Both the position numbers and the translations under genes were made by a program. A DNA stretch of 64,000 bases from Flagellimonas lutaonensis (lineage in GTDB: Bacteria; Bacteroidota; Bacteroidia; Flavobacteriales; Flavobacteriaceae), in the NCBI RefSeq assembly GCF_000963865.1, contig NZ_CP011071.1, forward strand, positions 1,120,501 to 1,184,500, read 5' to 3'. The notes under the pieces were generated by a model that saw nothing but the letters and a program-made list of their open reading frames with translations, was not told where the DNA came from and made no database searches. Below, piece after piece: positions 1 to 64,000 of the stretch. Every line of letters starts with the position of its first letter. Position 1 is the first letter of the stretch.

Positions 1-1369
1 CGATTTGCCCATAGAGCGGATATACCTCTTTAAAGACAATCTCTTGAAATTCGGGTTGTTTGCCCTGTAGCTGATTGACCATAAAACGTTTGGCCTCTTC
101 TTGAAATTTCCAATATACCGAAGAATGCACAGTAGTGCATTCGTGCTGAATAATGGCATCTATCAAATTCTGCTCTTCTTCTATAGAGCGAAGCACCGCC
201 GATACAATAAAGGGCATTACATCGGCCAATTTATTGGCGTTGACACTGTTGAGCTCATTCACCTTTGAGGATACGATCTCGAGCACGCCCAACAATTGGC
301 CATCGTCTGCAATGGGTGCTAGAATAGCACTTTTAAGCCCTTGCTCCTTGAGGTTCTTGTAAGGTTGCATTCCTTTTGACTTCTCAAAAGATGCATCAAT
401 ATTCGGGATAGCGAAAAAAGCACTTTCATTCAAGAGTTTTCCATAACAATAGCTGCAAGATAGGATATCCTTTGCCCCTTGTTCTTCGCCCTTTAGAATA
501 AAGCTTTCAATGCCTTTTCCGTGAATTTTTAGAAATCGGTTGGCTCCTTGGTCGTACCCTGTAAACCCGACCTTTATGTTGTTAAGACTAAAAAGCGATC
601 TGAAGGTATCTTGAAAATTATCCATGAACACCCCACTGCCACGCTTGTTGCCCCCAATCAGTGTCGATTTGATCTCTGAAATGGAATGTTCTGCGGTAAC
701 ATCGAACATATTGCAGATCACGAAACCTTTTGAAATGAAGCTATTTGGCGGAATCTTCTCTTTCCACAGCTCTAGGTTGTCAAAGTTCGCCAGCAGTTCA
801 TCGAAATCTTTTTGGGTCAGTTCCTTGGCCTTGTCTGTAGGTTCCAACTCCATGAAATCGGCATTGTACAGAATTCGATAGTGGCGCATGACCCCTTCAG
901 CATCGGGAATATCAAAAAAGATGGGGCGCTTAAAATCTACTTTGTAACCGTAGTAGAAGGCTAAAATCACCGTGCACTGCATGATATAGTGCATATGTTC
1001 CGGTAGATTTCCTATCTGCAATTCATAATCATCCCCGGCCTCTTCAAGAATTTTCTGAAAACGCTTTGATGAGTTGAACACCAGATTGGCAAAGGGAATG
1101 GAGGCAGCCTTTATTTCGTTATGGGTCAAGACTGGCGAAAAGGTGTCGGCCAAGATTATCTTTATGACATCCTTTCGCTTCTCTAAAATACTGAGGTCGG
1201 TAAACCCTTCTCTGAGTTCTGGATATGGGGCCTGGGCTTCAAGCACATGTTTGGCCCTTTCGGCAAGAAACTTGTCCTTGCTTTTCAGTTGCTCATCATA
1301 ATGCTCCAACAATTTGTTGAAACTGACCAATTGAACCAAGGGAGCTTCTCCTTCGTAACACTTTTCCAT
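1..1369 (-). CDS. GAF-domain protein, 3' end beyond window
   Basis: The reverse strand is open without a stop from an ATG at 1369 to position 1 (about 456 codons), so only the N-terminal part is present. A segment near residues 370-410 (ending LLGVLEIVSSKVNELNS) resembles the last strands and helix of a GAF sensor domain, preceded by a cysteine-containing loop (SCSYCYG). No signal peptide or membrane segment is visible, so it should be cytoplasmic. Long GAF-containing proteins of this type occur in Flavobacteriaceae with no defined ligand. The start is 114 bp from a divergent phosphoesterase. The family call is moderate; the function is unknown. Confidence 0.6.
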   Translation of the reverse strand, partial: MEKCYEGEAPLVQLVSFNKLLEHYDEQLKSKDKFLAERAKHVLEAQAPYPELREGFTDLSILEKRKDVIKIILADTFSPVLTHNEIKAASIPFANLVFNSSKRFQKILEEAGDDYELQIGNLPEHMHYIMQCTVILAFYYGYKVDFKRPIFFDIPDAEGVMRHYRILYNADFMELEPTDKAKELTQKDFDELLANFDNLELWKEKIPPNSFISKGFVICNMFDVTAEHSISEIKSTLIGGNKRGSGVFMDNFQDTFRSLFSLNNIKVGFTGYDQGANRFLKIHGKGIESFILKGEEQGAKDILSCSYCYGKLLNESAFFAIPNIDASFEKSKGMQPYKNLKEQGLKSAILAPIADDGQLLGVLEIVSSKVNELNSVNANKLADVMPFIVSAVLRSIEEEQNLIDAIIQHECTTVHSSVYWKFQEEAKRFMVNQLQGKQPEFQEIVFKEVYPLYGQI

Positions 1370-1483
1370 ACCCTATTTGTCTCGGTTGAGCCTATAAAAT
1401 TACAAAATCTGGGGGCAAAGTTTTATTCAGTGATTTTTTACGGGTCTTGTGCTTTTTTTGGATATTTAAGGAAATAAACTTTC

Positions 1484-2386
1484 ATGTCTTCCAACTCACG
1501 ACTTAACCGTGCCTATGAAAAGGCCAAGGTCATCGCTTTTGACGATGAATCAAAATTTATTTTTTTCAGTGATTGCCACAGGGGAGACAACAGTTTTGCA
1601 GATGACTTTGCCAACAACCGTAACATCTATTTTCATGCCCTGAACCACTATTACAGGGAAGGGTTTCATTATTGCGAGCTGGGCGATGGCGATGAGCTAT
1701 GGGAGAACCTTCACTTTGAATCTATTTTTGAAGCCCATAAGAATGTCTTTCAACTTCTTCGGCAATTTCACCTAGAGAACCGCCTGCACATGGTGTGGGG
1801 AAACCATGATATGGTGTACCAAGACCCTAAATATGTTGAAAAACACCTTTATCACTACTTTGAACCCATAGAAGGAAAAGACAAAGAACTTTTTGAGAAT
1901 ATCCAATACCATGAGGCCCTGTTGTTGCAACATACCGAAACAGGTCAGGAAATTTTCTGTGCCCATGGCCACCAAGCCGATTGGTGGAACTATGTCTGTT
2001 GGCGCATCGGGCGTTTTTTGGTGCGAGTACTTTGGAAACCCCTTCAGGTATGGGGCATTGCCGATCCCACGAGTCCTGCAAAAAACTACAAAGAGCTCAT
2101 TCGCATTGAAAAGCGTATCAAACGCTGGATACTGAACCATAATCTAAAACTGACCATTGTCGGGCATACGCACAGACCGCGGTTTCCTGAGCCAGGCGAG
2201 ATTCCCTTTTTCAATGATGGCAGTTGTGTACACCCCCGAAGCATCACCGGCATCGAAATTGAAAACGGAAAAATTTCACTGATCAAATGGCATATTGCCA
2301 CCAAACCCGATGGCACCCTGCAAATAATCAGGGTTATGCTGGAAGGGCCTGAAAACCTATCAGATTACCAGAAAGCCAAGCGTTGA
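1484..2386 (+). CDS. Calcineurin-like metallophosphoesterase
   Basis: This 300-residue protein has the full set of binuclear metallophosphoesterase motifs: D30-x-H32 (SDCHRGD), GDxxD at 67-71 (GDGDE), GNHD at 106-109, HGH at 161-163 and GHTH at 227-230. It should therefore bind two metal ions and cleave a phosphoester or phosphoanhydride. It recalls LpxH-type UDP-diacylglucosamine hydrolases in layout, but the first motif is SDCHRG rather than SDLHL and the protein is longer than LpxH, so that activity is not assigned. There is no signal peptide. It is convergent with the next gene, with directly abutting stop codons. Confidence 0.85.
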   Translation: MSSNSRLNRAYEKAKVIAFDDESKFIFFSDCHRGDNSFADDFANNRNIYFHALNHYYREGFHYCELGDGDELWENLHFESIFEAHKNVFQLLRQFHLENRLHMVWGNHDMVYQDPKYVEKHLYHYFEPIEGKDKELFENIQYHEALLLQHTETGQEIFCAHGHQADWWNYVCWRIGRFLVRVLWKPLQVWGIADPTSPAKNYKELIRIEKRIKRWILNHNLKLTIVGHTHRPRFPEPGEIPFFNDGSCVHPRSITGIEIENGKISLIKWHIATKPDGTLQIIRVMLEGPENLSDYQKAKR

Positions 2387-3649
2387 TCACGCCCTTTTTG
2401 CCAAGGTCTTAACGGTATCGACAAACCTGTCGAGCTCTTCGGTGGTTGTGTACACATTGGGGGTTATGCGGCACCCGTGAACATTGGCATAGTCGATAGC
2501 CACAGTATAAATGCCAAACTCGTCGAACAAGGCCTTCGCCATATCTGACGGTTTCATGTTTACAATGCCCACATTTGCAATACCGCAACTGCGGTGCTCA
2601 TCTTCAGGCGTGTTTACCACAACATTTTCGACATCACGCAATTGGTCGCTCCAATAACGTTGTAGATAGCGCATTCTCTTTTCTTTACGTCCAAGTCCGA
2701 TCATTTCAAGATAATCAATGGCGTTGTCGATGGCCAGATCGGTATGCACGGGGTGGGTGCCCGTATGGTTCAGCCTCAAAATATCGTGGGGCTCTTTGTT
2801 GTGCTCTGCCAACAGCGGCCAAATATTCGGTATTTTATCTTTGGCCACGTACAAAATTCCGGCCCCCAACGGGGTACTCAACCACTTGTGCAAGCTGGAT
2901 CCATAGTAATCGCAGTTCAAGGAGGAGATGTCTACATGTATATGTCCTACGGTATGCGCGCCATCGACCATTACCTCTACGCCCTGTTCATGGGCCATAT
3001 CACAAATCTTTCGAATTGGGAGGATTTGCCCCGTAATGTTGATCATATGGCAGGCCATCAACAGCTTGGATTTTGGTGTAATTTGGGCCTTATAAAGTGA
3101 AACGATTTCCTCATCGGAAACGGGATGGTTCGGCACCGAAACCTTTTTGCAGATAATTCCATAGCGGTCTCGCATCAGAAAAAAGTGGTCACGCATGGCT
3201 CCATAATCCTGCAGGGCGAAAATGGCCTCGTCACCCTCTTTCCAGGGATAACCGCCAATGACCATATCAAGCGATTCCGTAGTGTTTCTGGTTATGATCA
3301 ATTCATCAGCTGCGCACCCGACCAATTTTGCCAACCGTCCACCTATCCTGTTCTTATTGTCCCACTGTACCGTACGCATATAGTACGAGCCTTCATAGTT
3401 CACCTTCTTGACATGTTCTATGAATTTGTTCAGCGTAGGAATCGGAACAAAATTGTAATACCCATTCTCTAGATTGATGTATTCGGGTTTCAGGGCATAA
3501 TCTTTTCTGATCCGTTGCCAGAAACCTTCGTCATCGTCTATAGGGTACGGGATATCTTCCACAGATGATTGTGCCATGGCGTCCCACGACAAAAAGGGCG
3601 ATATGGCCGCCGCTTGGCCCAAACGTTTCAAAAAATCCCTTTTGTGCAT
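2387..3649 (-). CDS. Exported class V aminotransferase-fold PLP enzyme
   Basis: A 420-residue fold-type I PLP enzyme of the class V aminotransferase / cysteine desulfurase / isopenicillin N epimerase-like group. The Schiff-base lysine is probably K255 in SSLHKW, with the cofactor-contacting Asp in VDGAH near 229-232. The N-terminus (KRDFLKRLG followed by a hydrophobic stretch and AMA-Q) looks like a twin-arginine signal with KR instead of RR, which would fit export of a folded PLP protein. The substrate cannot be read from sequence. ATG at 3649 is the only sensible start because it carries the signal. It is divergent from the AraC regulator, 53 bp away. Confidence 0.8.
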   Translation of the reverse strand: MHKRDFLKRLGQAAAISPFLSWDAMAQSSVEDIPYPIDDDEGFWQRIRKDYALKPEYINLENGYYNFVPIPTLNKFIEHVKKVNYEGSYYMRTVQWDNKNRIGGRLAKLVGCAADELIITRNTTESLDMVIGGYPWKEGDEAIFALQDYGAMRDHFFLMRDRYGIICKKVSVPNHPVSDEEIVSLYKAQITPKSKLLMACHMINITGQILPIRKICDMAHEQGVEVMVDGAHTVGHIHVDISSLNCDYYGSSLHKWLSTPLGAGILYVAKDKIPNIWPLLAEHNKEPHDILRLNHTGTHPVHTDLAIDNAIDYLEMIGLGRKEKRMRYLQRYWSDQLRDVENVVVNTPEDEHRSCGIANVGIVNMKPSDMAKALFDEFGIYTVAIDYANVHGCRITPNVYTTTEELDRFVDTVKTLAKRA

Positions 3650-3702
3650 CCCTCAAAATTTAGTGTTTCCATCCATTGAAAGATAGTCAAAAGAGCACTA
3701 AA

Positions 3703-4911
3703 ATGCTTAATTTTCGGTACATGAATATCAGTGCGACCTTTGTTTTGAAAGAACTGCAATCCATAGTACAACAAATACCCGTTGACCATAATTTCTTCTC
3801 GCACGTCATCCTTTTAGGTGTGGTTCAAGGGCTGTTCTTGAGTGGCATGACATTATTGCGATTTCACAAAAATACCGCCCTTAATTTCTTGGGATGGTCA
3901 CTTTTATGCCAGTCTTTGGTTTTTTTTGACGTCTACCTGTGCTATACCGGGCTCATGAAATATGCACTGCATTTCAACGACTCAACGGAGCCCCTTGTAT
4001 TGTTGATTGCCCCCACTTTTTATCTGTTCGTGCATATATTGATCAAACGCGAGCCTTTTAACTTAAAAAAACATTGGTGGCATTTTGTACTTCCACTGTT
4101 TTACATCATAACTCAGATTCCCTATTACAATGCACCCTTGGCAGTAAAACTGAATGCCTACCTCGGGGCCTATCACTCAGAAATTGAATATGTTCCGGTA
4201 CCTGAATCGTTCGACTATTCCTATCATTGGATAAAAAACCATTTTGACCAATTGGTGCTCGCAAGCCTCTTTTTCTACTCGATTCTGGCACTGCGATTGG
4301 TCTGGCAAGAGTTTAAAAGGAGGAAGGTAGTTCCCCACATGGCCAAGGTAAAAAAGTATCTGTTCAGCAGAAATTCGGCATTAATATCATTGCTGTTCTT
4401 TATTTGCTTGTTTTTTGTTTTCTATTCGTATGATGATGATAGCGGCGACCACCTATTGGGCATATTGTTCACAATCATCATTTTTGTCACATCAGCGGCA
4501 ATTACACTAGAGTCGAGGGTTTTTGAAAAATCATGGGCGGCAGACAAATACGAGACCTATACTTCTAGCCACTTATCCATTTCAGATATTGAAGAATACA
4601 TCGCCAAGGAAAAGTACCATTTGGAACAAGATGCTTCGTTAAAGGGCCTTGCCAAAGAATTAAATGTTAGCCCCAATCTGGTGTCAAAGGTAATCAATGC
4701 AAATACTGACAGTAATTTTAATGACTATTTGAACAAGAAACGAATTGAGGAGGCCAAAGAAAAGTTCAAGAGCGGAGATTATCGACACCTTACCATCGAA
4801 GCTGTCGGTTCTTCGGTAGGTTTTCGTTCAAAATCAGCATTTTATACCGCTTTTAAAAAACATACCGGTCTTTCCCCGGCAGGTTATATAAAGGCCAAAA
4901 CTTCTCCATAA
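3703..4911 (+). CDS. Membrane-anchored AraC-family regulator
   Basis: The N-terminal half (to about residue 275) contains roughly seven hydrophobic helices; the C-terminal 110 residues are an AraC-type double helix-turn-helix (EEYIAKEKYHLEQDASL..., then a second helix ending GFRSKSAFYTAFKKHTG). This 7TM-plus-AraC architecture is common in Bacteroidota and suggests a membrane-bound sensor that binds DNA directly. The reading frame opens upstream at a TTG (3676), but ATG 3703 or ATG 3721 are more likely; 3703 is used. An acyltransferase follows 81 bp downstream on the same strand and is the obvious candidate target. Ligand unknown. Confidence 0.85.
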   Translation: MLNFRYMNISATFVLKELQSIVQQIPVDHNFFSHVILLGVVQGLFLSGMTLLRFHKNTALNFLGWSLLCQSLVFFDVYLCYTGLMKYALHFNDSTEPLVLLIAPTFYLFVHILIKREPFNLKKHWWHFVLPLFYIITQIPYYNAPLAVKLNAYLGAYHSEIEYVPVPESFDYSYHWIKNHFDQLVLASLFFYSILALRLVWQEFKRRKVVPHMAKVKKYLFSRNSALISLLFFICLFFVFYSYDDDSGDHLLGILFTIIIFVTSAAITLESRVFEKSWAADKYETYTSSHLSISDIEEYIAKEKYHLEQDASLKGLAKELNVSPNLVSKVINANTDSNFNDYLNKKRIEEAKEKFKSGDYRHLTIEAVGSSVGFRSKSAFYTAFKKHTGLSPAGYIKAKTSP

Positions 4912-4992
4912 TTACAATTCTGAACTTCTTGGGGTCTAAATAATACGTCCCTTGAAGAAAAAGATTCCACCTTTGACACAAACATCAAAGTC

Positions 4993-6171
4993 ATGGAGAA
5001 AAAAATACGTCGGTACGATTTGGATTGGTTGCGGGTCATCGTCTTTGGCCTACTTATTTTCTATCACGTAGGCATGTTTTTTGTGCCCTGGGGATGGCAT
5101 ATCAAGAACAATGTCATTTACGAATGGCTCCGTTGGCCAATGCTCTTTCTGAACCAATGGCGCTTGCCCATTCTTTTTGTGATTTCTGGTATGGGCACCT
5201 ACTATGCATTATCGCACCGAAACTTACGACAGTTTAGTTGGGAGCGTGCAAAACGTTTGGGCATTCCCTTGTTTGTGGGCATGCTCTTGATTGTGCCTCC
5301 CCAAGTCTATATTGAGCGTTTGGCACATGGGCAGTTTCAAGGCTCATATCTGGATTATTTGACCACCGTTGCTTTTAATGGTGTGTACCCTGAAGGAAAC
5401 ATAAGTTGGCACCACCTTTGGTTTTTGCCCTATTTGTTGCTTTTCTCTTTGGTTTTGGGGCCTCTCTTCATATATCTAAGGAGAAATACTACCCGCTTGG
5501 GGGCATGGGTGAAAAAGATGCTGCAAAAACCGTTTGGTGCTTACGTTTTTGTACTGCCCCTGTTTCTTGTCGAGGCCTTTGTAGAGCCCTTTTTTCCCGT
5601 GACCCATGCCTTGATCGGTGATTGGTTCACCATCAGTTTCAACATTTTATTCTTTTTCTATGGCTTTCTGTTGGTCTCCGCCGGAAAAATATTTTGGGAA
5701 ACGCTTCCCAAGATAAAAAACAGGGCGTTGGCCATTGGCATGGTGGCCTTCTCGGCACTTCTTATCATTTGGCTATTTTTTGAAGACAGTATCGTCGTTC
5801 ATTTTACCGAAGCCTTTATAAAAGTTGTCAATATCTGGTCATGGATTTTGGTGCTCTTTGCTTATTCGGCGAAATATTTGAACAGGCCCAGCAAAAGGCT
5901 GTCATACGCTAATCGTTCCGTATATCCGTTTTACATTTTGCACCAGACCGTGACCATCGTGATTGCTTATTTTTTGATGGATTTGGAATGGGGACTGTTT
6001 CCTAAAGCAATTTTATTGATTGTTGGAACGTTCGGAATCAGTTGGCTGATCTACGATTTCATCATTCTCAGGATTCGATTATTGCACCCTCTCTTCGGGC
6101 TAAAAGGGGAAAAAACCAGCAAAAGGACCATTCATCGATTTAAAAACATATTTAACAGCCTTTTACCATAG
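4993..6171 (+). CDS. Acyltransferase 3 family membrane protein (OpgC-like)
   Basis: A 392-residue polytopic protein starting RRYDLDWLRVIVFGLLIFYH, the helix 1 signature of the acyltransferase 3 family, where the RxxxLDxLR and helix H residues act in acyl transfer. About ten membrane helices are visible. Of the family branches it resembles OpgC/MdoC-type glucan succinyl or acyl transferases most, but the acceptor is not readable and could be a surface glycan or lipid. The gene follows the membrane AraC regulator. A short inverted repeat (CTTTGA at 4971, TCAAAG at 4985) lies just before the start codon and could be a regulatory site. Confidence 0.82.
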   Translation: MEKKIRRYDLDWLRVIVFGLLIFYHVGMFFVPWGWHIKNNVIYEWLRWPMLFLNQWRLPILFVISGMGTYYALSHRNLRQFSWERAKRLGIPLFVGMLLIVPPQVYIERLAHGQFQGSYLDYLTTVAFNGVYPEGNISWHHLWFLPYLLLFSLVLGPLFIYLRRNTTRLGAWVKKMLQKPFGAYVFVLPLFLVEAFVEPFFPVTHALIGDWFTISFNILFFFYGFLLVSAGKIFWETLPKIKNRALAIGMVAFSALLIIWLFFEDSIVVHFTEAFIKVVNIWSWILVLFAYSAKYLNRPSKRLSYANRSVYPFYILHQTVTIVIAYFLMDLEWGLFPKAILLIVGTFGISWLIYDFIILRIRLLHPLFGLKGEKTSKRTIHRFKNIFNSLLP

Positions 6172-6223
6172 CACTGGCAAGGTATTTGTTACTTTTAATG
6201 AAGCAAAACGACCAAAGTTTAAG

Positions 6224-6862
6224 GTGAAAGCATCCATTTTTATAATAGCATTGGTATTGGTGGCCCAAGTTGGGTTTGCCCAAGGCGATATCCCCACCAC
6301 CAAGCCTTTAAAGATTGGTGAAAAGAACAATCTTGATGTTAAGCCCAGCAACCAAGGCACTGTGCTTCGCATGCCCTCTGTTATTGACGAAAGCCTTATC
6401 TCAAAAGACAACACGCCCAATATAAAAATGCTACCCGACAAAGAATTGGTACAAGCTGGGCATGATCTGGTTATAGATCCAAAAGTGGTCGAGAAAGAAA
6501 AAAAGGGTTCAAACCAATTTTTTGGTGATATGTACCTGGGTGATGTCAAGACCAAGGCCAAATTCGTAGGGGTTGTCTGTCGTGACCATGAATATGTTGA
6601 TGGCGACCGGGTGCGTATTTATTTGAACGGTGAAATCATAGAGCACAATGTGCTGCTGTCGGGAACCTTTAAAGGGGTAAATGTAGATTTGGTCGAAGGT
6701 TTCAACCGCTTGGACTTCGAGGCGCTGAACCAAGGCACCTCAGGCCCCAATACTGCACAGATCATGGTGGCCGATGAAGAGGGCAACATCATCCACAACA
6801 ATCTTTGGAATCTTTCCACGGGATCAAAGGCAAGTCTTATCGTTGTCAAAGAAACTGAGTAA
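6224..6862 (+). CDS. Secreted protein of unknown function
   Basis: A 212-residue protein with a clear signal peptide (hydrophobic stretch 5-17, likely cut after VGFAQ). The start is GTG at 6224; no in-frame ATG precedes the signal peptide, and the ATG at 6198 is in another frame and hits a stop. The mature region has an extended N-terminal part, then a beta-rich C-terminal half with the repeated theme DGDRVRIYLNGEII and FNRLDFEALNQGTSGPNTA, reminiscent of small beta-sandwich proteins that resemble lectins or adhesins. No catalytic motif is visible. It lies between an acyltransferase gene on the same strand and a convergent acylase gene. Confidence 0.7.
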   Translation: MKASIFIIALVLVAQVGFAQGDIPTTKPLKIGEKNNLDVKPSNQGTVLRMPSVIDESLISKDNTPNIKMLPDKELVQAGHDLVIDPKVVEKEKKGSNQFFGDMYLGDVKTKAKFVGVVCRDHEYVDGDRVRIYLNGEIIEHNVLLSGTFKGVNVDLVEGFNRLDFEALNQGTSGPNTAQIMVADEEGNIIHNNLWNLSTGSKASLIVVKETE

Positions 6863-6936
6863 TCTTAAAGTTCAAGCCCAAGAAGTTTCAAATACAAATT
6901 CAATTATCAACAAGAATAACTCAGCGTTCAGCAAAT

Positions 6937-9132
6937 TTATTTCCGTTCCCCTGGATGATATGTCTCCTGCGCTCGTTTTAGTACATCATCTTTGTAATAC
7001 GCGGCATCTTTCCATTTGATGTCAGCATACATTTGTGCTTGGTCGTCAAAATGGGGTGATTCAGGGTCGCCACTCTGCCCACCGGCCAAAATGGTCTTGG
7101 CCTTGACTTTGTCACCAAACTCTACCACGGCCACAAAACTGTTGCCCCGTGTACCGTAAATCTTTTTGGTGTTGTTGTGGTAACGGGCCCCATAGGCCGC
7201 CAAAGCTCCCCAACGCCCACTGGCAAAACCAATAGGGATACTGGGTTTCGAATCGTCAAATTCCTGCCTAATATCGCCCGTCAACCTTTGATAGCGGTTT
7301 ACCTCGCCCCATGGCATCTGCCAAGTGCCGAAATCCGCCACCAATTTGTCAACTACCAATTCAAAAAGTTCCAACATGTTCTCATCTGTAATATAAAATT
7401 CGACGTTTTCAAGTAGTTCCATCTGTGATGGTGCTTCTTTCATATTATCCGAAAATCCCGTTTCCAAACATTTTAACCCGTAAAAATGTGCCAAGGTCAT
7501 GGCCACGGAATTCTCAGAAGTTCTATAATCCCAATTCTCCAATTCATCGATAGCACCTTGTAGTTTAGGGTTTCTATCGTGATGGACATAATAAGATTTA
7601 ACCAGTTTTGGAATCAACACCTCGAATGCAGGCAAATAGGGGTCATGTGCCAATGTAATAAGACTATCGAGCGCGTAACCACTTCTATTTTTCAACAACT
7701 TAATGGCATGAACCCCCCTAAAATTCTCTTGATCGCGAGACATATATTTGGGGTAATCGCCCCGCTTCGGGCTGTACTCCAAGGCAGCAGTGTACGGCGT
7801 TGAATTACAGTTTTGCACCCACCCATTTGGCGGGTTTTTGATGAGTATGCTCTCATCGACCGTGTGAAGCCCCTGCCAATCGGTGTTTGGGTTGCTGCCG
7901 TCAACAGGCTGCGTATAATCGAAGATGGTGTCGCGCTTTGGAATGAAGTTTCCATGAAAATAGACAATGTTGCCATCGGCATCGGCATAGACGGTATTGT
8001 TCGAAGAGTTGGTACGAATATCCATCATCTTTCGAAAGCCCTCATAGCCATCTTGTTTGGTTCTGATATACGATTGCTCCAACGCCTTGACAGGCTCCCA
8101 CATCATGGCAGAGGCCGTCCATCGGCCATCGACCGCATGGGTAATGGGCCCATGGTGCGTACGGTACAGGGGGAAGGTCTTTTCTTTTATGCCTTCATCG
8201 GTTTTATACTTTAAGGTCACTTCAGATTTTTCGACGGGTCGCAATTCCTCGCCATATACATAAAACAGTTCGCCATCTTGCTTCACGATAGTTTCCATAA
8301 ATTCATCCATCACATCGGTGTAGGTCGAGGTGTGCATCCAACCCGTTTTTTCGTTGAAGCCCTGGTACACAAAAAACTGCCCCCAGGTAACCGCTCCGTA
8401 GGCGTTCAACCCTTCCTCAGACACCACATGCACTTCTCCCCTGAAATAAAAAGAAGTATGCGGATTGATCAATAGCATGGCGTTGCCCGATTGGGTCAGC
8501 TCACCCGAAATGGCAATTCCGTTCGAGCCTTGGGGTTCAGTCATTTCAGCTTTCTTCTTGAGCTTCAATTCTTCCATTTCGGGAATTTCCATATCACTTT
8601 CGTAAAACGCCTCGATCTTTCGGGTAGAAATGCGCTCGATATCGCCCCCGATGCTCCCCTCGCTGAAATAAAAGGGCATCCACGGCTCAAAACGGGTCAA
8701 GAGTTTTGGCTTCACCTCAGGATGTGTGTACAGATAATAATTGATGCCATCGGCAAAGGCATCGCAGAGTTTTTGCAGCCACTCAGGACTGTTTTCGTAA
8801 TTCTCCTTGGCTTCCTCCTCCGTCATAAAAAGATTGGCGCGCAGGTCACTATAAAGCGCCGTTTCACCCTCGACTTCGGCCAAACGCCCGGTGGCCCAGA
8901 TATAGTTCTGCTCCACTCGATTGAAATCGTCTTCGCATTGGGCATATAAAAGTCCGAATACGGCATCGGCATCGGTCTTTCCGTAAATGTGCGGCACCCC
9001 AAAATCATCGCGTACAATGGTTACGTTCTCGGCCTGCTCCTGCCATTTTTCGACTTCGGATATAGGTTGGTTTTTTTTGCAGGCACTTAAAAAAAGAATA
9101 AATGCTAAAAGAAGAAAAGTGATACGATTCAT
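6937..9132 (-). CDS. Penicillin/AHL acylase family (S45) lipoprotein
   Basis: A 731-residue Ntn-hydrolase of peptidase family S45. A lipoprotein signal (LSAC, Cys18) places it at the membrane. A short alpha region is followed by the autoprocessing site QGSNGIAISG, so Ser203 should become the N-terminal nucleophile of the beta subunit; a second conserved block (GEVHVVSEEGLNAYGAVTWG) fits the oxyanion region. Members split amide bonds in penicillins, N-acyl-homoserine lactones or other acylamides; the substrate cannot be decided here. The length is normal for the AHL acylase branch. Convergent with the secreted protein upstream on the map; 43 bp from the ferredoxin stop. Confidence 0.88.
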   Translation of the reverse strand: MNRITFLLLAFILFLSACKKNQPISEVEKWQEQAENVTIVRDDFGVPHIYGKTDADAVFGLLYAQCEDDFNRVEQNYIWATGRLAEVEGETALYSDLRANLFMTEEEAKENYENSPEWLQKLCDAFADGINYYLYTHPEVKPKLLTRFEPWMPFYFSEGSIGGDIERISTRKIEAFYESDMEIPEMEELKLKKKAEMTEPQGSNGIAISGELTQSGNAMLLINPHTSFYFRGEVHVVSEEGLNAYGAVTWGQFFVYQGFNEKTGWMHTSTYTDVMDEFMETIVKQDGELFYVYGEELRPVEKSEVTLKYKTDEGIKEKTFPLYRTHHGPITHAVDGRWTASAMMWEPVKALEQSYIRTKQDGYEGFRKMMDIRTNSSNNTVYADADGNIVYFHGNFIPKRDTIFDYTQPVDGSNPNTDWQGLHTVDESILIKNPPNGWVQNCNSTPYTAALEYSPKRGDYPKYMSRDQENFRGVHAIKLLKNRSGYALDSLITLAHDPYLPAFEVLIPKLVKSYYVHHDRNPKLQGAIDELENWDYRTSENSVAMTLAHFYGLKCLETGFSDNMKEAPSQMELLENVEFYITDENMLELFELVVDKLVADFGTWQMPWGEVNRYQRLTGDIRQEFDDSKPSIPIGFASGRWGALAAYGARYHNNTKKIYGTRGNSFVAVVEFGDKVKAKTILAGGQSGDPESPHFDDQAQMYADIKWKDAAYYKDDVLKRAQETYHPGERK

Positions 9133-9175
9133 GGATTGGTTATTTCAGTCCATGAAAATACACAAATTGTAACAT

Positions 9176-9508
9176 TTAGGGCTCCTCAGGAGCCAATTCG
9201 ATCTCAAGCCCGTCCAACTCTTCGGTTATATGTATTTGACAGCCCAGACGACTATTCTCTTTCACGAAAAAGGCCTCTGAGAGCATGGCCTCTTCATCAT
9301 CTGATTTTTCAGGCAGTTCATGATCAGATTGCACATAACACTGGCAAGAAGCGCACATGGCCATGCCACCGCAAATGCCAATGGTACCCTCAGGGGCCAG
9401 TTCATAAGAGCGAACGACTTCCATCAGGTTCATGTTCATGTCGGTAGGGGCATCGACTTCGTGCAGTACCCCTTCGCGGTCGGTTATTTTTATTTTAATA
9501 TCTGACAT
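9176..9508 (-). CDS. Adrenodoxin-type 2Fe-2S ferredoxin
   Basis: A 110-residue ferredoxin with cluster ligands Cys46, Cys52, Cys55 (CGGMAMCASC) and Cys90 (RLGCQI), the C-x5-C-x2-C...C spacing of the adrenodoxin / Isc-Fdx class rather than plant-type ferredoxins. The ATG at 9508 is used; an upstream in-frame TTG would overlap the preceding gene. Only one base separates it from the stop of the ferredoxin reductase gene, so the two are surely co-transcribed and likely redox partners, feeding electrons to Fe-S assembly or a hydroxylase. Confidence 0.93.
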   Translation of the reverse strand: MSDIKIKITDREGVLHEVDAPTDMNMNLMEVVRSYELAPEGTIGICGGMAMCASCQCYVQSDHELPEKSDDEEAMLSEAFFVKENSRLGCQIHITEELDGLEIELAPEEP

Positions 9509-9509
9509 T

Positions 9510-10571
9510 TTAATCAATCGCCTTTACTACCGCCTTCGGTGCTTCTTTTTTACTACCATCAAAACCAGTAACGCCACCTACCGTCGTATATTTCATCACA
9601 TATTTTTTATCGGGATGGATACGCTGATAGGCACTCTGGCACATTAACGTCGCTTCATGGAAACCGCACAAAATCAATTTCAGCTTTCCGGGATACGTAT
9701 TGACATCACCAATGGCGTAGATACCGGGAATATTGGTTTGGTAATCGAGTGAATTATCAACCTTGATGGCATTCTTCTCGATCTCAAGCCCCCAATCGGC
9801 AATCGGCCCCAATTTGGGCGATAATCCGAACAACGGAATAAAGGCATCCACTTCAATACGAAGGTCTTCACTGGCCTTTGAATTCTTTCGTACCGTAACG
9901 GCTTCCAAATATTTGTTGCCTTCAAGGCCCACAACCTCGGCGGGCGTTATGAGATTGACCTTGCCGAGATTTTTCAATTCCTGTACTTTTTCAACGGAAT
10001 CCAACGCCCCGCGAAACTCGTTTCTACGGTGCACCAATGTTACCTCACTCGCCACATCGGCCAAAAAGATGGCCCAATCCAAAGCCGAATCGCCTCCTCC
10101 GGCTATCAAGACCCTTTTGTTTCTATACATCTCCGGTTCTTTGATCATATAGGCAACACCCTTGTCTTCAAACTGTTTCAAATTTGGAATCATGGGCTTT
10201 CGGGGTTCAAAACTGCCCAATCCGCCTGCAATGGCTACCACAGGGGCTTGGTGTTCAGTGCCCTTGTTGGTCGTTACGATAAAGGTGCCATCTTCCAATT
10301 TTTCAACCGTTTCGGCCCGTTCGCCCAAGGTGAACCCTGGCTGAAACGGTTTGATCTGCTCCATCAAATTATCGACCAATTCGCCCGCCAATATCTCAGG
10401 AAAACCGGGAATATCGTAAATAGGTTTCTTCGGATAAATCTCTGCACATTGGCCCCCAGGCTGTGGCAAAGCATCGATCAAATGGCACCGCAACTGCAAC
10501 AGGCCTGCCTCAAAAACGGCAAAAAGACCCGTAGGGCCCGCTCCAATAATCAGAATATCGGTTTTTATCAT
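9510..10571 (-). CDS. Thioredoxin-reductase-like ferredoxin:NAD(P)+ reductase
   Basis: A 353-residue two-dinucleotide-fold flavoprotein: FAD motif IIGAGPTG at residues 8-15, NAD(P) motif AGGGDSALDWA near 160, and a C-terminal FAD contact (GIYAIGDVNTYPGKLKLI). It lacks the CxxC redox pair of true thioredoxin reductases, which marks the homodimeric ferredoxin-NADP+ reductase class seen in Bacillus YumC and Chlorobium. Direct coupling to a 2Fe-2S ferredoxin gene one base downstream supports that. It sits in the same direction as the nifU-like and mrp genes, though a -7-like box lies 25 nt before its own start. Confidence 0.9.
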   Translation of the reverse strand: MIKTDILIIGAGPTGLFAVFEAGLLQLRCHLIDALPQPGGQCAEIYPKKPIYDIPGFPEILAGELVDNLMEQIKPFQPGFTLGERAETVEKLEDGTFIVTTNKGTEHQAPVVAIAGGLGSFEPRKPMIPNLKQFEDKGVAYMIKEPEMYRNKRVLIAGGGDSALDWAIFLADVASEVTLVHRRNEFRGALDSVEKVQELKNLGKVNLITPAEVVGLEGNKYLEAVTVRKNSKASEDLRIEVDAFIPLFGLSPKLGPIADWGLEIEKNAIKVDNSLDYQTNIPGIYAIGDVNTYPGKLKLILCGFHEATLMCQSAYQRIHPDKKYVMKYTTVGGVTGFDGSKKEAPKAVVKAID

Positions 10572-10596
10572 GCAATCGTTCCGTTTAGAATTCTGG

Positions 10597-10604
10597 CAAA
10601 GCTA
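10597..10604 (-). promoter_or_regulatory. Candidate -7 box for ferredoxin reductase
   Basis: Read on the minus strand the sequence is TAGCTTTG, a perfect match to the Bacteroidota TAnnTTTG element, ending 25 nt before the reductase start codon. It lies within the 71-bp gap after the nifU-like gene, so reductase and ferredoxin may have their own promoter. Confidence 0.5.
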
Positions 10605-10642
10605 TGGTTTTGGAGAACAACGTTCTGTGACTTTTATCACCT

Positions 10643-10888
10643 TTAGCTAAGATTGATGACTTCTTGAATTTGGGGGGCATATTTCTTTATGGTCATTTCG
10701 ACCCCACTCTTCAAGGTCATTTGATTGACACTGCAACCAATACAATTTCCCTCGAGCCTTACCTTTACAGAAGTATCATTGTCTATCGATATCAAAGTGA
10801 TATCGCCCCCATCACTTTGAAGAAAGGGGCGTATTTCATCCAAGGCTTTCTCTACGTTGCTTCTTAGTTCTTCCGGTGTCATACTCAT
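10643..10888 (-). CDS. NifU C-terminal-like Fe-S scaffold
   Basis: An 81-residue protein made only of the NifU C-terminal (Nfu) domain, with the cluster-binding pair Cys49 and Cys52 in GNCIGCSVNQ. Nfu proteins carry a 4Fe-4S or 2Fe-2S cluster between assembly machinery and target enzymes, usually as a dimer bridging one cluster. Its start overlaps the stop of the Mrp gene by 4 bp, giving translational coupling with an Fe-S carrier ATPase. Its length is normal for stand-alone Nfu proteins. Confidence 0.93.
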   Translation of the reverse strand: MSMTPEELRSNVEKALDEIRPFLQSDGGDITLISIDNDTSVKVRLEGNCIGCSVNQMTLKSGVEMTIKKYAPQIQEVINLS

Positions 10889-12024
10889 TTCTTTTTTACC
10901 GCATCACAACCTGCCATGGTCGTTATCTTAATGGCCTCTGTCGGCGGCAGATCTTTGTTGCGCCGTACCAACTGGCTCACCACGTTTTTGGTCAATTCTT
11001 CAAAAGCTTCCTCAACAGGGGTGGCTGTTTGCATGGCCGCTGGCCGCCCGACATCGCCCGCCTCCCGAATGCTTTGTACCAAAGGAATTTCCCCTAAAAA
11101 TGGCACATCTAGATCTTCTGCCAAATTTTTGGCACCCGCCTGACCAAAGATATAGTATTTATTGTTCGGCAACTCTGCCGGGGTGAAATAGGCCATATTT
11201 TCAACGATGCCCAAAACCGGTACGTTGATGGCCTCTTGTTGAAACATGGCAACCCCTTTTCGGGCATCGGCCAAGGCCACTTCTTGGGGGGTGCTCACCA
11301 CAACCGCCCCTGTTACGGGAAGTGCCTGCATGATGCTCAGATGGATATCTCCGGTACCCGGTGGCAAGTCGACCAGCAAAAAGTCGAGCTCGCCCCAATG
11401 GGCATCAAAAATCATTTGGTTCAAGGCCTTGGCAGCCATGGGACCACGCCAAATCACCGCTTGGTTCGGCTGGGTGAAAAACCCTATGGAAAGCATTTTG
11501 ACCCCATAATTTTCAACAGGTTTCATTTTGGCCCGGCCGTCAATGTTGACCGATAGGGGTTTTTCCATCGCCACATCAAACATAATGGGCATCGAAGGGC
11601 CATAGATGTCGGCATCCAAAAGGCCCACCTTGAAGCCCATTTTCGCCAGTGTAACGGCAAGGTTCGCCGTAATGGTAGATTTGCCTACCCCTCCTTTTCC
11701 CGAGGCCACTGCGATAATGTTTTGGATACCCGGAATGGGCTTGCCCTTGATTTCGTTCACTTTCGACTTGCCCGGCGCATCAACCCTAAGGTTTACCTTT
11801 ATTTTCGCTTTCTCATAGACCTTTTCATGAATGGTCTTCAATATCGCTACCTCGGTCTTTTTTCGTGCCTGAAGACTCGGGTTTTTGATGGTGACATCTA
11901 CCTCTACCTCATCGCCAAAAACCTGAACATTGGTCACGGCCCCACTCTCTACCATGTTCTGCCCCTCACCGGGTACTGAGATGGTCTTCAGAGCCTCTAG
12001 AATATCTTTTTTGTGCAGCTTCAT
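10885..12024 (-). CDS. Mrp/NBP35-family Fe-S carrier ATPase
   Basis: A 379-residue protein with an N-terminal MIP18-like domain (1-85) and a P-loop ATPase domain with deviant Walker A SGKGGVGKST (108-117) and LLDADIYGPSMP. Mrp/ApbC proteins load or carry 4Fe-4S clusters. The CxxC pair that bridges the cluster in ApbC (after ENM.YF) is absent: here that segment reads ENMAYFTPAELP, and the only Cys is near the C-terminus. This may be a lineage-typical variant, but it means cluster binding by the usual ligands cannot be assumed. It is the first gene of the operon with the Nfu-like protein, reductase and ferredoxin. Confidence 0.9.
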   Translation of the reverse strand: MKLHKKDILEALKTISVPGEGQNMVESGAVTNVQVFGDEVEVDVTIKNPSLQARKKTEVAILKTIHEKVYEKAKIKVNLRVDAPGKSKVNEIKGKPIPGIQNIIAVASGKGGVGKSTITANLAVTLAKMGFKVGLLDADIYGPSMPIMFDVAMEKPLSVNIDGRAKMKPVENYGVKMLSIGFFTQPNQAVIWRGPMAAKALNQMIFDAHWGELDFLLVDLPPGTGDIHLSIMQALPVTGAVVVSTPQEVALADARKGVAMFQQEAINVPVLGIVENMAYFTPAELPNNKYYIFGQAGAKNLAEDLDVPFLGEIPLVQSIREAGDVGRPAAMQTATPVEEAFEELTKNVVSQLVRRNKDLPPTEAIKITTMAGCDAVKKK

Positions 12025-12091
12025 GCTTTTAATTTCAACTAGTTTGTGCTAAGCCTATCGAAGCACAGTCGTTTAAACTGATTCTAAATTA

Positions 12092-12099
12092 CAAAGATA
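12092..12099 (-). promoter_or_regulatory. Candidate -7 box for the mrp operon
   Basis: Minus-strand TATCTTTG matches TAnnTTTG exactly and would give a leader of about 60 nt before the mrp start at 12024. The remaining part of this roughly 200-bp gap holds an 8-bp inverted repeat (12048-12055 with 12107-12114) but no gene. Confidence 0.45.
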
Positions 12100-12223
12100 C
12101 GGCTTTGGCTTAGCTAATAAAAGTAGATGGATTGAAAATGGAGATGGCGTGATAGGAAGCCTTTATTTGGTAAAATGTCTTAATTTTTGAAAGATTTACA
12201 GATGATTTCGCTCGATGCGACAT

Positions 12224-12550
12224 CTACTGCAATTCTTTGGCGGGGTCCCAAAAGTGCTTCTGAAAATCGACGATTTGGTTATCGACCACCTTGATGCCTT
12301 CGTTTTCGAGCAGTTGCTGCATTAAATTGGAGCCATCAAAATGGTGTTTGCCCGTTAATACCCCGACACGGTTTACCACCCGATGGGCAGGCACATCCTT
12401 TGCCAACGAATTGTTCATGGCCCAGCCGACCATACGGGCACTACGGGCCGCCCCCAGATACTTGGCAATCGCTCCGTAAGAAGTTACCCTGCCATACGGA
12501 ATCTGTTTGGCTACCTCGTAAACCTTATCGAAAAAGTTTCGCTCTTTCAT
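12224..12550 (-). CDS. Alkyltransferase-like (ATL) DNA repair protein
   Basis: A 108-residue protein with the fold of the O6-alkylguanine-DNA alkyltransferase C-terminal domain: YGRVTSYGAIAKYLG, the DNA-binding turn RSARMVGWAMN, and PAHRVVNRVG. The active-site Cys of PCHRV is Ala55 here, so it cannot accept an alkyl group. Such ATL proteins bind O6-alkylguanine and hand it to nucleotide excision repair. The ATG at 12550 overlaps the upstream LysE-family stop (TGATG); a GTG one codon earlier is also open. It is the last gene of the trmB-lysE-atl cluster. Confidence 0.88.
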   Translation of the reverse strand: MKERNFFDKVYEVAKQIPYGRVTSYGAIAKYLGAARSARMVGWAMNNSLAKDVPAHRVVNRVGVLTGKHHFDGSNLMQQLLENEGIKVVDNQIVDFQKHFWDPAKELQ

Positions 12551-13179
12551 CACTTGTAGAAAATCCTTATCAAGGTGATGGCCAGCAAGACCACCATCAA
12601 GGCACTCAGTATGAAGTTCGAATTTCTGGAGAAAGTACTGGTCTTGGTCTCCAATTTATTGAAATAAAACACATATAGGTACAACACTGAGAAGGTGCCA
12701 CAGGCCGCAGCAAACACAAATGTTGCAATGTCTTGGGCCTCGAACTTTATCCAGCCTGCCTCGTTCCACATGGCATTCAGGCCACTATAGTAAGGTATGG
12801 TCAATAAATTCAGCGCTGCCAGCGCAAGCCCCCTGAAAAAGCTGTTCTTTTTGCTCACATTTACTGTGGTGAAATCTTTGGCCTTGTTGCGCTTGGCCAC
12901 CACAAAAAAATACACGGCAAAAAAGGCAAAGACCACAATGGCAGCCTTAAAGAGCACATCGATTACCTGTGGGTTGTTATATAAAAATTTTGAGATGTAC
13001 ACAGCAATATAGGCCTGCGCCATGATCATGGTAGATACGCCCAAACTGAAAACGATGCCGTTCAGTTTACCTTTTTCAACACTGGCCTTGGCCGCGTTCA
13101 TATTGAGAAGGCCCGGAGGCACGGTAGCCATGAAGGCTGCCGAATAGGTGGCAAAAAAAAGTATCAACAAGTGGGTCAT
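12550..13179 (-). CDS. LysE-family exporter
   Basis: A 209-residue membrane protein with about six hydrophobic helices and the N-terminal ATVPPGLLNMNAAKASVEKG block typical of the LysE/RhtB superfamily (PGP followed by a charged residue at the end of helix 1). These proteins export amino acids or other small cations by proton exchange; the substrate here is not predictable. It starts 3 bp after the trmB stop and its own stop overlaps the ATL start, so the three genes form one transcript. Confidence 0.82.
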   Translation of the reverse strand: MTHLLILFFATYSAAFMATVPPGLLNMNAAKASVEKGKLNGIVFSLGVSTMIMAQAYIAVYISKFLYNNPQVIDVLFKAAIVVFAFFAVYFFVVAKRNKAKDFTTVNVSKKNSFFRGLALAALNLLTIPYYSGLNAMWNEAGWIKFEAQDIATFVFAAACGTFSVLYLYVFYFNKLETKTSTFSRNSNFILSALMVVLLAITLIRIFYK

Positions 13180-13182
13180 TGG

Positions 13183-13851
13183 TCAGTTGATCCTAAATTG
13201 GATGTAGGTAATCGGTTTTCCTTTTTCAAGATACTGATTTTCATAAAATGTCTGAATCTCCAGCACCTCTTTGGGGCTTCCCTCGTTTTTATAGACATCA
13301 TGGTTGGCATAAATAACCTCAACCCCTATGCCGTGCAAAAGGCCCAAGGTGTACCCATGCATAAACTCGCTGTCTGTTTTAAGGTGCACTAGACCACCGG
13401 GCTTTAAAATACGTTTGTATTTGTCTAGAAACTGTAGGTTGGTCATTCGGTGCTTGGTACGTTTGTACTTGATTTGCGGATCGGGAAAAGTGATCCATAT
13501 CTCCGAGACCTCTTCTTTGCCGAACAACAGGTCTATCAACTCTATTTGGCTTCGTAAAAAGGCCACATTCACAAGATTTTCTTGCAGCGCGGTTTTGGCC
13601 CCCCGCCAGAAACGGGCACCTTTGATGTCGACGCCTATATAGTTGACATTAGGGTTCATTCGTGCCAAGCCCACGGTATATTCGCCTTTTCCGCACCCCA
13701 ATTCCAGCACAATAGGCTTATCATTCTTAAAAAAGGACGCCCATTTTCCCGTATACCTGAAACCTTGTAACACCTCTTCGCGAGGGGGTTGAACAACATT
13801 GGCAAAGGTCTCGTTCTCGGCAAACCGCTTTAGCTTGTTCTTGCTTCCCAA
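13183..13851 (-). CDS. trmB: tRNA (guanine-N7)-methyltransferase
   Basis: A 222-residue SAM-dependent enzyme that methylates G46 in the tRNA variable loop. The SAM loop is VLELGCGKGEY, the family motif is WITFPDPQIKYKRTKHR, and the C-terminal TFYENQYLEKGKPITY is typical of TrmB. The start codon is TTG at 13851: the protein begins GSKNKLKRF as in relatives and no ATG lies upstream in frame before the promoter box. A perfect -7 element at 13874-13881 gives a leader of about 16 nt, supporting this start. First gene of a cluster with a LysE exporter and ATL. Confidence 0.95.
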   Translation of the reverse strand: MGSKNKLKRFAENETFANVVQPPREEVLQGFRYTGKWASFFKNDKPIVLELGCGKGEYTVGLARMNPNVNYIGVDIKGARFWRGAKTALQENLVNVAFLRSQIELIDLLFGKEEVSEIWITFPDPQIKYKRTKHRMTNLQFLDKYKRILKPGGLVHLKTDSEFMHGYTLGLLHGIGVEVIYANHDVYKNEGSPKEVLEIQTFYENQYLEKGKPITYIQFRIN

Positions 13852-13873
13852 ACCAAAAAGATTAAAGTTTTGG

Positions 13874-13881
13874 CAAAACTA
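13874..13881 (-). promoter_or_regulatory. Candidate -7 box for trmB
   Basis: Minus-strand TAGTTTTG, exact match to TAnnTTTG, ending 22 nt before the TTG start of trmB. Confidence 0.5.
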
Positions 13882-13941
13882 AGGAAAACCGTTCACCAAT
13901 TACGAAAGATAGGTCCAAGCAAGAAAAGGGCACTAAAAGTA

Positions 13942-14997
13942 CTATTTACCGGATTTAGTTGCCTTTTCCAGCGTGAATGAAAATTCAGAACCCACACCCT
14001 CTTCGCTCTCAACATAAATTTTTTCGCCGTGGGCCTCAATAATATGCTTGACAATGGAAAGGCCGAGGCCCGAACCACCCTCTTTTCTGCTGCCGCTCTT
14101 ATCGACCCTATAGAATCTTTCAAAAAGTCTCGGCAAGTGCTCTTGGGCAATGCCCTCGCCGTTATCGGTAACCCTGACGATTACCTTGTTCTTTATCAAG
14201 TTCTCGACACTCACCTCGGTGGTACCGTCTATTTGGCCGTATTTTATGGAATTCATGAGTAGATTTGAAACTACCTGCTGAATCTTTTCTTTATCGCCCA
14301 TTACATATATGGGCTCGTCGTATTCCATATCAAAGGTCAGGGTTATATTTTTCTTCGAAGCCCTGATTTCAAGCAGGTCAAAAACGTTTCTAATCAACTC
14401 CACGATATCAAAGCGCTCTTTTTCAAGATGCAGGTCGCCCACCTCCAGTTTGGTGATAAGGTCAAGGTCTTTGATAATATAGATAAGGCGTTCTACCCCT
14501 TTGTTGGCCCTTTCCAGATATTTGTGCCGTACCTTTTTATCGTTTATGGCCCCATCAAGCAAGGTCAATATATAGCCCTGAACGGTAAAAAGAGGGGTTT
14601 TGAGCTCATGGCTGACATTACCGAGAAACTCTTTACGGTATTCTTCTCGAATTCGCAACGTATCGATCTCAATTTTTTTGTCCTGGGCGAATTTTTCGAT
14701 TTCTTCTGTAAGGGTCTTCATATCGGTAGTGATGGGCCGGTTCGAAAATGAAGAGGACTCGAGCAGTGACACATCATCATATATCTTTTTGACCCTCCTA
14801 TAGATAAACCTTTCTACCCGAATTTGTAAAATCAAAAAAGAAATAATAAAAACAACCGGAAAGGACAGCAATGCATCCACATAGTCGTACCGCTCAAAAA
14901 AGTAGGCGGCCAACAGCACTGCCAAGCAAAAAATCAACGAGATATAAAAAGAAGAACGCAGGGCAAACCTATATGACTTGCGTAGTTTAAGGGCCAT
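13942..14997 (-). CDS. phoR: PhoR-like sensor histidine kinase
   Basis: A 351-residue kinase with two closely spaced N-terminal membrane helices (about 14-34 and 40-58), no obvious periplasmic domain, a HisKA motif NVSHELKTPL with His130, and an ATPase domain with N box LLMNSIKYG, DNGEGI and GSGLGLSIVKHIIE. It overlaps the response regulator by one base, so the two are co-translated. The short N-terminus without a periplasmic sensor domain is as in PhoR, which senses phosphate status through the transporter. The phosphate assignment rests on this layout, the OmpR/PhoB-type partner, and Pho-box-like repeats upstream; it is an inference. Confidence 0.85.
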   Translation of the reverse strand: MALKLRKSYRFALRSSFYISLIFCLAVLLAAYFFERYDYVDALLSFPVVFIISFLILQIRVERFIYRRVKKIYDDVSLLESSSFSNRPITTDMKTLTEEIEKFAQDKKIEIDTLRIREEYRKEFLGNVSHELKTPLFTVQGYILTLLDGAINDKKVRHKYLERANKGVERLIYIIKDLDLITKLEVGDLHLEKERFDIVELIRNVFDLLEIRASKKNITLTFDMEYDEPIYVMGDKEKIQQVVSNLLMNSIKYGQIDGTTEVSVENLIKNKVIVRVTDNGEGIAQEHLPRLFERFYRVDKSGSRKEGGSGLGLSIVKHIIEAHGEKIYVESEEGVGSEFSFTLEKATKSGK

Positions 14998-15683
14998 TAT
15001 AGTACAAACTTATAGCCCACCCCTTTGACAGTCTTGAAATGATGGTCCCCGATTTTTTCGCGCAATTTTCTAATATGCACATCGATGGTTCTGCCCCCGA
15101 CCACCACTTCGTTGCCCCAGACCTTGTCTAGAATAACTTCTCTCTTAAAAACCTTGCTGGGTTTTGAGGTAAGAAGCGACAGTAGTTCAAATTCTTTTCG
15201 GGGCAAGATGATTTCCTTGCCGTTTTTGACGATTTTGTATTCTTCGCGGTTGATAACGATATCGCCCACCTTTACAATGTCTTCGGTTTCAGATTCATCA
15301 TTTTTCAATCTTCTTAGCAGCGCCTTTACCTTGCTGACCAACACCTTGGGCTTTATAGGCTTTGTGATGTAATCATCGGCACCGGCATCAAAGCCGGCCA
15401 CCTGGGAATAGTCTTCGCCCCTTGCGGTCAAAAATGTGATGACCGTATTTTCCAATCCCGGTGTCTTGCGAATGATCTCGCACGCCTCGATACCATCCAT
15501 CTCCGGCATCATCACATCGAGGATGATCAAATGGGGATGTTTCTTCTTTGCCTTGGCCACACCCTCCACTCCGTTCTTGGCGGTAAAGACCTGATAGCCC
15601 TCTGACGATAGATTGTAGCTGACAATTTCCAAAATGTCAGGTTCGTCATCTACCAAAAGTATCTTGATATCCTTTTTTTTCAT
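14997..15683 (-). CDS. phoB: PhoB-like response regulator
   Basis: A 228-residue OmpR/PhoB-class regulator. The receiver has the acidic pair D12/D13, phospho-acceptor D56 (LIILDVMMPEMDG), T87 region (FLTARGEDY) and K108 (ITKPIKP). The winged-helix domain from about 135 ends with VWGNEVVVGGRTIDVHIRKLREKIG and KTVKGVGYKF. It is the first gene of the two-component operon and reads away from the lipoprotein/TonB receptor genes, with 198 bp between start codons. A perfect -7 box sits 26 nt before the start. Confidence 0.88.
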   Translation of the reverse strand: MKKKDIKILLVDDEPDILEIVSYNLSSEGYQVFTAKNGVEGVAKAKKKHPHLIILDVMMPEMDGIEACEIIRKTPGLENTVITFLTARGEDYSQVAGFDAGADDYITKPIKPKVLVSKVKALLRRLKNDESETEDIVKVGDIVINREEYKIVKNGKEIILPRKEFELLSLLTSKPSKVFKREVILDKVWGNEVVVGGRTIDVHIRKLREKIGDHHFKTVKGVGYKFVL

Positions 15684-15709
15684 TAGATGCGGAAGTTTAG
15701 TTAACCTCT

Positions 15710-15717
15710 CAAATGTA
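15710..15717 (-). promoter_or_regulatory. Candidate -7 box for phoBR
   Basis: Minus-strand TACATTTG, exact TAnnTTTG match, ending 26 nt before the phoB start. The distal repeat pair at 15745-15761 begins about 28 bp upstream of it, a position suited to autoregulation. Confidence 0.5.
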
Positions 15718-15744
15718 AAGATAATACTAAAACCTCTCTAGCCC

Positions 15745-15761
15745 TTAACATTGATTTAATG
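15745..15761 (+). promoter_or_regulatory. Distal Pho-box-like repeat pair
   Basis: TTAACA at 15745 and TTAATG at 15756 are spaced 11 bp start to start, the same period as the proximal triple repeat. A further GTAACA at 15764 is off phase. It lies nearer the phoB promoter than the lipoprotein promoter. Site identity is inferred. Confidence 0.35.
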
Positions 15762-15796
15762 TGGTAACACTATCGTAAAGGTTTTTAAATAAACTC

Positions 15797-15824
15797 TTAA
15801 CAAAGGGCTAACACGACCTTTACA
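15797..15824 (+). promoter_or_regulatory. Proximal Pho-box-like triple direct repeat
   Basis: TTAACA (15797), CTAACA (15808) and TTTACA (15819) repeat with an exact 11-bp period, one helical turn. PhoB-family regulators bind 11-bp direct repeats of this general kind. The last repeat ends 9 bp before a -7-like TTTATTTG (15834-15841), the spacing at which a Pho box replaces the -35 region in enteric promoters. This would activate the lipoprotein/TonB receptor genes. Confidence 0.5.
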
Positions 15825-15881
15825 ACACACTTCTTTATTTGCAGAGTGTTTTGGAAAAGAAAATTGATCAACACTTTAACT

Positions 15882-17342
15882 ATGAAAACAAAAAATTTAA
15901 GCCTTATGAAAAAATTATTTTTATTTCTAATCGCTGCGGTTACGATGACATTTATCGCATGCAGTGATGATGATAACGGACCGACCCCAATCATACAAGA
16001 TGCTGATGGTGATGGTATCGAAGACAGCGTTGATAATTGCCCAAATGCTGCGAATGCCGACCAAGCGGACAACGATAATGATGGCATTGGCAACGTTTGC
16101 GATCCCACCCCGAATGGTGAAGTGGCTACGTGTAATGATGGCATAAAGAATGGAGATGAAACCGATGTTGATTTTGGGGGTTCTTGTGCAGGTCTAATCA
16201 CAGTTACAGGTGAAATTACCGAAGACACAACTTGGACCAGGGATAATATTTATTTGCTTGGCGGCAAAGTAGTTGTAGGCGTGGGCGTCACTTTGACCAT
16301 AGAACCTGGTACCATCATAAAAGGTAAATCCGGGTCGGGTTCCTTAGCTTCCGCACTTATAGTGCAAAGAGGTTCTAAAATTAATGCGGTGGGTACCGCA
16401 GAACGACCTATCATTTTCACCTCGGAGCAAGATAACATTCAAGTTGGTGAAACTGCTGGCACCAATCTTGACCAAAATGACAATGGGCTATGGGGTGGCG
16501 TTTTGGTCTTGGGAAATGCCCCGGCATCGCTTTCAGGTGACGTGACCGAAGAGCAAATTGAGGGTATTCCTGCCAGCGATACATTCGGGTTGTTTGGAGG
16601 AAATGATCCTGCAGATGACTCTGGAGACTTAGCTTATATTTCCATTCGCCATGGTGGTGCCTTGATTGGTGAGGGCAACGAAATCAATGGCCTTACTTTA
16701 GGTGGTGTCGGTTCTGGCACATCCATTTCAAACATAGAAATTGTAGGTAACGAAGATGATGGTTTGGAAATCTTTGGCGGTACAGTCGATGTAAGTAATG
16801 TGTTTGTGTGGTCGGTAGCAGATGATGGTATCGATTTAGATCAAGCTTGGTCTGGAACCTTGACCAATGGTATGGTGGTACAAGGATTGCGTTCTGACAG
16901 TGCCTTGGAGCTTGATGGTCCTGAGGGCAGCACAACGGGAGGCTTTACGTTGAACAATATTACTTTAGTGGGCAACACAGATGCTGCAGGCACGGGGTCA
17001 CGACGGATAGCGGATTACCGTGACGGTCTTGAGGCCGATATCAACAATGTTTTCGTTACCGGATTCTCTGACGTGCAATTGGTACGGCTTAACGGAGACG
17101 AATCCGCCACTACTTACAACAACGATTTGTTGAATTTCATGGCATGGGAATTTGTGTTGCCGGCAGGTGTAGCGAATGTAAATGCAATGCACACTTTGAA
17201 AGACGTGACCATCGCCACGGATTTTGTAACCGACTCTTCGACTTGGGCAAGTGCCGTTGCCGAAGGTGCTGCGACCGTTGGTGCTGACACTTCAGCTTTC
17301 GCATGGACTTATTCCAATACCAAGGCAAATCTTGGCTTCTAA
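15882..17342 (+). CDS. Lipoprotein with thrombospondin-3-like calcium repeat and beta-helix-like domain
   Basis: A 486-residue lipoprotein (lipobox IAC with Cys27; a second start at 15906 would give the same signal). The acidic tail and DADGDGIEDSVDNCP/DNDNDGIGNVCDP segments (40-75) are thrombospondin type 3 repeats, which bind calcium. From about 110 the chain is Gly/Val/Thr-rich with parallel beta-helix character (LTIEPGTIIKGKSGSG, ISNIEIVGNEDDGLEIFGG). It is probably surface-exposed. It sits between PhoB/PhoR and a TonB receptor, behind Pho-box-like repeats, so a role in capturing a phosphate source is plausible but unproven. GTG at 15846 is open but lies ahead of the signal and is not used. 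Confidence 0.75.
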   Translation: MKTKNLSLMKKLFLFLIAAVTMTFIACSDDDNGPTPIIQDADGDGIEDSVDNCPNAANADQADNDNDGIGNVCDPTPNGEVATCNDGIKNGDETDVDFGGSCAGLITVTGEITEDTTWTRDNIYLLGGKVVVGVGVTLTIEPGTIIKGKSGSGSLASALIVQRGSKINAVGTAERPIIFTSEQDNIQVGETAGTNLDQNDNGLWGGVLVLGNAPASLSGDVTEEQIEGIPASDTFGLFGGNDPADDSGDLAYISIRHGGALIGEGNEINGLTLGGVGSGTSISNIEIVGNEDDGLEIFGGTVDVSNVFVWSVADDGIDLDQAWSGTLTNGMVVQGLRSDSALELDGPEGSTTGGFTLNNITLVGNTDAAGTGSRRIADYRDGLEADINNVFVTGFSDVQLVRLNGDESATTYNNDLLNFMAWEFVLPAGVANVNAMHTLKDVTIATDFVTDSSTWASAVAEGAATVGADTSAFAWTYSNTKANLGF

Positions 17343-17373
17343 GATTGTCAGTTTTTAAATAAGTATAAATAAG

Positions 17374-17405
17374 AAACTCGCCCCGAGTAGTGGGGCGGGT
17401 TTTTT
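17374..17405 (+). terminator. Intercistronic terminator between lipoprotein and TonB receptor
   Basis: CTCGCCCC (17377-17384) pairs with GGGGCGGG (17392-17399) and is followed by six T. It lies in the 80-bp gap, 17 bp before the receptor start codon, leaving no room for a separate promoter downstream. It may act as a partial terminator that lowers receptor expression relative to the lipoprotein. Confidence 0.85.
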
Positions 17406-17422
17406 CTCTTAAAACCAAACAG

Positions 17423-20242
17423 ATGCTGAAAAAAGCCTTACTTACGCTCTTCACATTGACCATTGCATATACCGCAATCGGTCAAAGCGGTATTAGCGGA
17501 ACACTCTTTGACGGGGAGATAAACGACGTGTTACCGTTTGCCAATGTTTTGATTGAAGGTACATCAAAAGGTGCTACCTCTGATTTTGACGGCAAGTATG
17601 AAATTTCAATCGAGCCGGGCACTTATGCTTTAGTGGTTTCTTACTTGGGCTACGAGACCAAGAAAATAACAGATATTGTGGTAGAGCCCAATGAATATAC
17701 CATTGTGGATGTCACCCTAAATTCGTCTGCAAACCAACTGGATGAAGTAGTTGTCACAACAAGTGTTACTAAAAATACAGAGGCCTCAGTATTGCAAGTA
17801 CAGAAAGCATCGGTAAAATTATTGGACGGCCTATCACTGCAAAGTATCAAAAGAACCGGTGCCAACGATATTGCCTCTGCAGTCAAATCTGTTCCTGGAG
17901 TTTCTGTTCAAGGAGGCAAATATGTTTATGTGAGGGGCCTAGGCGATAGATATACCAAAACTACCTTAAACGGCATGGATGTACCCGGATTGGACCCGGA
18001 CAGAAATACGCTTCAACTGGATCTATTTCCCACGACTATTCTGGATAACATACAGGTCGTAAAATCATTCACCCCCGAATCATCAGCCGATTTTACCGGT
18101 GGTTATGTCGACATTGTCACCAAAGATATTCCCTCCAAACAGGAATATAATCTTTCTGTGGGAGTTGGCTACAACTCCTCTATGCACTTCAATGATAATT
18201 TTTTGACTTCAAAGAAAAGTAGTACCGATTTTCTGGGTTTTGATAATGGTCAACGTGACCTACCGATTGGCCGTAGTGAGGTCATACCGCCCCCATCAGC
18301 AGACAATCCGGCCTTGACCCAGTTCACACAAAGGTTAGAGCCGGAAATGGCTGTCAAAAAAGACCAAAGCTTTATGAACTACAACTTTAGTTTTTCAGGG
18401 GGGAATCAGTACAGTATTGGTGAAGAGTCTAGGCTTGGTTTCTTGGCTTCTCTAAGCTATCGTAACACAACCGATTTTTTTCAAGATGCCGAGAACAATT
18501 TTTGGTTCAAAAACAGGTCAAGCAGTGCAATATATGAGTTGGAACCAGATCGCCTACAGAGTGGTGACATAGCCATTAACAATGTTTTAATCAGTGGACT
18601 TGCCGGGATAGCACTTAAAACAAAAAGGTCAAAATATAAGTTGAACATACTGCATATTCAAAATGGCGAGTCTAGAAATGCCTTTTTCAATGTAGCGTCT
18701 TTACTATTTGATGAAGTTCGCGGTGTACGGGATAATATTGAATACACCGAGAGATCGGTCACCAATGCGTTCTTGGGCGGAATCCATACCAGTTCTGATG
18801 CTTCATGGACAGTAGAATGGAAATTTTCCCCAACTCTTTCCATTATTAATGACAAAGATGTGCGTTTTTCATCATTTGAAATAAATGATGTTGGGGAATT
18901 GATAATAAGACCTAGTAGCTTTGGCCCCCCTACGAGAATATGGCGAGATCTTGAGGAAATCAATCTAGCTGGTAAACTTGATTTCACCAGAAAACATAAA
19001 TTGTTCAATAAGAACGCGAAGCTGACTTTTGGTGGTGCCTACACCTATAAGGATAGGGACTTTGGTATAGACCAATATTTTCTGTCGGTTCTGCCGTCAC
19101 CCGCCGTTCCGATTGATGGTAATTCAGATAATCTGCTAATACCGGAAAACATCTGGACCCCAGAAACGGATGCGGGAACTTACATAACCGGAAATTTTGA
19201 GCCGACGAACACTTTCGAGGCGTATTCTACCCTTGCGGCTGCACATATTGGTGAAGAATTCCAGTTATCCCCACGTTTGAAAAGCATTTTAGGCCTTCGT
19301 TATGAAAAGTTCGAACTTTTTTACACAGGCCAGAACAACCTTGGGGACATCGTTTTGAACGAAGAAAAAATTATCGATGTATCTGATATTTTTCCATCAG
19401 CCAACTTGATTTTTGACTTTAATGAAGAAGGGAATACAAAAGCAAGGGCATCATATTCTAAGACCACGGCCCGCCCATCCTTTAAAGAGGCCTCGATAGC
19501 CGAGATATTCGATCCTTTGACCAACAGGGTTTTTATTGGTAACCTTGATTTAGAACCTACTTATATCAATAATTTTGATTTACGTTTTGAAAGGTACGGT
19601 GAGAACTCCCAATTTTTTGCAATAAGCGCTTTCTACAAGACTTTTACCGACCCGATAGAATTAGTGGCTTTTGAGCAAGCCCCGGATAATTTTAAGCCAC
19701 AGAACGTCGAGTCGGCACGGGTTTTCGGAGCAGAATTGGAAGTAAGGCAGTCCCTTGGAATTTTGAGCCCTGCCTTTAAAGAAGTCTCCTTGAATGCGAA
19801 TTTCTCCGTAATAGATTCGCAAGTCGATATGAGCGAAACCGAATTCAACTCTCGCCAATTGGCTGCCCGAGAGGGAGAAAGAATAGAAGACACAAGAGAA
19901 TTACAAGGGCAATCCCCATTCTTGATAAATCTTGGCGTGAATTATCGAGGTCAAAACAATGGATGGCAAGGGGGTCTTTTCTACAATGTTCAGGGAAAGA
20001 CCCTAGAAGTAGTCGGAATCAGAGCGGTTCCTGACGTATATACCTTACCTTTCCACAATTTGACGATGTCAATAGGAAAGGAGTTTGGTAAGAATAGGAA
20101 TTCTAGGATAACAGTGAGATTTTCGAACATTTTAGATGATAAAATAGAGAGTGTTTATCAATCGTTCAGGGCTAACGATCAGATTTACTCATTGCGTGAT
20201 CCCGGTCAGACCATTTCTTTGGGTTATAGCTTAAATTTTTAA
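17423..20242 (+). CDS. TonB-dependent outer-membrane receptor, probable Pho-regulon member
   Basis: A 939-residue receptor: signal peptide (to about AIGQ, residue 20), a carboxypeptidase-D-like domain (about 22-105, ANVLIEGTSKGATSDFDGKYEI), a plug domain (SVPGVSVQGGKYVYVRGLGDRY, TLNGMDVPG, GGYVDIVTKD) and a 22-strand-type barrel ending in a terminal aromatic-rich strand (ISLGYSLNF). There is no SusD partner. The ATG at 17423 is chosen because it begins the signal peptide. The neighbouring lipoprotein may be its surface partner, and the phoBR pair its regulator; the substrate is unknown (phosphate ester or polyphosphate would fit). Confidence 0.88.
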   Translation: MLKKALLTLFTLTIAYTAIGQSGISGTLFDGEINDVLPFANVLIEGTSKGATSDFDGKYEISIEPGTYALVVSYLGYETKKITDIVVEPNEYTIVDVTLNSSANQLDEVVVTTSVTKNTEASVLQVQKASVKLLDGLSLQSIKRTGANDIASAVKSVPGVSVQGGKYVYVRGLGDRYTKTTLNGMDVPGLDPDRNTLQLDLFPTTILDNIQVVKSFTPESSADFTGGYVDIVTKDIPSKQEYNLSVGVGYNSSMHFNDNFLTSKKSSTDFLGFDNGQRDLPIGRSEVIPPPSADNPALTQFTQRLEPEMAVKKDQSFMNYNFSFSGGNQYSIGEESRLGFLASLSYRNTTDFFQDAENNFWFKNRSSSAIYELEPDRLQSGDIAINNVLISGLAGIALKTKRSKYKLNILHIQNGESRNAFFNVASLLFDEVRGVRDNIEYTERSVTNAFLGGIHTSSDASWTVEWKFSPTLSIINDKDVRFSSFEINDVGELIIRPSSFGPPTRIWRDLEEINLAGKLDFTRKHKLFNKNAKLTFGGAYTYKDRDFGIDQYFLSVLPSPAVPIDGNSDNLLIPENIWTPETDAGTYITGNFEPTNTFEAYSTLAAAHIGEEFQLSPRLKSILGLRYEKFELFYTGQNNLGDIVLNEEKIIDVSDIFPSANLIFDFNEEGNTKARASYSKTTARPSFKEASIAEIFDPLTNRVFIGNLDLEPTYINNFDLRFERYGENSQFFAISAFYKTFTDPIELVAFEQAPDNFKPQNVESARVFGAELEVRQSLGILSPAFKEVSLNANFSVIDSQVDMSETEFNSRQLAAREGERIEDTRELQGQSPFLINLGVNYRGQNNGWQGGLFYNVQGKTLEVVGIRAVPDVYTLPFHNLTMSIGKEFGKNRNSRITVRFSNILDDKIESVYQSFRANDQIYSLRDPGQTISLGYSLNF

Positions 20243-20271
20243 CTAATTGAGTCAGTTAGTTTAAATGCCTG

Positions 20272-20304
20272 AAAGGCCTTGATATTGAAATCAGGGCCTT
20301 TTTT
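20272..20304 (+). terminator. Rho-independent terminator of the TonB receptor
   Basis: Twelve-base arms AAAGGCCTTGAT and ATCAGGGCCTTT (one G-T pair) with a 6-nt loop and a T-run. Confidence 0.88.
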
Positions 20305-20368
20305 GTGCATTTCATCGAAAAGTGTAGTGTTTTTCTTTCCTCCAAAAAGCTTAGCAGGCTAAAATTTC

Positions 20369-20376
20369 TATATTTG
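20369..20376 (+). promoter_or_regulatory. Candidate -7 box for first mini-T9SS gene
   Basis: TATATTTG, exact TAnnTTTG match, ending 27 nt before the ATG at 20404. Confidence 0.5.
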
Positions 20377-20403
20377 TGGCATACCCTTTGCTACCAGTAC
20401 TTT

Positions 20404-20712
20404 ATGAAGCACTTTTACCTGATTGCATTCTTCTTTGTTTGCTCCCTGGGATTTTCACAACAATCTCAAGGTAAGGGTGATATTGACGGGCTCAAACTTT
20501 ATCCAAATCCTGTAACAAACGGTAAAATCTTTATCAGCACCACCCTGAATGCCCCAAAAAAAATCCTGATTTTTGATATATTGGGCACTCAAGTCTTGCA
20601 GACAACCATTTTGGGCAAAGAATTGAACCTCTCTGATCTTGACAAAGGGGTCTATATTATTCGGGTCTTCGAAAAAGACAAGGTGGCTACCCGAAAGCTT
20701 ATCATCCGATAA
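20404..20712 (+). CDS. Minimal secreted T9SS type A sorting-domain protein
   Basis: A 102-residue protein: signal peptide (cut near GFSQ, residue 19), about ten spacer residues, then a complete T9SS type A C-terminal domain (LKLYPNPVTNGKIFIS, ILIFDILGTQVLQ, LDKGVYIIRVFEKDKVATRKLIIR). In this family the domain directs a cargo through the type IX secretion system; here there is virtually no cargo. The reading frame extends upstream to 20305, but only the ATG at 20404 starts the signal peptide and it matches the promoter box. A paralogous gene follows 166 bp downstream. It may be a regulator or surface peptide; function unknown. Confidence 0.8.
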   Translation: MKHFYLIAFFFVCSLGFSQQSQGKGDIDGLKLYPNPVTNGKIFISTTLNAPKKILIFDILGTQVLQTTILGKELNLSDLDKGVYIIRVFEKDKVATRKLIIR

Positions 20713-20878
20713 TTTTAAAAGGGCTTCCCACTCTTTAAAACCGCACCTTCTTCACAAGTAAATTCCCTTTCACATCAAAGAAATGGCCTTTACCTACAAA
20801 AATTGGCGTTTCACAACATTTAGTACTTGATTGTAAGACATTTACATACCTTTACCCTGCTTATCCCAAATCAAGCAT

Positions 20879-21202
20879 ATGAAGAAAATCTACTTAATCC
20901 TCATTATGGTGATTCCAATATATGCCATGGGCCAAGACCTTGTAGAGGTCAACCACCCCAAGCCACAGGAGCTAAAGGGTTTTAAAATGTACCCAAACCC
21001 TGCTTATGGCGATGAAATCTATATTACCACCGCCACCAACGGCAACAAGAAGATTGCCGTCTATGATGTGTTTGGCGAACTGGTATTGACAGAGGTGATT
21101 ACCACAAATACCTTGAACATTTCACGGTTGGTTCCTGGGGTGTATGTGCTGCAGGTAACCGAACGTAAAAAGACCATGACCCGAAAACTTGTGGTCAAAT
21201 AA
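20879..21202 (+). CDS. Minimal secreted T9SS type A sorting-domain protein, paralogue
   Basis: A 107-residue paralogue of the preceding gene: signal peptide cut near AMGQ (residue 19), about 13 spacer residues, then the sorting domain (FKMYPNPAYGDEIYI, IAVYDVFGELVLTEV, LVPGVYVLQVTERKKTMTRKLVVK). Overall similarity to its neighbour is clear but partial, so the duplication is not recent. Like it, the protein has no recognisable cargo. A TACCTTTA (one mismatch to TAnnTTTG) upstream suggests its own promoter, and a terminator follows. Confidence 0.8.
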   Translation: MKKIYLILIMVIPIYAMGQDLVEVNHPKPQELKGFKMYPNPAYGDEIYITTATNGNKKIAVYDVFGELVLTEVITTNTLNISRLVPGVYVLQVTERKKTMTRKLVVK

Positions 21203-21224
21203 TCACAGAAAACATTAAGTGCAC

Positions 21225-21253
21225 AAAGGCCCTGACAATAGTCGGGGCTTTTT
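21225..21253 (+). terminator. Terminator after second mini-T9SS gene
   Basis: AAAGGCCCTGAC and GTCGGGGCTTT form a stem with a 4-nt loop and a T-run just before the LuxE-like gene. Confidence 0.8.
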
Positions 21254-21278
21254 ATTTTGGCTATTTTAGCCAATACCA

Positions 21279-22265
21279 ATGGATGATGGGATAGCAAATA
21301 AAATTTTTGAAATTTCCGGCGAAAAGGATTTTGAACAAACGGCCCTGGAACTTTTTGGGCATCAATACCAAAACAATGCCGTTTACAAGACCTTTTGCGA
21401 TCATTTAAGGAAAGCGCCGCCCAATGTCAAACAATTGGATGACATACCGTTTTTGCCCATCGAGTTTTTTAAATCACATCAGGTGGTCTCGGGCAAAAAA
21501 GATTATGCCCTGTGTTTTGAAAGCAGTGGTACCACTGGTGCTGAAACCAGCAAACACTTTGTGGCCGACCCATCGCTCTATAAAAAAAGCTTTTTGTTGG
21601 GTTTCGAGCGTTGTTACGGCCGGGTCGATGAACTGTGCATCTTGGCCCTATTGCCCTCATATCTTGAACGGCAAGGCTCATCGTTGGTCTTTATGGTGGA
21701 AGAACTCATCAAAAGAACCGGGCATCCTGACAGCGGTTTTTATCTCTACAATCACGATGAACTCCATCAAAAACTTCAAAAACTAGAGAAAACCAATACC
21801 AAATCACTCTTGATCGGGGTATCGTTTGCCCTATTGGATTTTGCCGAAAAATATCCGCAGCAACTAAAACACACCACGGTTATGGAAACGGGGGGTATGA
21901 AGGGCCGACGCAAAGAGCTGATCAGGGAAGAACTGCACAGACTCTTGACAACTGCCTTTGGGGTCGAAAAAATCCACTCAGAGTACGGGATGACCGAATT
22001 GCTCTCACAGGCCTATTCAAAAGGGAACGGTAGGTTTGAAGCCCCGCCATGGATGAAAATAATGATCCGCGACACCGAAGACCCCTTGCACTACCCGATA
22101 GTGGACAAAACAGGTGGGGTAAATGTCATTGACCTGGCCAATATCGACTCATGCGCTTTTATCGCCACCCAAGACTTGGGCAAGGCAAATGATGATGGCA
22201 GTTTTGAAATATTGGGCCGCTTTGACCACTCTGATGTGAGGGGCTGTAATTTGATGGCCCTGTAA
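21279..22265 (+). CDS. LuxE-like acyl-protein synthetase / adenylate-forming enzyme
   Basis: A 328-residue member of the LuxE branch of the ANL adenylating superfamily. The ATP loop is ESSGTTGAETSKH, the mid motif is HSEYGMTEL and the C-terminal hinge GRFDHSDVRGCN. LuxE activates fatty acids to acyl-AMP and transfers them to its own Cys in luminescent bacteria; relatives in non-luminous bacteria activate other acids. It lacks the mobile C-terminal ANL domain, as usual for this branch. It stands alone, with no luxCD or reductase gene nearby, so the acid activated is unknown. After it, about 180 bp to tyrS hold no recognised feature. Confidence 0.82.
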   Translation: MDDGIANKIFEISGEKDFEQTALELFGHQYQNNAVYKTFCDHLRKAPPNVKQLDDIPFLPIEFFKSHQVVSGKKDYALCFESSGTTGAETSKHFVADPSLYKKSFLLGFERCYGRVDELCILALLPSYLERQGSSLVFMVEELIKRTGHPDSGFYLYNHDELHQKLQKLEKTNTKSLLIGVSFALLDFAEKYPQQLKHTTVMETGGMKGRRKELIREELHRLLTTAFGVEKIHSEYGMTELLSQAYSKGNGRFEAPPWMKIMIRDTEDPLHYPIVDKTGGVNVIDLANIDSCAFIATQDLGKANDDGSFEILGRFDHSDVRGCNLMAL

Positions 22266-22445
22266 GAATAAATCTCATTTTGCCTTATGTTCCATTTCAA
22301 TAAAGGAATTGTGGGCGCATATTTAATTTACTTTTCCCTCTCTTTATTACGGCACTGTAAAAGACACAAAACAAATTGTCTTTCCCGATTTATTCGATTT
22401 CTATACGGTATGTTGCTCCTGCTCCTTGGCAGAATTATATAGATA

Positions 22446-23741
22446 TCATTTAAAGACCAGTACAAAGTAATTCTTTTTGCCCCGCTGCAGTAAAACAAAC
22501 TTATCGTTGATAAGGTCGTTCTTGGTGATGGTATGCTGCTGGCCCACTTTCTCTTTGTTTACAGAGATGGCGTTTTGCTTCAATTCCCTGATGGCTTCAC
22601 CGTTCGATTTCAGAAATCCGGTTTTGGCGGCAAGGGCTGCTACCATATCCAACCCTTCATCAAGAACATCGCCGGAAAGCTCAGCTTGGGGCACCCCTTC
22701 AAAAACTTCTAGAAAGGTTTTTTCGTCGAGCTGCTTTAACTGGTCAGATGTCGACTTTCCAAAAAGTATTTCACTGGCCCTTACCGCGTTCTCAAAATCT
22801 TGCCGCGAATGCACCATAACGGTAACCTCCTCGGCCAATTTTTTCTGTAGAATTCTTAAGTGGGGTGCTTGGTTGTGTTCGCCCACCAGACTTTCTATTT
22901 CTTCTTTGGGCAAGAGGGTGAAAATCTTGATGTACTTTTCGGCATCCTCATCTGAGGTGTTCAGCCAATACTGATAGAATTTATAGGGTGATGTACGGTC
23001 GGCATCCAACCAAATATTACCACTTTCTGTCTTACCGAACTTAGATCCGTCTGCTTTGGTTATCAACGGGCAGGTTAGGGCATAGCCCTTGCCTCCATCA
23101 ATTCTGCGAATAAGCTCTGTGCCGGTAGTGATGTTTCCCCATTGGTCGCTGCCGCCCATTTGTAATGTACAGTCGTATTCTCGATAGAGGTGCAAAAAAT
23201 CGTAGCCTTGCACCAGCTGGTAGGTAAACTCGGTAAAAGACATGCCTTCTTTTGCGTCTGATGACAATCTTTTTTTCACAGAGTCTTTTGCCATCATATA
23301 ATTGACGGTTATATGCTTGCCCACATCTCTAATGAAGTCCAGAAAAGAAAAATCCTTCATCCAATCATAATTGTTCACCAAAATCGCCGCATTCTTTTCG
23401 TCGCTTTCAAAATCGAGAAAACGGGCCAACTGTTCTTTGATGGCCTCTTGGTTGTGCCGCAACGTCTCTTCATCGAGCAGGTTTCGCTCGGCCGATTTTC
23501 CTGAGGGATCGCCAATCATACCGGTGGCGCCTCCCACCAGTGCAACAGGCCTGTGCCCCGCCAGCTGAAAATGTCGCAGCATCATCACACTGACCAAATG
23601 GCCAATATGCAACGAATCTGCCGTAGGGTCAATGCCCACATAAGCTGATTGTATGCCACGCAACAGGTGTTCTTCGGTACCGGGCATAACATCATGAAGC
23701 ATGCCCCTCCATTCCAATTCCTTGACAAAATTCTTCGTCAT
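22446..23741 (-). CDS. tyrS: Tyrosyl-tRNA synthetase
   Basis: A 431-residue class I synthetase that charges tRNA-Tyr. HIGH motif at 45-48 (LHIGHL), the KMSKS equivalent KFGKT in [12 protein letters not shown], tyrosine-binding YDFLHL and [10 protein letters not shown], and a C-terminal S4-like RNA-binding region ([11 protein letters not shown]). The ATG at 23741 is used; the TTG at 23768 lies inside the promoter box region and is not a start. Full length for the bacterial TyrS. Confidence 0.98.
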
Positions 23742-23765
23742 TTTGAGCTTTTGGTTGAATTCTTG

Positions 23766-23773
23766 CAAATATA
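23766..23773 (-). promoter_or_regulatory. Candidate -7 box for tyrS
   Basis: Minus-strand TATATTTG, exact TAnnTTTG match, ending 24 nt before ATG 23741; a TTG lies about 22 bp further upstream at the usual -33 distance. Confidence 0.55.
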
Positions 23774-23828
23774 GAATGTTGTGCTACAATTACATCAATA
23801 TTACCAAGCAATTCGGTACTTTTAGAGC

Positions 23829-24845
23829 ATGGTTTTGGTAACGGGGGGCACAGGTCTTATCGGGTCGCACTTGCTGTTTGAGTTGTTGAAGAACAAACAG
23901 CCCGTGCGGGCCATTTATCGCTCTAAGAAGAGCCTTGAAAAGACAGAGAAGGTATTTTCGTACTATTCTGAACATCCCAAACAATTGATGGAAAAAATTG
24001 ATTGGGTACAAGCCGATCTGCTCGATACTACCCAATTGAATCAAAGCATAAAGGACGTGCAATACGTTTACCATTGTGCCGCCTTGATATCTTTCAATCC
24101 CGCCGATTACCAAGAGTTGGTCAAGGTCAATGTGAAGGGTACGGCCAATATTGTCAATGTCTGTCTGGTAAACAGGGTCAAAAAGCTGTGCTACCTAAGT
24201 TCGATTGCCGCCTTGGGCACCCAAACAAACGGTACGCCGGTTACCGAGAACACCCCTTGGACGGATAAAAATGCCACGGTGTACGGTCTAACCAAAAGAA
24301 GGGCAGAACTAGAGGTATGGAGAGGTACCCAAGAGGGGCTTCCCGCGGTAATTCTAAATCCTGGTGTGGTGCTGGGACCCGGATTTTGGAAAAGTGGCAG
24401 CGGCTCCTTTTTTTACTTTGCCTCAAAAGGAAACAAAAAAGCACCCCCCGGGGGCACCGGTTTCGTCTCAATCAATGATGTGGTCAGGGGCTTGATTCAG
24501 GCTATGGGGCCGGGCATTTCTAAAGAACGTTTCATCTTTGTCTCTGAGAACCTTACCTATCTAGAGATACTGCAAAGAATCGCCCGCCGATTGGGCAAAC
24601 CGGTTCCAGAGAAGGAATATGGCAAACTGGCCATCGAGGTTTTCTGGCGGCTTGATTGGGTGCGGTCCAAGCTATTGAACAAAAGAAGGCGACTGGCAAA
24701 ACAAACCGCAAAGTCTTTGTTTAACAGACAGTACTATAGCAATAAAAAAGCAACGGAATTATTGGAGTTCGAATTTGAGAACCTCGACACGGCGATAGAT
24801 TTCTGCTGTGAAAAATTTAAGGCTGATTTTCCGGAATTTTTTTAA
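23829..24845 (+). CDS. Extended SDR NAD(P)-dependent epimerase/reductase
   Basis: A 338-residue extended short-chain dehydrogenase: Rossmann motif VTGGTGLIGSH at the N-terminus, NAG-like HCAALISF, catalytic Ser in LSSIAALG and YGLTK (Tyr and Lys). It resembles the dihydroflavonol reductase / 3-beta-HSD branch; substrate unknown. The C-terminal third is basic (RSKLLNKRRRLAK). The last 29 bp overlap the 3' end of the convergent DUF4296 gene. Confidence 0.85.
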   Translation: MVLVTGGTGLIGSHLLFELLKNKQPVRAIYRSKKSLEKTEKVFSYYSEHPKQLMEKIDWVQADLLDTTQLNQSIKDVQYVYHCAALISFNPADYQELVKVNVKGTANIVNVCLVNRVKKLCYLSSIAALGTQTNGTPVTENTPWTDKNATVYGLTKRRAELEVWRGTQEGLPAVILNPGVVLGPGFWKSGSGSFFYFASKGNKKAPPGGTGFVSINDVVRGLIQAMGPGISKERFIFVSENLTYLEILQRIARRLGKPVPEKEYGKLAIEVFWRLDWVRSKLLNKRRRLAKQTAKSLFNRQYYSNKKATELLEFEFENLDTAIDFCCEKFKADFPEFF

Positions 24846-25254
24846 TGGACTTGGCCGAGATGGAAGAATCGCTCCTTTTCTTGGTCACATTCCGAAGGCT
24901 ATCTGTTTTTTCCTTTCTTGCCTTTTCTAGAATCTTGGCCTGCATTTCCAAACGAGCCTCAACATTTTCATAAATGGCTTGATACTTGAGTGGAAGCGAA
25001 GCGTAGTAAAGATCGCTCGAGGCCAACTGTGCACTATCTATACCATGCTTGTTGTAAATAAACCGCATGGCGTCGATATCGTTGGTTCGCAATATGGACT
25101 TATTGGTCGATTTGGCGGCCTGTAGTATGGCCAAATCGTACAAAATATCTGTCATTTGCTCCTCGCTTAAAAGGTTTTCTGGTTTTTCAACAACCTTCTC
25201 GGCACAAGAACAGCAACACAAAATAACCAATACCCAAATAAATGTTCGTATCAT
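24817..25254 (-). CDS. DUF4296 lipoprotein
   Basis: A 145-residue lipoprotein (CCCSCAEK near 13-20 as lipobox) of the Bacteroidota DUF4296 family, with the conserved block LLSEEQMTDILYDLAILQAAK and a helical, Lys-rich C-terminus. Function unknown. Its start overlaps the pyrC stop by 4 bp, making it the third gene of the GT2-pyrC-DUF4296 operon; its 3' end overlaps the convergent reductase gene by 29 bp. Confidence 0.88.
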   Translation of the reverse strand: MIRTFIWVLVILCCCSCAEKVVEKPENLLSEEQMTDILYDLAILQAAKSTNKSILRTNDIDAMRFIYNKHGIDSAQLASSDLYYASLPLKYQAIYENVEARLEMQAKILEKARKEKTDSLRNVTKKRSDSSISAKSIKKIPENQP

Positions 25255-26585
25255 CGGTCAAAAGTCAATCGTTTGGCCTTCTTTTGGTTGGAAAAATTTC
25301 CTCTGTCGTACGCCAAATGGCCATTCACGAAGGTACGCATTACTTGGGCATCAAAAATTGTGCCCTCGAAGGGCGACCAACCGCATTTGTACAAAATGTT
25401 TTCTTTGGCCACGCTCCAAGGTTCTTTCAGGCTCACCTGAACGAGGTCGGCAAAATACCCTTCGCGCACAAATCCCCTGTTTTCTATTTCGAACAGCTTG
25501 GCAGGGTTATGGCACATCTTTTCCACAATTTTTTCCAAAGAAATCTTTCCCACTTTATGGCACTGTAACATGGCCACAAGGGCGTGCTGCACCAGAGGGC
25601 CGCCCGAAGGGGCCTTGGTGTAGACATTCTTTTTCTCATCCAAGGTATGGGGCGCGTGGTCGGTGGCCACTACATCAAAACGATCATCGAGCAATGCTTG
25701 CCAAAGTTGCTCGCGATCGGTTGCCGTTTTCACCGCCGGGTTCCATTTGATAAGGGTGCCTTTTTTTTCATAATCCCTGTCTGAGAACCAAAGATGGTGT
25801 ATGCACACCTCAGCGGTGATTTTTTTGTTTTCCAACGGAATATCATTTCTGAACAACTCCGTTTCCGCCCCAGTGGAAATATGGAAAACATGCAAGCGTG
25901 CGCCGGTCTTTTTTGCCAGTTCTATCGCCCGCGAAGAAGATAGGTAGCACGCCTCGGCACTGCGTATCAGCGGATGGTATTTAATGGGAATGTCCTCTCC
26001 GTATTTCTTCAGATACCGGTCAAGATTTCGCCGTATGGTGCCCTCATCTTCACAATGCGCCGAAATGACCATCTCTGTATTTGAAAAAATCTGCTCGATT
26101 ACGTGCTCGTCGTCTACCAGCATGTTTCCGGTAGAAGAACCCAAAAAGAGCTTGATACCTGAACAGCTTTTGGAATCTAATCGTTTTATTTCTTCAAGGT
26201 TATCGTTGGTGCCCCCAAACTTGAAAGAATAGTTCGCGAACGAATTCTTTGATGCAATCGTAAATTTTTCTTCGAGCTTCTCGATGGTGGTGGTCTGAGG
26301 GATTGTATTGGGCTGCTCCATAAAGGAGGTTATACCCCCAGCAATGGCCGCCCTGCTCTCGCTTGCGATATCGCCTTTGTGCGTAAGGCCGGGTTCGCGG
26401 AAGTGCACTTGGTCGTCAATCGCCCCAGGCAACAGATAATCGCCTTCTAAATCAATTATTTGGGCGTGGGCATCGGCAATGCCACTGGCAACCTTTTCGA
26501 TACGCTCATCGACAATAAGAACATCTACTTCGCCTATTGAGCCTTCATTTACAAGCTTGGCATTTTTTAGAAGTATTCTAGCCAT
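25251..26585 (-). CDS. pyrC: Dihydroorotase
   Basis: A 444-residue amidohydrolase of pyrimidine synthesis converting carbamoyl-aspartate to dihydroorotate. Metal and substrate motifs: DDQVHFREPGLTHKGD near 57-72, HCEDEG, LHVFHIST, and DHAPHTLDEK. The first metal motif reads DQVH rather than HxH; I recall this form as usual in Bacteroidota dihydroorotases, so it is not a defect. It overlaps the GT2 gene by 8 bp and the DUF4296 gene by 4 bp, forming one operon. Confidence 0.92.
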   Translation of the reverse strand: MARILLKNAKLVNEGSIGEVDVLIVDERIEKVASGIADAHAQIIDLEGDYLLPGAIDDQVHFREPGLTHKGDIASESRAAIAGGITSFMEQPNTIPQTTTIEKLEEKFTIASKNSFANYSFKFGGTNDNLEEIKRLDSKSCSGIKLFLGSSTGNMLVDDEHVIEQIFSNTEMVISAHCEDEGTIRRNLDRYLKKYGEDIPIKYHPLIRSAEACYLSSSRAIELAKKTGARLHVFHISTGAETELFRNDIPLENKKITAEVCIHHLWFSDRDYEKKGTLIKWNPAVKTATDREQLWQALLDDRFDVVATDHAPHTLDEKKNVYTKAPSGGPLVQHALVAMLQCHKVGKISLEKIVEKMCHNPAKLFEIENRGFVREGYFADLVQVSLKEPWSVAKENILYKCGWSPFEGTIFDAQVMRTFVNGHLAYDRGNFSNQKKAKRLTFDR

Positions 26586-27315
26586 TTAAAAATTTCTTTT
26601 TTAAGAAAAGGCTTCTCAGCCTCATGCTGATGACCCCGAATATGGCCTCGCGCACGATGGCAGAGGTCATTTTTGAATTTCCTTCGATTCGGTCTGTGAA
26701 AATGATACTGACCTCTTCAATCTTGAATTTTTTTAAATAGGCCCTGTACTTCATTTCAATCTGAAAGGCATATCCGATAAACCGTACGGCGTCTAAGTTG
26801 ATGCTTTCCAAGACCTTTCGTTTGTAGCAGATAAAACCGGCCGTGGGATCGTTGACAGGCATTCCGGTAATCAGTTTGACATAAAACGAGGCCCCATACG
26901 ATAACAATATGCGTGACAAGGGCCAATTGACCACATTTACCCCTTTCTTGTAGCGTGACCCAATGGCCACATCGGCACCGTTTAAACAGGCCCTGTAAAG
27001 TCTCAAAAGATCATTTGGTCGGTGCGAAAAGTCGGCATCCATTTCAAATATGTAGTCATACCCCTTGGCCAAGGCCCATTTGAAGCCATGAATATAGGCA
27101 GTGCCCAAACCAGACTTTTCTTTTCTTACCTCCAGAAAAAGTCGTTCAGGGAATTCTTTTTGCATTCCCCTTACCGCAGCCGCCGTACCATCAGGTGAGT
27201 TATCATCCACAACCAAAACATGAAAATCTCGTTTTAGATCGAGAACGGTCTTAACGATGGCCTCGATATTCTCAATTTCATTGAAAGTCGGTATGATTAC
27301 CAGTCCGTCCGCCAT
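26578..27315 (-). CDS. GT2 polyprenyl-phosphate mannosyltransferase-like
   Basis: A glycosyltransferase family 2 enzyme of about 245 residues resembling dolichol/polyprenol-phosphate mannose synthases: VIIPTFNEIENI, VVDDNSPDGT, MDADFSHRP (DxD) and DPTAGFICYKR, with no C-terminal membrane domain. It would load a sugar from a nucleotide donor onto undecaprenyl phosphate. ATG at 27315 is preferred over 27327 because relatives begin close to the VIIPT strand and the -7 box at 27336-27343 then gives a normal leader. The divergent GT39 gene could use the lipid-linked sugar made here. Confidence 0.88.
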   Translation of the reverse strand: MADGLVIIPTFNEIENIEAIVKTVLDLKRDFHVLVVDDNSPDGTAAAVRGMQKEFPERLFLEVRKEKSGLGTAYIHGFKWALAKGYDYIFEMDADFSHRPNDLLRLYRACLNGADVAIGSRYKKGVNVVNWPLSRILLSYGASFYVKLITGMPVNDPTAGFICYKRKVLESINLDAVRFIGYAFQIEMKYRAYLKKFKIEEVSIIFTDRIEGNSKMTSAIVREAIFGVISMRLRSLFLKKKFLNG

Positions 27316-27335
27316 TAACAAATTCATTTGAGCCC

Positions 27336-27343
27336 CAAAAATA
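27336..27343 (-). promoter_or_regulatory. Candidate -7 box for GT2-pyrC operon
   Basis: Minus-strand TATTTTTG, exact TAnnTTTG match, ending 20 nt before ATG 27315. Confidence 0.45.
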
Positions 27344-27397
27344 GTATTTTATAGTTGCATCCGCCGGGTACATAATTTCATTCAATGCCTTATTTCA

Positions 27398-27405
27398 TAA
27401 ATTTG
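27398..27405 (+). promoter_or_regulatory. Candidate -7 box for GT39 operon
   Basis: TAAATTTG, exact TAnnTTTG match, ending 19 nt before ATG 27425. Confidence 0.55.
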
Positions 27406-27424
27406 CGCCACAAACAAGCCACTG

Positions 27425-29092
27425 ATGACCAAACGTTTTCCGAAACTCTTCATCTATCTACTATCAGCGCTTTTTTTATTGAACATTGTGCAAAGCTTTT
27501 TCACAGAGCTGATATATGACGAAGCCTATTATTGGTACTATGCACAGGATTTGGCTTGGGGGTATTTTGATCATCCCCCTATGGTGGCCTTTCTGGCCAA
27601 AATTTCCTCCTTTTTCTTTGACGGCGAACTTGGCGTACGCTTTATGGGCTGTATTTTGGGCGTGGGCACCTTTTTGGTTCTCTGGCAACTGATAGCATCA
27701 AAGGAGAAGCATAAGTATGTACCGTTTTTTTTCGTGCTGCTTTTTTCGATGCCACTGTTGAATGCCTATGGCTTTTTGACCCTGCCAGACACCCCTCTGT
27801 TGTTTTTTACCACCCTCTTTTTGTTGATTTATAAAAAATTTCTCGAGCGGGCCACCATTGGCATATCACTAGCTCTTGGATTGGTCATGGCCGCCTTGAT
27901 GTACAGCAAGTACCATGCGGTTCTAGTGATACTTTTCGTGTTTCTTTCGAATGTTGCCCTAATTAGAAACAGGTTTGCATGGTTGGCGGTGGCCACGGCC
28001 CTTGTTTGCTACTTTCCACATTTCGCATGGCTTTACAACAATGACCTGGTCACTATCAAGTACCATCTGTTTGAGCGCCCCAACCAGCCCTACAGCTTTG
28101 AAAAGTTCACCCTTGGTTATATTCTGAACCTGGTTTTGGTTTTCGGGCTATTGTTTCCTTGGGTGTATTGGGCCCTTTTAAAGACCAAAGCCAAAGACCG
28201 CTTTAAAAAGGCCTTGCAGTTCTTGGCCTATGGGGTCATTTTGTTCTTTTTTCTATCGAGCTTCAACAGACGGGTACAGACCCAATGGATCATTGTCATC
28301 TGCATCCCATTGGCGATTTTGACCTATGAGTATTTTTTGTCGCGGCCTACCCCTAGAAAATGGATCATGCGCTTGGGGTTGACAAGTACCGCCATTCTAC
28401 TGTTTGCAAGGGTGGGGTTGGTTCATGAGCCATTGTTTCCGGTCGTGTATGAAACACACGGAAACAAAGAATGGGTCAATACCCTGAAAGAAAAGGCCGG
28501 AGACATCCCCGTTGTTTTTGAGAACTCTTACAGGCGGGCGCCCATGTATGCGTTCTACTCTGGCAACACCTCCTATTCATTGAATAATTTTCACTACAGG
28601 CAAAACCAGTATTCAATAGATGACTCTGAGGAGAAGGTGCAAAACAGGCGGGTGCTCTATGTTACGAAATATGCCAAAAAAGGCGATATATCTTATACAA
28701 ATGCCCGAGGGACCCTTTTTTATGGGATCTTCATAGACAATTTTAGGTCATACAGAAAGCTACGGTGCCTGGTCGAAGACCTGCCGATAGATCTGCAGCA
28801 AGATTCGCTGATGGTAAAAGTGTACAATCCTTACCCGCATGACATCGATTTGGGCAACCTGACATTTCACGTGGCCTACCTAAACGCCCACAAACAGCTC
28901 CAAGAATCGAATAAAGTAGCGTTTTCACCCTTGAATGGGGCCATTGATCGTTTGAAATCAAATGATACCACCTATTTTCGCTGTACGTTGAAGAGCCCAA
29001 CCATGAAGGACATTGAGTATATCAAGTTTGGTATTTCCGAATTTGGACTACGCCCGGGCATCAACAGCAGCAGTTACAAACTTGAGCCATGA
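27425..29092 (+). CDS. GT39-family membrane glycosyltransferase (ArnT/PMT-like)
   Basis: A 555-residue polytopic GT-C enzyme. The first loop carries the family's DEAYYW signature after helix 1 (LIYDEAYYWYYAQDL, then YFDHPP), where the acidic pair acts in catalysis. Eight to ten membrane helices fill residues 8-320, followed by a soluble periplasmic domain of about 220 residues. It should move a sugar from a polyprenyl-phosphate donor to lipid A, protein or glycan; acceptor unknown. Its stop overlaps the DUF4271 start by 4 bp. The polyprenyl-phosphate sugar synthase is encoded divergently next door. Confidence 0.88.
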   Translation: MTKRFPKLFIYLLSALFLLNIVQSFFTELIYDEAYYWYYAQDLAWGYFDHPPMVAFLAKISSFFFDGELGVRFMGCILGVGTFLVLWQLIASKEKHKYVPFFFVLLFSMPLLNAYGFLTLPDTPLLFFTTLFLLIYKKFLERATIGISLALGLVMAALMYSKYHAVLVILFVFLSNVALIRNRFAWLAVATALVCYFPHFAWLYNNDLVTIKYHLFERPNQPYSFEKFTLGYILNLVLVFGLLFPWVYWALLKTKAKDRFKKALQFLAYGVILFFFLSSFNRRVQTQWIIVICIPLAILTYEYFLSRPTPRKWIMRLGLTSTAILLFARVGLVHEPLFPVVYETHGNKEWVNTLKEKAGDIPVVFENSYRRAPMYAFYSGNTSYSLNNFHYRQNQYSIDDSEEKVQNRRVLYVTKYAKKGDISYTNARGTLFYGIFIDNFRSYRKLRCLVEDLPIDLQQDSLMVKVYNPYPHDIDLGNLTFHVAYLNAHKQLQESNKVAFSPLNGAIDRLKSNDTTYFRCTLKSPTMKDIEYIKFGISEFGLRPGINSSSYKLEP

Positions 29093-29745
29093 ACCCAATA
29101 GCGCGTACTATAGAACCTGTAGACTGGATGACCATCCTCATATTCTTGGGACTATTATTGCTTGCCTTGGGTAAATATCTGTACCAGACCCGGTTTATGA
29201 ACTTTCTTATCCTTCCGTTCAACAACAAATACATCTCGCTCTACAATAAAAAGGGACGTTTATTGAGCTGGTTCCATTTATTGATGACCCTTTTTCAGAT
29301 CATCAACATTTCCCTATTCGCATACTTGGCCCTTAGAACCTTGATGCCCGATCTATTGGCCCGAATGTCCTCGCCCTTTCTTATGATACTAGCCATAACG
29401 ACACTCCTTCTTTCGATAAAAATAATATTGCAACTGACAAAGGGCTATGTGTTCAATACACAGTCGCTTGTCAAAGAGATCATCTACCACAAATTATCAT
29501 ATTTCAACTACAGCGGACTGATCATGTTTGCCATCAACATCTTCATCATCTACGTTGCAGATAGTCCAAAACATATGATTTATGGTGGTATTTTCTTAAT
29601 TATGATCATTAACATCATAGGATTGGTCAATATCTTGAAGAACCATCAAAAAGTGATCATTTCCAACGTTTTCTATTTTATTTTGTACCTTTGCACTCTC
29701 GAAATTGCACCCTTTGTATTAATTAGCGGTTATCTAAAACACTGA
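29089..29745 (+). CDS. DUF4271 membrane protein
   Basis: A 218-residue protein with about six membrane helices and the DUF4271 features (NFLILPFNNKYISLYNKKGRLLSWFH; SLVKEIIYHKLSYFNYSG). The family is nearly restricted to Bacteroidota and regularly sits before hemD, as here (5 bp gap). Function unknown. It is translationally coupled to the GT39 gene by a 4-bp overlap. Confidence 0.88.
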   Translation: MNPIARTIEPVDWMTILIFLGLLLLALGKYLYQTRFMNFLILPFNNKYISLYNKKGRLLSWFHLLMTLFQIINISLFAYLALRTLMPDLLARMSSPFLMILAITTLLLSIKIILQLTKGYVFNTQSLVKEIIYHKLSYFNYSGLIMFAINIFIIYVADSPKHMIYGGIFLIMIINIIGLVNILKNHQKVIISNVFYFILYLCTLEIAPFVLISGYLKH

Positions 29746-29750
29746 TTTTT

Positions 29751-30497
29751 ATGAGAGTAAAAACGATTTTGGTCTCTCAGCCAGAACCGAAAATGGAGAA
29801 CTCTCCATACTCGAAACTCATCGAAAAAGAAAAGGTTAAGGTCGATTTTAGGCCTTTCATTCATGTTGAGGGTGTTCAAGCGAAAAACGTTCGGCAGCAA
29901 AAAATAGACCTCAACAATTTTACGGCCATTATTCTGACAAGTCGAAACTCGGTGGACCATTTTTTCAGAATAGCTGAAGAAATGCGCTTTAAGGTGCCCG
30001 ATACAATGAAGTATTTCTGCCAATCGGAAGCGGTGGCCTACTACCTTCAAAAATACGTGGTCTATAGAAAGCGCAAGATTTATGTTGGCCAACGCACTTT
30101 CAGTGATTTGGTTCCGATGTTCAAAAAATACAAAGACGAAAAGTTTCTATTGCCCTCATCTGATGTGCTGAAACCAGAAATACCAAAAGTACTTGACGAA
30201 TTGAAGCTGGATTGGAAACGGGGTATCTTCTACAAAACGGTTATCAGCGACCTTTCTGATCTAAGGGATGTGTACTACGATGTTTTGGTGTTTTTCAGTC
30301 CTTCGGGCATTGAATCGTTGCTCAAGAACTTTCCTGATTTCAAACAGAACGACACCCGCATTGCGGTTTTTGGCAACAGCACGGTAAAGGCCGCCACCGA
30401 GGCGGGCCTCCGTATCGACATCAAGGCCCCAACACCAGAAACGCCTTCGATGACCATGGCTCTGCAGAAGTACATTTCTGATGTCAACAAGCAATAA
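29751..30497 (+). CDS. hemD: Uroporphyrinogen-III synthase
   Basis: A 248-residue HemD-type enzyme that closes and inverts ring D of hydroxymethylbilane in haem and sirohaem synthesis. HemD sequences are poorly conserved; visible features are the two-domain layout, ILTSRNSVDHFF, the DVLVFFSPSGIESLL block and AVFGNSTVKAATEAGL. The order DUF4271-hemD-(convergent) pckA is common in Bacteroidota and supports the call. A strong bidirectional terminator follows. Confidence 0.88.
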   Translation: MRVKTILVSQPEPKMENSPYSKLIEKEKVKVDFRPFIHVEGVQAKNVRQQKIDLNNFTAIILTSRNSVDHFFRIAEEMRFKVPDTMKYFCQSEAVAYYLQKYVVYRKRKIYVGQRTFSDLVPMFKKYKDEKFLLPSSDVLKPEIPKVLDELKLDWKRGIFYKTVISDLSDLRDVYYDVLVFFSPSGIESLLKNFPDFKQNDTRIAVFGNSTVKAATEAGLRIDIKAPTPETPSMTMALQKYISDVNKQ

Positions 30498-30516
30498 TAT
30501 CTGCTAAAAGGAAATT

Positions 30517-30550
30517 AAAAAAAGCCCCGGTCAAACGCCGGGGCTTTTTT
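30517..30550. terminator. Bidirectional terminator between hemD and pckA
   Basis: GCCCCGG and CCGGGGC arms flanked by A-run and T-run work in both directions for the convergent genes. Confidence 0.93.
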
Positions 30551-30553
30551 GAT

Positions 30554-32170
30554 TTAGAACGCATAGCGCTGCGGGCCACCACGTCGTATCTCTTCATTCG
30601 CATACGCTTCAAATTTCTTGAAGTTCTCGCGAAATGCATTTGAAAGTTTAAAGGCTGTCTTGTAGTATGCCTCATCATCGTTCCATGTGGCCCTGGGGCT
30701 CAATACAGAGGTGGGCACCCCTGGACACTCACGGGGCTGTGCCACCCCAAAAACCGAGTGAATGTGATAGGTATCATAACTGTAAAGGCCCAAATCGCCG
30801 TTCAAGGCCGCTGTGATCATGGCCCGGGTATACTCGAGTTTCATACGGGTGCCCACTCCGTAGGGGCCGCCCGTCCACCCTGTATTGATAAGCCACACAT
30901 CAACACCCGATTCTTTCATTTTTTTGCTCAGCATCTCAGCATACTTGGTAGGGTGCAAAGGCATGAAGGGCGCCCCGAAACAGGCCGAAAATGAGGGTTG
31001 CGGCTCAACCACACCAGCTTCGGTACCCGCCACCTTGGCCGTATAACCCGAAATAAAATGGTAGGCAGCTTGGGCCGGGGTCAATTTAGAAATAGGGGGC
31101 AGTACGCCAAATGCATCGGCAGTCAAAAAGAAAATATTCTTTACGTTCTCTCCGATGGATGGCCGTTGGATATTATCGATATGGTAAATGGGATAACTGA
31201 CCCTGGTATTCTGCGTGATCGAAGCGTCCTCAAAATCTACATTACCTTGGTCATCTAAAATAACATTCTCTAAAATGGCCCCCTTTCTTATGGCCCCATA
31301 GATTTCGGGCTCACTTTCTTGCGAAAGGTTGATTACCTTGGCATAACACCCTCCCTCAAAGTTGAACACCGTGTTCTGGGGAGTCCATCCATGCTCATCA
31401 TCGCCGATGAGCTTTCTGTTGGGATCGGTCGAAAGGGTTGTCTTGCCCGTGCCCGAAAGACCGAAGAAAAGCGCGGTATCGCCATTCTCGCCCACATTGG
31501 CCGAACAGTGCATGGGCAGCGTGTTGTGATACACCGGCAGAATAAAGTTGAGGGCAGAAAAAATTCCCTTTTTGATTTCGCCCGTGTATCCGGTACCCCC
31601 GACAAGGGCAATCTTTTTGGTGAAGTTGAGAATTGCAAAATTGTGCTGTCGTGTGCCATCAACCTCGGCGTTGGCCCTAAAGCCCGGTGCATTTATGACC
31701 GTCCATTCCGGCTCAAAACCCTCGAGCTCATCTTCATCGGGCCTCAAGAACATATTATGGGCAAACATATTGGACCAAGGGTACTCGTTGATTACCCTGA
31801 CATTGGTTCTATAGGCCGGGTCGGCGCAGACATAACAATCACGCACGAACAATTCCTTGTCATTTAAATAGTTAATGACCTTGTCGTACAAGCGATCAAA
31901 CTTTTCGGGTTCGAACGGAATGTTGATATTGCCCCACCAAACCTTGTCTTCTGTAACATCATCCCTGACGATAAAACGGTCTTGGGGCGACCGGCCGGTA
32001 AACTCACCGGTATTTACGGCAAGCGCACTAAGCGATGTCTCTTGGCCCATACCTTTTTCGATGGTACGGGCATGAAGATCGTCTGATGACAATTGGTAGT
32101 GAAAGTTGGAATGGTCGATTCCGTAACCTTTCAACGAAATCGTTTTCGTTTTTTGGGCATTATTAGCCAT
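30554..32170 (-). CDS. pckA: Phosphoenolpyruvate carboxykinase (ATP)
   Basis: A 538-residue ATP-type PEPCK that turns oxaloacetate into PEP in gluconeogenesis. Motifs: kinase-1a loop FGLSGTGKTTLS, GDDEHGW (metal-binding), NTGEFTGRSPQDRFIV and the PEPCK signature NFEGGCYAK. Start is taken at ATG 32170 (MANNAQK); ATG 32176 is two codons earlier, and the longer frame to 32227 passes through the promoter box. Full family length. Confidence 0.97.
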   Translation of the reverse strand: MANNAQKTKTISLKGYGIDHSNFHYQLSSDDLHARTIEKGMGQETSLSALAVNTGEFTGRSPQDRFIVRDDVTEDKVWWGNINIPFEPEKFDRLYDKVINYLNDKELFVRDCYVCADPAYRTNVRVINEYPWSNMFAHNMFLRPDEDELEGFEPEWTVINAPGFRANAEVDGTRQHNFAILNFTKKIALVGGTGYTGEIKKGIFSALNFILPVYHNTLPMHCSANVGENGDTALFFGLSGTGKTTLSTDPNRKLIGDDEHGWTPQNTVFNFEGGCYAKVINLSQESEPEIYGAIRKGAILENVILDDQGNVDFEDASITQNTRVSYPIYHIDNIQRPSIGENVKNIFFLTADAFGVLPPISKLTPAQAAYHFISGYTAKVAGTEAGVVEPQPSFSACFGAPFMPLHPTKYAEMLSKKMKESGVDVWLINTGWTGGPYGVGTRMKLEYTRAMITAALNGDLGLYSYDTYHIHSVFGVAQPRECPGVPTSVLSPRATWNDDEAYYKTAFKLSNAFRENFKKFEAYANEEIRRGGPQRYAF

Positions 32171-32194
32171 GAGCATCGATTTTTTTTGATGGTG

Positions 32195-32202
32195 CAAAGC
32201 TA
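32195..32202 (-). promoter_or_regulatory. Candidate promoter of pckA
   Basis: Minus-strand TAGCTTTG, exact -7 match, 24 nt before the start; a TTTG about 22 bp upstream (near 32225) fits the -33 element. Confidence 0.6.
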
Positions 32203-32243
32203 AAAAATGTGTGGTGAATGTTACCAAAAAAAGGCAGAAAGTA

Positions 32244-32627
32244 TCATTTTTTGGCCAAAACGGATATTATGAGATACACCCATCCAGTAATCATAAAGAG
32301 CCCCCCGATAGGTGTAATCCATCCTATCTTTCTAAAATCAAAAGCCGTCAGCTTGTTGGTCGCCAAAAAGTAGATGGAAAACGAAAAAAGCACCACACCG
32401 ATCACAATGGCGTAAAAAACCCATTTCTTGGTATCATCGGCCATCTTTGGCAGCATACTCAAAAACAGTAGAAAAAGGGCTTGGTACATCTGGTAGCGCA
32501 CCCCTGTTTCAAAAGTACCCAGTTCATCAGCAGTGAGTACCTTTTTGAGACCATGGGCCCCAAAGGCCCCCAGTATAATGGCCAATACCCCCAAAACGAG
32601 TCCGGTTACCAAAATTGTTTTGTTCAT
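32244..32627 (-). CDS. DUF423 membrane protein
   Basis: A 127-residue protein with four membrane helices and the DUF423 hallmarks GAFGAHGLKK near the N-terminus and ATGVRYQMYQALFLL-like FETGVRYQMYQALFLL. Widespread in bacteria, function unknown. It reads in the same direction as pckA, 74 bp upstream of its start, and is divergent from the saccharopine dehydrogenase gene. Confidence 0.9.
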   Translation of the reverse strand: MNKTILVTGLVLGVLAIILGAFGAHGLKKVLTADELGTFETGVRYQMYQALFLLFLSMLPKMADDTKKWVFYAIVIGVVLFSFSIYFLATNKLTAFDFRKIGWITPIGGLFMITGWVYLIISVLAKK

Positions 32628-32706
32628 AACTATAATGGGTTGTTTTTTTAAGAATATAACAATTTGATACCTTCGTATCCGTTACATACAAAAGTACTCA
32701 AATCGT

Positions 32707-34080
32707 ATGACGCGTAATATACTGGTTCTTGGTGCTGGCAAATCAACTTCCTATCTACTGGATTATTTTTTGGAAAAATCATCCTCTGAAAACCTGCATA
32801 TAACCATAGGGGACAAAAACCCGAAAAGTCTCCCCGAGTATATCGGAAACCATCCTAACTGTACCCTTCTGACCCTGGATATCTTAGAGGATCCCGCCAG
32901 GGCAGAAGCCATCTCAAAAGCATCCATCGTGGTATCGATGCTCCCTGCCAAACTGCATATAAAGGTGGCTGAAGACTGCCTGACCCTGGGGAAGCATTTG
33001 GTGACCGCCTCTTATATCAGCGATGAGCTTCGAAAGCTCGATGCAGAGGTCAAAAAAAAGCGACTGGTGTTCATGAACGAGATAGGTCTTGACCCGGGCA
33101 TTGACCATATGAGTGCCATGCAGGTCATTGACCGCATACGGGCAAAAGGTGGAAAAATGTTGCTTTTTGAGTCGTTCACTGGTGGGCTGGTGGCACCTGA
33201 GAGCGACAACAACCTATGGAACTACAAATTCACCTGGAACCCTAGAAACGTGGTGCTCGCCGGCCAGGGCGGGGCCGCCAAATTTATTCAAGAGGGCACG
33301 TACAAGTACATACCGTACCACAAACTGTTCAGGCGTACCGAGTTTTTAGAAATTAAAGGCTACGGTACCTTTGAGGCCTACGCCAACCGTGACTCACTTT
33401 GGTATAGAGATGCCTATGGACTTCAAGACGTATTGACCCTGTACCGTGGCACCATGCGAAGAGTGGGCTTTTCAAAGGCTTGGAATATTTTCGTACAGCT
33501 GGGCATGACCGATGACAGCTATATAGTCGAAGGGTCCGAAGGAATGTCGTACCGTGAGTTTGTAAACCTTTTTCTGCCGTATTCGCCCACCGATTCGGTA
33601 GAGCTAAAGCTACGGCACTACCTTAAAATTGACCAAGATGATATTTTCTGGGAAAAACTGGTAGAACTAGATCTTTTCAATCCTGATAAAAAGATTCCCC
33701 TGAAAAATGCCACACCCGCCCAAATGCTACAGTATATTCTGGAGGATAGCTGGACACTTGACGATGGAGACAAAGACATGATCGTGATGTACCATAAGTT
33801 CGGTTATGAGTTGGATGGCAAAAAAAAGCAAATAGATGCCAGTATGGTCGTCATCGGCGAAAACAGGACCCATACCGCCATGGCCAAGACTGTAGGTTTG
33901 CCCGTGGCCATGGCGACCCTTGACATTTTGAATAGAAAAATAACCACCCCTGGGGTGCAGATACCCATCTCAAAAGAGGTCTACAGACCCATTCTTTCAG
34001 AGCTTGCCGAATACGGTATCCGTTTTAATGAGTTCGATGCCCCGTACCTAGGGTACAACCCTGATTCGGTAGCGGGTTAA
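32707..34080 (+). CDS. Saccharopine dehydrogenase family protein
   Basis: A 457-residue protein with N-terminal Rossmann motif VLGAGKSTSYLLDYF, the conserved MNEIGLDPGIDHMSAMQVID and a saccharopine reductase C-terminal domain (about 125-450). Closest to saccharopine reductase (glutamate-forming), an enzyme of lysine metabolism that links lysine semialdehyde with glutamate. Bacteria use such enzymes mainly in lysine breakdown, which would fit a neighbouring Lrp/AsnC regulator 63 bp downstream. Full length; substrate assignment is by family. Confidence 0.88.
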   Translation: MTRNILVLGAGKSTSYLLDYFLEKSSSENLHITIGDKNPKSLPEYIGNHPNCTLLTLDILEDPARAEAISKASIVVSMLPAKLHIKVAEDCLTLGKHLVTASYISDELRKLDAEVKKKRLVFMNEIGLDPGIDHMSAMQVIDRIRAKGGKMLLFESFTGGLVAPESDNNLWNYKFTWNPRNVVLAGQGGAAKFIQEGTYKYIPYHKLFRRTEFLEIKGYGTFEAYANRDSLWYRDAYGLQDVLTLYRGTMRRVGFSKAWNIFVQLGMTDDSYIVEGSEGMSYREFVNLFLPYSPTDSVELKLRHYLKIDQDDIFWEKLVELDLFNPDKKIPLKNATPAQMLQYILEDSWTLDDGDKDMIVMYHKFGYELDGKKKQIDASMVVIGENRTHTAMAKTVGLPVAMATLDILNRKITTPGVQIPISKEVYRPILSELAEYGIRFNEFDAPYLGYNPDSVAG

Positions 34081-34143
34081 ACCACTACATCTGGATTTCA
34101 AACCTATTTGTTCGTATCTTGGTTTCGATTTGATATCTGATAT

Positions 34144-34614
34144 ATGAAAAACTCTAACAATCTGATCAAGATTGATGGCATCGACAAAAAGATTTTAAGG
34201 TTTTTGATGGAAGATGCCCGAAAGCCCATTCTTGAAATCGCCCGAAATATCGGTATCTCAGGCGCGGCCATTCATCAACGATTGCGAAAATTGGAAGCAT
34301 CGGGCCTTATTTCGGGTTCTAAATTTGTTATCAACCCCAAAGTATTGGGCTACACTACCATGGCCTACATCGGTATTTTTTTAGACAAGGCCATGTCGAA
34401 CCCACGTGCCGTAAAAGAGCTTGAAAAGATTCCAGAGGTCTTGGAGTGCCACTATACCACTGGCAATTGGTCTATCCTCATAAAAGTGCTCTGTAAAGAC
34501 AATGAGCACCTAATGCAGGTGCTAAACAAAAAGATACAACAAATCGAGGGGGTCTCACGAACAGAAACCTTTATCTCGCTCGACCAACAAATCGACCGGC
34601 AGATCACCATATAA
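34144..34614 (+). CDS. Lrp/AsnC-family regulator
   Basis: A 156-residue feast/famine regulator: N-terminal winged helix-turn-helix (IDKKILRFLMEDARKPILEIA, ISGAAIHQRLRKLE) and a C-terminal RAM ligand-binding domain (KVLGYTTMAYIGIFLD..., VLECHYTTGNWSILIKV). Such proteins bind amino acids, often lysine, leucine or asparagine. Its place after the saccharopine dehydrogenase gene suggests local control in response to lysine or a breakdown product; this is inference. Confidence 0.92.
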   Translation: MKNSNNLIKIDGIDKKILRFLMEDARKPILEIARNIGISGAAIHQRLRKLEASGLISGSKFVINPKVLGYTTMAYIGIFLDKAMSNPRAVKELEKIPEVLECHYTTGNWSILIKVLCKDNEHLMQVLNKKIQQIEGVSRTETFISLDQQIDRQITI

Positions 34615-34638
34615 AAAAACCCACCCGAAAAAGTGGGC
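34613..34638 (-). terminator. Terminator of the zinc-protease gene
   Basis: On the minus strand CCCAC and GTGGG arms (8-nt loop) are followed by seven T, 32 bp past the protease stop. Its end touches the Lrp stop. Confidence 0.7.
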
Positions 34639-34669
34639 ATCTAAATACGAAGTATTAATGGTGATATTA

Positions 34670-35371
34670 TTAATCTCTGGCTCCCAAGACTTGTACGGCC
34701 CAGTAGATCAATGATGCCAAAGCGCCCAGAGCCGCTACCAAGTAGGTTCGTGCTGCCCATTTTAGGGCATCCTCAGCACCCTTGTACTCTTGCTGTGATA
34801 CCATATTTTTTTGTTTTAACCATGCCAAGGCCCGGTTACTCGCGTCGTATTCTACCGGTAGTGTAATAAAGCTGAACAATGTGGCGAGGCCCATCATGAT
34901 CAGTCCGGCAACGGCAATGTAAAAACCGATACCCCCGGTTGCCCCAGTTGCGGCCATTAGCGCAATGCCGCCAAATACGACCCAAGTACTCATATTGGAG
35001 GTTACACTGACCACAGGCACCAACTTTGACCGCATGGTCAACCATTCATAGGCCTGCGCATGTTGCACGGCATGCCCACATTCGTGCGCAGCCACCGCAG
35101 CAGCAGCAGCATTACGCTGGCTGTAAACCCCTTCGCTCAGGTTCACTGTTTTGTTCTTGGGGTTGTAGTGGTCGGTCAGCATGCCCGGGGTAGAAATTAC
35201 CTTTACATCGTAGATTCCATGGTCTTCAAGCATTTTTTGGGCAATCTCTGCCCCACTCATACCATTGCGCAATTGCACTTTGGAGTAGTGCCGAAACTTA
35301 CTCTTTAATTTTGCGCTCACGGCCCAACTTATCAAGGCAATGGCACCAATAAGTATATAATATGTCATCAT
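34670..35371 (-). CDS. Neutral zinc metallopeptidase, YugP-like
   Basis: A 233-residue membrane protein of the zinc_peptidase_2 (YugP) family: N-terminal helix, zinc motif AAHECGHAVQH (HExxH), then three or four membrane helices (VVFGGIALMAATG..., ITLPVEYDASNRAL, a conserved family block). It is expected to be an integral membrane protease of unknown target. The start is ATG 35371 (or 35368); the frame extends to 35476, but that part is low-complexity read-through without a signal. Length matches relatives (about 230). Confidence 0.87.
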   Translation of the reverse strand: MMTYYILIGAIALISWAVSAKLKSKFRHYSKVQLRNGMSGAEIAQKMLEDHGIYDVKVISTPGMLTDHYNPKNKTVNLSEGVYSQRNAAAAAVAAHECGHAVQHAQAYEWLTMRSKLVPVVSVTSNMSTWVVFGGIALMAATGATGGIGFYIAVAGLIMMGLATLFSFITLPVEYDASNRALAWLKQKNMVSQQEYKGAEDALKWAARTYLVAALGALASLIYWAVQVLGARD

Positions 35372-35486
35372 AATTATTCGCTTTTCTTGGTCTAAAGTTA
35401 AAAAGATCATTATTTGATTCGCGCTAATAAAATGCAAAAATCCCGCCAATCGCTTTTTGCCGTCAATGGCTGACAAAATGTCTCCC

Positions 35487-35744
35487 CTATTTGTAGCGAA
35501 TTTTCTGAAGCAACATCAAAAGCGCCAGTAGAGCAATGACCGCATTGGCCAAGATGGTGGCCAGACTTTCGTGGTAAACTCCATAGACCAGTCAAAGAAT
35601 GGACCCCCGATAAAAAAATGAGGTACATGGTAAGCGACAGGTCGACACCATGGTCTTGTGCTTCAACGCCTTATAAACCTGCGGTATAAAGGCCATGGTG
35701 GTACACACCGCGGCGATGAGACCTATGATTTCAATAGTGGGCAT
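35487..35744 (-). pseudogene. SemiSWEET sugar transporter pseudogene
   Basis: Reading from ATG 35744 the frame gives EIIGLIAAVCTTMAFIPQVY.AL, the first helix of a SemiSWEET (PQ-loop) transporter, and the same frame ends LANAVIALLALLMLLQKIRYK with a TAG at 35487. Between them the true residues (VDLSLTMYLIFLSG) lie in another frame: one shift near GGTGTCGAC (consistent with a GT duplication or a one-base loss) and a compensating shift at a run of five G. A TGA replaces the expected Trp in SIL-W-LVYG. Intact length would be about 85 residues. The gene cannot give a functional product. It is the only gene-like content of the gap from 35372 to 35811. Confidence 0.85.
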
Positions 35745-35811
35745 AATAAATTGCTAATGTAGCGAAGCAACCGGCTTTTCTTCGAGCAAACCACTTTTCT
35801 CTGTTCGAAAT

Positions 35812-38613
35812 TTAGCCAACAATGTTCACAATCTTACCCGGCACGACAATGACTTTTTTCGGGGTGCGCCCGTTCAAGTACTCTTTTGTCTTTTCATGGG
35901 CCATAACAGCGGCCTCAATTTCCTCTTTGCCCATATCCGATGGCAGTTGCATCTTAAAGCGAAGCTTACCATTGAAAGAGATGGGATATTCTTTGGTGCT
36001 TTCAATCAAATATTTTTCCTCGAATTTTGGGAAAGGCGCAAAGGCAATCGATTCTGTATGCCCCAATTTTTCCCAAAGCTCTTCGGCGATATGGGGCGCA
36101 TAGGGTGACACCAAAACGGCCAGTGGCTCTAGAATGGCCTTGCTTTTGCACTTCTGGGCGCTCAATTCGTTGACACAGATCATAAATGTAGAGACAGAGG
36201 TGTTGAAACTGAAGTTCTCAATGTCTTCCTCAACCTTTTTGATGGTCTTGTGCAAGGTTTTCAGGCTCTCTTCAGATGGTGCAACATCCTCAATGTTTTC
36301 GTATAATTTCCAAAGTTTTTTTAAGAAGGAATACACCCCTGTAATCCCTGCCGTGTTCCACGGTTTTGATTGCTCCAACGGACCCAAAAACATCTCGTAC
36401 AATCGCAGCGAATCGGCCCCGTATTCGTCACAGATCGCATCAGGATTCACCACATTGTATTTCGACTTGGACATTTTCTCCACTTCGCGGCCCACAATAT
36501 ACTTGCCCCCTTCCAATACAAACGCTGCATCTTTATAATCTGGTTGCCATTTCTTAAAGCCTTCCACATCCAACTCATCTGAAGCATTGACCAAAGAAAC
36601 ATCTGCATGAAGAGGTATTACATCCTTCTGACCGACCAATCCCTTAGAGTAAAACGTATTGGCTTGGGCATCTTTATAGACAAAAGCACTCATCCCCGTG
36701 ATCATCCCTTGGTTAATGAGCTTTCTGGCATATTCGTCTTTGGGCACCAGCCCATTGTCGAACATAAATTTTTGCCAAAAACGTGAGTAGAGCAAGTGCC
36801 CCGTGGCATGCTCGCTACCACCAATGTAGAGGTCCACGTCTTGCCAGTAGTTGATGGCCTCCTGCGAGAAGATTTCCTCATTATTTCGAGGATCCATATA
36901 CCGGTTGAAGTACTGTGAACTGCCTGCCCAGCCTGGCATGGTGTTCAACTCCAACGGAAAAACGGTTTTATGGTCAATCAAATCGTTGCTGACCACTTTA
37001 TTGGCCCCGACATCCCAAGCCCACTCCGTAGCGTTGCCCAAAGGCGGTTCTCCGGTCTCGGTAGGCAAATATTTTTCCACCTCAGGCAATTCTAGGGGCA
37101 AATATCGTTCATCAATCATATGGGGAATGCCGTTTGCATCGTAATAGACGGGGAACGGTTCGCCCCAATAGCGTTGGCGGCTGAAGACGGCATCGCGCAA
37201 ACGATAGTTGACCTTGCCCTTGCCGTGTCCGATCTTTTCCAACTCATCGATAATTTTTCGAAACGCATCTTTATAGGAAAGCCCGTTCAAAAAGTCAGAA
37301 TTGGCGATGACTGTATTCTCTTTGTCTGAAAAAGCCTCTTCAGAAATATCAACCCCTTCAAAAATATTCGGTATGTCTATGCCAAAGTGCTTTGCAAAAT
37401 CATAATCGCGCTGATCGCCACAGGGCACGGCCATAACGGCACCGGTTCCATAGCTGGCCAACACGTAGTCGCCAATCCAGATGGGAATGGGCTCTTTGGT
37501 GAACGGATGTTCTGCATACGCGCCCGTGAACACCCCTGAAATAGTTTTCACATCGGCCAATCTATCACGCTCTGAACGTTTGGCGGTGGCCTCCACATAG
37601 GCCTCGACCGCTGCTTTTTGTTCCGGTGTGGTTATTTGGCCGACCAGTTCGTGCTCAGGGGCCAAGGTCATAAACGATACCCCGAAAAGGGTATCGGGAC
37701 GGGTGGTAAAAACCTCGATTTGGGCATCGTGGTCTTTGACATTAAAAGTCACCGAAGCCCCTTCGCTTCTACCAATCCAATTGGTCTGCGAATCCTTTAA
37801 CGGTTGCGGCCAGTCGATGGTATCAAGCCCATCCAATAAACGCTGGGCGTATGCAGTGATGCGCATCATCCACTGCGTCATTTTTTTGCGTACCACAGGG
37901 TGGCCGCCCCTTTCGGAAACGCCGTTCACAATTTCATCGTTGGCAAGAACCGTTCCCAAGGCCGGGCACCAGTTGACTTTAGCGTCGGCGAGGTAGGTCA
38001 AGCGATATTTCAGCAACATGCGCTGTTTATCGGCTTCTGAGAATTGGTTCCAATCTTCAGCTGAAAAGACAGGCGTATCATCATCACAGGCAGCGTTCAC
38101 CTTTGAATTGCCTTCCTTCCCAAATCGGGCCACCAATGTATCGATGGGCTCCGCTTTGTCAGTATCATTGTTGTACCAAGAATTGAAGAGTTGGATAAAA
38201 ACCCACTGCGTCCATTTATAATAGTTAGGATCCGAAGTGCGCACCTCACGGCTCCAATCAAAAGAAAATCCGAGACGGTCCAATTGCTCGCGATACCTGT
38301 TGATATTGGCCTCTGTGGTGATGGCGGGATGTTGCCCTGTTTGTATGGCATACTGTTCGGCAGGAAGGCCAAAAGAATCGTACCCCATGGGATGCAGCAC
38401 GTTATAGCCCTTGTGGCGCTTGTAACGCGCGTAAATATCGCTGGCTATATACCCCAGTGGATGCCCCACGTGCAAGCCGGCCCCAGAGGGGTAAGGAAAC
38501 ATATCCAACACATAATATTTGGGCTTGTCAGAATTATTGTTCGCCTTAAAGGTTTGGTTCTTGGCCCAGTAATCTTGCCACTTCTTCTCTATCCTTCTAA
38601 AATCGTAGCTCAT
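35812..38613 (-). CDS. leuS: Leucyl-tRNA synthetase
   Basis: A 933-residue class Ia synthetase. HIGH region FPYPSGAGLHVGHPLGY, CP1 editing domain (TTRPDTLFG, and GTGAVMAVPCGDQRD), and the KMSKS motif in EKMSKSKYNVVNPD. It charges tRNA-Leu and edits mischarged residues. ATG 38613 is used; the extra codon before it is TTG. Full length. Confidence 0.98.
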   Translation of the reverse strand: MSYDFRRIEKKWQDYWAKNQTFKANNNSDKPKYYVLDMFPYPSGAGLHVGHPLGYIASDIYARYKRHKGYNVLHPMGYDSFGLPAEQYAIQTGQHPAITTEANINRYREQLDRLGFSFDWSREVRTSDPNYYKWTQWVFIQLFNSWYNNDTDKAEPIDTLVARFGKEGNSKVNAACDDDTPVFSAEDWNQFSEADKQRMLLKYRLTYLADAKVNWCPALGTVLANDEIVNGVSERGGHPVVRKKMTQWMMRITAYAQRLLDGLDTIDWPQPLKDSQTNWIGRSEGASVTFNVKDHDAQIEVFTTRPDTLFGVSFMTLAPEHELVGQITTPEQKAAVEAYVEATAKRSERDRLADVKTISGVFTGAYAEHPFTKEPIPIWIGDYVLASYGTGAVMAVPCGDQRDYDFAKHFGIDIPNIFEGVDISEEAFSDKENTVIANSDFLNGLSYKDAFRKIIDELEKIGHGKGKVNYRLRDAVFSRQRYWGEPFPVYYDANGIPHMIDERYLPLELPEVEKYLPTETGEPPLGNATEWAWDVGANKVVSNDLIDHKTVFPLELNTMPGWAGSSQYFNRYMDPRNNEEIFSQEAINYWQDVDLYIGGSEHATGHLLYSRFWQKFMFDNGLVPKDEYARKLINQGMITGMSAFVYKDAQANTFYSKGLVGQKDVIPLHADVSLVNASDELDVEGFKKWQPDYKDAAFVLEGGKYIVGREVEKMSKSKYNVVNPDAICDEYGADSLRLYEMFLGPLEQSKPWNTAGITGVYSFLKKLWKLYENIEDVAPSEESLKTLHKTIKKVEEDIENFSFNTSVSTFMICVNELSAQKCKSKAILEPLAVLVSPYAPHIAEELWEKLGHTESIAFAPFPKFEEKYLIESTKEYPISFNGKLRFKMQLPSDMGKEEIEAAVMAHEKTKEYLNGRTPKKVIVVPGKIVNIVG

Positions 38614-38725
38614 CAATCGGTTTGTCTTTAAATTTCGTATGTCATATCGAGCATGGTCGAGATATCAAACAAATCATTCGGTTTCTTGTTCCTTTGAATA
38701 ACAAAAACAGATTCCATTTGAAGCG

Positions 38726-38733
38726 CAAAAATA
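38726..38733 (-). promoter_or_regulatory. Candidate -7 box for leuS
   Basis: Minus-strand TATTTTTG, exact TAnnTTTG match, implying a leader of about 105 nt before leuS. It lies in the 177-bp gap shared with divergent ftsX. No T-box-like structure was recognised. Confidence 0.4.
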
Positions 38734-38790
38734 GGGTTAATCCCTTTAAAACCGATTTACTTTTCTATTTTTACACTATCAAATGGTGCT

Positions 38791-39669
38791 ATGAGCCAGT
38801 ACATTGAACGATATCAACGGCGACGGTTGATTTCCTCCTATTTTTCGGTTGTGTTGAGCATTGGCCTGGTGCTTTTTTTGCTGGGCGTGCTAGGCATGTT
38901 GGTGTTGAACACCAAAAAATTGGCCGATCACTTTAAGGAACAGATCACCATTTCGGTTTTTTTGAAAGACAATGCCAAGCCCGTGGAAATCGACCAACTT
39001 CAAAAAAGTCTGGCCATGGCCGAATACACCAAATCGGCCGTGTATGTTTCAAAAGAAGATGCAGCCGAACAATACAGTGAGGATATAGGCGAGAATTTTC
39101 AAGAGTTTTTGGGGTACAACCCCTTGAAAAACTCGATCGACGTAAACCTGAAGGCCGACTATGTGACCCCAGAACAACTTGTTGAAATAGCCGAGGATCT
39201 AGAGGGCAAAACCTATGTGGATGAGGTCAGCTACGACAAGCCCCTGATCGAATTGTTGAACGAGAACGTCAAGAAAATTAGCCTTTGGATACTGATTGCA
39301 AGTGCCGTGTTCACAGTAATTGCCGTTTTGTTGATCAACAGCTCTATACGGCTGTCGATCTACTCAAAAAGGTTTATTATCAAGACCATGCAAATGGTCG
39401 GGGCCACCAAGACCTTTATACGGCGGCCCTTTGTCTATACCAACATAAAACTGGGCATGCTGGGGGCACTACTGGCCTTGATCGCTCTCGCTGTTCTGCT
39501 CTACTATGTGAACAAGAATTTTCCTGAGCTGAACCTGTTTCAAGATGTAACCTTGTTGGCCATATTGTTCGTAGGAGTTTTTGTGTTGGGCATAGCAATC
39601 TCATGGATCAGCACCCATTTTGCCACCCAACGCTTTCTCAACCTTAGAACCGACGATCTTTATTACTAA
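38791..39669 (+). CDS. ftsX: Cell-division permease-like protein FtsX
   Basis: A 292-residue FtsX: cytoplasmic N-terminus, helix 1 (about 17-40), an extracytoplasmic domain (about 45-165) and three further helices. With FtsE it forms the complex that activates cell-wall hydrolases at the septum. ftsE is not adjacent here, which is normal for Bacteroidota. It heads the ftsX-DUF3098-uppP-truB cluster, a conserved envelope/translation gene order in this phylum. Confidence 0.93.
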   Translation: MSQYIERYQRRRLISSYFSVVLSIGLVLFLLGVLGMLVLNTKKLADHFKEQITISVFLKDNAKPVEIDQLQKSLAMAEYTKSAVYVSKEDAAEQYSEDIGENFQEFLGYNPLKNSIDVNLKADYVTPEQLVEIAEDLEGKTYVDEVSYDKPLIELLNENVKKISLWILIASAVFTVIAVLLINSSIRLSIYSKRFIIKTMQMVGATKTFIRRPFVYTNIKLGMLGALLALIALAVLLYYVNKNFPELNLFQDVTLLAILFVGVFVLGIAISWISTHFATQRFLNLRTDDLYY

Positions 39670-39678
39670 CTTTGCGGC

Positions 39679-39942
39679 ATGGGCAAAAAGAACAAACAGG
39701 CTCCCAAGCAACAACGGGAGTTTATCTTTGAAAAGAAAAACTACATATTCCTCTTTATTGGACTGGCTTTTATGGCCTTGGGCTTTATTTTGATGAGTGG
39801 CGGTGGCAGTGATGACCCAAATGTGTTCAATCCTGATATCTACAGTTTTCGCAGAATCCGTTTGGCCCCGACCTTGGTCCTAATTGGTTTGGGCATACAG
39901 ATTTATGCCATATTGTTGAATCCGAAGAAAAAGAGCAGATAA
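39679..39942 (+). CDS. DUF3098 small membrane protein
   Basis: An 87-residue protein with a basic N-terminus, two membrane helices (23-40 and 64-80) and the DUF3098 features EKKNYIFLFIGL and FSFRRIRLAP-like YSFRRIRLAPTLVLIG. Its conserved place between ftsX and uppP, with gaps of 9 and 2 bp, suggests a role in envelope biogenesis; function not known. Confidence 0.9.
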   Translation: MGKKNKQAPKQQREFIFEKKNYIFLFIGLAFMALGFILMSGGGSDDPNVFNPDIYSFRRIRLAPTLVLIGLGIQIYAILLNPKKKSR

Positions 39943-39944
39943 CT

Positions 39945-40745
39945 ATGGAAACCATTGACGCCATCATTCTTGGCATAATTCAGGGATTGACCGAATTTTT
40001 GCCGGTCTCCTCAAGCGGTCATCTAGAACTGGGCAAAGCTATTTTGGGTGCCGATGCACTACCAGAAGAAAGCCTTTTGTTCACAGTGGTTCTGCATTTT
40101 GCAACCGCACTCAGTACCATTGTCGTTTTTCGCAAAGATGTGTGGGATATTCTCAAGGGACTCTTTCAGTTCAAATGGAACGAAGAGACCCAATTTGCCG
40201 TTAAGATTGTCATTTCAATGGTGCCGGCGGCTTTGGTCGGCTTTTTTCTACAAGATTATATGGAAGTGTTTTTCGACGGCGCCATCATTATTGTGGGCTT
40301 TATGCTAATTATAACGGCCATCTTGCTCTATTTGGCAGATTTGGCCAAGACCACTGACAAAGGGGTTACCTTCAAAAATTCATTTGTTATCGGCATGGCG
40401 CAGATGGTGGCCATGTTGCCCGGCATCTCGCGAAGTGGGGCAACCATTTCGGCGGCAGTACTGTTGGGCATCGACAAGACCAAATCGTCACGGTTTTCGT
40501 TTTTGATGGTCGTCCCGTTGATCATAGGCAAGATGGCCAAAGACGTGCTGGGCGGTGAAATCAATTTTCAGAGTGATGAAACCTTTGCCATGGGAGCAGG
40601 CTTTTTGGCTGCTTTCATAGCCGGCCTTGTAGCATGCACTTGGATGATCAAATTGGTACGCCAAAGCAAACTGACCTATTTCGCCATCTATTGCCTGCTA
40701 GTAGGGCTTATCGCCATTGGATGGAGTATTTGGGGAGCCCCATGA
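39945..40745 (+). CDS. uppP: Undecaprenyl-diphosphate phosphatase
   Basis: A 266-residue BacA/UppP membrane phosphatase that recycles undecaprenyl pyrophosphate for cell-wall and glycan synthesis. Both catalytic motifs are present: EFLPVSSSGHLELG near the N-terminus and PGISRSGAT in the second half, within about seven helices. Overproduction in other bacteria gives bacitracin resistance. It follows DUF3098 by two bases. Confidence 0.97.
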   Translation: METIDAIILGIIQGLTEFLPVSSSGHLELGKAILGADALPEESLLFTVVLHFATALSTIVVFRKDVWDILKGLFQFKWNEETQFAVKIVISMVPAALVGFFLQDYMEVFFDGAIIIVGFMLIITAILLYLADLAKTTDKGVTFKNSFVIGMAQMVAMLPGISRSGATISAAVLLGIDKTKSSRFSFLMVVPLIIGKMAKDVLGGEINFQSDETFAMGAGFLAAFIAGLVACTWMIKLVRQSKLTYFAIYCLLVGLIAIGWSIWGAP

Positions 40746-40770
40746 CCCCTTTAGGTAGCAAGGAAGCAAA

Positions 40771-41490
40771 ATGTTCTTATCAATGAACGCTAACAGCAAA
40801 GAAGATTTTCTTGAGGGCCAAGTTCTCTTGATAGACAAACCCTATGAATGGAGTTCTTTTCAAGCCCTGAACAAGGTCAAGTGGGCCATGAGAAAAAAAT
40901 TCAACCTCAACAAAAAGTTCAAAATAGGGCATGCCGGTACGCTAGACCCCTTGGCCACCGGTCTTTTGATAATCTGTACAGGCAGGTTCACCAAAAAGAT
41001 ACCTGAAATACAGGGTCAGGCAAAAGAGTACACCGGCACGTTCACCTTGGGAGCCACCACGCCCTCGTACGATTTGGAGACCGGGGTCGATGCCACATTT
41101 CCGACCAGGCATATCGACGAAGCGGCCATAGAAAAAATCATTCCCGGTTTTATGGGCAAAATTCAACAGATACCGCCCCTCTTTTCTGCCCTAAAAAAAG
41201 ATGGCAAACGGCTGTACGAACTGGCCCGCGAGGGCAAATCGGTCGAAATAAAGGCGAGGACCATCGAAATCCATGATTTTGAGATAACCCGTTTCGCCAT
41301 GCCTGAAGTTGATTTTAGGGTGGTCTGCAGTAAGGGCACCTACATTCGCTCATTGGCGCACGATTTTGGCAAAGCCCTTGGTTCTGGCTCATATTTATCG
41401 GCCTTGAGAAGAACCAAAATAGGTGATTACAACGTAAATAAAGCGGTAACCCCAGAAGCATTTGCCCAGCATATTGCCCAGATTGGCTAA
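40771..41490 (+). CDS. truB: tRNA pseudouridine(55) synthase
   Basis: A 239-residue TruB that makes pseudouridine 55 in the tRNA T-loop. Catalytic Asp59 lies in GHAGTLDPLATG; other motifs are KEYTGTFTLG, PPLFSALKKDGKRLYELAREG and VVCSKGTYIRSLAHDFG. The C-terminal PUA domain is absent or vestigial, as usual in Bacteroidota. ATG 40771 is used; ATG 40783 is possible. Confidence 0.96.
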   Translation: MFLSMNANSKEDFLEGQVLLIDKPYEWSSFQALNKVKWAMRKKFNLNKKFKIGHAGTLDPLATGLLIICTGRFTKKIPEIQGQAKEYTGTFTLGATTPSYDLETGVDATFPTRHIDEAAIEKIIPGFMGKIQQIPPLFSALKKDGKRLYELAREGKSVEIKARTIEIHDFEITRFAMPEVDFRVVCSKGTYIRSLAHDFGKALGSGSYLSALRRTKIGDYNVNKAVTPEAFAQHIAQIG

Positions 41491-41556
41491 ATTTTTGCGG
41501 TTTGCTTTTCTGTACAGAATAAAATATTTTGTAAAAAAAGGGGTTATTATATCACT

Positions 41557-42285
41557 ATGGACTTGAATAGGAAGCAGTTATCGCTATTGATCACCATCTT
41601 CTCGATGTCAATCATCGTACTGGTGGCCTATAGTATACGTCTGGGTGCCAAGCAAGAAGATGAATATGTCATAGAGATGGCCCTTAGTGAAGAAGACCTG
41701 GAAGAACTGCTCAAGGAAGAAGAACAGCGATTGGAAGAGATTGCGCAGAACGACCCCATAAAAACCCACAGGGCTTTCAACGAGACCGCCAAACCCAGTG
41801 TGGCAAATCCCGAACCATTGAAAACCCTTGAGGAACTATTGGAAGAGCGTGACATGAGTGAAAGCCCAAAAGATTTTCTCAGTGGTGACGAAGGGTTTGC
41901 GGCCAACTTGAAAGAGCTTGCCAAAAAAAGGGAAGAGAACAAAGAAAAGCTTTCTGAACTCGAGGCCCAAAAAAAGGAATATACGCAGAACCTATCGGAA
42001 CGGAGAACCACTATCTCATTTTCTTTGGTTGACAGAAATTCATACGAACTGCCGCCGCCGATATACACCTGCATTCGCGGAGGAAAAGTGGTGGTCAACA
42101 TAGAAGTGGACGAGCATGGATATGTAACGGATGCCAGTTTTAATGAAAAAAGCTCGAACACCCGTGATTATTGCCTAATAGACAATGCCATAACCTATGC
42201 ATTGAAGGCAAGGTTCAGCCCCCACCAACGGAAATCACAGATTGGCACCATTACCTACCTATTCCAAGGCAAGCAATCGCAGTAG
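41557..42285 (+). CDS. Membrane-anchored TonB-like protein
   Basis: A 242-residue protein with one N-terminal membrane helix (about 8-28), a long charged, Glu/Lys-rich coiled-coil segment (40-155), and a C-terminal domain with PPPIYTCIRGGKVVVNIEVDEHGYVTDASF...CLIDNAITYALKARFSP, similar to the TonB C-terminal fold. The layout suggests an energy transducer or envelope linker, but no ExbBD genes are near, and the linker is acidic/coiled rather than Pro-rich as in classical TonB. Two Cys in the C-terminal domain may form a disulfide. The 3' end overlaps the convergent thioredoxin-like gene by 27 bp. Confidence 0.72.
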   Translation: MDLNRKQLSLLITIFSMSIIVLVAYSIRLGAKQEDEYVIEMALSEEDLEELLKEEEQRLEEIAQNDPIKTHRAFNETAKPSVANPEPLKTLEELLEERDMSESPKDFLSGDEGFAANLKELAKKREENKEKLSELEAQKKEYTQNLSERRTTISFSLVDRNSYELPPPIYTCIRGGKVVVNIEVDEHGYVTDASFNEKSSNTRDYCLIDNAITYALKARFSPHQRKSQIGTITYLFQGKQSQ

Positions 42286-42891
42286 ATCGGCCAGTATATT
42301 TTGCCCTTTGTCCTTGTTATACCAAAGTTGTAGGTCTTGCTTAAATTCGGGGGTAAGCTTACCGTAGGTTGCCTTGTAATCTTCCACCATTTTGGTGGCA
42401 ACTGTTGGTCTGGGGCCCCAGGTTCCAACTATCTTATCAGCTTCCACGTCAACGGCAATCAACTTCGGAATCGACAATGTGCCGCTTGTCAGAAACCGTT
42501 CCATAAGCTCAAGATGTTCATCCCTAAGAATAATCTTTAATTCTAGATTGGGCGCCTGTTCCGCTATTTTGTTCATTACCGGAAGCGCGTGTGCCGCATC
42601 GCCGCACCAGCTTTCTGTCAAGACCAGCCAAAGTACTTTTCTGTTGAGTTTTTTGATGGTTTCGACTGCTTCGGCAGGTAATTTGAAGGTCTTGTCCCAT
42701 CGGGACATGCGACGGTCGTTCAACTTGGTGTACTCTATGAGAGATTCCGTCTGTTGTGGGCCTGTAGTGGCGCCGTTGGCCGCAAGCTGCGAAACCGCTT
42801 GACGGTAGGTACCGTATTCAACGGCCATATCCAAACTATCTTGAACCAGTTCGAAATCGGTTTTGATCAGTGCAGTATCTGTATTTGACAT
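42259..42891 (-). CDS. Thioredoxin-fold protein with single active-site cysteine
   Basis: A 210-residue thioredoxin-family protein. The active-site position reads TESWCGDAAHALP with Cys96 and no second Cys, so it cannot do normal dithiol exchange; later thioredoxin elements (SIPKLIAVD, cis-Pro after SI) are recognisable. I recall proteins with WCGD in place of WCGPC from Bacteroidota, where they may bind or reduce by monothiol chemistry. No signal peptide. A perfect -7 box lies 16 nt upstream. Confidence 0.82.
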   Translation of the reverse strand: MSNTDTALIKTDFELVQDSLDMAVEYGTYRQAVSQLAANGATTGPQQTESLIEYTKLNDRRMSRWDKTFKLPAEAVETIKKLNRKVLWLVLTESWCGDAAHALPVMNKIAEQAPNLELKIILRDEHLELMERFLTSGTLSIPKLIAVDVEADKIVGTWGPRPTVATKMVEDYKATYGKLTPEFKQDLQLWYNKDKGQNILADLLRLLALE

Positions 42892-42907
42892 CCTTGATTT
42901 TTATTTG

Positions 42908-42915
42908 CAAAGCTA
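42908..42915 (-). promoter_or_regulatory. Candidate -7 box for thioredoxin-like gene
   Basis: Minus-strand TAGCTTTG, exact TAnnTTTG match, ending 16 nt before the ATG at 42891. Confidence 0.5.
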
Positions 42916-42947
42916 TGGTCGCAACCCATTATAAAAACTGACATTTA

Positions 42948-43862
42948 TCAATGGCTGATACGTCTTTTTTTGACCATGCCGCCCTTGGTATCGTTGATAC
43001 TGTTCATGACCACAAAGGCATTTGGATCAATTTTGGCAAGCTCCATGTTGATTTTGCGGATCTCTAAACGGGTTATGACGGTATAAATGACATCGTACTC
43101 GTTACGTTCGCCCTCTTTGCCAAATCCGCCCGCCGCCTTGTATATGGTAAGTCCGCGGCCCATCTTTTCCGTTATCATCTGTCTGATTTCCTCACTTCTA
43201 TGTGAAATAATGGTCACCCCCGTGTACTCTTCAATGCCATCGACCACAAAATCCAAGGTTTTGGAAGCGGACAGATAGGTGAGCATAGAATACAGGGCTA
43301 CCTCAATTGAAAGCAAGTAAGCTGCAGCCAAGAAAATCACAATATTGATGAGAATGATGATATCACCTATTTTGGTACCCAACTTTTTACTGAGGAAAAT
43401 GGCCAAAACCTCTGTGCCATCTAGAACCCCACCACCACGAATGGAAAGGCCAATGCCCGCCCCGAGGAAGAACCCCCCAAATACCGACACCAGTAGCTTG
43501 TCTTGGGTTACTTCTGGAAATCGTATCAATGTCAGTACCAATGCGAGTCCCAAGATGGCCAATACTGCCTTGATTACGAACTGCCTGCCAATAACGCGAA
43601 AACCAAGAATCAAAAAGGGAATGTTGACCAAGATGATCAAAAGGGCAAGCGGTATGTTGGTCAACTCGGTAACCAGTAACGAGATACCGGTAGCCCCACC
43701 GTCGATAAACCCATTCGGCAGCAAAAAACTTTCTAGGCCAAAGGCAGCGGCAAATATGCCTGTTATAATGAAAAAAAAGTCTTTAATGAAGGAGTGTACG
43801 GTTACCCTGAACCGTCTTGACCTGAACAGTCGCCTGTATTGTACTATGTTTCTTTCTGCCAT
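42948..43862 (-). CDS. YitT-family membrane protein with DUF2179 domain
   Basis: A 304-residue protein with five or six membrane helices (to about 190; motif GFIDGGATGISLL and GIGLSIRGGGVLDGTE) and a soluble C-terminal DUF2179 domain (about 215-285, YDVIYTVITRLEIRKI). Family members are uncharacterised or annotated as YitT; a transport role is suspected. It begins 9 bp after the TolC gene stop in the same direction, so it may be the last gene of the export operon. Confidence 0.88.
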   Translation of the reverse strand: MAERNIVQYRRLFRSRRFRVTVHSFIKDFFFIITGIFAAAFGLESFLLPNGFIDGGATGISLLVTELTNIPLALLIILVNIPFLILGFRVIGRQFVIKAVLAILGLALVLTLIRFPEVTQDKLLVSVFGGFFLGAGIGLSIRGGGVLDGTEVLAIFLSKKLGTKIGDIIILINIVIFLAAAYLLSIEVALYSMLTYLSASKTLDFVVDGIEEYTGVTIISHRSEEIRQMITEKMGRGLTIYKAAGGFGKEGERNEYDVIYTVITRLEIRKINMELAKIDPNAFVVMNSINDTKGGMVKKRRISH

Positions 43863-43871
43863 AAACGAATA

Positions 43872-45275
43872 TTACAGGTTTTCAGGGTTTATTGCAAGAC
43901 TTTTGAACAATTTTGCTTTGGTTGTATAGTATTTGTTCTGTACCTCATTTTGTTTCAGCTCTGCATCGATCAACTTGCTTTCGCGTGAGTTTATCAAGAA
44001 AAGAGAACTCTCGCCAAAACTGAACTTACGTTCTTCGGCTGCCAATAGGGTGCTGTAATCGCCAACAATATCGTTTATCAACCTATTCTGCTCATTGTAC
44101 GAATCAAGTTCAAAATAGATGGCCAAAACCTTATTCTGTATTTCTACGGCTGCATTGTCACGTTCGAACTGGGCGTCTTGAAGTTTAAATTTTGCCAACT
44201 TCAGTTCGCCCCTCTCTTTTCTGAGAAACAAGGGAAACTGAAAACTGATACCTCCTTTGTATTCTTGCGTGTTGAATGAATTGATCTGGTCTGGGGTTTC
44301 TGTCAAAAAATTGTACTCCACATCTATTTTGGGCAACAGCTTGTTTGCCTTTAACCGCTTATCAACGGCCAAACCCTCGATCTTAAAATTGAGTGAGCGC
44401 AGTTTGGGGTGGTTCTCAAGGGTAAAACTATCCAATGGCTTTCCCATTATCTCAAGGGTCGTGTCTATTTCTTGGTCAATGTCTGTGTCTGGTATAACAT
44501 TGGGCTGAAGCTCAACGGGCACATCCTCAATCCAAAGAAAATTGGAGAGTTCCAGTGATTTCTTGCGCAATTTCACCTTGGCCTGCTCAAGGCCCAAGGC
44601 CCTGTTTTGTAAGGCTATCTTTGCCTCTACCGTGTCTATTGCGGCGACATCGCCTGCCAATGCACTTTGCTTGACCCCGTTAAAACGGGTCTTTGCATTG
44701 ACCAAAAAATTTCTAAAGATTTCCGCATCTTTATATGCCTGCAGCCAATCAAAATAAGCCAACGAAGCCCTATAGAGCACCTCGTTCACCAACAGATCTT
44801 GGTCGGCCTTTGACTGTTCCCTAAAGAATTTCGCCTTTTTCAAGGTGGCCATTCGCTCGTTGATCCAAAAGCCCTGCCCAAGAGACATTGAAACCCCGGC
44901 ACTGTACAGCCCATCGATCGGCACATTTTCATCGGGATTGATGAAATCGCCCTGGTTCTGCTCGAAGTTTCCCTTCAGTTCGATTCCGAAGTAGGTGGGT
45001 ATCTTAAAGGTCGCATTTAGCCTGTCCCAATACTCGGTCTCTTTGAACTCTTTGCGCTCATAGTCAACCTCGATCTTTGGGTCAAAACCTCCCCTAGCCC
45101 GCATGAGGTTGGCCTGGCCCATACTAATGGCGAGTTGGGCCTGCTTGGCTATGGGATGGTATTTTTTTACATAGCCCAAATATTCGTCAAATCCCAGCAC
45201 CAAGGTATCTTGTTGTGCGGATATGACTGTAGTGATCAAAAGGAAAAACAATACGCGGTATGTTCTCATGATCAT
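43872..45275 (-). CDS. TolC-family outer-membrane efflux protein
   Basis: A 467-residue protein with signal peptide (LLITTVISAQQ) and two repeated outer-membrane-efflux halves rich in long helices (for example residues 150-235 and 350-460) typical of TolC. It would form the outer-membrane channel for the HlyD-family adaptor and ABC protein encoded immediately upstream. ATG 45275 overlaps the HlyD-gene stop (ATGA); ATG 45269 is equally possible. It is 467 residues, normal for the family. Confidence 0.88.
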   Translation of the reverse strand: MIMRTYRVLFFLLITTVISAQQDTLVLGFDEYLGYVKKYHPIAKQAQLAISMGQANLMRARGGFDPKIEVDYERKEFKETEYWDRLNATFKIPTYFGIELKGNFEQNQGDFINPDENVPIDGLYSAGVSMSLGQGFWINERMATLKKAKFFREQSKADQDLLVNEVLYRASLAYFDWLQAYKDAEIFRNFLVNAKTRFNGVKQSALAGDVAAIDTVEAKIALQNRALGLEQAKVKLRKKSLELSNFLWIEDVPVELQPNVIPDTDIDQEIDTTLEIMGKPLDSFTLENHPKLRSLNFKIEGLAVDKRLKANKLLPKIDVEYNFLTETPDQINSFNTQEYKGGISFQFPLFLRKERGELKLAKFKLQDAQFERDNAAVEIQNKVLAIYFELDSYNEQNRLINDIVGDYSTLLAAEERKFSFGESSLFLINSRESKLIDAELKQNEVQNKYYTTKAKLFKSLAINPENL

Positions 45276-46624
45276 TTCTTTTGGCTATTGGCCGTGTTGT
45301 TTTCTGGTTGATAATAATTGGGTGGAAATCCGTTCAATTGCCTCCAAATCTCAAACCAAATAGGTACGTCTTCCAACAAGGCTATGGTATAGGCACCTGA
45401 GCCCACCCGAAGGTCTTGTGGCCATGGTTGGTCTTCGGGATCGGGGGCGAGCAAGATCCGGTATTTGCCATTTTCACTGATGAATGTTTCTATCGCAACC
45501 ACAACGCCACCGTAGGTGCCATACGAGAGGTTGGGCCATCCGCTAAATACTATAGCCGGCCAACCATCGAACTGAATACGTACCTTTTCGCCCAAATGCA
45601 GTAGGGGCAGGTCAATGGGGTCTACATAGGTCTCAACTGCCATATCAAAATCTGCCGGCATAATGCCCACTAAATGCTCACCTTCTTTAAAAGTTACCCC
45701 GATACCTCCCTGAATGGCCTTATTGATGTAACCACTCAGTGGGGCCCTTATGTAATACATATCGTTACGGATTGAATAATTGGTGAACTCGTTCTCGAGT
45801 TTGGTGACCTGGGCCTCTGAATCAAATTGATTTGACTGTGCCGTGAACATATCACTTCTTGCCTTCGAAATCTTGTCGGTATACTCGGCCTGTACGCGAT
45901 TGATCTCTACCTGTGCGTTTATTACCTCGTTCTCGCTGGCAAGCAGCTTGTTTTCTTGTGAAATCAGCTTGGCCTGGGCCTCTTGCAGCTTCAACCGTTT
46001 TTCTTCGACATCGGTTACGGCCTTCAACCCTTCCGATTGTAGTTGCACTACCCGATCATATTGCCGTTGGGCGATGGTGATATTGGTTTTTGCCGCCTCA
46101 AGGTCAATGCTATCACTTTGAACTTTTAGTTTGGCCTGCATCAGTTTGTTCTTGGCCTGTTCCAATTTCAATGTACGCTCATTTGCCAGGGCATTGATCT
46201 GTGTGTTCAAAGCCTTGACCTTTTCTTGATAAGAGGTAACGGCCATTTCTTTTGCCTTTATCTGTTGGCCTGTACGCTCGACGAGTTGTGGGTCAAAATA
46301 CTCGTTCTTGATTTCTGAAATATGTAGTATGGTATCGCCTTTCTCCACAAAATCACCCTCACGCACGTACCATTTCTCGATTCGCCCGGGAATGGGCGAC
46401 TGAATCGTCTGGGGTCGCTGGTCTGGGGTCAAGGTAGTAAGGTAGCCCTTGCCCGTAACGTTCTGCGTCCATGGCAAGAACAAGATGATGAAACAGATTA
46501 TGGCAAAAGCGAGCAGAAATTTGTTGAAGTAGGTATAATAACGCCTGGGAAATACCTTCTGTGCAGCCTTAAACCGCATCAGGTCAACTTTCTGGTTTAA
46601 CTTGTTATGGGTAATGTTAAGCAT
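45272..46624 (-). CDS. HlyD-family periplasmic adaptor
   Basis: A 450-residue membrane-fusion protein: N-terminal helix (about 34-54), lipoyl half-motif (TIQSPIPGRIEKWYVREGDFVEKGDTIL), a long coiled-coil hairpin (about 110-260), then the return strand IRAPLSGYINKAIQGGIGVTFKEGEHLVGI and a beta-barrel. The long hairpin is as in type 1 secretion adaptors such as HlyD. It starts at ATG 46624, overlapping the ABC gene stop by 8 bp; the TTG at 46636 is not needed. Confidence 0.9.
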   Translation of the reverse strand: MLNITHNKLNQKVDLMRFKAAQKVFPRRYYTYFNKFLLAFAIICFIILFLPWTQNVTGKGYLTTLTPDQRPQTIQSPIPGRIEKWYVREGDFVEKGDTILHISEIKNEYFDPQLVERTGQQIKAKEMAVTSYQEKVKALNTQINALANERTLKLEQAKNKLMQAKLKVQSDSIDLEAAKTNITIAQRQYDRVVQLQSEGLKAVTDVEEKRLKLQEAQAKLISQENKLLASENEVINAQVEINRVQAEYTDKISKARSDMFTAQSNQFDSEAQVTKLENEFTNYSIRNDMYYIRAPLSGYINKAIQGGIGVTFKEGEHLVGIMPADFDMAVETYVDPIDLPLLHLGEKVRIQFDGWPAIVFSGWPNLSYGTYGGVVVAIETFISENGKYRILLAPDPEDQPWPQDLRVGSGAYTIALLEDVPIWFEIWRQLNGFPPNYYQPENNTANSQKK

Positions 46625-48299
46625 GGTTTCCTGCAATTTCTTTTATTAATCTTCCATTTTCCATAGTGATGATTCGACCACATTTTTTGGTCCACCTTGG
46701 GTTTTCACTTACCACAATAAGGGCCCACCCATTGTCGGGGTCGGTCAAAAAGTCAATGATCTCATCGGCCTCTTCCCTATTGAATTGGTCAAGAGGATCC
46801 TTTAGAATCAATAGCTTGGGCTTTCTAACAATACTTCTTGCCAAAACTATCTTCTTTGAGATGGTATATGGAATCTGTTTCCCCTCAGGATAGAGTATGG
46901 TTTTCAAACCTTTGGGCTGTTCTTTTACAAAGGCTGTGAGCTTGGTCTTTTCCAAGGCCCAGTAAATATCTTCTTGCGGAATGCTTTTGTCGCCAAATGT
47001 TATGTTGTCCAAAATAGTGCCCTCGAACGGGGATTCTTCAGAAAGTGATTGCCCAATATGTGAACGGTAGTGGTTTAGGTTAACGCCCTTCAACGACACA
47101 TCGTTCACAAAAATATCGCCTGAATCCGGTTCTAAAATACCGGCGATCAACCGCAGCAAGGTTGATTTACCAGAACCGCTGGGGCCCTGCAACAGTATGG
47201 TGCACGAGGGGGTAATGTTCAAAGAGAAATCGTTTACAATAATTTTCTTCCTTTCAGGCACCTTGTAGGTAACGTGGTTGAGCTCAAGATGAAAGCCCTC
47301 GTTCTCTTTAAAGGGTCTTTCACCCTCGGGCGATTCCAGTTTTTTGTCAACCACCTGCCCCAGTTTCTCGAGCGAAGTAAGCAGGTCGTAGAATGTTTCC
47401 AGCCCAAGAATGAGCTTTTCGACCGAATTGATGACCAATAGAATAATGATCTCGGCGGCAACAAATTGCCCAATGTTCATTTCTTGGTTCAACACCAGTA
47501 GGCCACCTATCAAAAGAAGGCCAGCGGTGACCAACACCTTGAACCCGATCATGTGGATAAACTGTAATATCAAGATCTTGAAATGGCTTTCACGGGCATC
47601 AAGATAATCGACCACAAGGGCATCGTTCTTGTCTATGGCATGAGAGGTCTTGCCCGACAGTTTAAAACTGATTATAGACCGGGCAATCTCTTGGATCCAA
47701 TGGGCCACACGATATTTGTGCATTGATTCTTCCAAGCTTGTCTCGAGCCCCCTTTTAGCGGTAAACTTGAAGACCACATAGATCAGCAGCAGCAGAAGCA
47801 GACCGTAGATGATAAAAAATGGGTGGTAGAACGAAAGCAGCAACAGGCCGAATATGATCTGCAAAAGGGCTGCGGGAAAATCTATCAAAATCTTCGAAAG
47901 GCTTTTTTGAATTGTCAGTGTATCGAAGAAACGGTTGGCCAACTCAGGCGGATAGTAATTGCTCAACTCGCTCATCTTGATCTTTGGAAAACGATAGGCA
48001 AACTCAAAAGAGGAACGGGTAAATATTTTTTGCTGCACGTTTTCAATGATGCGTATCTGCATCAATTGCAGCAGACCTACAAAGGCGACACCCAAGGTAA
48101 CCAAAATTACCAGTACAATCCACGAGGTGCTCACTTGGGCACCCTGTATGAGGTTGATGATGGCCTGTATGCCCAAGGGGAGCGACAAGTTCACCAAGCC
48201 AGCAAAAATCGCATAATAAAAAACTTGAAAAATGTCCTTTTTGTCCAGCTTCAAAAGCCCCATAAGCCGTTGCCATGAGGTCATCATATTTTGCGCCAT
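46617..48299 (-). CDS. ABC transporter (membrane domain plus degenerate ATPase domain)
   Basis: A 560-residue exporter half-transporter: six membrane helices (to about 310) and a nucleotide-binding domain. Walker A is intact (GPSGSGKST, 372-380) and so is the Q-loop (Gln417). However the signature LSGGQ is replaced by YTISKK (478-483), the Walker B/catalytic Asp-Glu by LLILKD (500-501 Lys-Asp), and the H-loop His by Glu532 (VVSEN). A homodimer could bind ATP but is unlikely to hydrolyse it normally. No N-terminal peptidase domain. It is encoded between TetR and the HlyD adaptor, so it is the inner-membrane part of a tripartite exporter. Confidence 0.85.
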   Translation of the reverse strand: MAQNMMTSWQRLMGLLKLDKKDIFQVFYYAIFAGLVNLSLPLGIQAIINLIQGAQVSTSWIVLVILVTLGVAFVGLLQLMQIRIIENVQQKIFTRSSFEFAYRFPKIKMSELSNYYPPELANRFFDTLTIQKSLSKILIDFPAALLQIIFGLLLLSFYHPFFIIYGLLLLLLIYVVFKFTAKRGLETSLEESMHKYRVAHWIQEIARSIISFKLSGKTSHAIDKNDALVVDYLDARESHFKILILQFIHMIGFKVLVTAGLLLIGGLLVLNQEMNIGQFVAAEIIILLVINSVEKLILGLETFYDLLTSLEKLGQVVDKKLESPEGERPFKENEGFHLELNHVTYKVPERKKIIVNDFSLNITPSCTILLQGPSGSGKSTLLRLIAGILEPDSGDIFVNDVSLKGVNLNHYRSHIGQSLSEESPFEGTILDNITFGDKSIPQEDIYWALEKTKLTAFVKEQPKGLKTILYPEGKQIPYTISKKIVLARSIVRKPKLLILKDPLDQFNREEADEIIDFLTDPDNGWALIVVSENPRWTKKCGRIITMENGRLIKEIAGNHA

Positions 48300-48300
48300 G

Positions 48301-48978
48301 TTAATTTGATTTTAGGGTTTTGAAGGCCAGATCGACAAAGAAATCCGTCGGGGCTTCATTGGCATTGCAATTGGTCAAACTCTGAAAGTGTTCTTTTAAG
48401 AAATTTTGGTGAAGCACCCCTTCTAGAATGGTGCTGGCCAAACTTTTGGGGTACGGGTATTGGGGATTCACCCCTTGTACCATCTCGGTCAAGCGGCTCA
48501 CCATACGCTTGTAAATGACGAAATAACCCTCTTTGTTTTCAAGGTCGACCTCTTTTGTGAAAAACGATTTGGAAGATTCATTGACTACAATTCGGTTCAG
48601 TACAACCTCGTTGATGTGCGAGAAATGGGAGTCTTCTTCAATGGGTCGTGAGATAATCTCAATGGCTCTTTTCAGCTTTTCATGCGGATTGGAAATACTG
48701 TTCGTCGAAAACACCAAATGGTACTCAACCCAACCCCAATACCAAGAAGTGAGGTATACCAAAAGCTTGTGCTTGTTCTCAAAATACCGATAAATAGAAC
48801 TTTCGTTCGAACCAATTTCGCTACCCAGTTTTTTGAAGGTAAAGGCCTCAAAGCCCATTTCGTCGATCATCAAAATGCTCTTTTCAATGATTCGTTTGCC
48901 CAAATCTGAGGACTCGGGGTCTTTGACATAGATTTTTTCGTTAATGGCAATTTTGATTGTTTGAAGTAATCGCTCCAT
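48301..48978 (-). CDS. TetR/AcrR-family regulator
   Basis: A 225-residue TetR-type protein with N-terminal HTH (IIEKSILMIDEMGFEAFTFKKLGSEIGSNESSIYRYFENKHKLL) and a ligand-binding C-terminal part. It is the first gene of the TetR-ABC-HlyD-TolC(-YitT) operon, one base from the ABC gene. The ATG at 48978 is used because the TTG at 49002 is inside the -7 box. Palindromes overlapping that promoter (49007-49034) suggest it represses its own operon until an exported ligand is present. Confidence 0.9.
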   Translation of the reverse strand: MERLLQTIKIAINEKIYVKDPESSDLGKRIIEKSILMIDEMGFEAFTFKKLGSEIGSNESSIYRYFENKHKLLVYLTSWYWGWVEYHLVFSTNSISNPHEKLKRAIEIISRPIEEDSHFSHINEVVLNRIVVNESSKSFFTKEVDLENKEGYFVIYKRMVSRLTEMVQGVNPQYPYPKSLASTILEGVLHQNFLKEHFQSLTNCNANEAPTDFFVDLAFKTLKSN

Positions 48979-48999
48979 ATCACCTAATAAAATTCCATG

Positions 49000-49007
49000 C
49001 AAAAATA
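49000..49007 (-). promoter_or_regulatory. Candidate -7 box of the export operon
   Basis: Minus-strand TATTTTTG, exact TAnnTTTG match, ending 21 nt before the TetR-gene ATG at 48978. Confidence 0.55.
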
Positions 49008-49034
49008 ATAGTATTACTATTGTATTTCAATAGT
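49007..49034. promoter_or_regulatory. Overlapping palindromes, candidate TetR operator
   Basis: AATAGTATTACTATT (49007-49021) is a perfect 15-bp palindrome, and ACTATTG-TATTT-CAATAGT (49016-49034) is a second one sharing its right arm. Three half-sites (ATAGT type) thus tile 28 bp directly upstream of the -7 box of the tetR operon and 78 bp before the divergent secreted-protein gene. Confidence 0.6.
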
Positions 49035-49111
49035 TTAACCTTCTTTTAACGAAAGTATTACTTGTTAATCAAAAGCAACTTGTTATTTTTACTTGTAAAT
49101 TCAAGTATCCT

Positions 49112-49519
49112 ATGGCCAAATCTTTACTTTTATTCTTATTTGGTTTTTTCCTCTATACCGGAATGAATGCACAGACCCAGGTCTATAGAATGGGTTTTGA
49201 GCATTTTCAGGAAAGCCGGGGAGACAGCGATACGGGTCTATTGGCCAAACTGCCCTATACGGAGGTGGTTTTGGGATACAACCCCATGAACAGCCGTTCA
49301 GGCCTGGGCACCACCTTCAACTTTCATGGCCATGTGGTGGTGGTAGACCAAATGGATGTATTGCCAGACGGCAGCATCCAAGCCATTATCAGAAGGGAAG
49401 ATGGGCGTGATTTTTTTGGCTATGCCCCAACCCTCAAGGCCATATTAATACCAGTCAATACTTTAAACAATTCACTGAAAAGCGGTAATTTAGTGTCTAA
49501 TCTAAATGTAAAACAATGA
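49112..49519 (+). CDS. Small secreted protein, first of a pair
   Basis: A 135-residue protein with a signal peptide (LLLFLFGFFLYTGMNAQT, cut near residue 21). The mature part is mixed alpha/beta with no Cys and no recognisable domain; visible segments include LLAKLPYTEVVLGYNPMN and GTTFNFHGHVVVVDQMDVLPDGSIQAIIRREDGRDFFGY. It overlaps the next gene by 4 bp. Upstream it shares a 134-bp gap with the TetR operon, which contains ACTTGT(T/A)A three times (49060, 49078, 49091) in addition to the palindromes. Function unknown. Confidence 0.72.
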   Translation: MAKSLLLFLFGFFLYTGMNAQTQVYRMGFEHFQESRGDSDTGLLAKLPYTEVVLGYNPMNSRSGLGTTFNFHGHVVVVDQMDVLPDGSIQAIIRREDGRDFFGYAPTLKAILIPVNTLNNSLKSGNLVSNLNVKQ

Positions 49520-49872
49520 GACAAATATCTTTCTTTGCGGTTTTATTTTTCTTTTTTGGTGCTTTAAATGCCCAAGACCAACAATCGGTCAACGTTGGAG
49601 ACGAGCTTATTATTACATCTCCCATATCCCACAACTATAAATACATTGATGTTCCCCGAAAAAACTTCATTATCAAGCGTGGCGGTATTGCCAATTTAAA
49701 GAGCCTTGAAAATAGAAAAGCCATTGTAAAGGACATCAGCACCGAAGGAGACGAAGTGGTTGTTACCCTAGTACCAGCCAACGGCGGAAAATTCTTCAAT
49801 GTTTACCGTGAGCTGAAAGCAGACTTAGCAGATGCCCTTGACAACGGTGAGCTACAAAAAGTCGAGGGATAA
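49516..49872 (+). CDS. Small secreted protein, second of a pair
   Basis: A 118-residue protein with signal peptide (FFAVLFFFFGALNAQD). The mature part (about 99 residues) has beta-rich character: VGDELIITSPISHNYKYIDVPR, then IIKRGGIANLKSLENRKAIVKD and VVVTLVPANGGKFFNVYRELKADLADALDNGELQ. No motif recognised. Its start overlaps the previous stop, so the two are coexpressed and may act together in the periplasm or outside the cell. Confidence 0.72.
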   Translation: MRQISFFAVLFFFFGALNAQDQQSVNVGDELIITSPISHNYKYIDVPRKNFIIKRGGIANLKSLENRKAIVKDISTEGDEVVVTLVPANGGKFFNVYRELKADLADALDNGELQKVEG

Positions 49873-49903
49873 CCTTGACAAAAACTAAAGTTGTTCTCTA
49901 ACA

Positions 49904-49952
49904 AAGCGCCGGCCCCTTCATGTTCATAAAATCGTTTACCGGGCCGGCGCTT
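49904..49952. terminator. Long-stem terminator between convergent genes
   Basis: A perfect 12-bp stem AAGCGCCGGCCC / GGGCCGGCGCTT with a 25-nt loop separates the secreted-protein pair from the convergent LysR gene; the 3' arm ends at the LysR stop. The GC-rich stem contrasts with its AT-rich surroundings. Confidence 0.75.
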
Positions 49953-50884
49953 CATTTTTGCACGTAGGACTTCAACCATTTGAAATCACGTCCTATAATC
50001 TGTGATTTTTCATTCTCTAAAAAATCAAGAAATGCCAGTGCCACGGGTGAGTGTTTTTTGGCCCTCAGCCACACTACGTTCCACATGGTGGTAATTGGCA
50101 GGTTCTTCATGTCAAAAATCTGTAGATCGCCCTTGAGCAATTCGTTCTTAATTCCGATAAGCGGCATGATAGAGCAACCCAACCCTGCCAAAACGGCTTG
50201 TTTCACGGCCTCGTTTGAGGTGAGCTCAACCCTCTTGCCCACTTCTATTCCGAACTGTGTCAGGTAATTTTCCATAGCAGCACGAGTGGCAGAGCCCTCT
50301 TCCCTAAAAATAAGCGGTGTGCTAATTTGTCCGGTCTTATTGTCTACCCTTACCTCATCAAAATAGTTCGGATTGCCCACCAAGTATAGAATATTTGACA
50401 TCAAGTCAACGGTTTCCAAATCTAGATGTGCGGGCAACACAGAGACCAAGGCAAAATCTACCTCGTTCTGTTCAAGACTTTCAACAACCCTAGATTTGTT
50501 GGTCACATCCATTACAAGGTCCACCCCGGGATTCTCGCGCATGAAAGCCGATAAAAAATAGGGCATTACGTATTTGCCCGTGGAAACGACGGAAATCTTT
50601 AGGCGGCCAGCCAACTGCCCGCCGTAAGAGAGCATTTTGTAATTAATCGCATCGACCTCGTTCAGAATTCGATCGGCCACCGTGGCTATTTCCTTGCCAA
50701 AATCTGTTATATAAAGCCTTCTGCCAACCACCTCGGTGAGTGGAATTGGAAATTGGTCTTGAAGGTTCTTCAATTGTATGGACACCGCAGGTTGGGTAAG
50801 GTGCAATTCTTCAGAGGCCTTGGTAATGCTTTCTTTTTCACAGATCTTCAAAAAGACCTTGAGTTGGTGCAGTGTAAAGTTCAT
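49952..50884 (-). CDS. LysR-family regulator (CbbR/CysB-like) of bicarbonate uptake locus
   Basis: A 310-residue LysR regulator: winged HTH at the N-terminus (FLKICEKESITKASEELHLTQPAVSIQLKNLQ) and a periplasmic-binding-protein-like effector domain. It is divergent from a small gene and an SbtA bicarbonate transporter, with 138 bp of very AT-rich DNA between. CbbR/CmpR-type LysR proteins control inorganic-carbon genes in autotrophs, so a carbon-dependent switch is a reasonable inference; no effector can be read. Confidence 0.88.
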   Translation of the reverse strand: MNFTLHQLKVFLKICEKESITKASEELHLTQPAVSIQLKNLQDQFPIPLTEVVGRRLYITDFGKEIATVADRILNEVDAINYKMLSYGGQLAGRLKISVVSTGKYVMPYFLSAFMRENPGVDLVMDVTNKSRVVESLEQNEVDFALVSVLPAHLDLETVDLMSNILYLVGNPNYFDEVRVDNKTGQISTPLIFREEGSATRAAMENYLTQFGIEVGKRVELTSNEAVKQAVLAGLGCSIMPLIGIKNELLKGDLQIFDMKNLPITTMWNVVWLRAKKHSPVALAFLDFLENEKSQIIGRDFKWLKSYVQK

Positions 50885-51022
50885 AAACCTTTTTAATGTT
50901 TAGTATTATAAATATAAATAAAAACATATGAAATATTAATCTCAACTTTGCCCCCGGTTTTGAACGGCTTGACATATCCGTATTAAAACACAATCAGAAG
51001 TTCAACTTTAAAAACAGTGATT

Positions 51023-51313
51023 ATGGAAGTAATAAGCGATGTAAAGACAATCAATCTAGTGGATGGTACATTTACACCTTCAGAGGCACATGATGTAATA
51101 CAGGCACTGATTGACCAAAAAATTAATTTTCACAAGTTTCAACGCCTTTCTTGGTGTGAGGGAGACATCAATGCCGACACCCAGTACCCCGATGGTAGGA
51201 TTGCAGAATTGATCGAAGAGAAGAAAAAAGCAAAAGAGCTCATAGCCGAGCTGAGAAAGGAAGGCAAAAAACTCAGAATTGACGGCATTTTGAAGATTTC
51301 TGTTGAAGAGTAA
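51023..51313 (+). CDS. Small protein co-encoded with SbtA
   Basis: A 96-residue soluble protein; ATG 51023 is used over GTG 51017. It starts with a short beta/alpha segment (VKTINLVDGTFTPSEAHDVIQALIDQKINFHK), a central motif SWCEGD with the only Cys, and a Lys/Glu-rich amphipathic helix (IAELIEEKKKAKELIAELRKEGKKL). It ends 7 bp before the transporter. It is not the PII-like SbtB by sequence, but its position is the one SbtB has in cyanobacteria, so it may regulate the transporter. Function unknown. Confidence 0.65.
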   Translation: MEVISDVKTINLVDGTFTPSEAHDVIQALIDQKINFHKFQRLSWCEGDINADTQYPDGRIAELIEEKKKAKELIAELRKEGKKLRIDGILKISVEE

Positions 51314-51320
51314 CTGCTGA

Positions 51321-52286
51321 ATGGACCTTCATCTTTTAGTTGATAATCTAACTAACCCTGCGCTCTTATTCTTTTTCTTGGGAATATTGGCGGTTCAATT
51401 AAAAAGTGATCTTGAAATTCCTTCGAACTCTTCAAAGTTCATCTCGCTGTATCTTCTTTTTGCCATTGGATTTAAGGGTGGCCAAGAGCTTTCCCACAGC
51501 GAACTGAATTTAGAGATTTTATGGTCGTTGCTGTTTGGTATTTTTATGGCGGTGGCGGTACCTGTCTACGCTTATTTTATTCTCCGCAGAAAGTTCAGCG
51601 TTGAAAATTCAGGGGCCATTGCGGCCGCCTATGGGTCGGTCAGCGCCGTGACTTTCGTTACGGCCATTACCTTTCTTGAAATAGAACACATCGATTTCGG
51701 CGGGCACATGGTTGCCGTAATGGCCTTGATGGAAGCACCTTCTATAATCGTTGGTGTCATACTCATGTCGCTCTTCAAAAAAGGACAGAAAACCGAAAGA
51801 GCTGATTTCGGTAAAGTCTTGCACCATTCGTTGACAAACGGTAGCGTATTGTTGATTATAGGAAGCTTGATAATCGGCTTCTTGGCAAATGACCAACAGG
51901 CCGAGGGCATCAAACCCTTTACTACCGATATTTTCAAAGGTTTCTTAGCGGTTTTCTTACTGGATATGGGCATTACCAGCGGACGAAAGCTCAACGATTT
52001 CTTGAAAAAAGGATGGTTTGCAGTGCTTTTCTCCATCATTTTGCCCATAATCAACGGTTGTTTTGTGGCTTGGTTCAGCCAGTTCATCACAGAAAGTGTG
52101 GGCAACAGGTTTTTGTTTGCTATTTTGGCGGCGAGTGCCTCTTATATTGCTGTGCCAGCGGCCATGCGGTTGGCGGCTCCGAAAGCCAACCCAAGCCTTT
52201 ACATCCCCATGGCGTTGGCCATTACCTTCCCGTTCAACATTACGCTGGGTATGCCACTTTATCTGTATCTTGTACAGAACCTCTAA
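51321..52286 (+). CDS. sbtA: SbtA-type sodium-dependent bicarbonate transporter
   Basis: A 321-residue permease with about ten helices arranged as two inverted halves. Family motifs include NPALLFFFLGILAVQLKSDLEIP, AIGFKGGQEL, AYGSVSAVTFVTA and LDMGITSGRKL, with AASASYIAVPAAMRLAAPKANP near the end. SbtA carries sodium-coupled bicarbonate uptake in cyanobacteria; homologues in marine Bacteroidota have been linked to anaplerotic carbon supply. It is coexpressed with the small protein before it. Confident on family, less on substrate. Confidence 0.9.
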   Translation: MDLHLLVDNLTNPALLFFFLGILAVQLKSDLEIPSNSSKFISLYLLFAIGFKGGQELSHSELNLEILWSLLFGIFMAVAVPVYAYFILRRKFSVENSGAIAAAYGSVSAVTFVTAITFLEIEHIDFGGHMVAVMALMEAPSIIVGVILMSLFKKGQKTERADFGKVLHHSLTNGSVLLIIGSLIIGFLANDQQAEGIKPFTTDIFKGFLAVFLLDMGITSGRKLNDFLKKGWFAVLFSIILPIINGCFVAWFSQFITESVGNRFLFAILAASASYIAVPAAMRLAAPKANPSLYIPMALAITFPFNITLGMPLYLYLVQNL

Positions 52287-52295
52287 ACGTTTTGA

Positions 52296-52859
52296 ATGGA
52301 GAAAAAAAGATGTGGCTGGTGCGAGGGCGATGCCCTGTACGAAGCCTATCATGATAATGAATGGGGCGTACCTGTAAAAGATGATCCCACGCTCTTTGAG
52401 TTTTTGGTCTTGGAAACCTTTCAAGCAGGTTTGAGTTGGATTACCATCTTGAGAAAACGTGAAAATTTCAGAAGGGCATTTGACAATTTCGATTATGAAA
52501 AAGTTGCCCAATACCCCCAATCAAAAATAGATGCGCTCTTACAAGATACAGGCATCATCAGAAATAAATTGAAAGTGCATGCCACGGTGACCAATGCCCA
52601 AGCCTTTATGAAAGTGCGGCAAGAATTCGGAAGCTTCAGCAATTATATATGGGGGTTTGTCAATGGTACGCCCATTAAAAACAGCTATGACGACTACCGA
52701 AAGGCTCCTGCCAAGACCGAGCTGTCAGAGATCATCAGTAAAGACCTCAAAAAACGTGGCTTCAAATTTGTAGGAAGCACTGTGGTCTATGCGCACATGC
52801 AGGCCACGGGGATGGTAAACGACCATGAAACCAGTTGTTTCAGATATGATGAAGTGTAA
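52296..52859 (+). CDS. tag: DNA-3-methyladenine glycosylase I
   Basis: A 187-residue Tag glycosylase that removes 3-methyladenine from alkylated DNA. Zinc-type ligands Cys6 and His19 (MEKKRCGWCEG, YHDNEWG) pair with His and Cys in NDHETSCF at the C-terminus, and the family hallmark EFLVLETFQAGLSWITILRKRENFR is present. Full length. It follows sbtA by 9 bp but is probably functionally unrelated. Confidence 0.95.
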   Translation: MEKKRCGWCEGDALYEAYHDNEWGVPVKDDPTLFEFLVLETFQAGLSWITILRKRENFRRAFDNFDYEKVAQYPQSKIDALLQDTGIIRNKLKVHATVTNAQAFMKVRQEFGSFSNYIWGFVNGTPIKNSYDDYRKAPAKTELSEIISKDLKKRGFKFVGSTVVYAHMQATGMVNDHETSCFRYDEV

Positions 52860-52877
52860 AAACGCAACTGGCAAATG

Positions 52878-53546
52878 TTACGCTTTTCCCCGTAATAAAG
52901 CCAAAAAGTCTTTTCTTGAAACGATTTCAGCCCCCATGCTCTCTAGATGCTTGGTGGGCACTTGGCAGTCTATCATGGTATACTTCTTTTGTGCCAACTC
53001 TTGGGCCAATCGAATCAAAGCAAACTTTGAGGCGTTCGACACCAAACTGAACATACTCTCTCCACAAAATACATGGTCCAGATCAACTCCGTACAGGCCA
53101 CCGACCAATGTATCTTGTTGCCAAACCTCATACGAGTGGGCATGACCCTGCCTATGTAGCTCAATATACGCGTTCTTCATGTTGGACGTTATCCAAGTGC
53201 CTGGCTGGTCTTTTCTTTCAGCATTCGCACAATGATCGATGACTTTTTCAAAACAGGTGTCTTTTGTCAACCTAAATTGCCCGCTCGCCAGTACTTTTCC
53301 CATACTTTTTGAGACTTTTATTTTTCGAGGAAACAATACCATGCGAGGGTCGGGCGACCACCACAGGATAAGGGCATCATTATTGAACCAAGGAAAAATG
53401 CCATTTCGATAAGCCAGCAACAAGCGTTCTACCGATAGGTCGCCACCAATGGCCAACAGCCCCTCTTCGCTGGCTTTTTCTACTGGTGGAAACTCCAATT
53501 CTTCACCAAGAAAAGCAATGGGAAGCCTCCGCTCTTGATTGTCCAT
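52878..53546 (-). CDS. aat: Leucyl/phenylalanyl-tRNA-protein transferase
   Basis: A 222-residue Aat enzyme that adds Leu or Phe to proteins with N-terminal Arg or Lys, marking them for ClpS/ClpAP (N-degron pathway). Motifs: FPPVEKASEEGLLAIGGDLS, YRNGIFPWF, LWWSPDPRMVLFP and HSYEVWQ. Convergent with tag, 18 bp apart. Confidence 0.97.
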   Translation of the reverse strand: MDNQERRLPIAFLGEELEFPPVEKASEEGLLAIGGDLSVERLLLAYRNGIFPWFNNDALILWWSPDPRMVLFPRKIKVSKSMGKVLASGQFRLTKDTCFEKVIDHCANAERKDQPGTWITSNMKNAYIELHRQGHAHSYEVWQQDTLVGGLYGVDLDHVFCGESMFSLVSNASKFALIRLAQELAQKKYTMIDCQVPTKHLESMGAEIVSRKDFLALLRGKA

Positions 53547-53583
53547 AGCAATGCTTTTTTTTCTCTAAAATAGAGAATTTGCC

Positions 53584-54960
53584 TTAGAAGATCAGCAGCC
53601 CTGCTACGTAAATGGCACCCCCAACAAGCATGAAAATCAGGGTGTAGGGCAAAATTTCTTTTGCCTTTAATTTGGTAATGCCCAAAAGGGGCAAGGCCCA
53701 AAACGGTTGCAGCATGTTCGTCAATTGGTCGCCATATGCAAGGGCCATAATGGCCTTTGGCAGGGGTACCCCCAATTGCAGGGCCGACTCCAATACCAAG
53801 GGGCCCTGTACCGCCCATTGGCCTCCGCCACTCGGCACAAAAATATTGACAAGGCCAGCACTCAAAAAGGTAAATATGGGCAACGTTGTTTCATTGCTCA
53901 CCGAAACGAAAAAATCGGATATCTGGTTGATCATACCACTTTGTGCCATTATACCCATGATACCAAAATATAGGGGGAATTGGATTAAAATGCCCGCCAC
54001 GTCACCAATGGCCTCTTCGACGGCGTTCAAAAAACTTTTGAAGCTACCATGCAGTAAGAGCGCCAATCCGAGCATGAAGAAATTTAACATGTTCGGTGTA
54101 ATGTTCAGCGTTTGCAAAGCGGGTAGGTACTGCAAAAGAAAAACACCCAACACCAACAATCCGAATATGGTCGAAAAAATTTTTGAGTGGTCCAATTTTT
54201 CAGCACCGACCAGCTCATCTTTACTTTCATGTTTAAACCGGTACACTCCCAAATCGATAGGGGTGGCAGCGGTCTTTTTTCCCAGAAAAAAGACCAATAA
54301 AGAAATTACCGTGACAATCACTAAAAAAATTACAAGATTGGAGATGCTGAACACCGTAAGCCCTGTTGAAATGGAATCGGGCAATTGCCCGACCAAACTG
54401 GCCGCTGAAACGCCTTGCATCAAATCGTGCAGATGTCCAGGCTCAGCGACCTTGATAGGCGCCGAGCCGCTAATGCCCCCATGCCAGACCATCAGACCAA
54501 CATAGCCAGAGGCTCCTATAAGTGGATAATTTATTGGAATGCCCTCGGCGTGTGCATGCTCACCTACCTTTCGCGCCAGTATGGCCCCGAAAATCAACCC
54601 AAGCCCCCAATTGAAAAAAGAAACGAGCATGGTGGGCAAGGCCACCAACAGGGCGGCATTCGAAGTATTGCTTACATATTTTGTGATATGCATGATGAGC
54701 CTCTCCATAGGTTTGCTCAGCACCAGCACGTGCCCCAGCACCAAGATGAGCATCATTTGGTAGGCAAAGACCAAAAGACCGTTGTTCCAAATGCCCGATT
54801 CCCAATAGGATAGTATGGCCGTTAATTGGTTTTCGTTTTGGGACGGCTCGGTCAAAAAAAGTGCCAACACCAAGGTCAGCACGGTCAATAGTATGGCAAT
54901 GGTAAAGGGAGAAGGCAAGTACCTTCTAAAGACATTTTCTATAAACGTGGTAAGGCCCAT
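53584..54960 (-). CDS. Short-chain fatty acid transporter (AtoE family)
   Basis: A 458-residue permease of the AtoE/short-chain fatty acid transporter family with about twelve helices; family segments include LPSPFTIAILLTVLT, WNNGLLVFAYQMMLILVLGHVL and NIFVPSGGGQWAVQGP. Expected to take up acetoacetate, butyrate or similar acids. It starts 3 bp after the DUF3127 gene stop. No ato-type CoA transferase is adjacent, so the acid used is open. Confidence 0.9.
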   Translation of the reverse strand: MGLTTFIENVFRRYLPSPFTIAILLTVLTLVLALFLTEPSQNENQLTAILSYWESGIWNNGLLVFAYQMMLILVLGHVLVLSKPMERLIMHITKYVSNTSNAALLVALPTMLVSFFNWGLGLIFGAILARKVGEHAHAEGIPINYPLIGASGYVGLMVWHGGISGSAPIKVAEPGHLHDLMQGVSAASLVGQLPDSISTGLTVFSISNLVIFLVIVTVISLLVFFLGKKTAATPIDLGVYRFKHESKDELVGAEKLDHSKIFSTIFGLLVLGVFLLQYLPALQTLNITPNMLNFFMLGLALLLHGSFKSFLNAVEEAIGDVAGILIQFPLYFGIMGIMAQSGMINQISDFFVSVSNETTLPIFTFLSAGLVNIFVPSGGGQWAVQGPLVLESALQLGVPLPKAIMALAYGDQLTNMLQPFWALPLLGITKLKAKEILPYTLIFMLVGGAIYVAGLLIF

Positions 54961-54963
54961 TGC

Positions 54964-55341
54964 CTAAAACGGAAGGTCGTCTGGCTCTTCTTCTTTTAGA
55001 TCCTCAACGGGTTCAAATGCCTCCATCGGTGGCACGGGTGGCATGTTATCAGCATTTTGCTCTCCCTCAAGGCTTTCGATACGCCATCCTTGTATTGAAT
55101 TGAAATATTTGGTTTCACCTTGTGGATTCACCCATTCACGGCCCCGTAGGTTGATACTGATCTTGACCATTTGCCCCACTTGAAAATTATCCAACAGGTT
55201 GGTCTTATCTTGTACAAACTCAACCAGTATATGTTGCGGATACTGCTCTTCGGTGGTAACGACTATTTCCCTTTTACGAAAACCGTTGTTACCATATTCT
55301 TTGGTTTCACCAATGAGTTTTATTCTTCCTTGAATCTCCAT
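54964..55341 (-). CDS. DUF3127 protein with SSB-like acidic tail
   Basis: A 125-residue protein: an OB-fold-like beta domain (1-90, DUF3127) with MEIQGRIKLIGETKEYGNNGFRKREIVV, then a disordered acidic tail ending PDDLPF. This resembles the DDDIPF tip with which SSB recruits repair and replication proteins. DUF3127 may be a small single-strand nucleic-acid binder; its partners are not known. ATG 55341 follows a perfect -7 box by 20 nt. Confidence 0.88.
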   Translation of the reverse strand: MEIQGRIKLIGETKEYGNNGFRKREIVVTTEEQYPQHILVEFVQDKTNLLDNFQVGQMVKISINLRGREWVNPQGETKYFNSIQGWRIESLEGEQNADNMPPVPPMEAFEPVEDLKEEEPDDLPF

Positions 55342-55361
55342 ATCTCTCTTTTAATTCGTTT

Positions 55362-55369
55362 CAAAAATA
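55362..55369 (-). promoter_or_regulatory. Candidate -7 box for DUF3127 gene
   Basis: Minus-strand TATTTTTG, exact TAnnTTTG match, ending 20 nt before ATG 55341. Confidence 0.5.
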
Positions 55370-55462
55370 CATAAATGGCCCTGAAACTCGGCCCTTGAAT
55401 ATGATTGGGTTTTCAACATTTTATCCCTTTTTGCGTTATCTTTAAAATGCAAACGGCCTGGC

Positions 55463-56611
55463 ATGGAATTCAACCCCAGAAAACGCACCTCGAACATCTT
55501 TCTTTTGATATCGGCCTTTGTCATAGTCAGCCTTATTTTATGGAACACCAATAGCTTTTTCAAGAAATTCAAGGAAGAAGAACGCCTCAAGATGGAAATT
55601 TGGGCCACGGCCCAATCAGAATTGTTACAAGCTGACGAAGACCAAGAGCTGGGCAATCTTACCCTCAAGGTATTGGGCAACAACACCTCGACCCCTATGA
55701 TTCTTCAGAACAAGGATGGTTCTATCAGAACCAACAACATGCCCGAAGAAATGGTAGTGGACAGCGCCTATCTGCAAAAGAAGATGCGGCAGTTCGCCAG
55801 TGAGAACGACCCCATTATCATCGAAGATCGGGGCGAAGAGCTCGCCACCCTTTATTACGGCAATTCTGAGGTATTGAACAAGTTGAAATACTATCCCATA
55901 GCCCTTTTGCTGATTATTTTTCTGTTCGGAGCCGTCATCTTTTTCTTTTTCAAGACGAACAAGGCTTCAGAGCAGAACAAGCTCTGGGCGGGCATGGCAA
56001 AAGAGACCGCCCACCAAATTGGCACCCCATTGACTTCTCTTTTGGGATGGAATGAACTGTTAAAGGCCGAAAATATTAATCCTGAGGTAACCAAGGAAAT
56101 TGGGAAAGACATTTCGCGCTTGCAGACCATTACAGAACGGTTTTCAAAAATCGGGTCGACCCCCGAACTTGAAATGCACGATATCGTATCTGAAACAGAA
56201 AAGGCCTATCAATACCTAAAGCGCCGCAGTTCTAAATTGATACAGTTTTCGTTCAGCTCAAACATCGACACACTTTTGGTGCCCCTGAACCCCCCTCTTT
56301 ACAATTGGAGCATTGAAAATTTGGTGAAAAACGGCATCGATGCCATGAAGGGCAAGGGAAGCATTTCCATCAAGGTTGAAAAGACCGGCAACACGGTCAA
56401 TATTTTAGTGGCCGACACGGGGCATGGCATTCCAAGGGGAGCGTTTCAAACCATATTCAACCCAGGGGTAACAACCAAAAAAAGAGGCTGGGGGCTGGGA
56501 CTATCACTGGTGAAAAGGATTATTGAAGAATACCACAAAGGAAAAATTAAAGTATTTTCGTCTAGCAAGGAAGGAACAATCATGCAGATTTCATTGAAAT
56601 CAAATCATTGA
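55463..56611 (+). CDS. Orphan sensor histidine kinase
   Basis: A 382-residue kinase with helices at about 11-27 and 144-163 framing a roughly 115-residue extracytoplasmic sensor domain, a phospho-acceptor His184 in KETAHQIGTPLTSL, and an ATPase domain with NLVKNGIDAMKG (N box), DTGHGI and RGWGLGLSLVKRII. Sensor domain family not recognised. No response regulator lies next to it; a small zinc-ribbon membrane protein follows at 2 bp and may be part of the signalling unit. Confidence 0.9.
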   Translation: MEFNPRKRTSNIFLLISAFVIVSLILWNTNSFFKKFKEEERLKMEIWATAQSELLQADEDQELGNLTLKVLGNNTSTPMILQNKDGSIRTNNMPEEMVVDSAYLQKKMRQFASENDPIIIEDRGEELATLYYGNSEVLNKLKYYPIALLLIIFLFGAVIFFFFKTNKASEQNKLWAGMAKETAHQIGTPLTSLLGWNELLKAENINPEVTKEIGKDISRLQTITERFSKIGSTPELEMHDIVSETEKAYQYLKRRSSKLIQFSFSSNIDTLLVPLNPPLYNWSIENLVKNGIDAMKGKGSISIKVEKTGNTVNILVADTGHGIPRGAFQTIFNPGVTTKKRGWGLGLSLVKRIIEEYHKGKIKVFSSSKEGTIMQISLKSNH

Positions 56612-56613
56612 TC

Positions 56614-56964
56614 ATGGCCAAAGAGAAACAGGTAGTCATAAAGGATGTGGAAATTTCCAACAATTGCCCTGAATGCTTCAACCAAGAGCTTCGGCTTACC
56701 TTCTATCAAAGGCACACTTCCACACCCTTTTACCACAGAAAAACAAAAGACGTTACGCACGAAATAAAGTGCAAAAAATGTTATTCGCTCATCTATCCGG
56801 TAAATTGGACACCTGATATCGAAAGGGTATTTGACTATTACAATAAACTGGTTGAGCCCGATAGACCAGCAGTACGGTTCACCACCCTATTTTTTGTGAT
56901 ATTGTTGTTGTTGATTGTTTTGGTCGGGGCTGGTGTCTACCTTATCTTGGAGGGGATTATTTGA
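56614..56964 (+). CDS. Zinc-ribbon protein with C-terminal membrane anchor
   Basis: A 116-residue protein with two Cys pairs, CPEC (18-21) and CKKC (53-56), forming a likely zinc ribbon, and one membrane helix at about 91-113 near the C-terminus. Start at ATG 56614, two bases after the kinase stop. It is probably tail-anchored with the zinc ribbon in the cytoplasm. No function known; co-transcription with an orphan sensor kinase is the main clue. The 3' end overlaps the convergent HIT gene by 8 bp. Confidence 0.75.
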   Translation: MAKEKQVVIKDVEISNNCPECFNQELRLTFYQRHTSTPFYHRKTKDVTHEIKCKKCYSLIYPVNWTPDIERVFDYYNKLVEPDRPAVRFTTLFFVILLLLIVLVGAGVYLILEGII

Positions 56965-57349
56965 TTGCCGACCGTATTTTTTCAGCCACTTCCTCGAACT
57001 CCTCTTCAGTAATTTCCACCTTGTGCTGAAAGGTCGCATCCTTCATGCTGTGAAGGGGAATCAAATGTACATGTACATGGGGCACCTCAAGACCGATCAC
57101 CATCATACCTACCCTTTCGCAGGGCACTGTGGCCTCAATGGCCTTTGCCACTTTTCGCGAAAAGGCCATCAGCCCCATATAGTCACTTTCATCCAAGTCA
57201 AAGATTTTATTGACCTCCTTTTTGGGTACACAGAGTGTATGCCCCTTTGAATTGGGGTTGATGTCCAAAAAAGCAAAATGATGCTCATCTTCCGCGATTT
57301 TATAGCACGGAATCTCTCCATTGATGATTTTGGTAAAAATACTGGCCAT
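56957..57349 (-). CDS. HIT-family nucleotide hydrolase
   Basis: A 130-residue HIT protein of the HinT-like branch: catalytic HVHVH at 91-95 and the N-terminal IFTKIINGEIPCYKIAEDE. It would hydrolyse adenosine phosphoramidates or related nucleotides. It lies downstream of greA, but a terminator separates them. Confidence 0.95.
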   Translation of the reverse strand: MASIFTKIINGEIPCYKIAEDEHHFAFLDINPNSKGHTLCVPKKEVNKIFDLDESDYMGLMAFSRKVAKAIEATVPCERVGMMVIGLEVPHVHVHLIPLHSMKDATFQHKVEITEEEFEEVAEKIRSAIK

Positions 57350-57365
57350 TTGGTACGGTTCTAAA

Positions 57366-57396
57366 CAAAAAAAATCCTGCCCTTTAAGGCAGGATT
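57366..57396 (-). terminator. Terminator of greA
   Basis: On the minus strand ATCCTGCC and GGCAGGAT arms with a short loop are followed by eight or more T, between the greA stop and the HIT start. Confidence 0.88.
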
Positions 57397-57419
57397 AAAG
57401 ATATAAATTTATGAGGATG

Positions 57420-57896
57420 CTATTCACGGGTGATTTCTAAAATTTCAAACTTTAAGGTTCCGTTGGGTACGGTTATCTCGGCGACATCACCAACCGATTT
57501 GCCCAATAGCCCCTTGCCTATTGGAGAAGTCACTGAAATCTTTCCTGACTTCAAGTCTGCCTCACTCTCGGCCACTAAGGTATATTTCATTTCTTGTCCG
57601 TTGTTCTGGTTCTTCAACTTTACCGTCGAAAGCACCAACACTTTTGAAGTATCTAGCTGCGATTCGTCAATCAACCGTGCATTGGCCAAGGTCTCTTCCA
57701 ATTTAGAAATTTTCATCTCTAAAAGCCCCTGTGCTTCCTTCGCGGCATCATATTCGGCGTTCTCTGACAAATCGCCCTTGTCTCTGGCCTCGGCAATGGC
57801 TTGTGAGGCCTTTGGCCGTTCAACATCCCTCAAGTAATCAAGTTCTTCCCTGAGTTTTTTTAATCCTTCCGCTGTATAATAAGATACGTTGCCCAT
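57420..57896 (-). CDS. greA: Transcription elongation factor GreA
   Basis: A 158-residue GreA: N-terminal coiled coil (YYTAEGLKKLREELDYL...AEARDKGDLSENAEYDAAKEAQ) with the acidic tip residues that act in the RNA polymerase active site, and a C-terminal FKBP-like domain (VTSPIGKGLLGKSVGDVAEITVPNG). It rescues stalled RNA polymerase by promoting transcript cleavage. The 181-bp gap before the divergent lipoprotein includes a leader with a terminator-like hairpin. Confidence 0.96.
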   Translation of the reverse strand: MGNVSYYTAEGLKKLREELDYLRDVERPKASQAIAEARDKGDLSENAEYDAAKEAQGLLEMKISKLEETLANARLIDESQLDTSKVLVLSTVKLKNQNNGQEMKYTLVAESEADLKSGKISVTSPIGKGLLGKSVGDVAEITVPNGTLKFEILEITRE

Positions 57897-57970
57897 ATCG
57901 TTGTATTTTTATCGCCATCGAGTACCAGACCCCGAACGGGAATCTTTGTATGGCTCGGTTTATTAAATAG

Positions 57971-58018
57971 AAAAAATCCTCCGCTTTGACCATGCATGCA
58001 TGGTTTTTGCGAGGATTT
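57971..58018 (-). promoter_or_regulatory. Terminator-like hairpin in the greA leader
   Basis: On the minus strand the order is AAATCCTCGC, an internal loop, the perfect palindrome ACCATGCATGCATGGT (57989-58004), another loop, then GCGGAGGATTT followed by a T-run. The outer arms (58018-58009 and 57984-57974) pair with one bulged base. It starts at about the expected +1 of the greA promoter and ends about 75 nt before the greA start, so it may terminate transcription early. Confidence 0.55.
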
Positions 58019-58022
58019 AACG

Positions 58023-58030
58023 CAAAGATA
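58023..58030 (-). promoter_or_regulatory. Candidate -7 box for greA
   Basis: Minus-strand TATCTTTG, exact TAnnTTTG match. Initiation about 6 nt downstream would give a leader of about 120 nt beginning with the hairpin at 57971-58018. Confidence 0.5.
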
Positions 58031-58077
58031 CACAAATTTTGAGCATTTTTACCTTACGAACAGCTTTTCAGCATGTT

Positions 58078-58515
58078 ATGAAGTATGTACCTCTTTTCAC
58101 GTTCTTGCTCTTGTTTATTGCTTGTGGCAAAGACAATGCGGAGCGAAACCCCTTTTTACAGGAAACCAATTTCAGGTTTGAACTGAACCTCAACCTACCA
58201 CTCTACAACGGACTCAACACCATTGGAAACCCAGTGTATGTTGGCAACAATGGGGTGGGACTTAGGGGCGTCTTTGTCATGAAGACCAGTGTTGACACCT
58301 ATTTTGCCTTTGAGGCATCGTGCCCTAACCATATACCCAATTCATGTTCTACCATGACCCTTGACGGGCAGAATGTCACTTGTTCGTGCGAAGACTTTGA
58401 ATATAGCCTTTTTACTGGTCAATTGCTCAACCGCCCAGATGATGGAGAACGATATTTTGATCTCTTGTTCTACAGGGCTGTACAAAGTGGTAATACCGTG
58501 ACTATTTCGAATTAA
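58078..58515 (+). CDS. Lipoprotein with degenerate Rieske-like fold
   Basis: A 145-residue lipoprotein (FIAC, Cys16; the start is ATG 58078, which begins the signal). The C-terminal half has the shape of a small Rieske domain: FEASCPNHIPNSCSTM (Cys82, His85) and VTCSCEDFEYSLFTGQLL (Cys102, Cys104, Glu105). The canonical second motif is CxxH; Glu105 sits where the second His should be, and the first motif has one extra residue. It may have lost the 2Fe-2S cluster or bind it differently. Function unknown; the gene is divergent from greA. Confidence 0.7.
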   Translation: MKYVPLFTFLLLFIACGKDNAERNPFLQETNFRFELNLNLPLYNGLNTIGNPVYVGNNGVGLRGVFVMKTSVDTYFAFEASCPNHIPNSCSTMTLDGQNVTCSCEDFEYSLFTGQLLNRPDDGERYFDLLFYRAVQSGNTVTISN

Positions 58516-58578
58516 TACAACAGGTGTTCGATATAAAATCGAAACAATGATGGGGCTGACACCAATGAACAAGCCCAA

Positions 58579-58653
58579 TGTCACTTCGAGCACAGTCGAA
58601 AAGCCTTAAAAATGGAGGCTTTTAAATAGGTCTCGACTGCGCTAGACCTGACA
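58579..58653. repeat. Dispersed palindromic intergenic repeat
   Basis: Bounded by TGTCA and TGACA, the element contains CTTCGAGCACAGTCGAA and TCTCGACTGCGCTAGACC, near-complementary to each other across a central hairpin. I recall such TTCGAnnncAGTCGA-type repeats as common between genes of Flavobacteria. Only one copy is evident in this window. It lies between the Rieske-like and Gfo/Idh genes. Confidence 0.6.
58599..58623. terminator. Hairpin terminator inside the repeat
   Basis: AAAAGCCT and AGGCTTTT with a 9-nt loop, flanked by A- and T-rich ends, suit termination of both convergent genes. Confidence 0.65.
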
Positions 58654-58715
58654 GAATATTTATATTGTTGAAAATCAAATGCTTGAGTGCCGTCTTACAT
58701 CGAACTCACGTTACC

Positions 58716-59711
58716 CTATTGTTTTCCCAATATCTGGTCCATCAACCAACTGATGTGCAGTCCATCTACGCCCAAAGATGGGTGTTTGGCGTCTCCTATC
58801 AGATGTCTTTTGATGTTTTCAACATGATAGTGCTGTATGTGCTTCGGATTTTCTATCAGCAATGATTCTGTTCTTGCTTCAGTGGTCAACTGAATTGGTG
58901 CCTCATCAAACACCGAAAAAACAATTTTACCTTTTGAACCGTATATCTCCACTACATCTTCACGTTCATGAGCACCAAAGTTCCAGCTGCCCTGGCCTGT
59001 GACACCGCTTTCATATACCCAATTACCCACGATATTGTCAAAAGCTTTATACAGCCCCATTTGGTTTCTGGCAAAACCCTGTGCCTTTTTTACGCTTCCG
59101 AAGAAATAAGAAAAAAGATCTAGCCCATGGCTGGCCAAATCATCGAAATAGCCCCCCGGGGCCACCGCTGGATCGGTACGCCAGTTGTATTCGACATTCA
59201 AATCCTTTCTATTGGGCGGTTTGCCCAAATGCCAGCGTATATGCCTTACGTCTCCAATAAGGCTTTTGGCCAACCACTGCTTGACTTGGTTAAAACGTGG
59301 TAATGAGCGGCGATAATGGGCAATGAACAAGGGCAGGTTTTTCTCTTCAAAGGCTTGGCAAATGGACAAACTTTCTCTGAAAGAGGGTGCCATCGGCTTT
59401 TCAACACAACATGGCTTGCCTGCCTCGGCCACCTGCAACGCATAGTATTTATGGGTGTCGGGTGGGGTTGCAATGTAGACGGCATCAACCAAAGGGCTTT
59501 CAATTAGTTCCGCAGCATTATCGGTATACTTTGGAATGCCGTGTCGGTACGCATAGTCTCTTGCTTTGCCAATATCACGTCGCATGACCATACACCCCTC
59601 AAATCCGTCAGTCATCTGATAGGCAGGGCCACTCTTTACCTCGGTAACGGCACCACAGCCAATAAAGCCCCAGCGAATGGGGCCTTTATCAAAATAGGGT
59701 TTAAGGGCCAT
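58716..59711 (-). CDS. Gfo/Idh/MocA-family oxidoreductase
   Basis: A 331-residue dehydrogenase: N-terminal Rossmann fold (RWGFIGCGAVTEVKSGPAY), the family EKP motif (VEKPMAP) and a C-terminal alpha/beta domain with DLASHGLDLFSYFFG. These enzymes act on sugars, inositols or related alcohols; the substrate is not predictable and no sugar-pathway genes are near. No signal peptide. A perfect -7 box lies 14 nt before ATG 59711. Confidence 0.92.
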   Translation of the reverse strand: MALKPYFDKGPIRWGFIGCGAVTEVKSGPAYQMTDGFEGCMVMRRDIGKARDYAYRHGIPKYTDNAAELIESPLVDAVYIATPPDTHKYYALQVAEAGKPCCVEKPMAPSFRESLSICQAFEEKNLPLFIAHYRRSLPRFNQVKQWLAKSLIGDVRHIRWHLGKPPNRKDLNVEYNWRTDPAVAPGGYFDDLASHGLDLFSYFFGSVKKAQGFARNQMGLYKAFDNIVGNWVYESGVTGQGSWNFGAHEREDVVEIYGSKGKIVFSVFDEAPIQLTTEARTESLLIENPKHIQHYHVENIKRHLIGDAKHPSLGVDGLHISWLMDQILGKQ

Positions 59712-59725
59712 CTAGCTAGTTTTTT

Positions 59726-59733
59726 CAAAAGTA
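59726..59733 (-). promoter_or_regulatory. Candidate -7 box for Gfo/Idh gene
   Basis: Minus-strand TACTTTTG, exact TAnnTTTG match, ending 14 nt before ATG 59711. Confidence 0.45.
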
Positions 59734-59749
59734 CTTGAAATCTTCTTTT

Positions 59750-59792
59750 GCCCTCACCCCTAAATCCCCCTCTCCCACGGGAGAGGGGACTC
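59750..59792. repeat. Repeat element with CCCCTCTCCC hairpin
   Basis: GCCCTCACCCCTAAATC is followed by a perfect 10-bp hairpin, CCCCTCTCCC-AC-GGGAGAGGGG (59767-59788). I recall this pattern (CCCTCACCCCTAAATCCCC...) as a dispersed repeat in many Bacteroidota genomes. Lying just past the TonB receptor stop, it can serve as that gene's terminator. Confidence 0.65.
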
Positions 59793-59801
59793 TCAAAAGA
59801 T

Positions 59802-61967
59802 TCAAAAATTCACGGTCGCACCCAACAAAAAGTTAATGCCCGCTTGCGGATAATAACCGGCACCCTCAAATGTGACTACGCTTCCTGAAGAGTCATCATC
59901 AAAGGTGAAGAAATAGCCGTTTGAAACGATATCTTGGTCAAAAAGGTTGTTCACCAACCCAGACAGTACAATGCTCTTAACGAACGAATTGGTCTCAATG
60001 GTGTACTGCAGGTTCAAATCGGTTTGCGAATAGGCCTCCAAAATCGAGGCTTCTGAATCAATGTTTCCCATGTACTGTTCCCCCACATATTTCGAGAGGA
60101 GCGAAATCTGAAAATACTCGTTCGGTGCGTAGGTGAGCATATTGCCCGCAACCACGCTCGGTGAATAGGCGATATTGGTATTGCCCAGGTTTCGTAACTG
60201 TCCATCTCGTTGAAAGATAAAATCCACATTTTTATTATCGCTCAATGCGATGTTTGGCCGCAGTCGCCATTTATTGCCCAACGCAATATTGGCATCCACT
60301 TCAAGGCCCAGACGATAACTATCGCCCACATTGGCACGTAGTGGCGCACCCACATCGTTCAGTTCGCCTGTTAGCACCAGTTGGTCTTTGTAGCGCATGT
60401 AATACACATTGGTGTTTACCTGTACGGAGGGCGAAACATAGCGCCAGCCCAATTCAAAATCGTTCAGTTTCTCTGGCCGTGGGTTACCGTTCTCATAATC
60501 GTTTCTGTTAGGCTCTCGATTGGCCCTGGCATACGAAAAGTAGAAATTATGGTTACGATTCAAATTATAGGTAATTCCCGCTTTGGGATTGAAAAAGTCA
60601 AAGGTATCATCGACCAAGCCCGTATCTTCACCATTGGCCTCATAGCCTACGGTTCTATACTGCAGGTCACCAAAAAGGCTCCATTTTTGGTTCAATTTAT
60701 AGATGGCCTTTGCGTATAGGTTAAAATCCGTTTTGGTGGAATTATCATCATAATATCGATCACGATACTCACTATCACTTGCAAAACGAGCCCATATGAC
60801 CTCTCCAAAATGGTCGCCTTTATAAATATTGTAGCCCCCACCCAAAATGAGATCCAGGTCTTCATTTTCATAATTGGCAGAGAAAACAGTACCATAAAAA
60901 TCGTTGTCAAGCCATCTTCTGCGAATCAAGTCGGTAGTATTTACCTCTTCATCGTTGACATTAAGGGGCTCAAAACCATAGGTTGCAAAATCATCATCTT
61001 CGCGAAACTGTTCAAAAAAGCCCCGGCCACGGGTATAGTGCAGGGCTATATTGGTGCTCCAATTGCTGCCTAGTTGCTCGTTCCAGTGCAGTTGAAAATG
61101 GTCTTGTTTATAGTTGTCCACTTCGTTTTCATAGAACCGTACATTACCGTTCTCATCTGTATAAATGCCGGCGGCATTAAAGGTTCTGTTTGTTCGCAAA
61201 GTCTCGGCATCAATACCGTACCAAGCTTGGTAGGTTATCTCGTGTCCGCCAAAAAGAAGTGCCTTGACAAGGGTATTGTCATCGACATAGGTTCCTTGAA
61301 GAAAATAGGAATCGAGCTCTGCTGAAGCTCTGTCTATATAACCGTCAGAAGTTATGCGTGATAACCTTCCGGCCAGTTCTATTTTATCATTGAGCAGCCC
61401 TGTACTAAACTTGACATTGTTGCGCAGGGTATTAAAGCTACCATATGAAGAAGAAATGCGGGCGTAAGCATCTTCAGAAAATCCATCGGTCAACAAGTTA
61501 AGACTGGCGCCAAAGGCTCCGGCCCCATTGGTAGAGGTGCCCACCCCCCGCTGCAGTTGTAAACTTTCGGTCGAAGAGGCAAAATCGGGCATATTCACCC
61601 AAAAAGTGCCTTGTGATTCGGCGTCGTTATAGGGAATACCATTGATGGTGACATTCACACGTGTGGCATCACTGCCACGCACCCTGATACCCGTATACCC
61701 CACGCCAGCCCCTGCATCTGAAGTGGTTACCACAGCAGGCAGGTAATTCATCAAAATCGGAATATCTTGCCCAAGGTTTCTTGGGGCAATCTCTTCCTTG
61801 TCCAGATCGGAAAAGGTGACCGGTGATTCTTTGGTTACCCGAACGGCCTGCACGAGTACCTCATCGAGTACGACTTTTTTTCCTTCTAAAGTGTCTTGTT
61901 GTTTTTCTTGTGCACTGAGACCCAGTGCCAGCCCTGAAAGGGCAAAAGTTGCGAATACAGTCTTCAT
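59802..61967 (-). CDS. TonB-dependent receptor, probable thiamin(-phosphate) uptake
   Basis: A 721-residue receptor: signal peptide (LSGLALGLSAQE), plug domain (about 35-165; VLVQAVRVTKESPVTFSDLDKEEI, IRVRGSDATRVNVTINGIPYNDAESQG) and a barrel with terminal strand INFLLGATVNF. There is no carboxypeptidase-D-like domain. It resembles iron-type receptors in sequence, but a TPP riboswitch in its leader indicates control by thiamin pyrophosphate, matching the predicted thiamin receptors of Bacteroidota. No thiamin biosynthesis gene lies in the window. Confidence 0.9.
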   Translation of the reverse strand: MKTVFATFALSGLALGLSAQEKQQDTLEGKKVVLDEVLVQAVRVTKESPVTFSDLDKEEIAPRNLGQDIPILMNYLPAVVTTSDAGAGVGYTGIRVRGSDATRVNVTINGIPYNDAESQGTFWVNMPDFASSTESLQLQRGVGTSTNGAGAFGASLNLLTDGFSEDAYARISSSYGSFNTLRNNVKFSTGLLNDKIELAGRLSRITSDGYIDRASAELDSYFLQGTYVDDNTLVKALLFGGHEITYQAWYGIDAETLRTNRTFNAAGIYTDENGNVRFYENEVDNYKQDHFQLHWNEQLGSNWSTNIALHYTRGRGFFEQFREDDDFATYGFEPLNVNDEEVNTTDLIRRRWLDNDFYGTVFSANYENEDLDLILGGGYNIYKGDHFGEVIWARFASDSEYRDRYYDDNSTKTDFNLYAKAIYKLNQKWSLFGDLQYRTVGYEANGEDTGLVDDTFDFFNPKAGITYNLNRNHNFYFSYARANREPNRNDYENGNPRPEKLNDFELGWRYVSPSVQVNTNVYYMRYKDQLVLTGELNDVGAPLRANVGDSYRLGLEVDANIALGNKWRLRPNIALSDNKNVDFIFQRDGQLRNLGNTNIAYSPSVVAGNMLTYAPNEYFQISLLSKYVGEQYMGNIDSEASILEAYSQTDLNLQYTIETNSFVKSIVLSGLVNNLFDQDIVSNGYFFTFDDDSSGSVVTFEGAGYYPQAGINFLLGATVNF

Positions 61968-61968
61968 C

Positions 61969-61984
61969 CGTAAAAATTTTTACG
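61969..61984. promoter_or_regulatory. Perfect palindrome abutting the receptor start codon
   Basis: CGTAAAAATTTTTACG is a 16-bp perfect palindrome ending one base before the ATG at 61967. In the mRNA it could fold over the translation start, giving the riboswitch a target for switching translation. Confidence 0.55.
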
Positions 61985-62079
61985 AATAAAAGGGGCCATT
62001 ATTCTGGTTTGACTTTGATTGTTGTTGGTCATGCCAATTATCTGGCAACAAACACAACGATTAGGAAATACCAAATGGC

Positions 62080-62150
62080 GATTTATCGCCTCCCTTGGCG
62101 GCATTACCCGCCCAGGTTCATTGGGTATAATCTCAGCCCTACAAATTGCA
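62080..62150 (-). promoter_or_regulatory. TPP (thi-box) riboswitch
   Basis: On the minus strand the thi-box core is clear: GGGCTGAGATTATACCC, then ATGAACCTG, a GGCGG-GTAAT-GCCGCC hairpin, and AAGGGA. These are the conserved CUGAGA, ACCC, UGAACCUG, GGAUAAUGCC-type and AGGGA blocks of the thiamin pyrophosphate aptamer; the optional P3 helix is missing, as in many Bacteroidota copies. A GGCGAT-AA-ATCGCC hairpin follows directly. Confidence 0.93.
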
Positions 62151-62169
62151 AATGATATAGTATGAATTC

Positions 62170-62177
62170 CAAATTTA
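62170..62177 (-). promoter_or_regulatory. Candidate -7 box for the riboswitch transcript
   Basis: Minus-strand TAAATTTG, exact TAnnTTTG match, about 20 nt upstream of the aptamer, so transcription would start just before it. Confidence 0.5.
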
Positions 62178-62264
62178 GATTCTGGAACTCTTCATGCTAC
62201 ATTCACAATTCGTAGAAGCACCCCTTTGAGATGGTACAAATGTACCACTGAAACTTTTATTTTC

Positions 62265-62291
62265 ATAAAAAAAGGCCGCCGAAGCAGCCTT
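62265..62291 (-). terminator. Terminator after small membrane protein gene
   Basis: Minus-strand AAGGCTGC-TTCG-GCGGCCTT stem-loop followed by seven T. Confidence 0.85.
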
Positions 62292-62409
62292 ATCTGACCA
62301 AGCCAATACTGACCTTTAATATAGGGGAAGTTGTCAACAACAATATAAAAAGTGCAAATTGCCTTTGGCCATCGGACAATGCATGGTTAGTGTTTGCATA
62401 GCATTATCC

Positions 62410-62544
62410 TTATACTTCAATCTTTTCGGTTTCCTTTTTGTTCCATCTCCTTCTTTCGTTTTTCAGGTACGGTCCCATCAAATAGATGGCCATGGCGAAC
62501 GACAGAACACTTATAATCAACAGTATGATATATATCGCTTGCAT
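62410..62544 (-). CDS. 44-residue membrane protein
   Basis: A short frame with ATG at 62544 and TAA at 62410 encodes a membrane helix (AIYIILLIISVLSFAMAIY) followed by a strongly basic tail (KNERRRWNKK). It lies between two terminators on the same strand, which supports a real gene. It superficially recalls tiny respiratory-complex subunits such as CcoS, but the sequence does not match well and no function is claimed. Confidence 0.5.
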   Translation of the reverse strand: MQAIYIILLIISVLSFAMAIYLMGPYLKNERRRWNKKETEKIEV

Positions 62545-62574
62545 CTTTTTGTATTAATTGTGGTTGAACTGCCT

Positions 62575-62608
62575 AAAAAAGGGCCGTATACGTATTGACA
62601 CGGCCCTT
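62575..62608 (-). terminator. Terminator after 59-residue gene
   Basis: Minus-strand AAGGGCCGT and ACGGCCCTT arms with a 12-nt loop and a run of six T. Confidence 0.85.
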
Positions 62609-62647
62609 CCAACCAAATCAACCAACCAAAATCCGTGCGCCGTAAGG

Positions 62648-62827
62648 CTACAACGGATAGTTTTCTTCTATTTTTTCTTCAGCAGGATTCTCCGTTGCTG
62701 TGTTCCCTATTTTCTCCTCGACCTTGCGATTGTCTTCTTTCTCGCTATTGCCCTTTACATTTTTGGCCATCAACAGCGCCGCCATCAATATGGCGATCAG
62801 TATGCCTGATTTCAAAAGGTCTTTCAT
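62648..62827 (-). CDS. 59-residue single-helix protein with charged tail
   Basis: ATG at 62827 and TAG at 62648 encode a short membrane helix (LKSGILIAILMAALLMA) followed by a highly charged tail (KGNSEKEDNRKVEEKIG, then Glu-rich). It is followed by its own terminator (62575-62608) and preceded by the terminator of the DUF4301 gene, so it is likely an independent unit. Function unknown. Confidence 0.5.
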   Translation of the reverse strand: MKDLLKSGILIAILMAALLMAKNVKGNSEKEDNRKVEEKIGNTATENPAEEKIEENYPL

Positions 62828-62880
62828 CTTGTTTGGTTCTTCACTTTGTATGACACCCTTTTTTGAAAAAGGTCACATAC

Positions 62881-62906
62881 AAAAAAACCCCTTAAAAAAA
62901 AGGGGG
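62881..62906 (-). terminator. Terminator of the DUF4301 gene
   Basis: Minus-strand CCCCTT and AAGGGG arms followed by seven T, 24 bp past the stop codon at 62930. Confidence 0.8.
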
Positions 62907-62929
62907 TGGATAAGGTAACTTGTGTTTAC

Positions 62930-64000
62930 TTAAACCTGATGTGAGGGTTTCAAGAGATCATTCACTGTTTTCACAGGATTAAAGGTCACCAAGGGCACCT
63001 CGACGAAAATGGTGTTCCAGTAGGCCATGGCCCCGTTCCATAGACCCGGAAGCTCAAGGGCCTTTAAGGGCTTGCCCTCTTTTGTCTTCTCTGTTATAAA
63101 ACCTTGCTTTGCATCTACATAATTTAGGAGGTTGTACTTTTCTCCCTTATGGTTCTTTACCCCACATACCAGGTCAACGGGGTTGAAATGGGTAGAATTC
63201 TTTAAAATGGACACTTGGTGCCCGTTTCCCATATCGACCTGTGCCGATTCGATGATCTGCAGCGAAATATTGCCATTTTTGTCCTTGATCCAAAAGGGTC
63301 CGCCACCGGGTTCGCCCTCGTTTTTGACCATGCCGCACACACGAATGGGCCTGTTCAACTTGTCTTTGAGAATAGCTCTCTGGTCGTCGATGCTCAACCC
63401 CCTGTAGTTTTCTTGAAAACGAACGTTCAACCGTTTTTCAAGAAAATCTTTGGCCTCGGCCATGACATCAATCGATACGGTTTCGTCATCCAATTTTTCA
63501 GCGAACGAAAAAGCCTCGGACTGTACTTGTAGCAATACCCCTGCAAGCATTTTTTTGCTGTTCGCGACCGCTTCCAAGTTTCTATCGACCACCACATTGT
63601 CGATGTTTTTGATAAAGATGATATCGGCCTGTTGATCGTTCAGGTTTTCAATAAGTGCCCCGTGGCCGCCGGGCCGAAACAGCAACGTGCCATCATTGCT
63701 TCTAAAGGGTTCATCGTTCAGGTCAACCGCTATGGTGTCGGTCGAAGACTTTTGGTTTGAATAACCGACCTTGAAAGTTGCCTGTGTCGATTTTGAAACT
63801 CTTTCAGCAACTCTCTTTTCTTCGGCCCTGAACATTTCATTATGCTGCTCAGATATGGTGAAGTGCAGATTTGCAACACCATCGGTCTTGGCATACAGTG
63901 CCGCCTCTTTCAAGTGTTCTTCGAGAGGGGTGGCGGTATCTTTGCCATATTTATGAAAGGGCAACAATCCCTTTGGATAAACCCCATAGTCGAGACCATC
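62930..64000 (-). CDS. DUF4301 family protein, 5' end beyond window
   Basis: The frame is open to the right edge, so the first 150 or so residues of this roughly 500-residue family are missing. About 357 codons are present. The edge sequence (DGLDYGVYPKGLLPFHKYGKDTATPLEEHL) and FRPGGHGALIENLNDQQADIIFIKNIDNV are hallmark DUF4301 blocks; the GGHGALIENLN segment resembles nucleotidyl/UTP-sugar transferase folds, but no activity is known. A TTG at 63967 is internal, not a start. Confidence 0.9.
   Translation of the reverse strand, partial: DGLDYGVYPKGLLPFHKYGKDTATPLEEHLKEAALYAKTDGVANLHFTISEQHNEMFRAEEKRVAERVSKSTQATFKVGYSNQKSSTDTIAVDLNDEPFRSNDGTLLFRPGGHGALIENLNDQQADIIFIKNIDNVVVDRNLEAVANSKKMLAGVLLQVQSEAFSFAEKLDDETVSIDVMAEAKDFLEKRLNVRFQENYRGLSIDDQRAILKDKLNRPIRVCGMVKNEGEPGGGPFWIKDKNGNISLQIIESAQVDMGNGHQVSILKNSTHFNPVDLVCGVKNHKGEKYNLLNYVDAKQGFITEKTKEGKPLKALELPGLWNGAMAYWNTIFVEVPLVTFNPVKTVNDLLKPSHQV

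Follow-up and report, generated by a model that had tools for sequence, protein, structure and literature searches.

In the 64,000-nucleotide stretch of Flagellimonas lutaonensis DNA analyzed here (contig NZ_CP011071.1, positions 1,120,501 to 1,184,500 of the forward strand; hereafter the window), a first-pass annotation noticed 11-bp direct repeats between a PhoB/PhoR-like gene pair and the genes for a calcium-repeat lipoprotein and a TonB receptor, raising the question of whether these repeats form a Pho operator and which genes it would serve. Domain scans agree with that description of the neighborhood. On one side, both on the minus strand, are genes for a PhoR-like histidine kinase of 351 aa (13942–14997), with HisKA (PF00512) and HATPase_c (PF02518) domains and no PAS domain in the Pfam scan, and a PhoB-like OmpR-family response regulator of 228 aa (14997–15683), with the receiver (PF00072) and OmpR-type winged helix (PF00486) of a PhoB protein. 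On the other side, both on the plus strand, are genes for a lipoprotein (15882–17342), which has a lipobox and a thrombospondin type 3 (TSP3) stretch rich in Asp (PF02412) and is predicted to form a beta-helix, and for a TonB-dependent receptor (17423–20242; PF00593, PF07715, and PF13715). We argue, with a probability of roughly 0.88, that a six-unit lattice of half-sites in the region between them is a Pho operator that activates the lipoprotein/TonB-receptor operon.

The three repeats first noticed, TTAACA (15797–15802), CTAACA (15808–15813), and TTTACA (15819–15824), can be read directly from the plus strand at an exact 11-bp spacing, and a 9-bp gap (15825–15833) separates the last of them from a −7-like element, TTTATTTGC (15834–15842, plus strand). 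GTAACA (15764–15769), GTAAAG (15775–15780), and TAAATA (15786–15791) continue the same register upstream, and the three noticed repeats are therefore the 3′ half of a lattice of six TTAAC-like half-sites spanning 15764–15824. In the promoter alignment described below, these upstream units correspond to conserved columns starting at −69, −58, and −47, respectively, the third being the least conserved; the three downstream units stand out by sequence, alignment, and chance count. The second 11-bp pair that had been placed nearer to phoB also exists (TTAACA at 15745–15750 and TTAATG at 15756–15761, plus strand), though on its own it is close to chance expectation. It is off the lattice register, with 19 bp from 15745 to the lattice unit at 15764, and it is present in 17 of 20 loci examined; in 13 of the 20 its position relative to the anchored −7 element is exactly −89. 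A candidate −7 element for phoB itself, TATCTTTAC, lies on the minus strand at 15715–15723, and its form recurs in 13 of the 20 loci examined.

The pattern YTWACA-N5-YTWACA-N5-YTWACA, with up to two mismatches allowed, occurred twice in the window (one perfect match and another overlapping it) compared to a mean of 0.15 in 100 dinucleotide shuffles, two of which reached two matches; this pattern was picked after the site had been seen, so conservation is a better test than the shuffle count. TTAACA-N5-TTAA, also found twice in the window, was expected 0.25 times, and 4 of 100 shuffles reached two, making the phoB-side pair weak when taken alone. Genome-wide, the loose three-unit pattern was not enriched (16 matches with up to two mismatches, several of them overlapping at one site, versus 24 for a reversed control), and we rejected it as an operator finder. 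Two of its matches that were viewed, L002 and L003, lie at no evident phosphate promoter. The first of these (L002, G000:C1:1677052-1677101) is a perfect three-unit match within an array of five TTTACA/CTAACA-like units at 11-bp spacing, with aspS-like and YwqK-like genes on either side and a porin–PHO4 promoter ~9 kb away; no −7 element was noticed at the usual distance from its units, and the array is perhaps a relic promoter. Here and below, aspS, YwqK, ogt, LysE, trmB, tyrS, and 'dGTPase' are names given to these genes on the basis of their sequences; for the dGTPase-like protein, Pfam gave HD alone.

To ask how the repeats fare across orthologous intergenic regions, the comparison by which the first-pass annotation held that its proposal could be judged, we collected relatives of the lipoprotein in two draws, the first yielding a match at E ≤ 0.001 in 52 of 60 related genomes and the second a match at E ≤ 1e-60 in 85 of 299 family genomes. 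The loci came from the better lipoprotein matches alone (E of 1.3e-65 or lower), and a start codon was obtained at 76 of them, the window's own copy (L017) included. The repeats are kept: 73 of the 76 promoters could be anchored on a −7 element (the anchor was missing at L029, L073, and L091), and in these promoters as a group the lattice is seen again. Information peaks start at −69, −58, −47, −36, −25, and −14, giving six TTAAC-like units on a single 11-bp lattice in which the −47 unit is the weakest. Spectral power of the information profile peaks at period 11.0 (0.215), a value reached by none of 20,000 column shuffles, and none of 2,000 shuffles reached it at any tested period; the promoter sequences are related to each other, so these shuffle figures are descriptive only. 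At least three of the 73 promoters are mis-anchored and were corrected for the profile described below only, so they still stand uncorrected in the alignment and spectral counts. Eighteen of the 73, poorly anchored or divergent, were dropped from that profile, and L022, L027, and L060 were re-anchored after viewing; all 21 remain in the conservation and spectral counts, as does the window's own copy, which was held out of the profile to leave 54 promoters.

The geometry of the lattice resembles that of known Pho boxes, which in E. coli are described as 11-nt direct repeats bound in tandem by PhoB (PMC4415409) and as ending 10 bp before the −10 element (PMC1906773). Instead of the two direct-repeat units of 11 bp that a Pho box requires as a minimum, six lie in register here, and the last ends 9 bp before the −7 element, a spacing that is the same in the ungapped 54-promoter alignment. 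The −7 element carries T as its second base in place of the A of TAnnTTTG, which is given as the consensus −7 element (PMC9723704), and the 73 anchored promoters have T at this base in 85% of cases and A in 12%. Such a conserved T-for-A departure would suit an activator-dependent promoter. If the −7 box covers −12 to −5, as described for F. psychrophilum (PMC9723704), transcription would start near 15846.

We next describe searches with a profile (R1) built from the 54 promoters, with the window excluded; its training rows were hand-curated after viewing (54 of 76), and its E-values are rough. In the 3.27-Mb genome, the top R1 match was the window promoter (15795–15843, plus strand; 31.3 bits, E 6.5e-7). 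A separate plain weight matrix scored this promoter at 41.2 bits, the runner-up in the 64 kb having 1.4 bits, and a reversed weight matrix peaked in the window at z 4.6 versus 7.4 for the true matrix. The second-ranking R1 site (E 1.4e-6; contig positions 1667794-1667842, minus strand), ~0.53 Mb away, lies upstream of genes for a CarbopepD-reg protein, a phosphate-selective porin (PF07396, Porin_O_P), and a PHO4-family transporter. The other ten of the 12 matches up to E 10 (E 0.03 to 6.2) had no clear phosphate link; one of them (L120) is the L002 site and another (L114) precedes a TonB-receptor-like gene. The genome has two strong sites only. Because a profile from which the window was held out has phosphate porin/PHO4 promoters among its next targets, these results support a Pho operator, and they support the proposal of a Bacteroidota Pho operator unlike the enteric one: the CTGTCAT core of the enteric Pho box is absent, and the core is TTAAC(A/C).

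We also applied R1 to 22 held-out genomes, which were picked because none had a close match to the lipoprotein (best E 1.7e-39 or higher). At E ≤ 0.05 there were 41 matches spread over 21 genomes, the remaining genome having none and five of the 22 having matches only at E > 1e-3. All 24 matches with E < 1e-3 lie upstream of receptor-lipoprotein (13), CarbopepD-reg (5), or porin/PHO4 (6) genes, the 13 being TonB receptor-lipoprotein operons. In the CarbopepD-reg group, a porin or PHO4 gene is visible behind four of the five, and the fifth runs into a contig end. Seven of the 17 weaker matches were examined: L139 is at a porin gene, L267 is before a PHO4 gene, and L138, L140–L142, and L151 had no evident phosphate gene. 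The same operator thus recurs at several phosphate genes, as a Pho box should, both at the porin/PHO4 cluster of the window's own genome and in the held-out genomes. Across the phylum and under stricter filters, 21 of 296 genomes, the window's own counted, had matches at E ≤ 0.001. Three of these matches fall outside the family. The one in G497 (L248), a member of another class of the phylum, is convincing: it lies upstream of the gene for a related TonB receptor and has four TTAAC units, with 10 bp between the last of them and TTATTTGG. The other two were set aside: the match in G385 (L255) faces away from its receptor-like gene and that in G500 (L256) looks fortuitous. In six sister-family genomes, R1 gave nothing at E < 0.05 at the phoB loci. 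The window's promoter was also found in Kriegella aquimaris and Arenibacter sp. P308M17, whose PhoB proteins are 89–90% identical to that of the window, an identity that by itself very probably places the window in Flavobacteriaceae.

The regulator encoded beside the lattice is best described as PhoB-like. Against NCBIfam models it scored 216.1 bits on TIGR02154 (cut-off 296.2) and 211 on NF053854 (cut-off 270), missing both cut-offs, but these were still its two best models. The kinase is best matched by PnpS and PhoR models and also missed its cut-off (237.7 of 334.2 bits on TIGR02966). The DNA-binding domain of the regulator matches solved OmpR-family domains, including that of E. coli PhoB (1gxp, E 1.4e-14). 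A genome search with PhoB gave 13 receiver-domain matches, of which two are as large as PhoB: the window's PhoB itself and a protein, L153, whose best NCBIfam model is RprY, below cut-off; a scan covering these two of the 13 found Trans_reg_C in both. PstS-type (PF12849) and PhoU (PF01895) matches numbered zero in the window's genome, and each model did give matches in 13 of 14 controls, so the genome misses the PstS-type protein and PhoU of Pst–PhoU signaling and with them the usual route for a phosphate signal. In the 764-residue PHO4 transporter, the best Pfam stretch extends to residue 335, and no PhoU domain was reported beyond it. Plant-associated Bacteroidetes are said to lack PstSABC (PMC8115612).

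Published systems offer several points of comparison. The cyanobacterial SphR Pho box is given as CTTAACCT, with at least three tandem 8-bp repeats and 3-bp linkers (PMC1906773). By sequence, the lattice core resembles this box more closely than the enteric CTGTCAT, sharing the 11-bp period, the TTAAC core, and a place upstream of phosphate genes; it differs in having up to six units and a Bacteroidota −7 element, in a genome with no PstS match, and in its targets, a beta-helix lipoprotein/TonB operon and a porin–PHO4 cluster. With the E. coli PhoB box, whose repeats are bound head-to-tail, it shares 11-nt direct repeats ending ~10 bp before the −10/−7 element, but the TTAAC(A/C) core, the larger number of units, and the promoter element are different. 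The PhoBR locus of F. johnsoniae (PUSIV), by its published description, likewise has phoR and phoB beside genes for a TonB receptor and for a lipoprotein that is compared there to polygalacturonase; by locus tags its receptor gene precedes the lipoprotein gene, unlike the order in the window (PMC8115612). Under Pi depletion, that receptor is reported at a fold change of 8.02 (apparently log2), the lipoprotein at 9.91, and PhoB itself up 3.06; the main text of the study contains neither 'Pho box' nor 'motif' (PMC8115612). Bacteroides fragilis PhoB, also from Bacteroidota, is described as binding a 512-bp pstC promoter fragment in a gel shift; its target is the pst operon, whereas the window's genome is without a PstS match, and the main text of that study contains neither 'consensus' nor 'motif' (PMC3547664). 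Putative Pho boxes have been mentioned, with no sequence alongside, at plcP clusters of marine bacteria (PMC4796936). In our searches of the open-access literature on a Pho box in Bacteroidetes, Flavobacterium, or Bacteroides, within which subscription papers mostly did not fall, we found no Bacteroidota consensus.

From the lattice as observed here, with its conservation, geometry, and linkage to phosphate genes, we propose the following mechanism. In low phosphate, the presumed signal, phosphorylated PhoB would bind head-to-tail to up to six 11-bp half-sites, the last of them 9–10 bp before the off-consensus −7 element. Because that element is off consensus, RNA polymerase would need PhoB to initiate, with PhoB acting as an activator rather than a repressor. 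The operon would yield a beta-helix lipoprotein, probably at the cell surface, and its TonB receptor, and the two presumably capture a phosphorus-containing substrate. The off-register pair nearer to phoB probably serves phoB autoregulation.

Three other explanations of the repeats were weighed against this mechanism. Another OmpR-family regulator, likeliest an RprY-like one responding to another stress, might read the lattice, with the adjacency of phoB being incidental. The genome does encode an RprY-like regulator (L153), and a protein of that kind may recognize a core like this one, since the Riemerella anatipestifer 'PhoP' DAP-seq motif is reported as TTTAACA (PMC9603813). We did not accept that motif as direct proof of PhoB binding because this 'PhoP' is unlike the window's PhoB: primers for it (PMC5399024) encode NGEEGLK and GYQLGAD, and the corresponding peptides of the window's PhoB are NGVEGVA and GFDAGAD. 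Sister-family regulators carry DGEQGLK and GYQLGAD, and one of them (L282) has RprY as its best model, below cut-off; judging from the two short primer-encoded peptides, R. anatipestifer 'PhoP' is probably RprY-like and not a PhoB orthologue. Against a reading of the lattice by such a regulator, all 24 strong held-out matches precede receptor-lipoprotein, CarbopepD-reg, or porin/PHO4 genes, and the comparable PhoBR-adjacent genes of F. johnsoniae are reported to be Pi-responsive (PMC8115612), and we consider it improbable. Still less probable is that the repeats are mainly an autoregulatory or repressing site of phoB and that the lipoprotein operon is driven by other means. The phoB-side pair and the form of the phoB −7 element are conserved next to phoB, and R. 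anatipestifer 'PhoP' is reported to bind its own promoter (PMC9603813), but the lattice also occurs at lipoprotein operons with no phoB alongside (48 of 76 have a dGTPase-like gene instead) and upstream of porin/PHO4 genes. That the repeats reflect chance or AT-rich promoter composition is scarcely credible, for although the phoB-side pair alone is near chance and the loose pattern shows no genome-wide excess, the 73-promoter alignment, the period-11 power, the top R1 rank, the held-out matches, and the weight matrix (z 7.4 versus 4.6) all speak against it.

The first gene of the operon that we assign to this Pho operator is likelier to start at the in-frame ATG at 15906, which would begin the signal peptide, than at 15882, and the lipobox lies at the N-terminus of the product. 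A structure model of the lipoprotein has a mean pLDDT of 83.5, with residues up to about 93 being low. No solved relative was found by sequence at E ≤ 0.01, and the best Foldseek matches, all with E > 0.001, were generic beta-helices such as tailspikes and pectate lyases. The combination of lipobox, pectin-lyase-like fold (here a predicted model), and adjoining receptor gene is that of ElpS/FII-type proteins. Caulobacter ElpS/Cc0171, by its published description, has a TonB receptor gene beside the lipoprotein gene, with ElpS being Pi-starvation-induced and at the surface; unlike the window's lipoprotein gene, elpS has a type II secretion cluster next to it, and constitutive expression is reported for cc0171 (PMC2996285). 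The pair is not of the SusC/SusD (PusCD) kind, as the lipoprotein matches PF02412 alone and the receptor reaches 61 bits against TIGR04056, for which the cut-off is 368.25. A relative of the receptor lies downstream of the lipoprotein in all 36 loci with enough sequence. In the gap between the two genes, a terminator-like hairpin can be read at 17373–17403 (plus strand), and a hairpin plus T-run occurs in 20 of 36 loci examined, the window's included, a count with no shuffled control; the hairpin could set the level of the lipoprotein above that of the receptor. In three loci (L025, L026, and L100, from G033, G014, and G230), two lipoprotein matches fall within a single frame of 795–830 aa behind the same promoter.

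An unexpected finding was that the operator stays by the regulator gene while related species bear different uptake operons under it. G002, of the same genus (L258), was compared with window positions 10885–26585. In an alignment that runs from the phoB-side pair through TTTGC, its operator agrees with the window's in 88 of 99 columns. On the phoB-side flank, ogt-, LysE-, and trmB-like genes, phoR, and phoB match the window in order at 81–95% protein identity, and on the far flank the identities are 72–88% for two sorting-domain proteins, a LuxE-like protein, and tyrS, with one additional 832-aa frame ahead of tyrS in G002. The operon in between has the receptor gene first and the lipoprotein gene second, the reverse of the window, and their products are 28% and 34% identical to the window's. 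G003, also of the same genus (L259), has the G002 arrangement, with 73 of 98 promoter positions matching. In genus g2, where only promoters were compared, G230 has the window's operon type (type A) and G004 the other type (type B, the receptor-first order also seen in F. johnsoniae), and their promoters are identical at 88 of 98 positions.

A PhoB tree was built for 36 loci, 21 with type A and 15 with type B; it includes four long-branch rows and L091, which may not be a true PhoB. On it, operon type requires at least six changes (5–6 in bootstrap trees), at least three of them forced by well-supported branches. Among the 76 type A operons, 18 are divergent from a phoB-like gene no more than 500 bp away and 48 from a dGTPase-like gene no more than 900 bp away, some with an intervening gene; the other 10 have neither arrangement in the available stretch. 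For 13 type B operons in the held-out genomes, the corresponding numbers were 5, 6, and 2. There seem, then, to be two docking sites, on the phoB side and on the dGTPase-like side: 66 of the 76 type A operons lie at one or the other, as do 11 of the 13 of type B. Beside the dGTPase-like gene, G027 has CarbopepD-reg, type A, porin, and PHO4 genes, and G018 has type B and PHO4. As a separate observation on that side, a TAnnTTGC element is present in 36 of 55 loci with no phoB-like gene in view, and a TTAACA-like pair lies 9–11 bp before it in 18 of the 36 (L081 being doubtful, and with no chance control); judged by these motifs, the dGTPase-like gene may be under Pho control too.

We consider it probable, at a lower level of assurance than for the operator itself, that the Pho operator beside phoB serves as a stationary dock at which one surface-uptake operon can be exchanged for another. 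Swaps would proceed by recombination through the conserved promoter and the downstream flank, driven perhaps by phages that use the receptors or by shifting phosphorus sources. Alternatively, the operon types could differ through differential loss from an ancestor that had both operons. Candidates for the presence of types A and B together in one genome (L262–L265) were rejected, being a weakly similar protein in another neighborhood with no phoB or receptor match.

Taken together, the lattice is very probably a real, conserved switch for a phosphate-starvation uptake operon in flavobacteria. Flavobacteria thereby gain a defined Pho operator, from which strong phosphate promoters become predictable from sequence, and PhoBR regulation in a genome with no PstS-type or PhoU matches becomes a testable problem. 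The exchange of operons under one kept promoter suggests that surface receptors are replaceable without loss of control.
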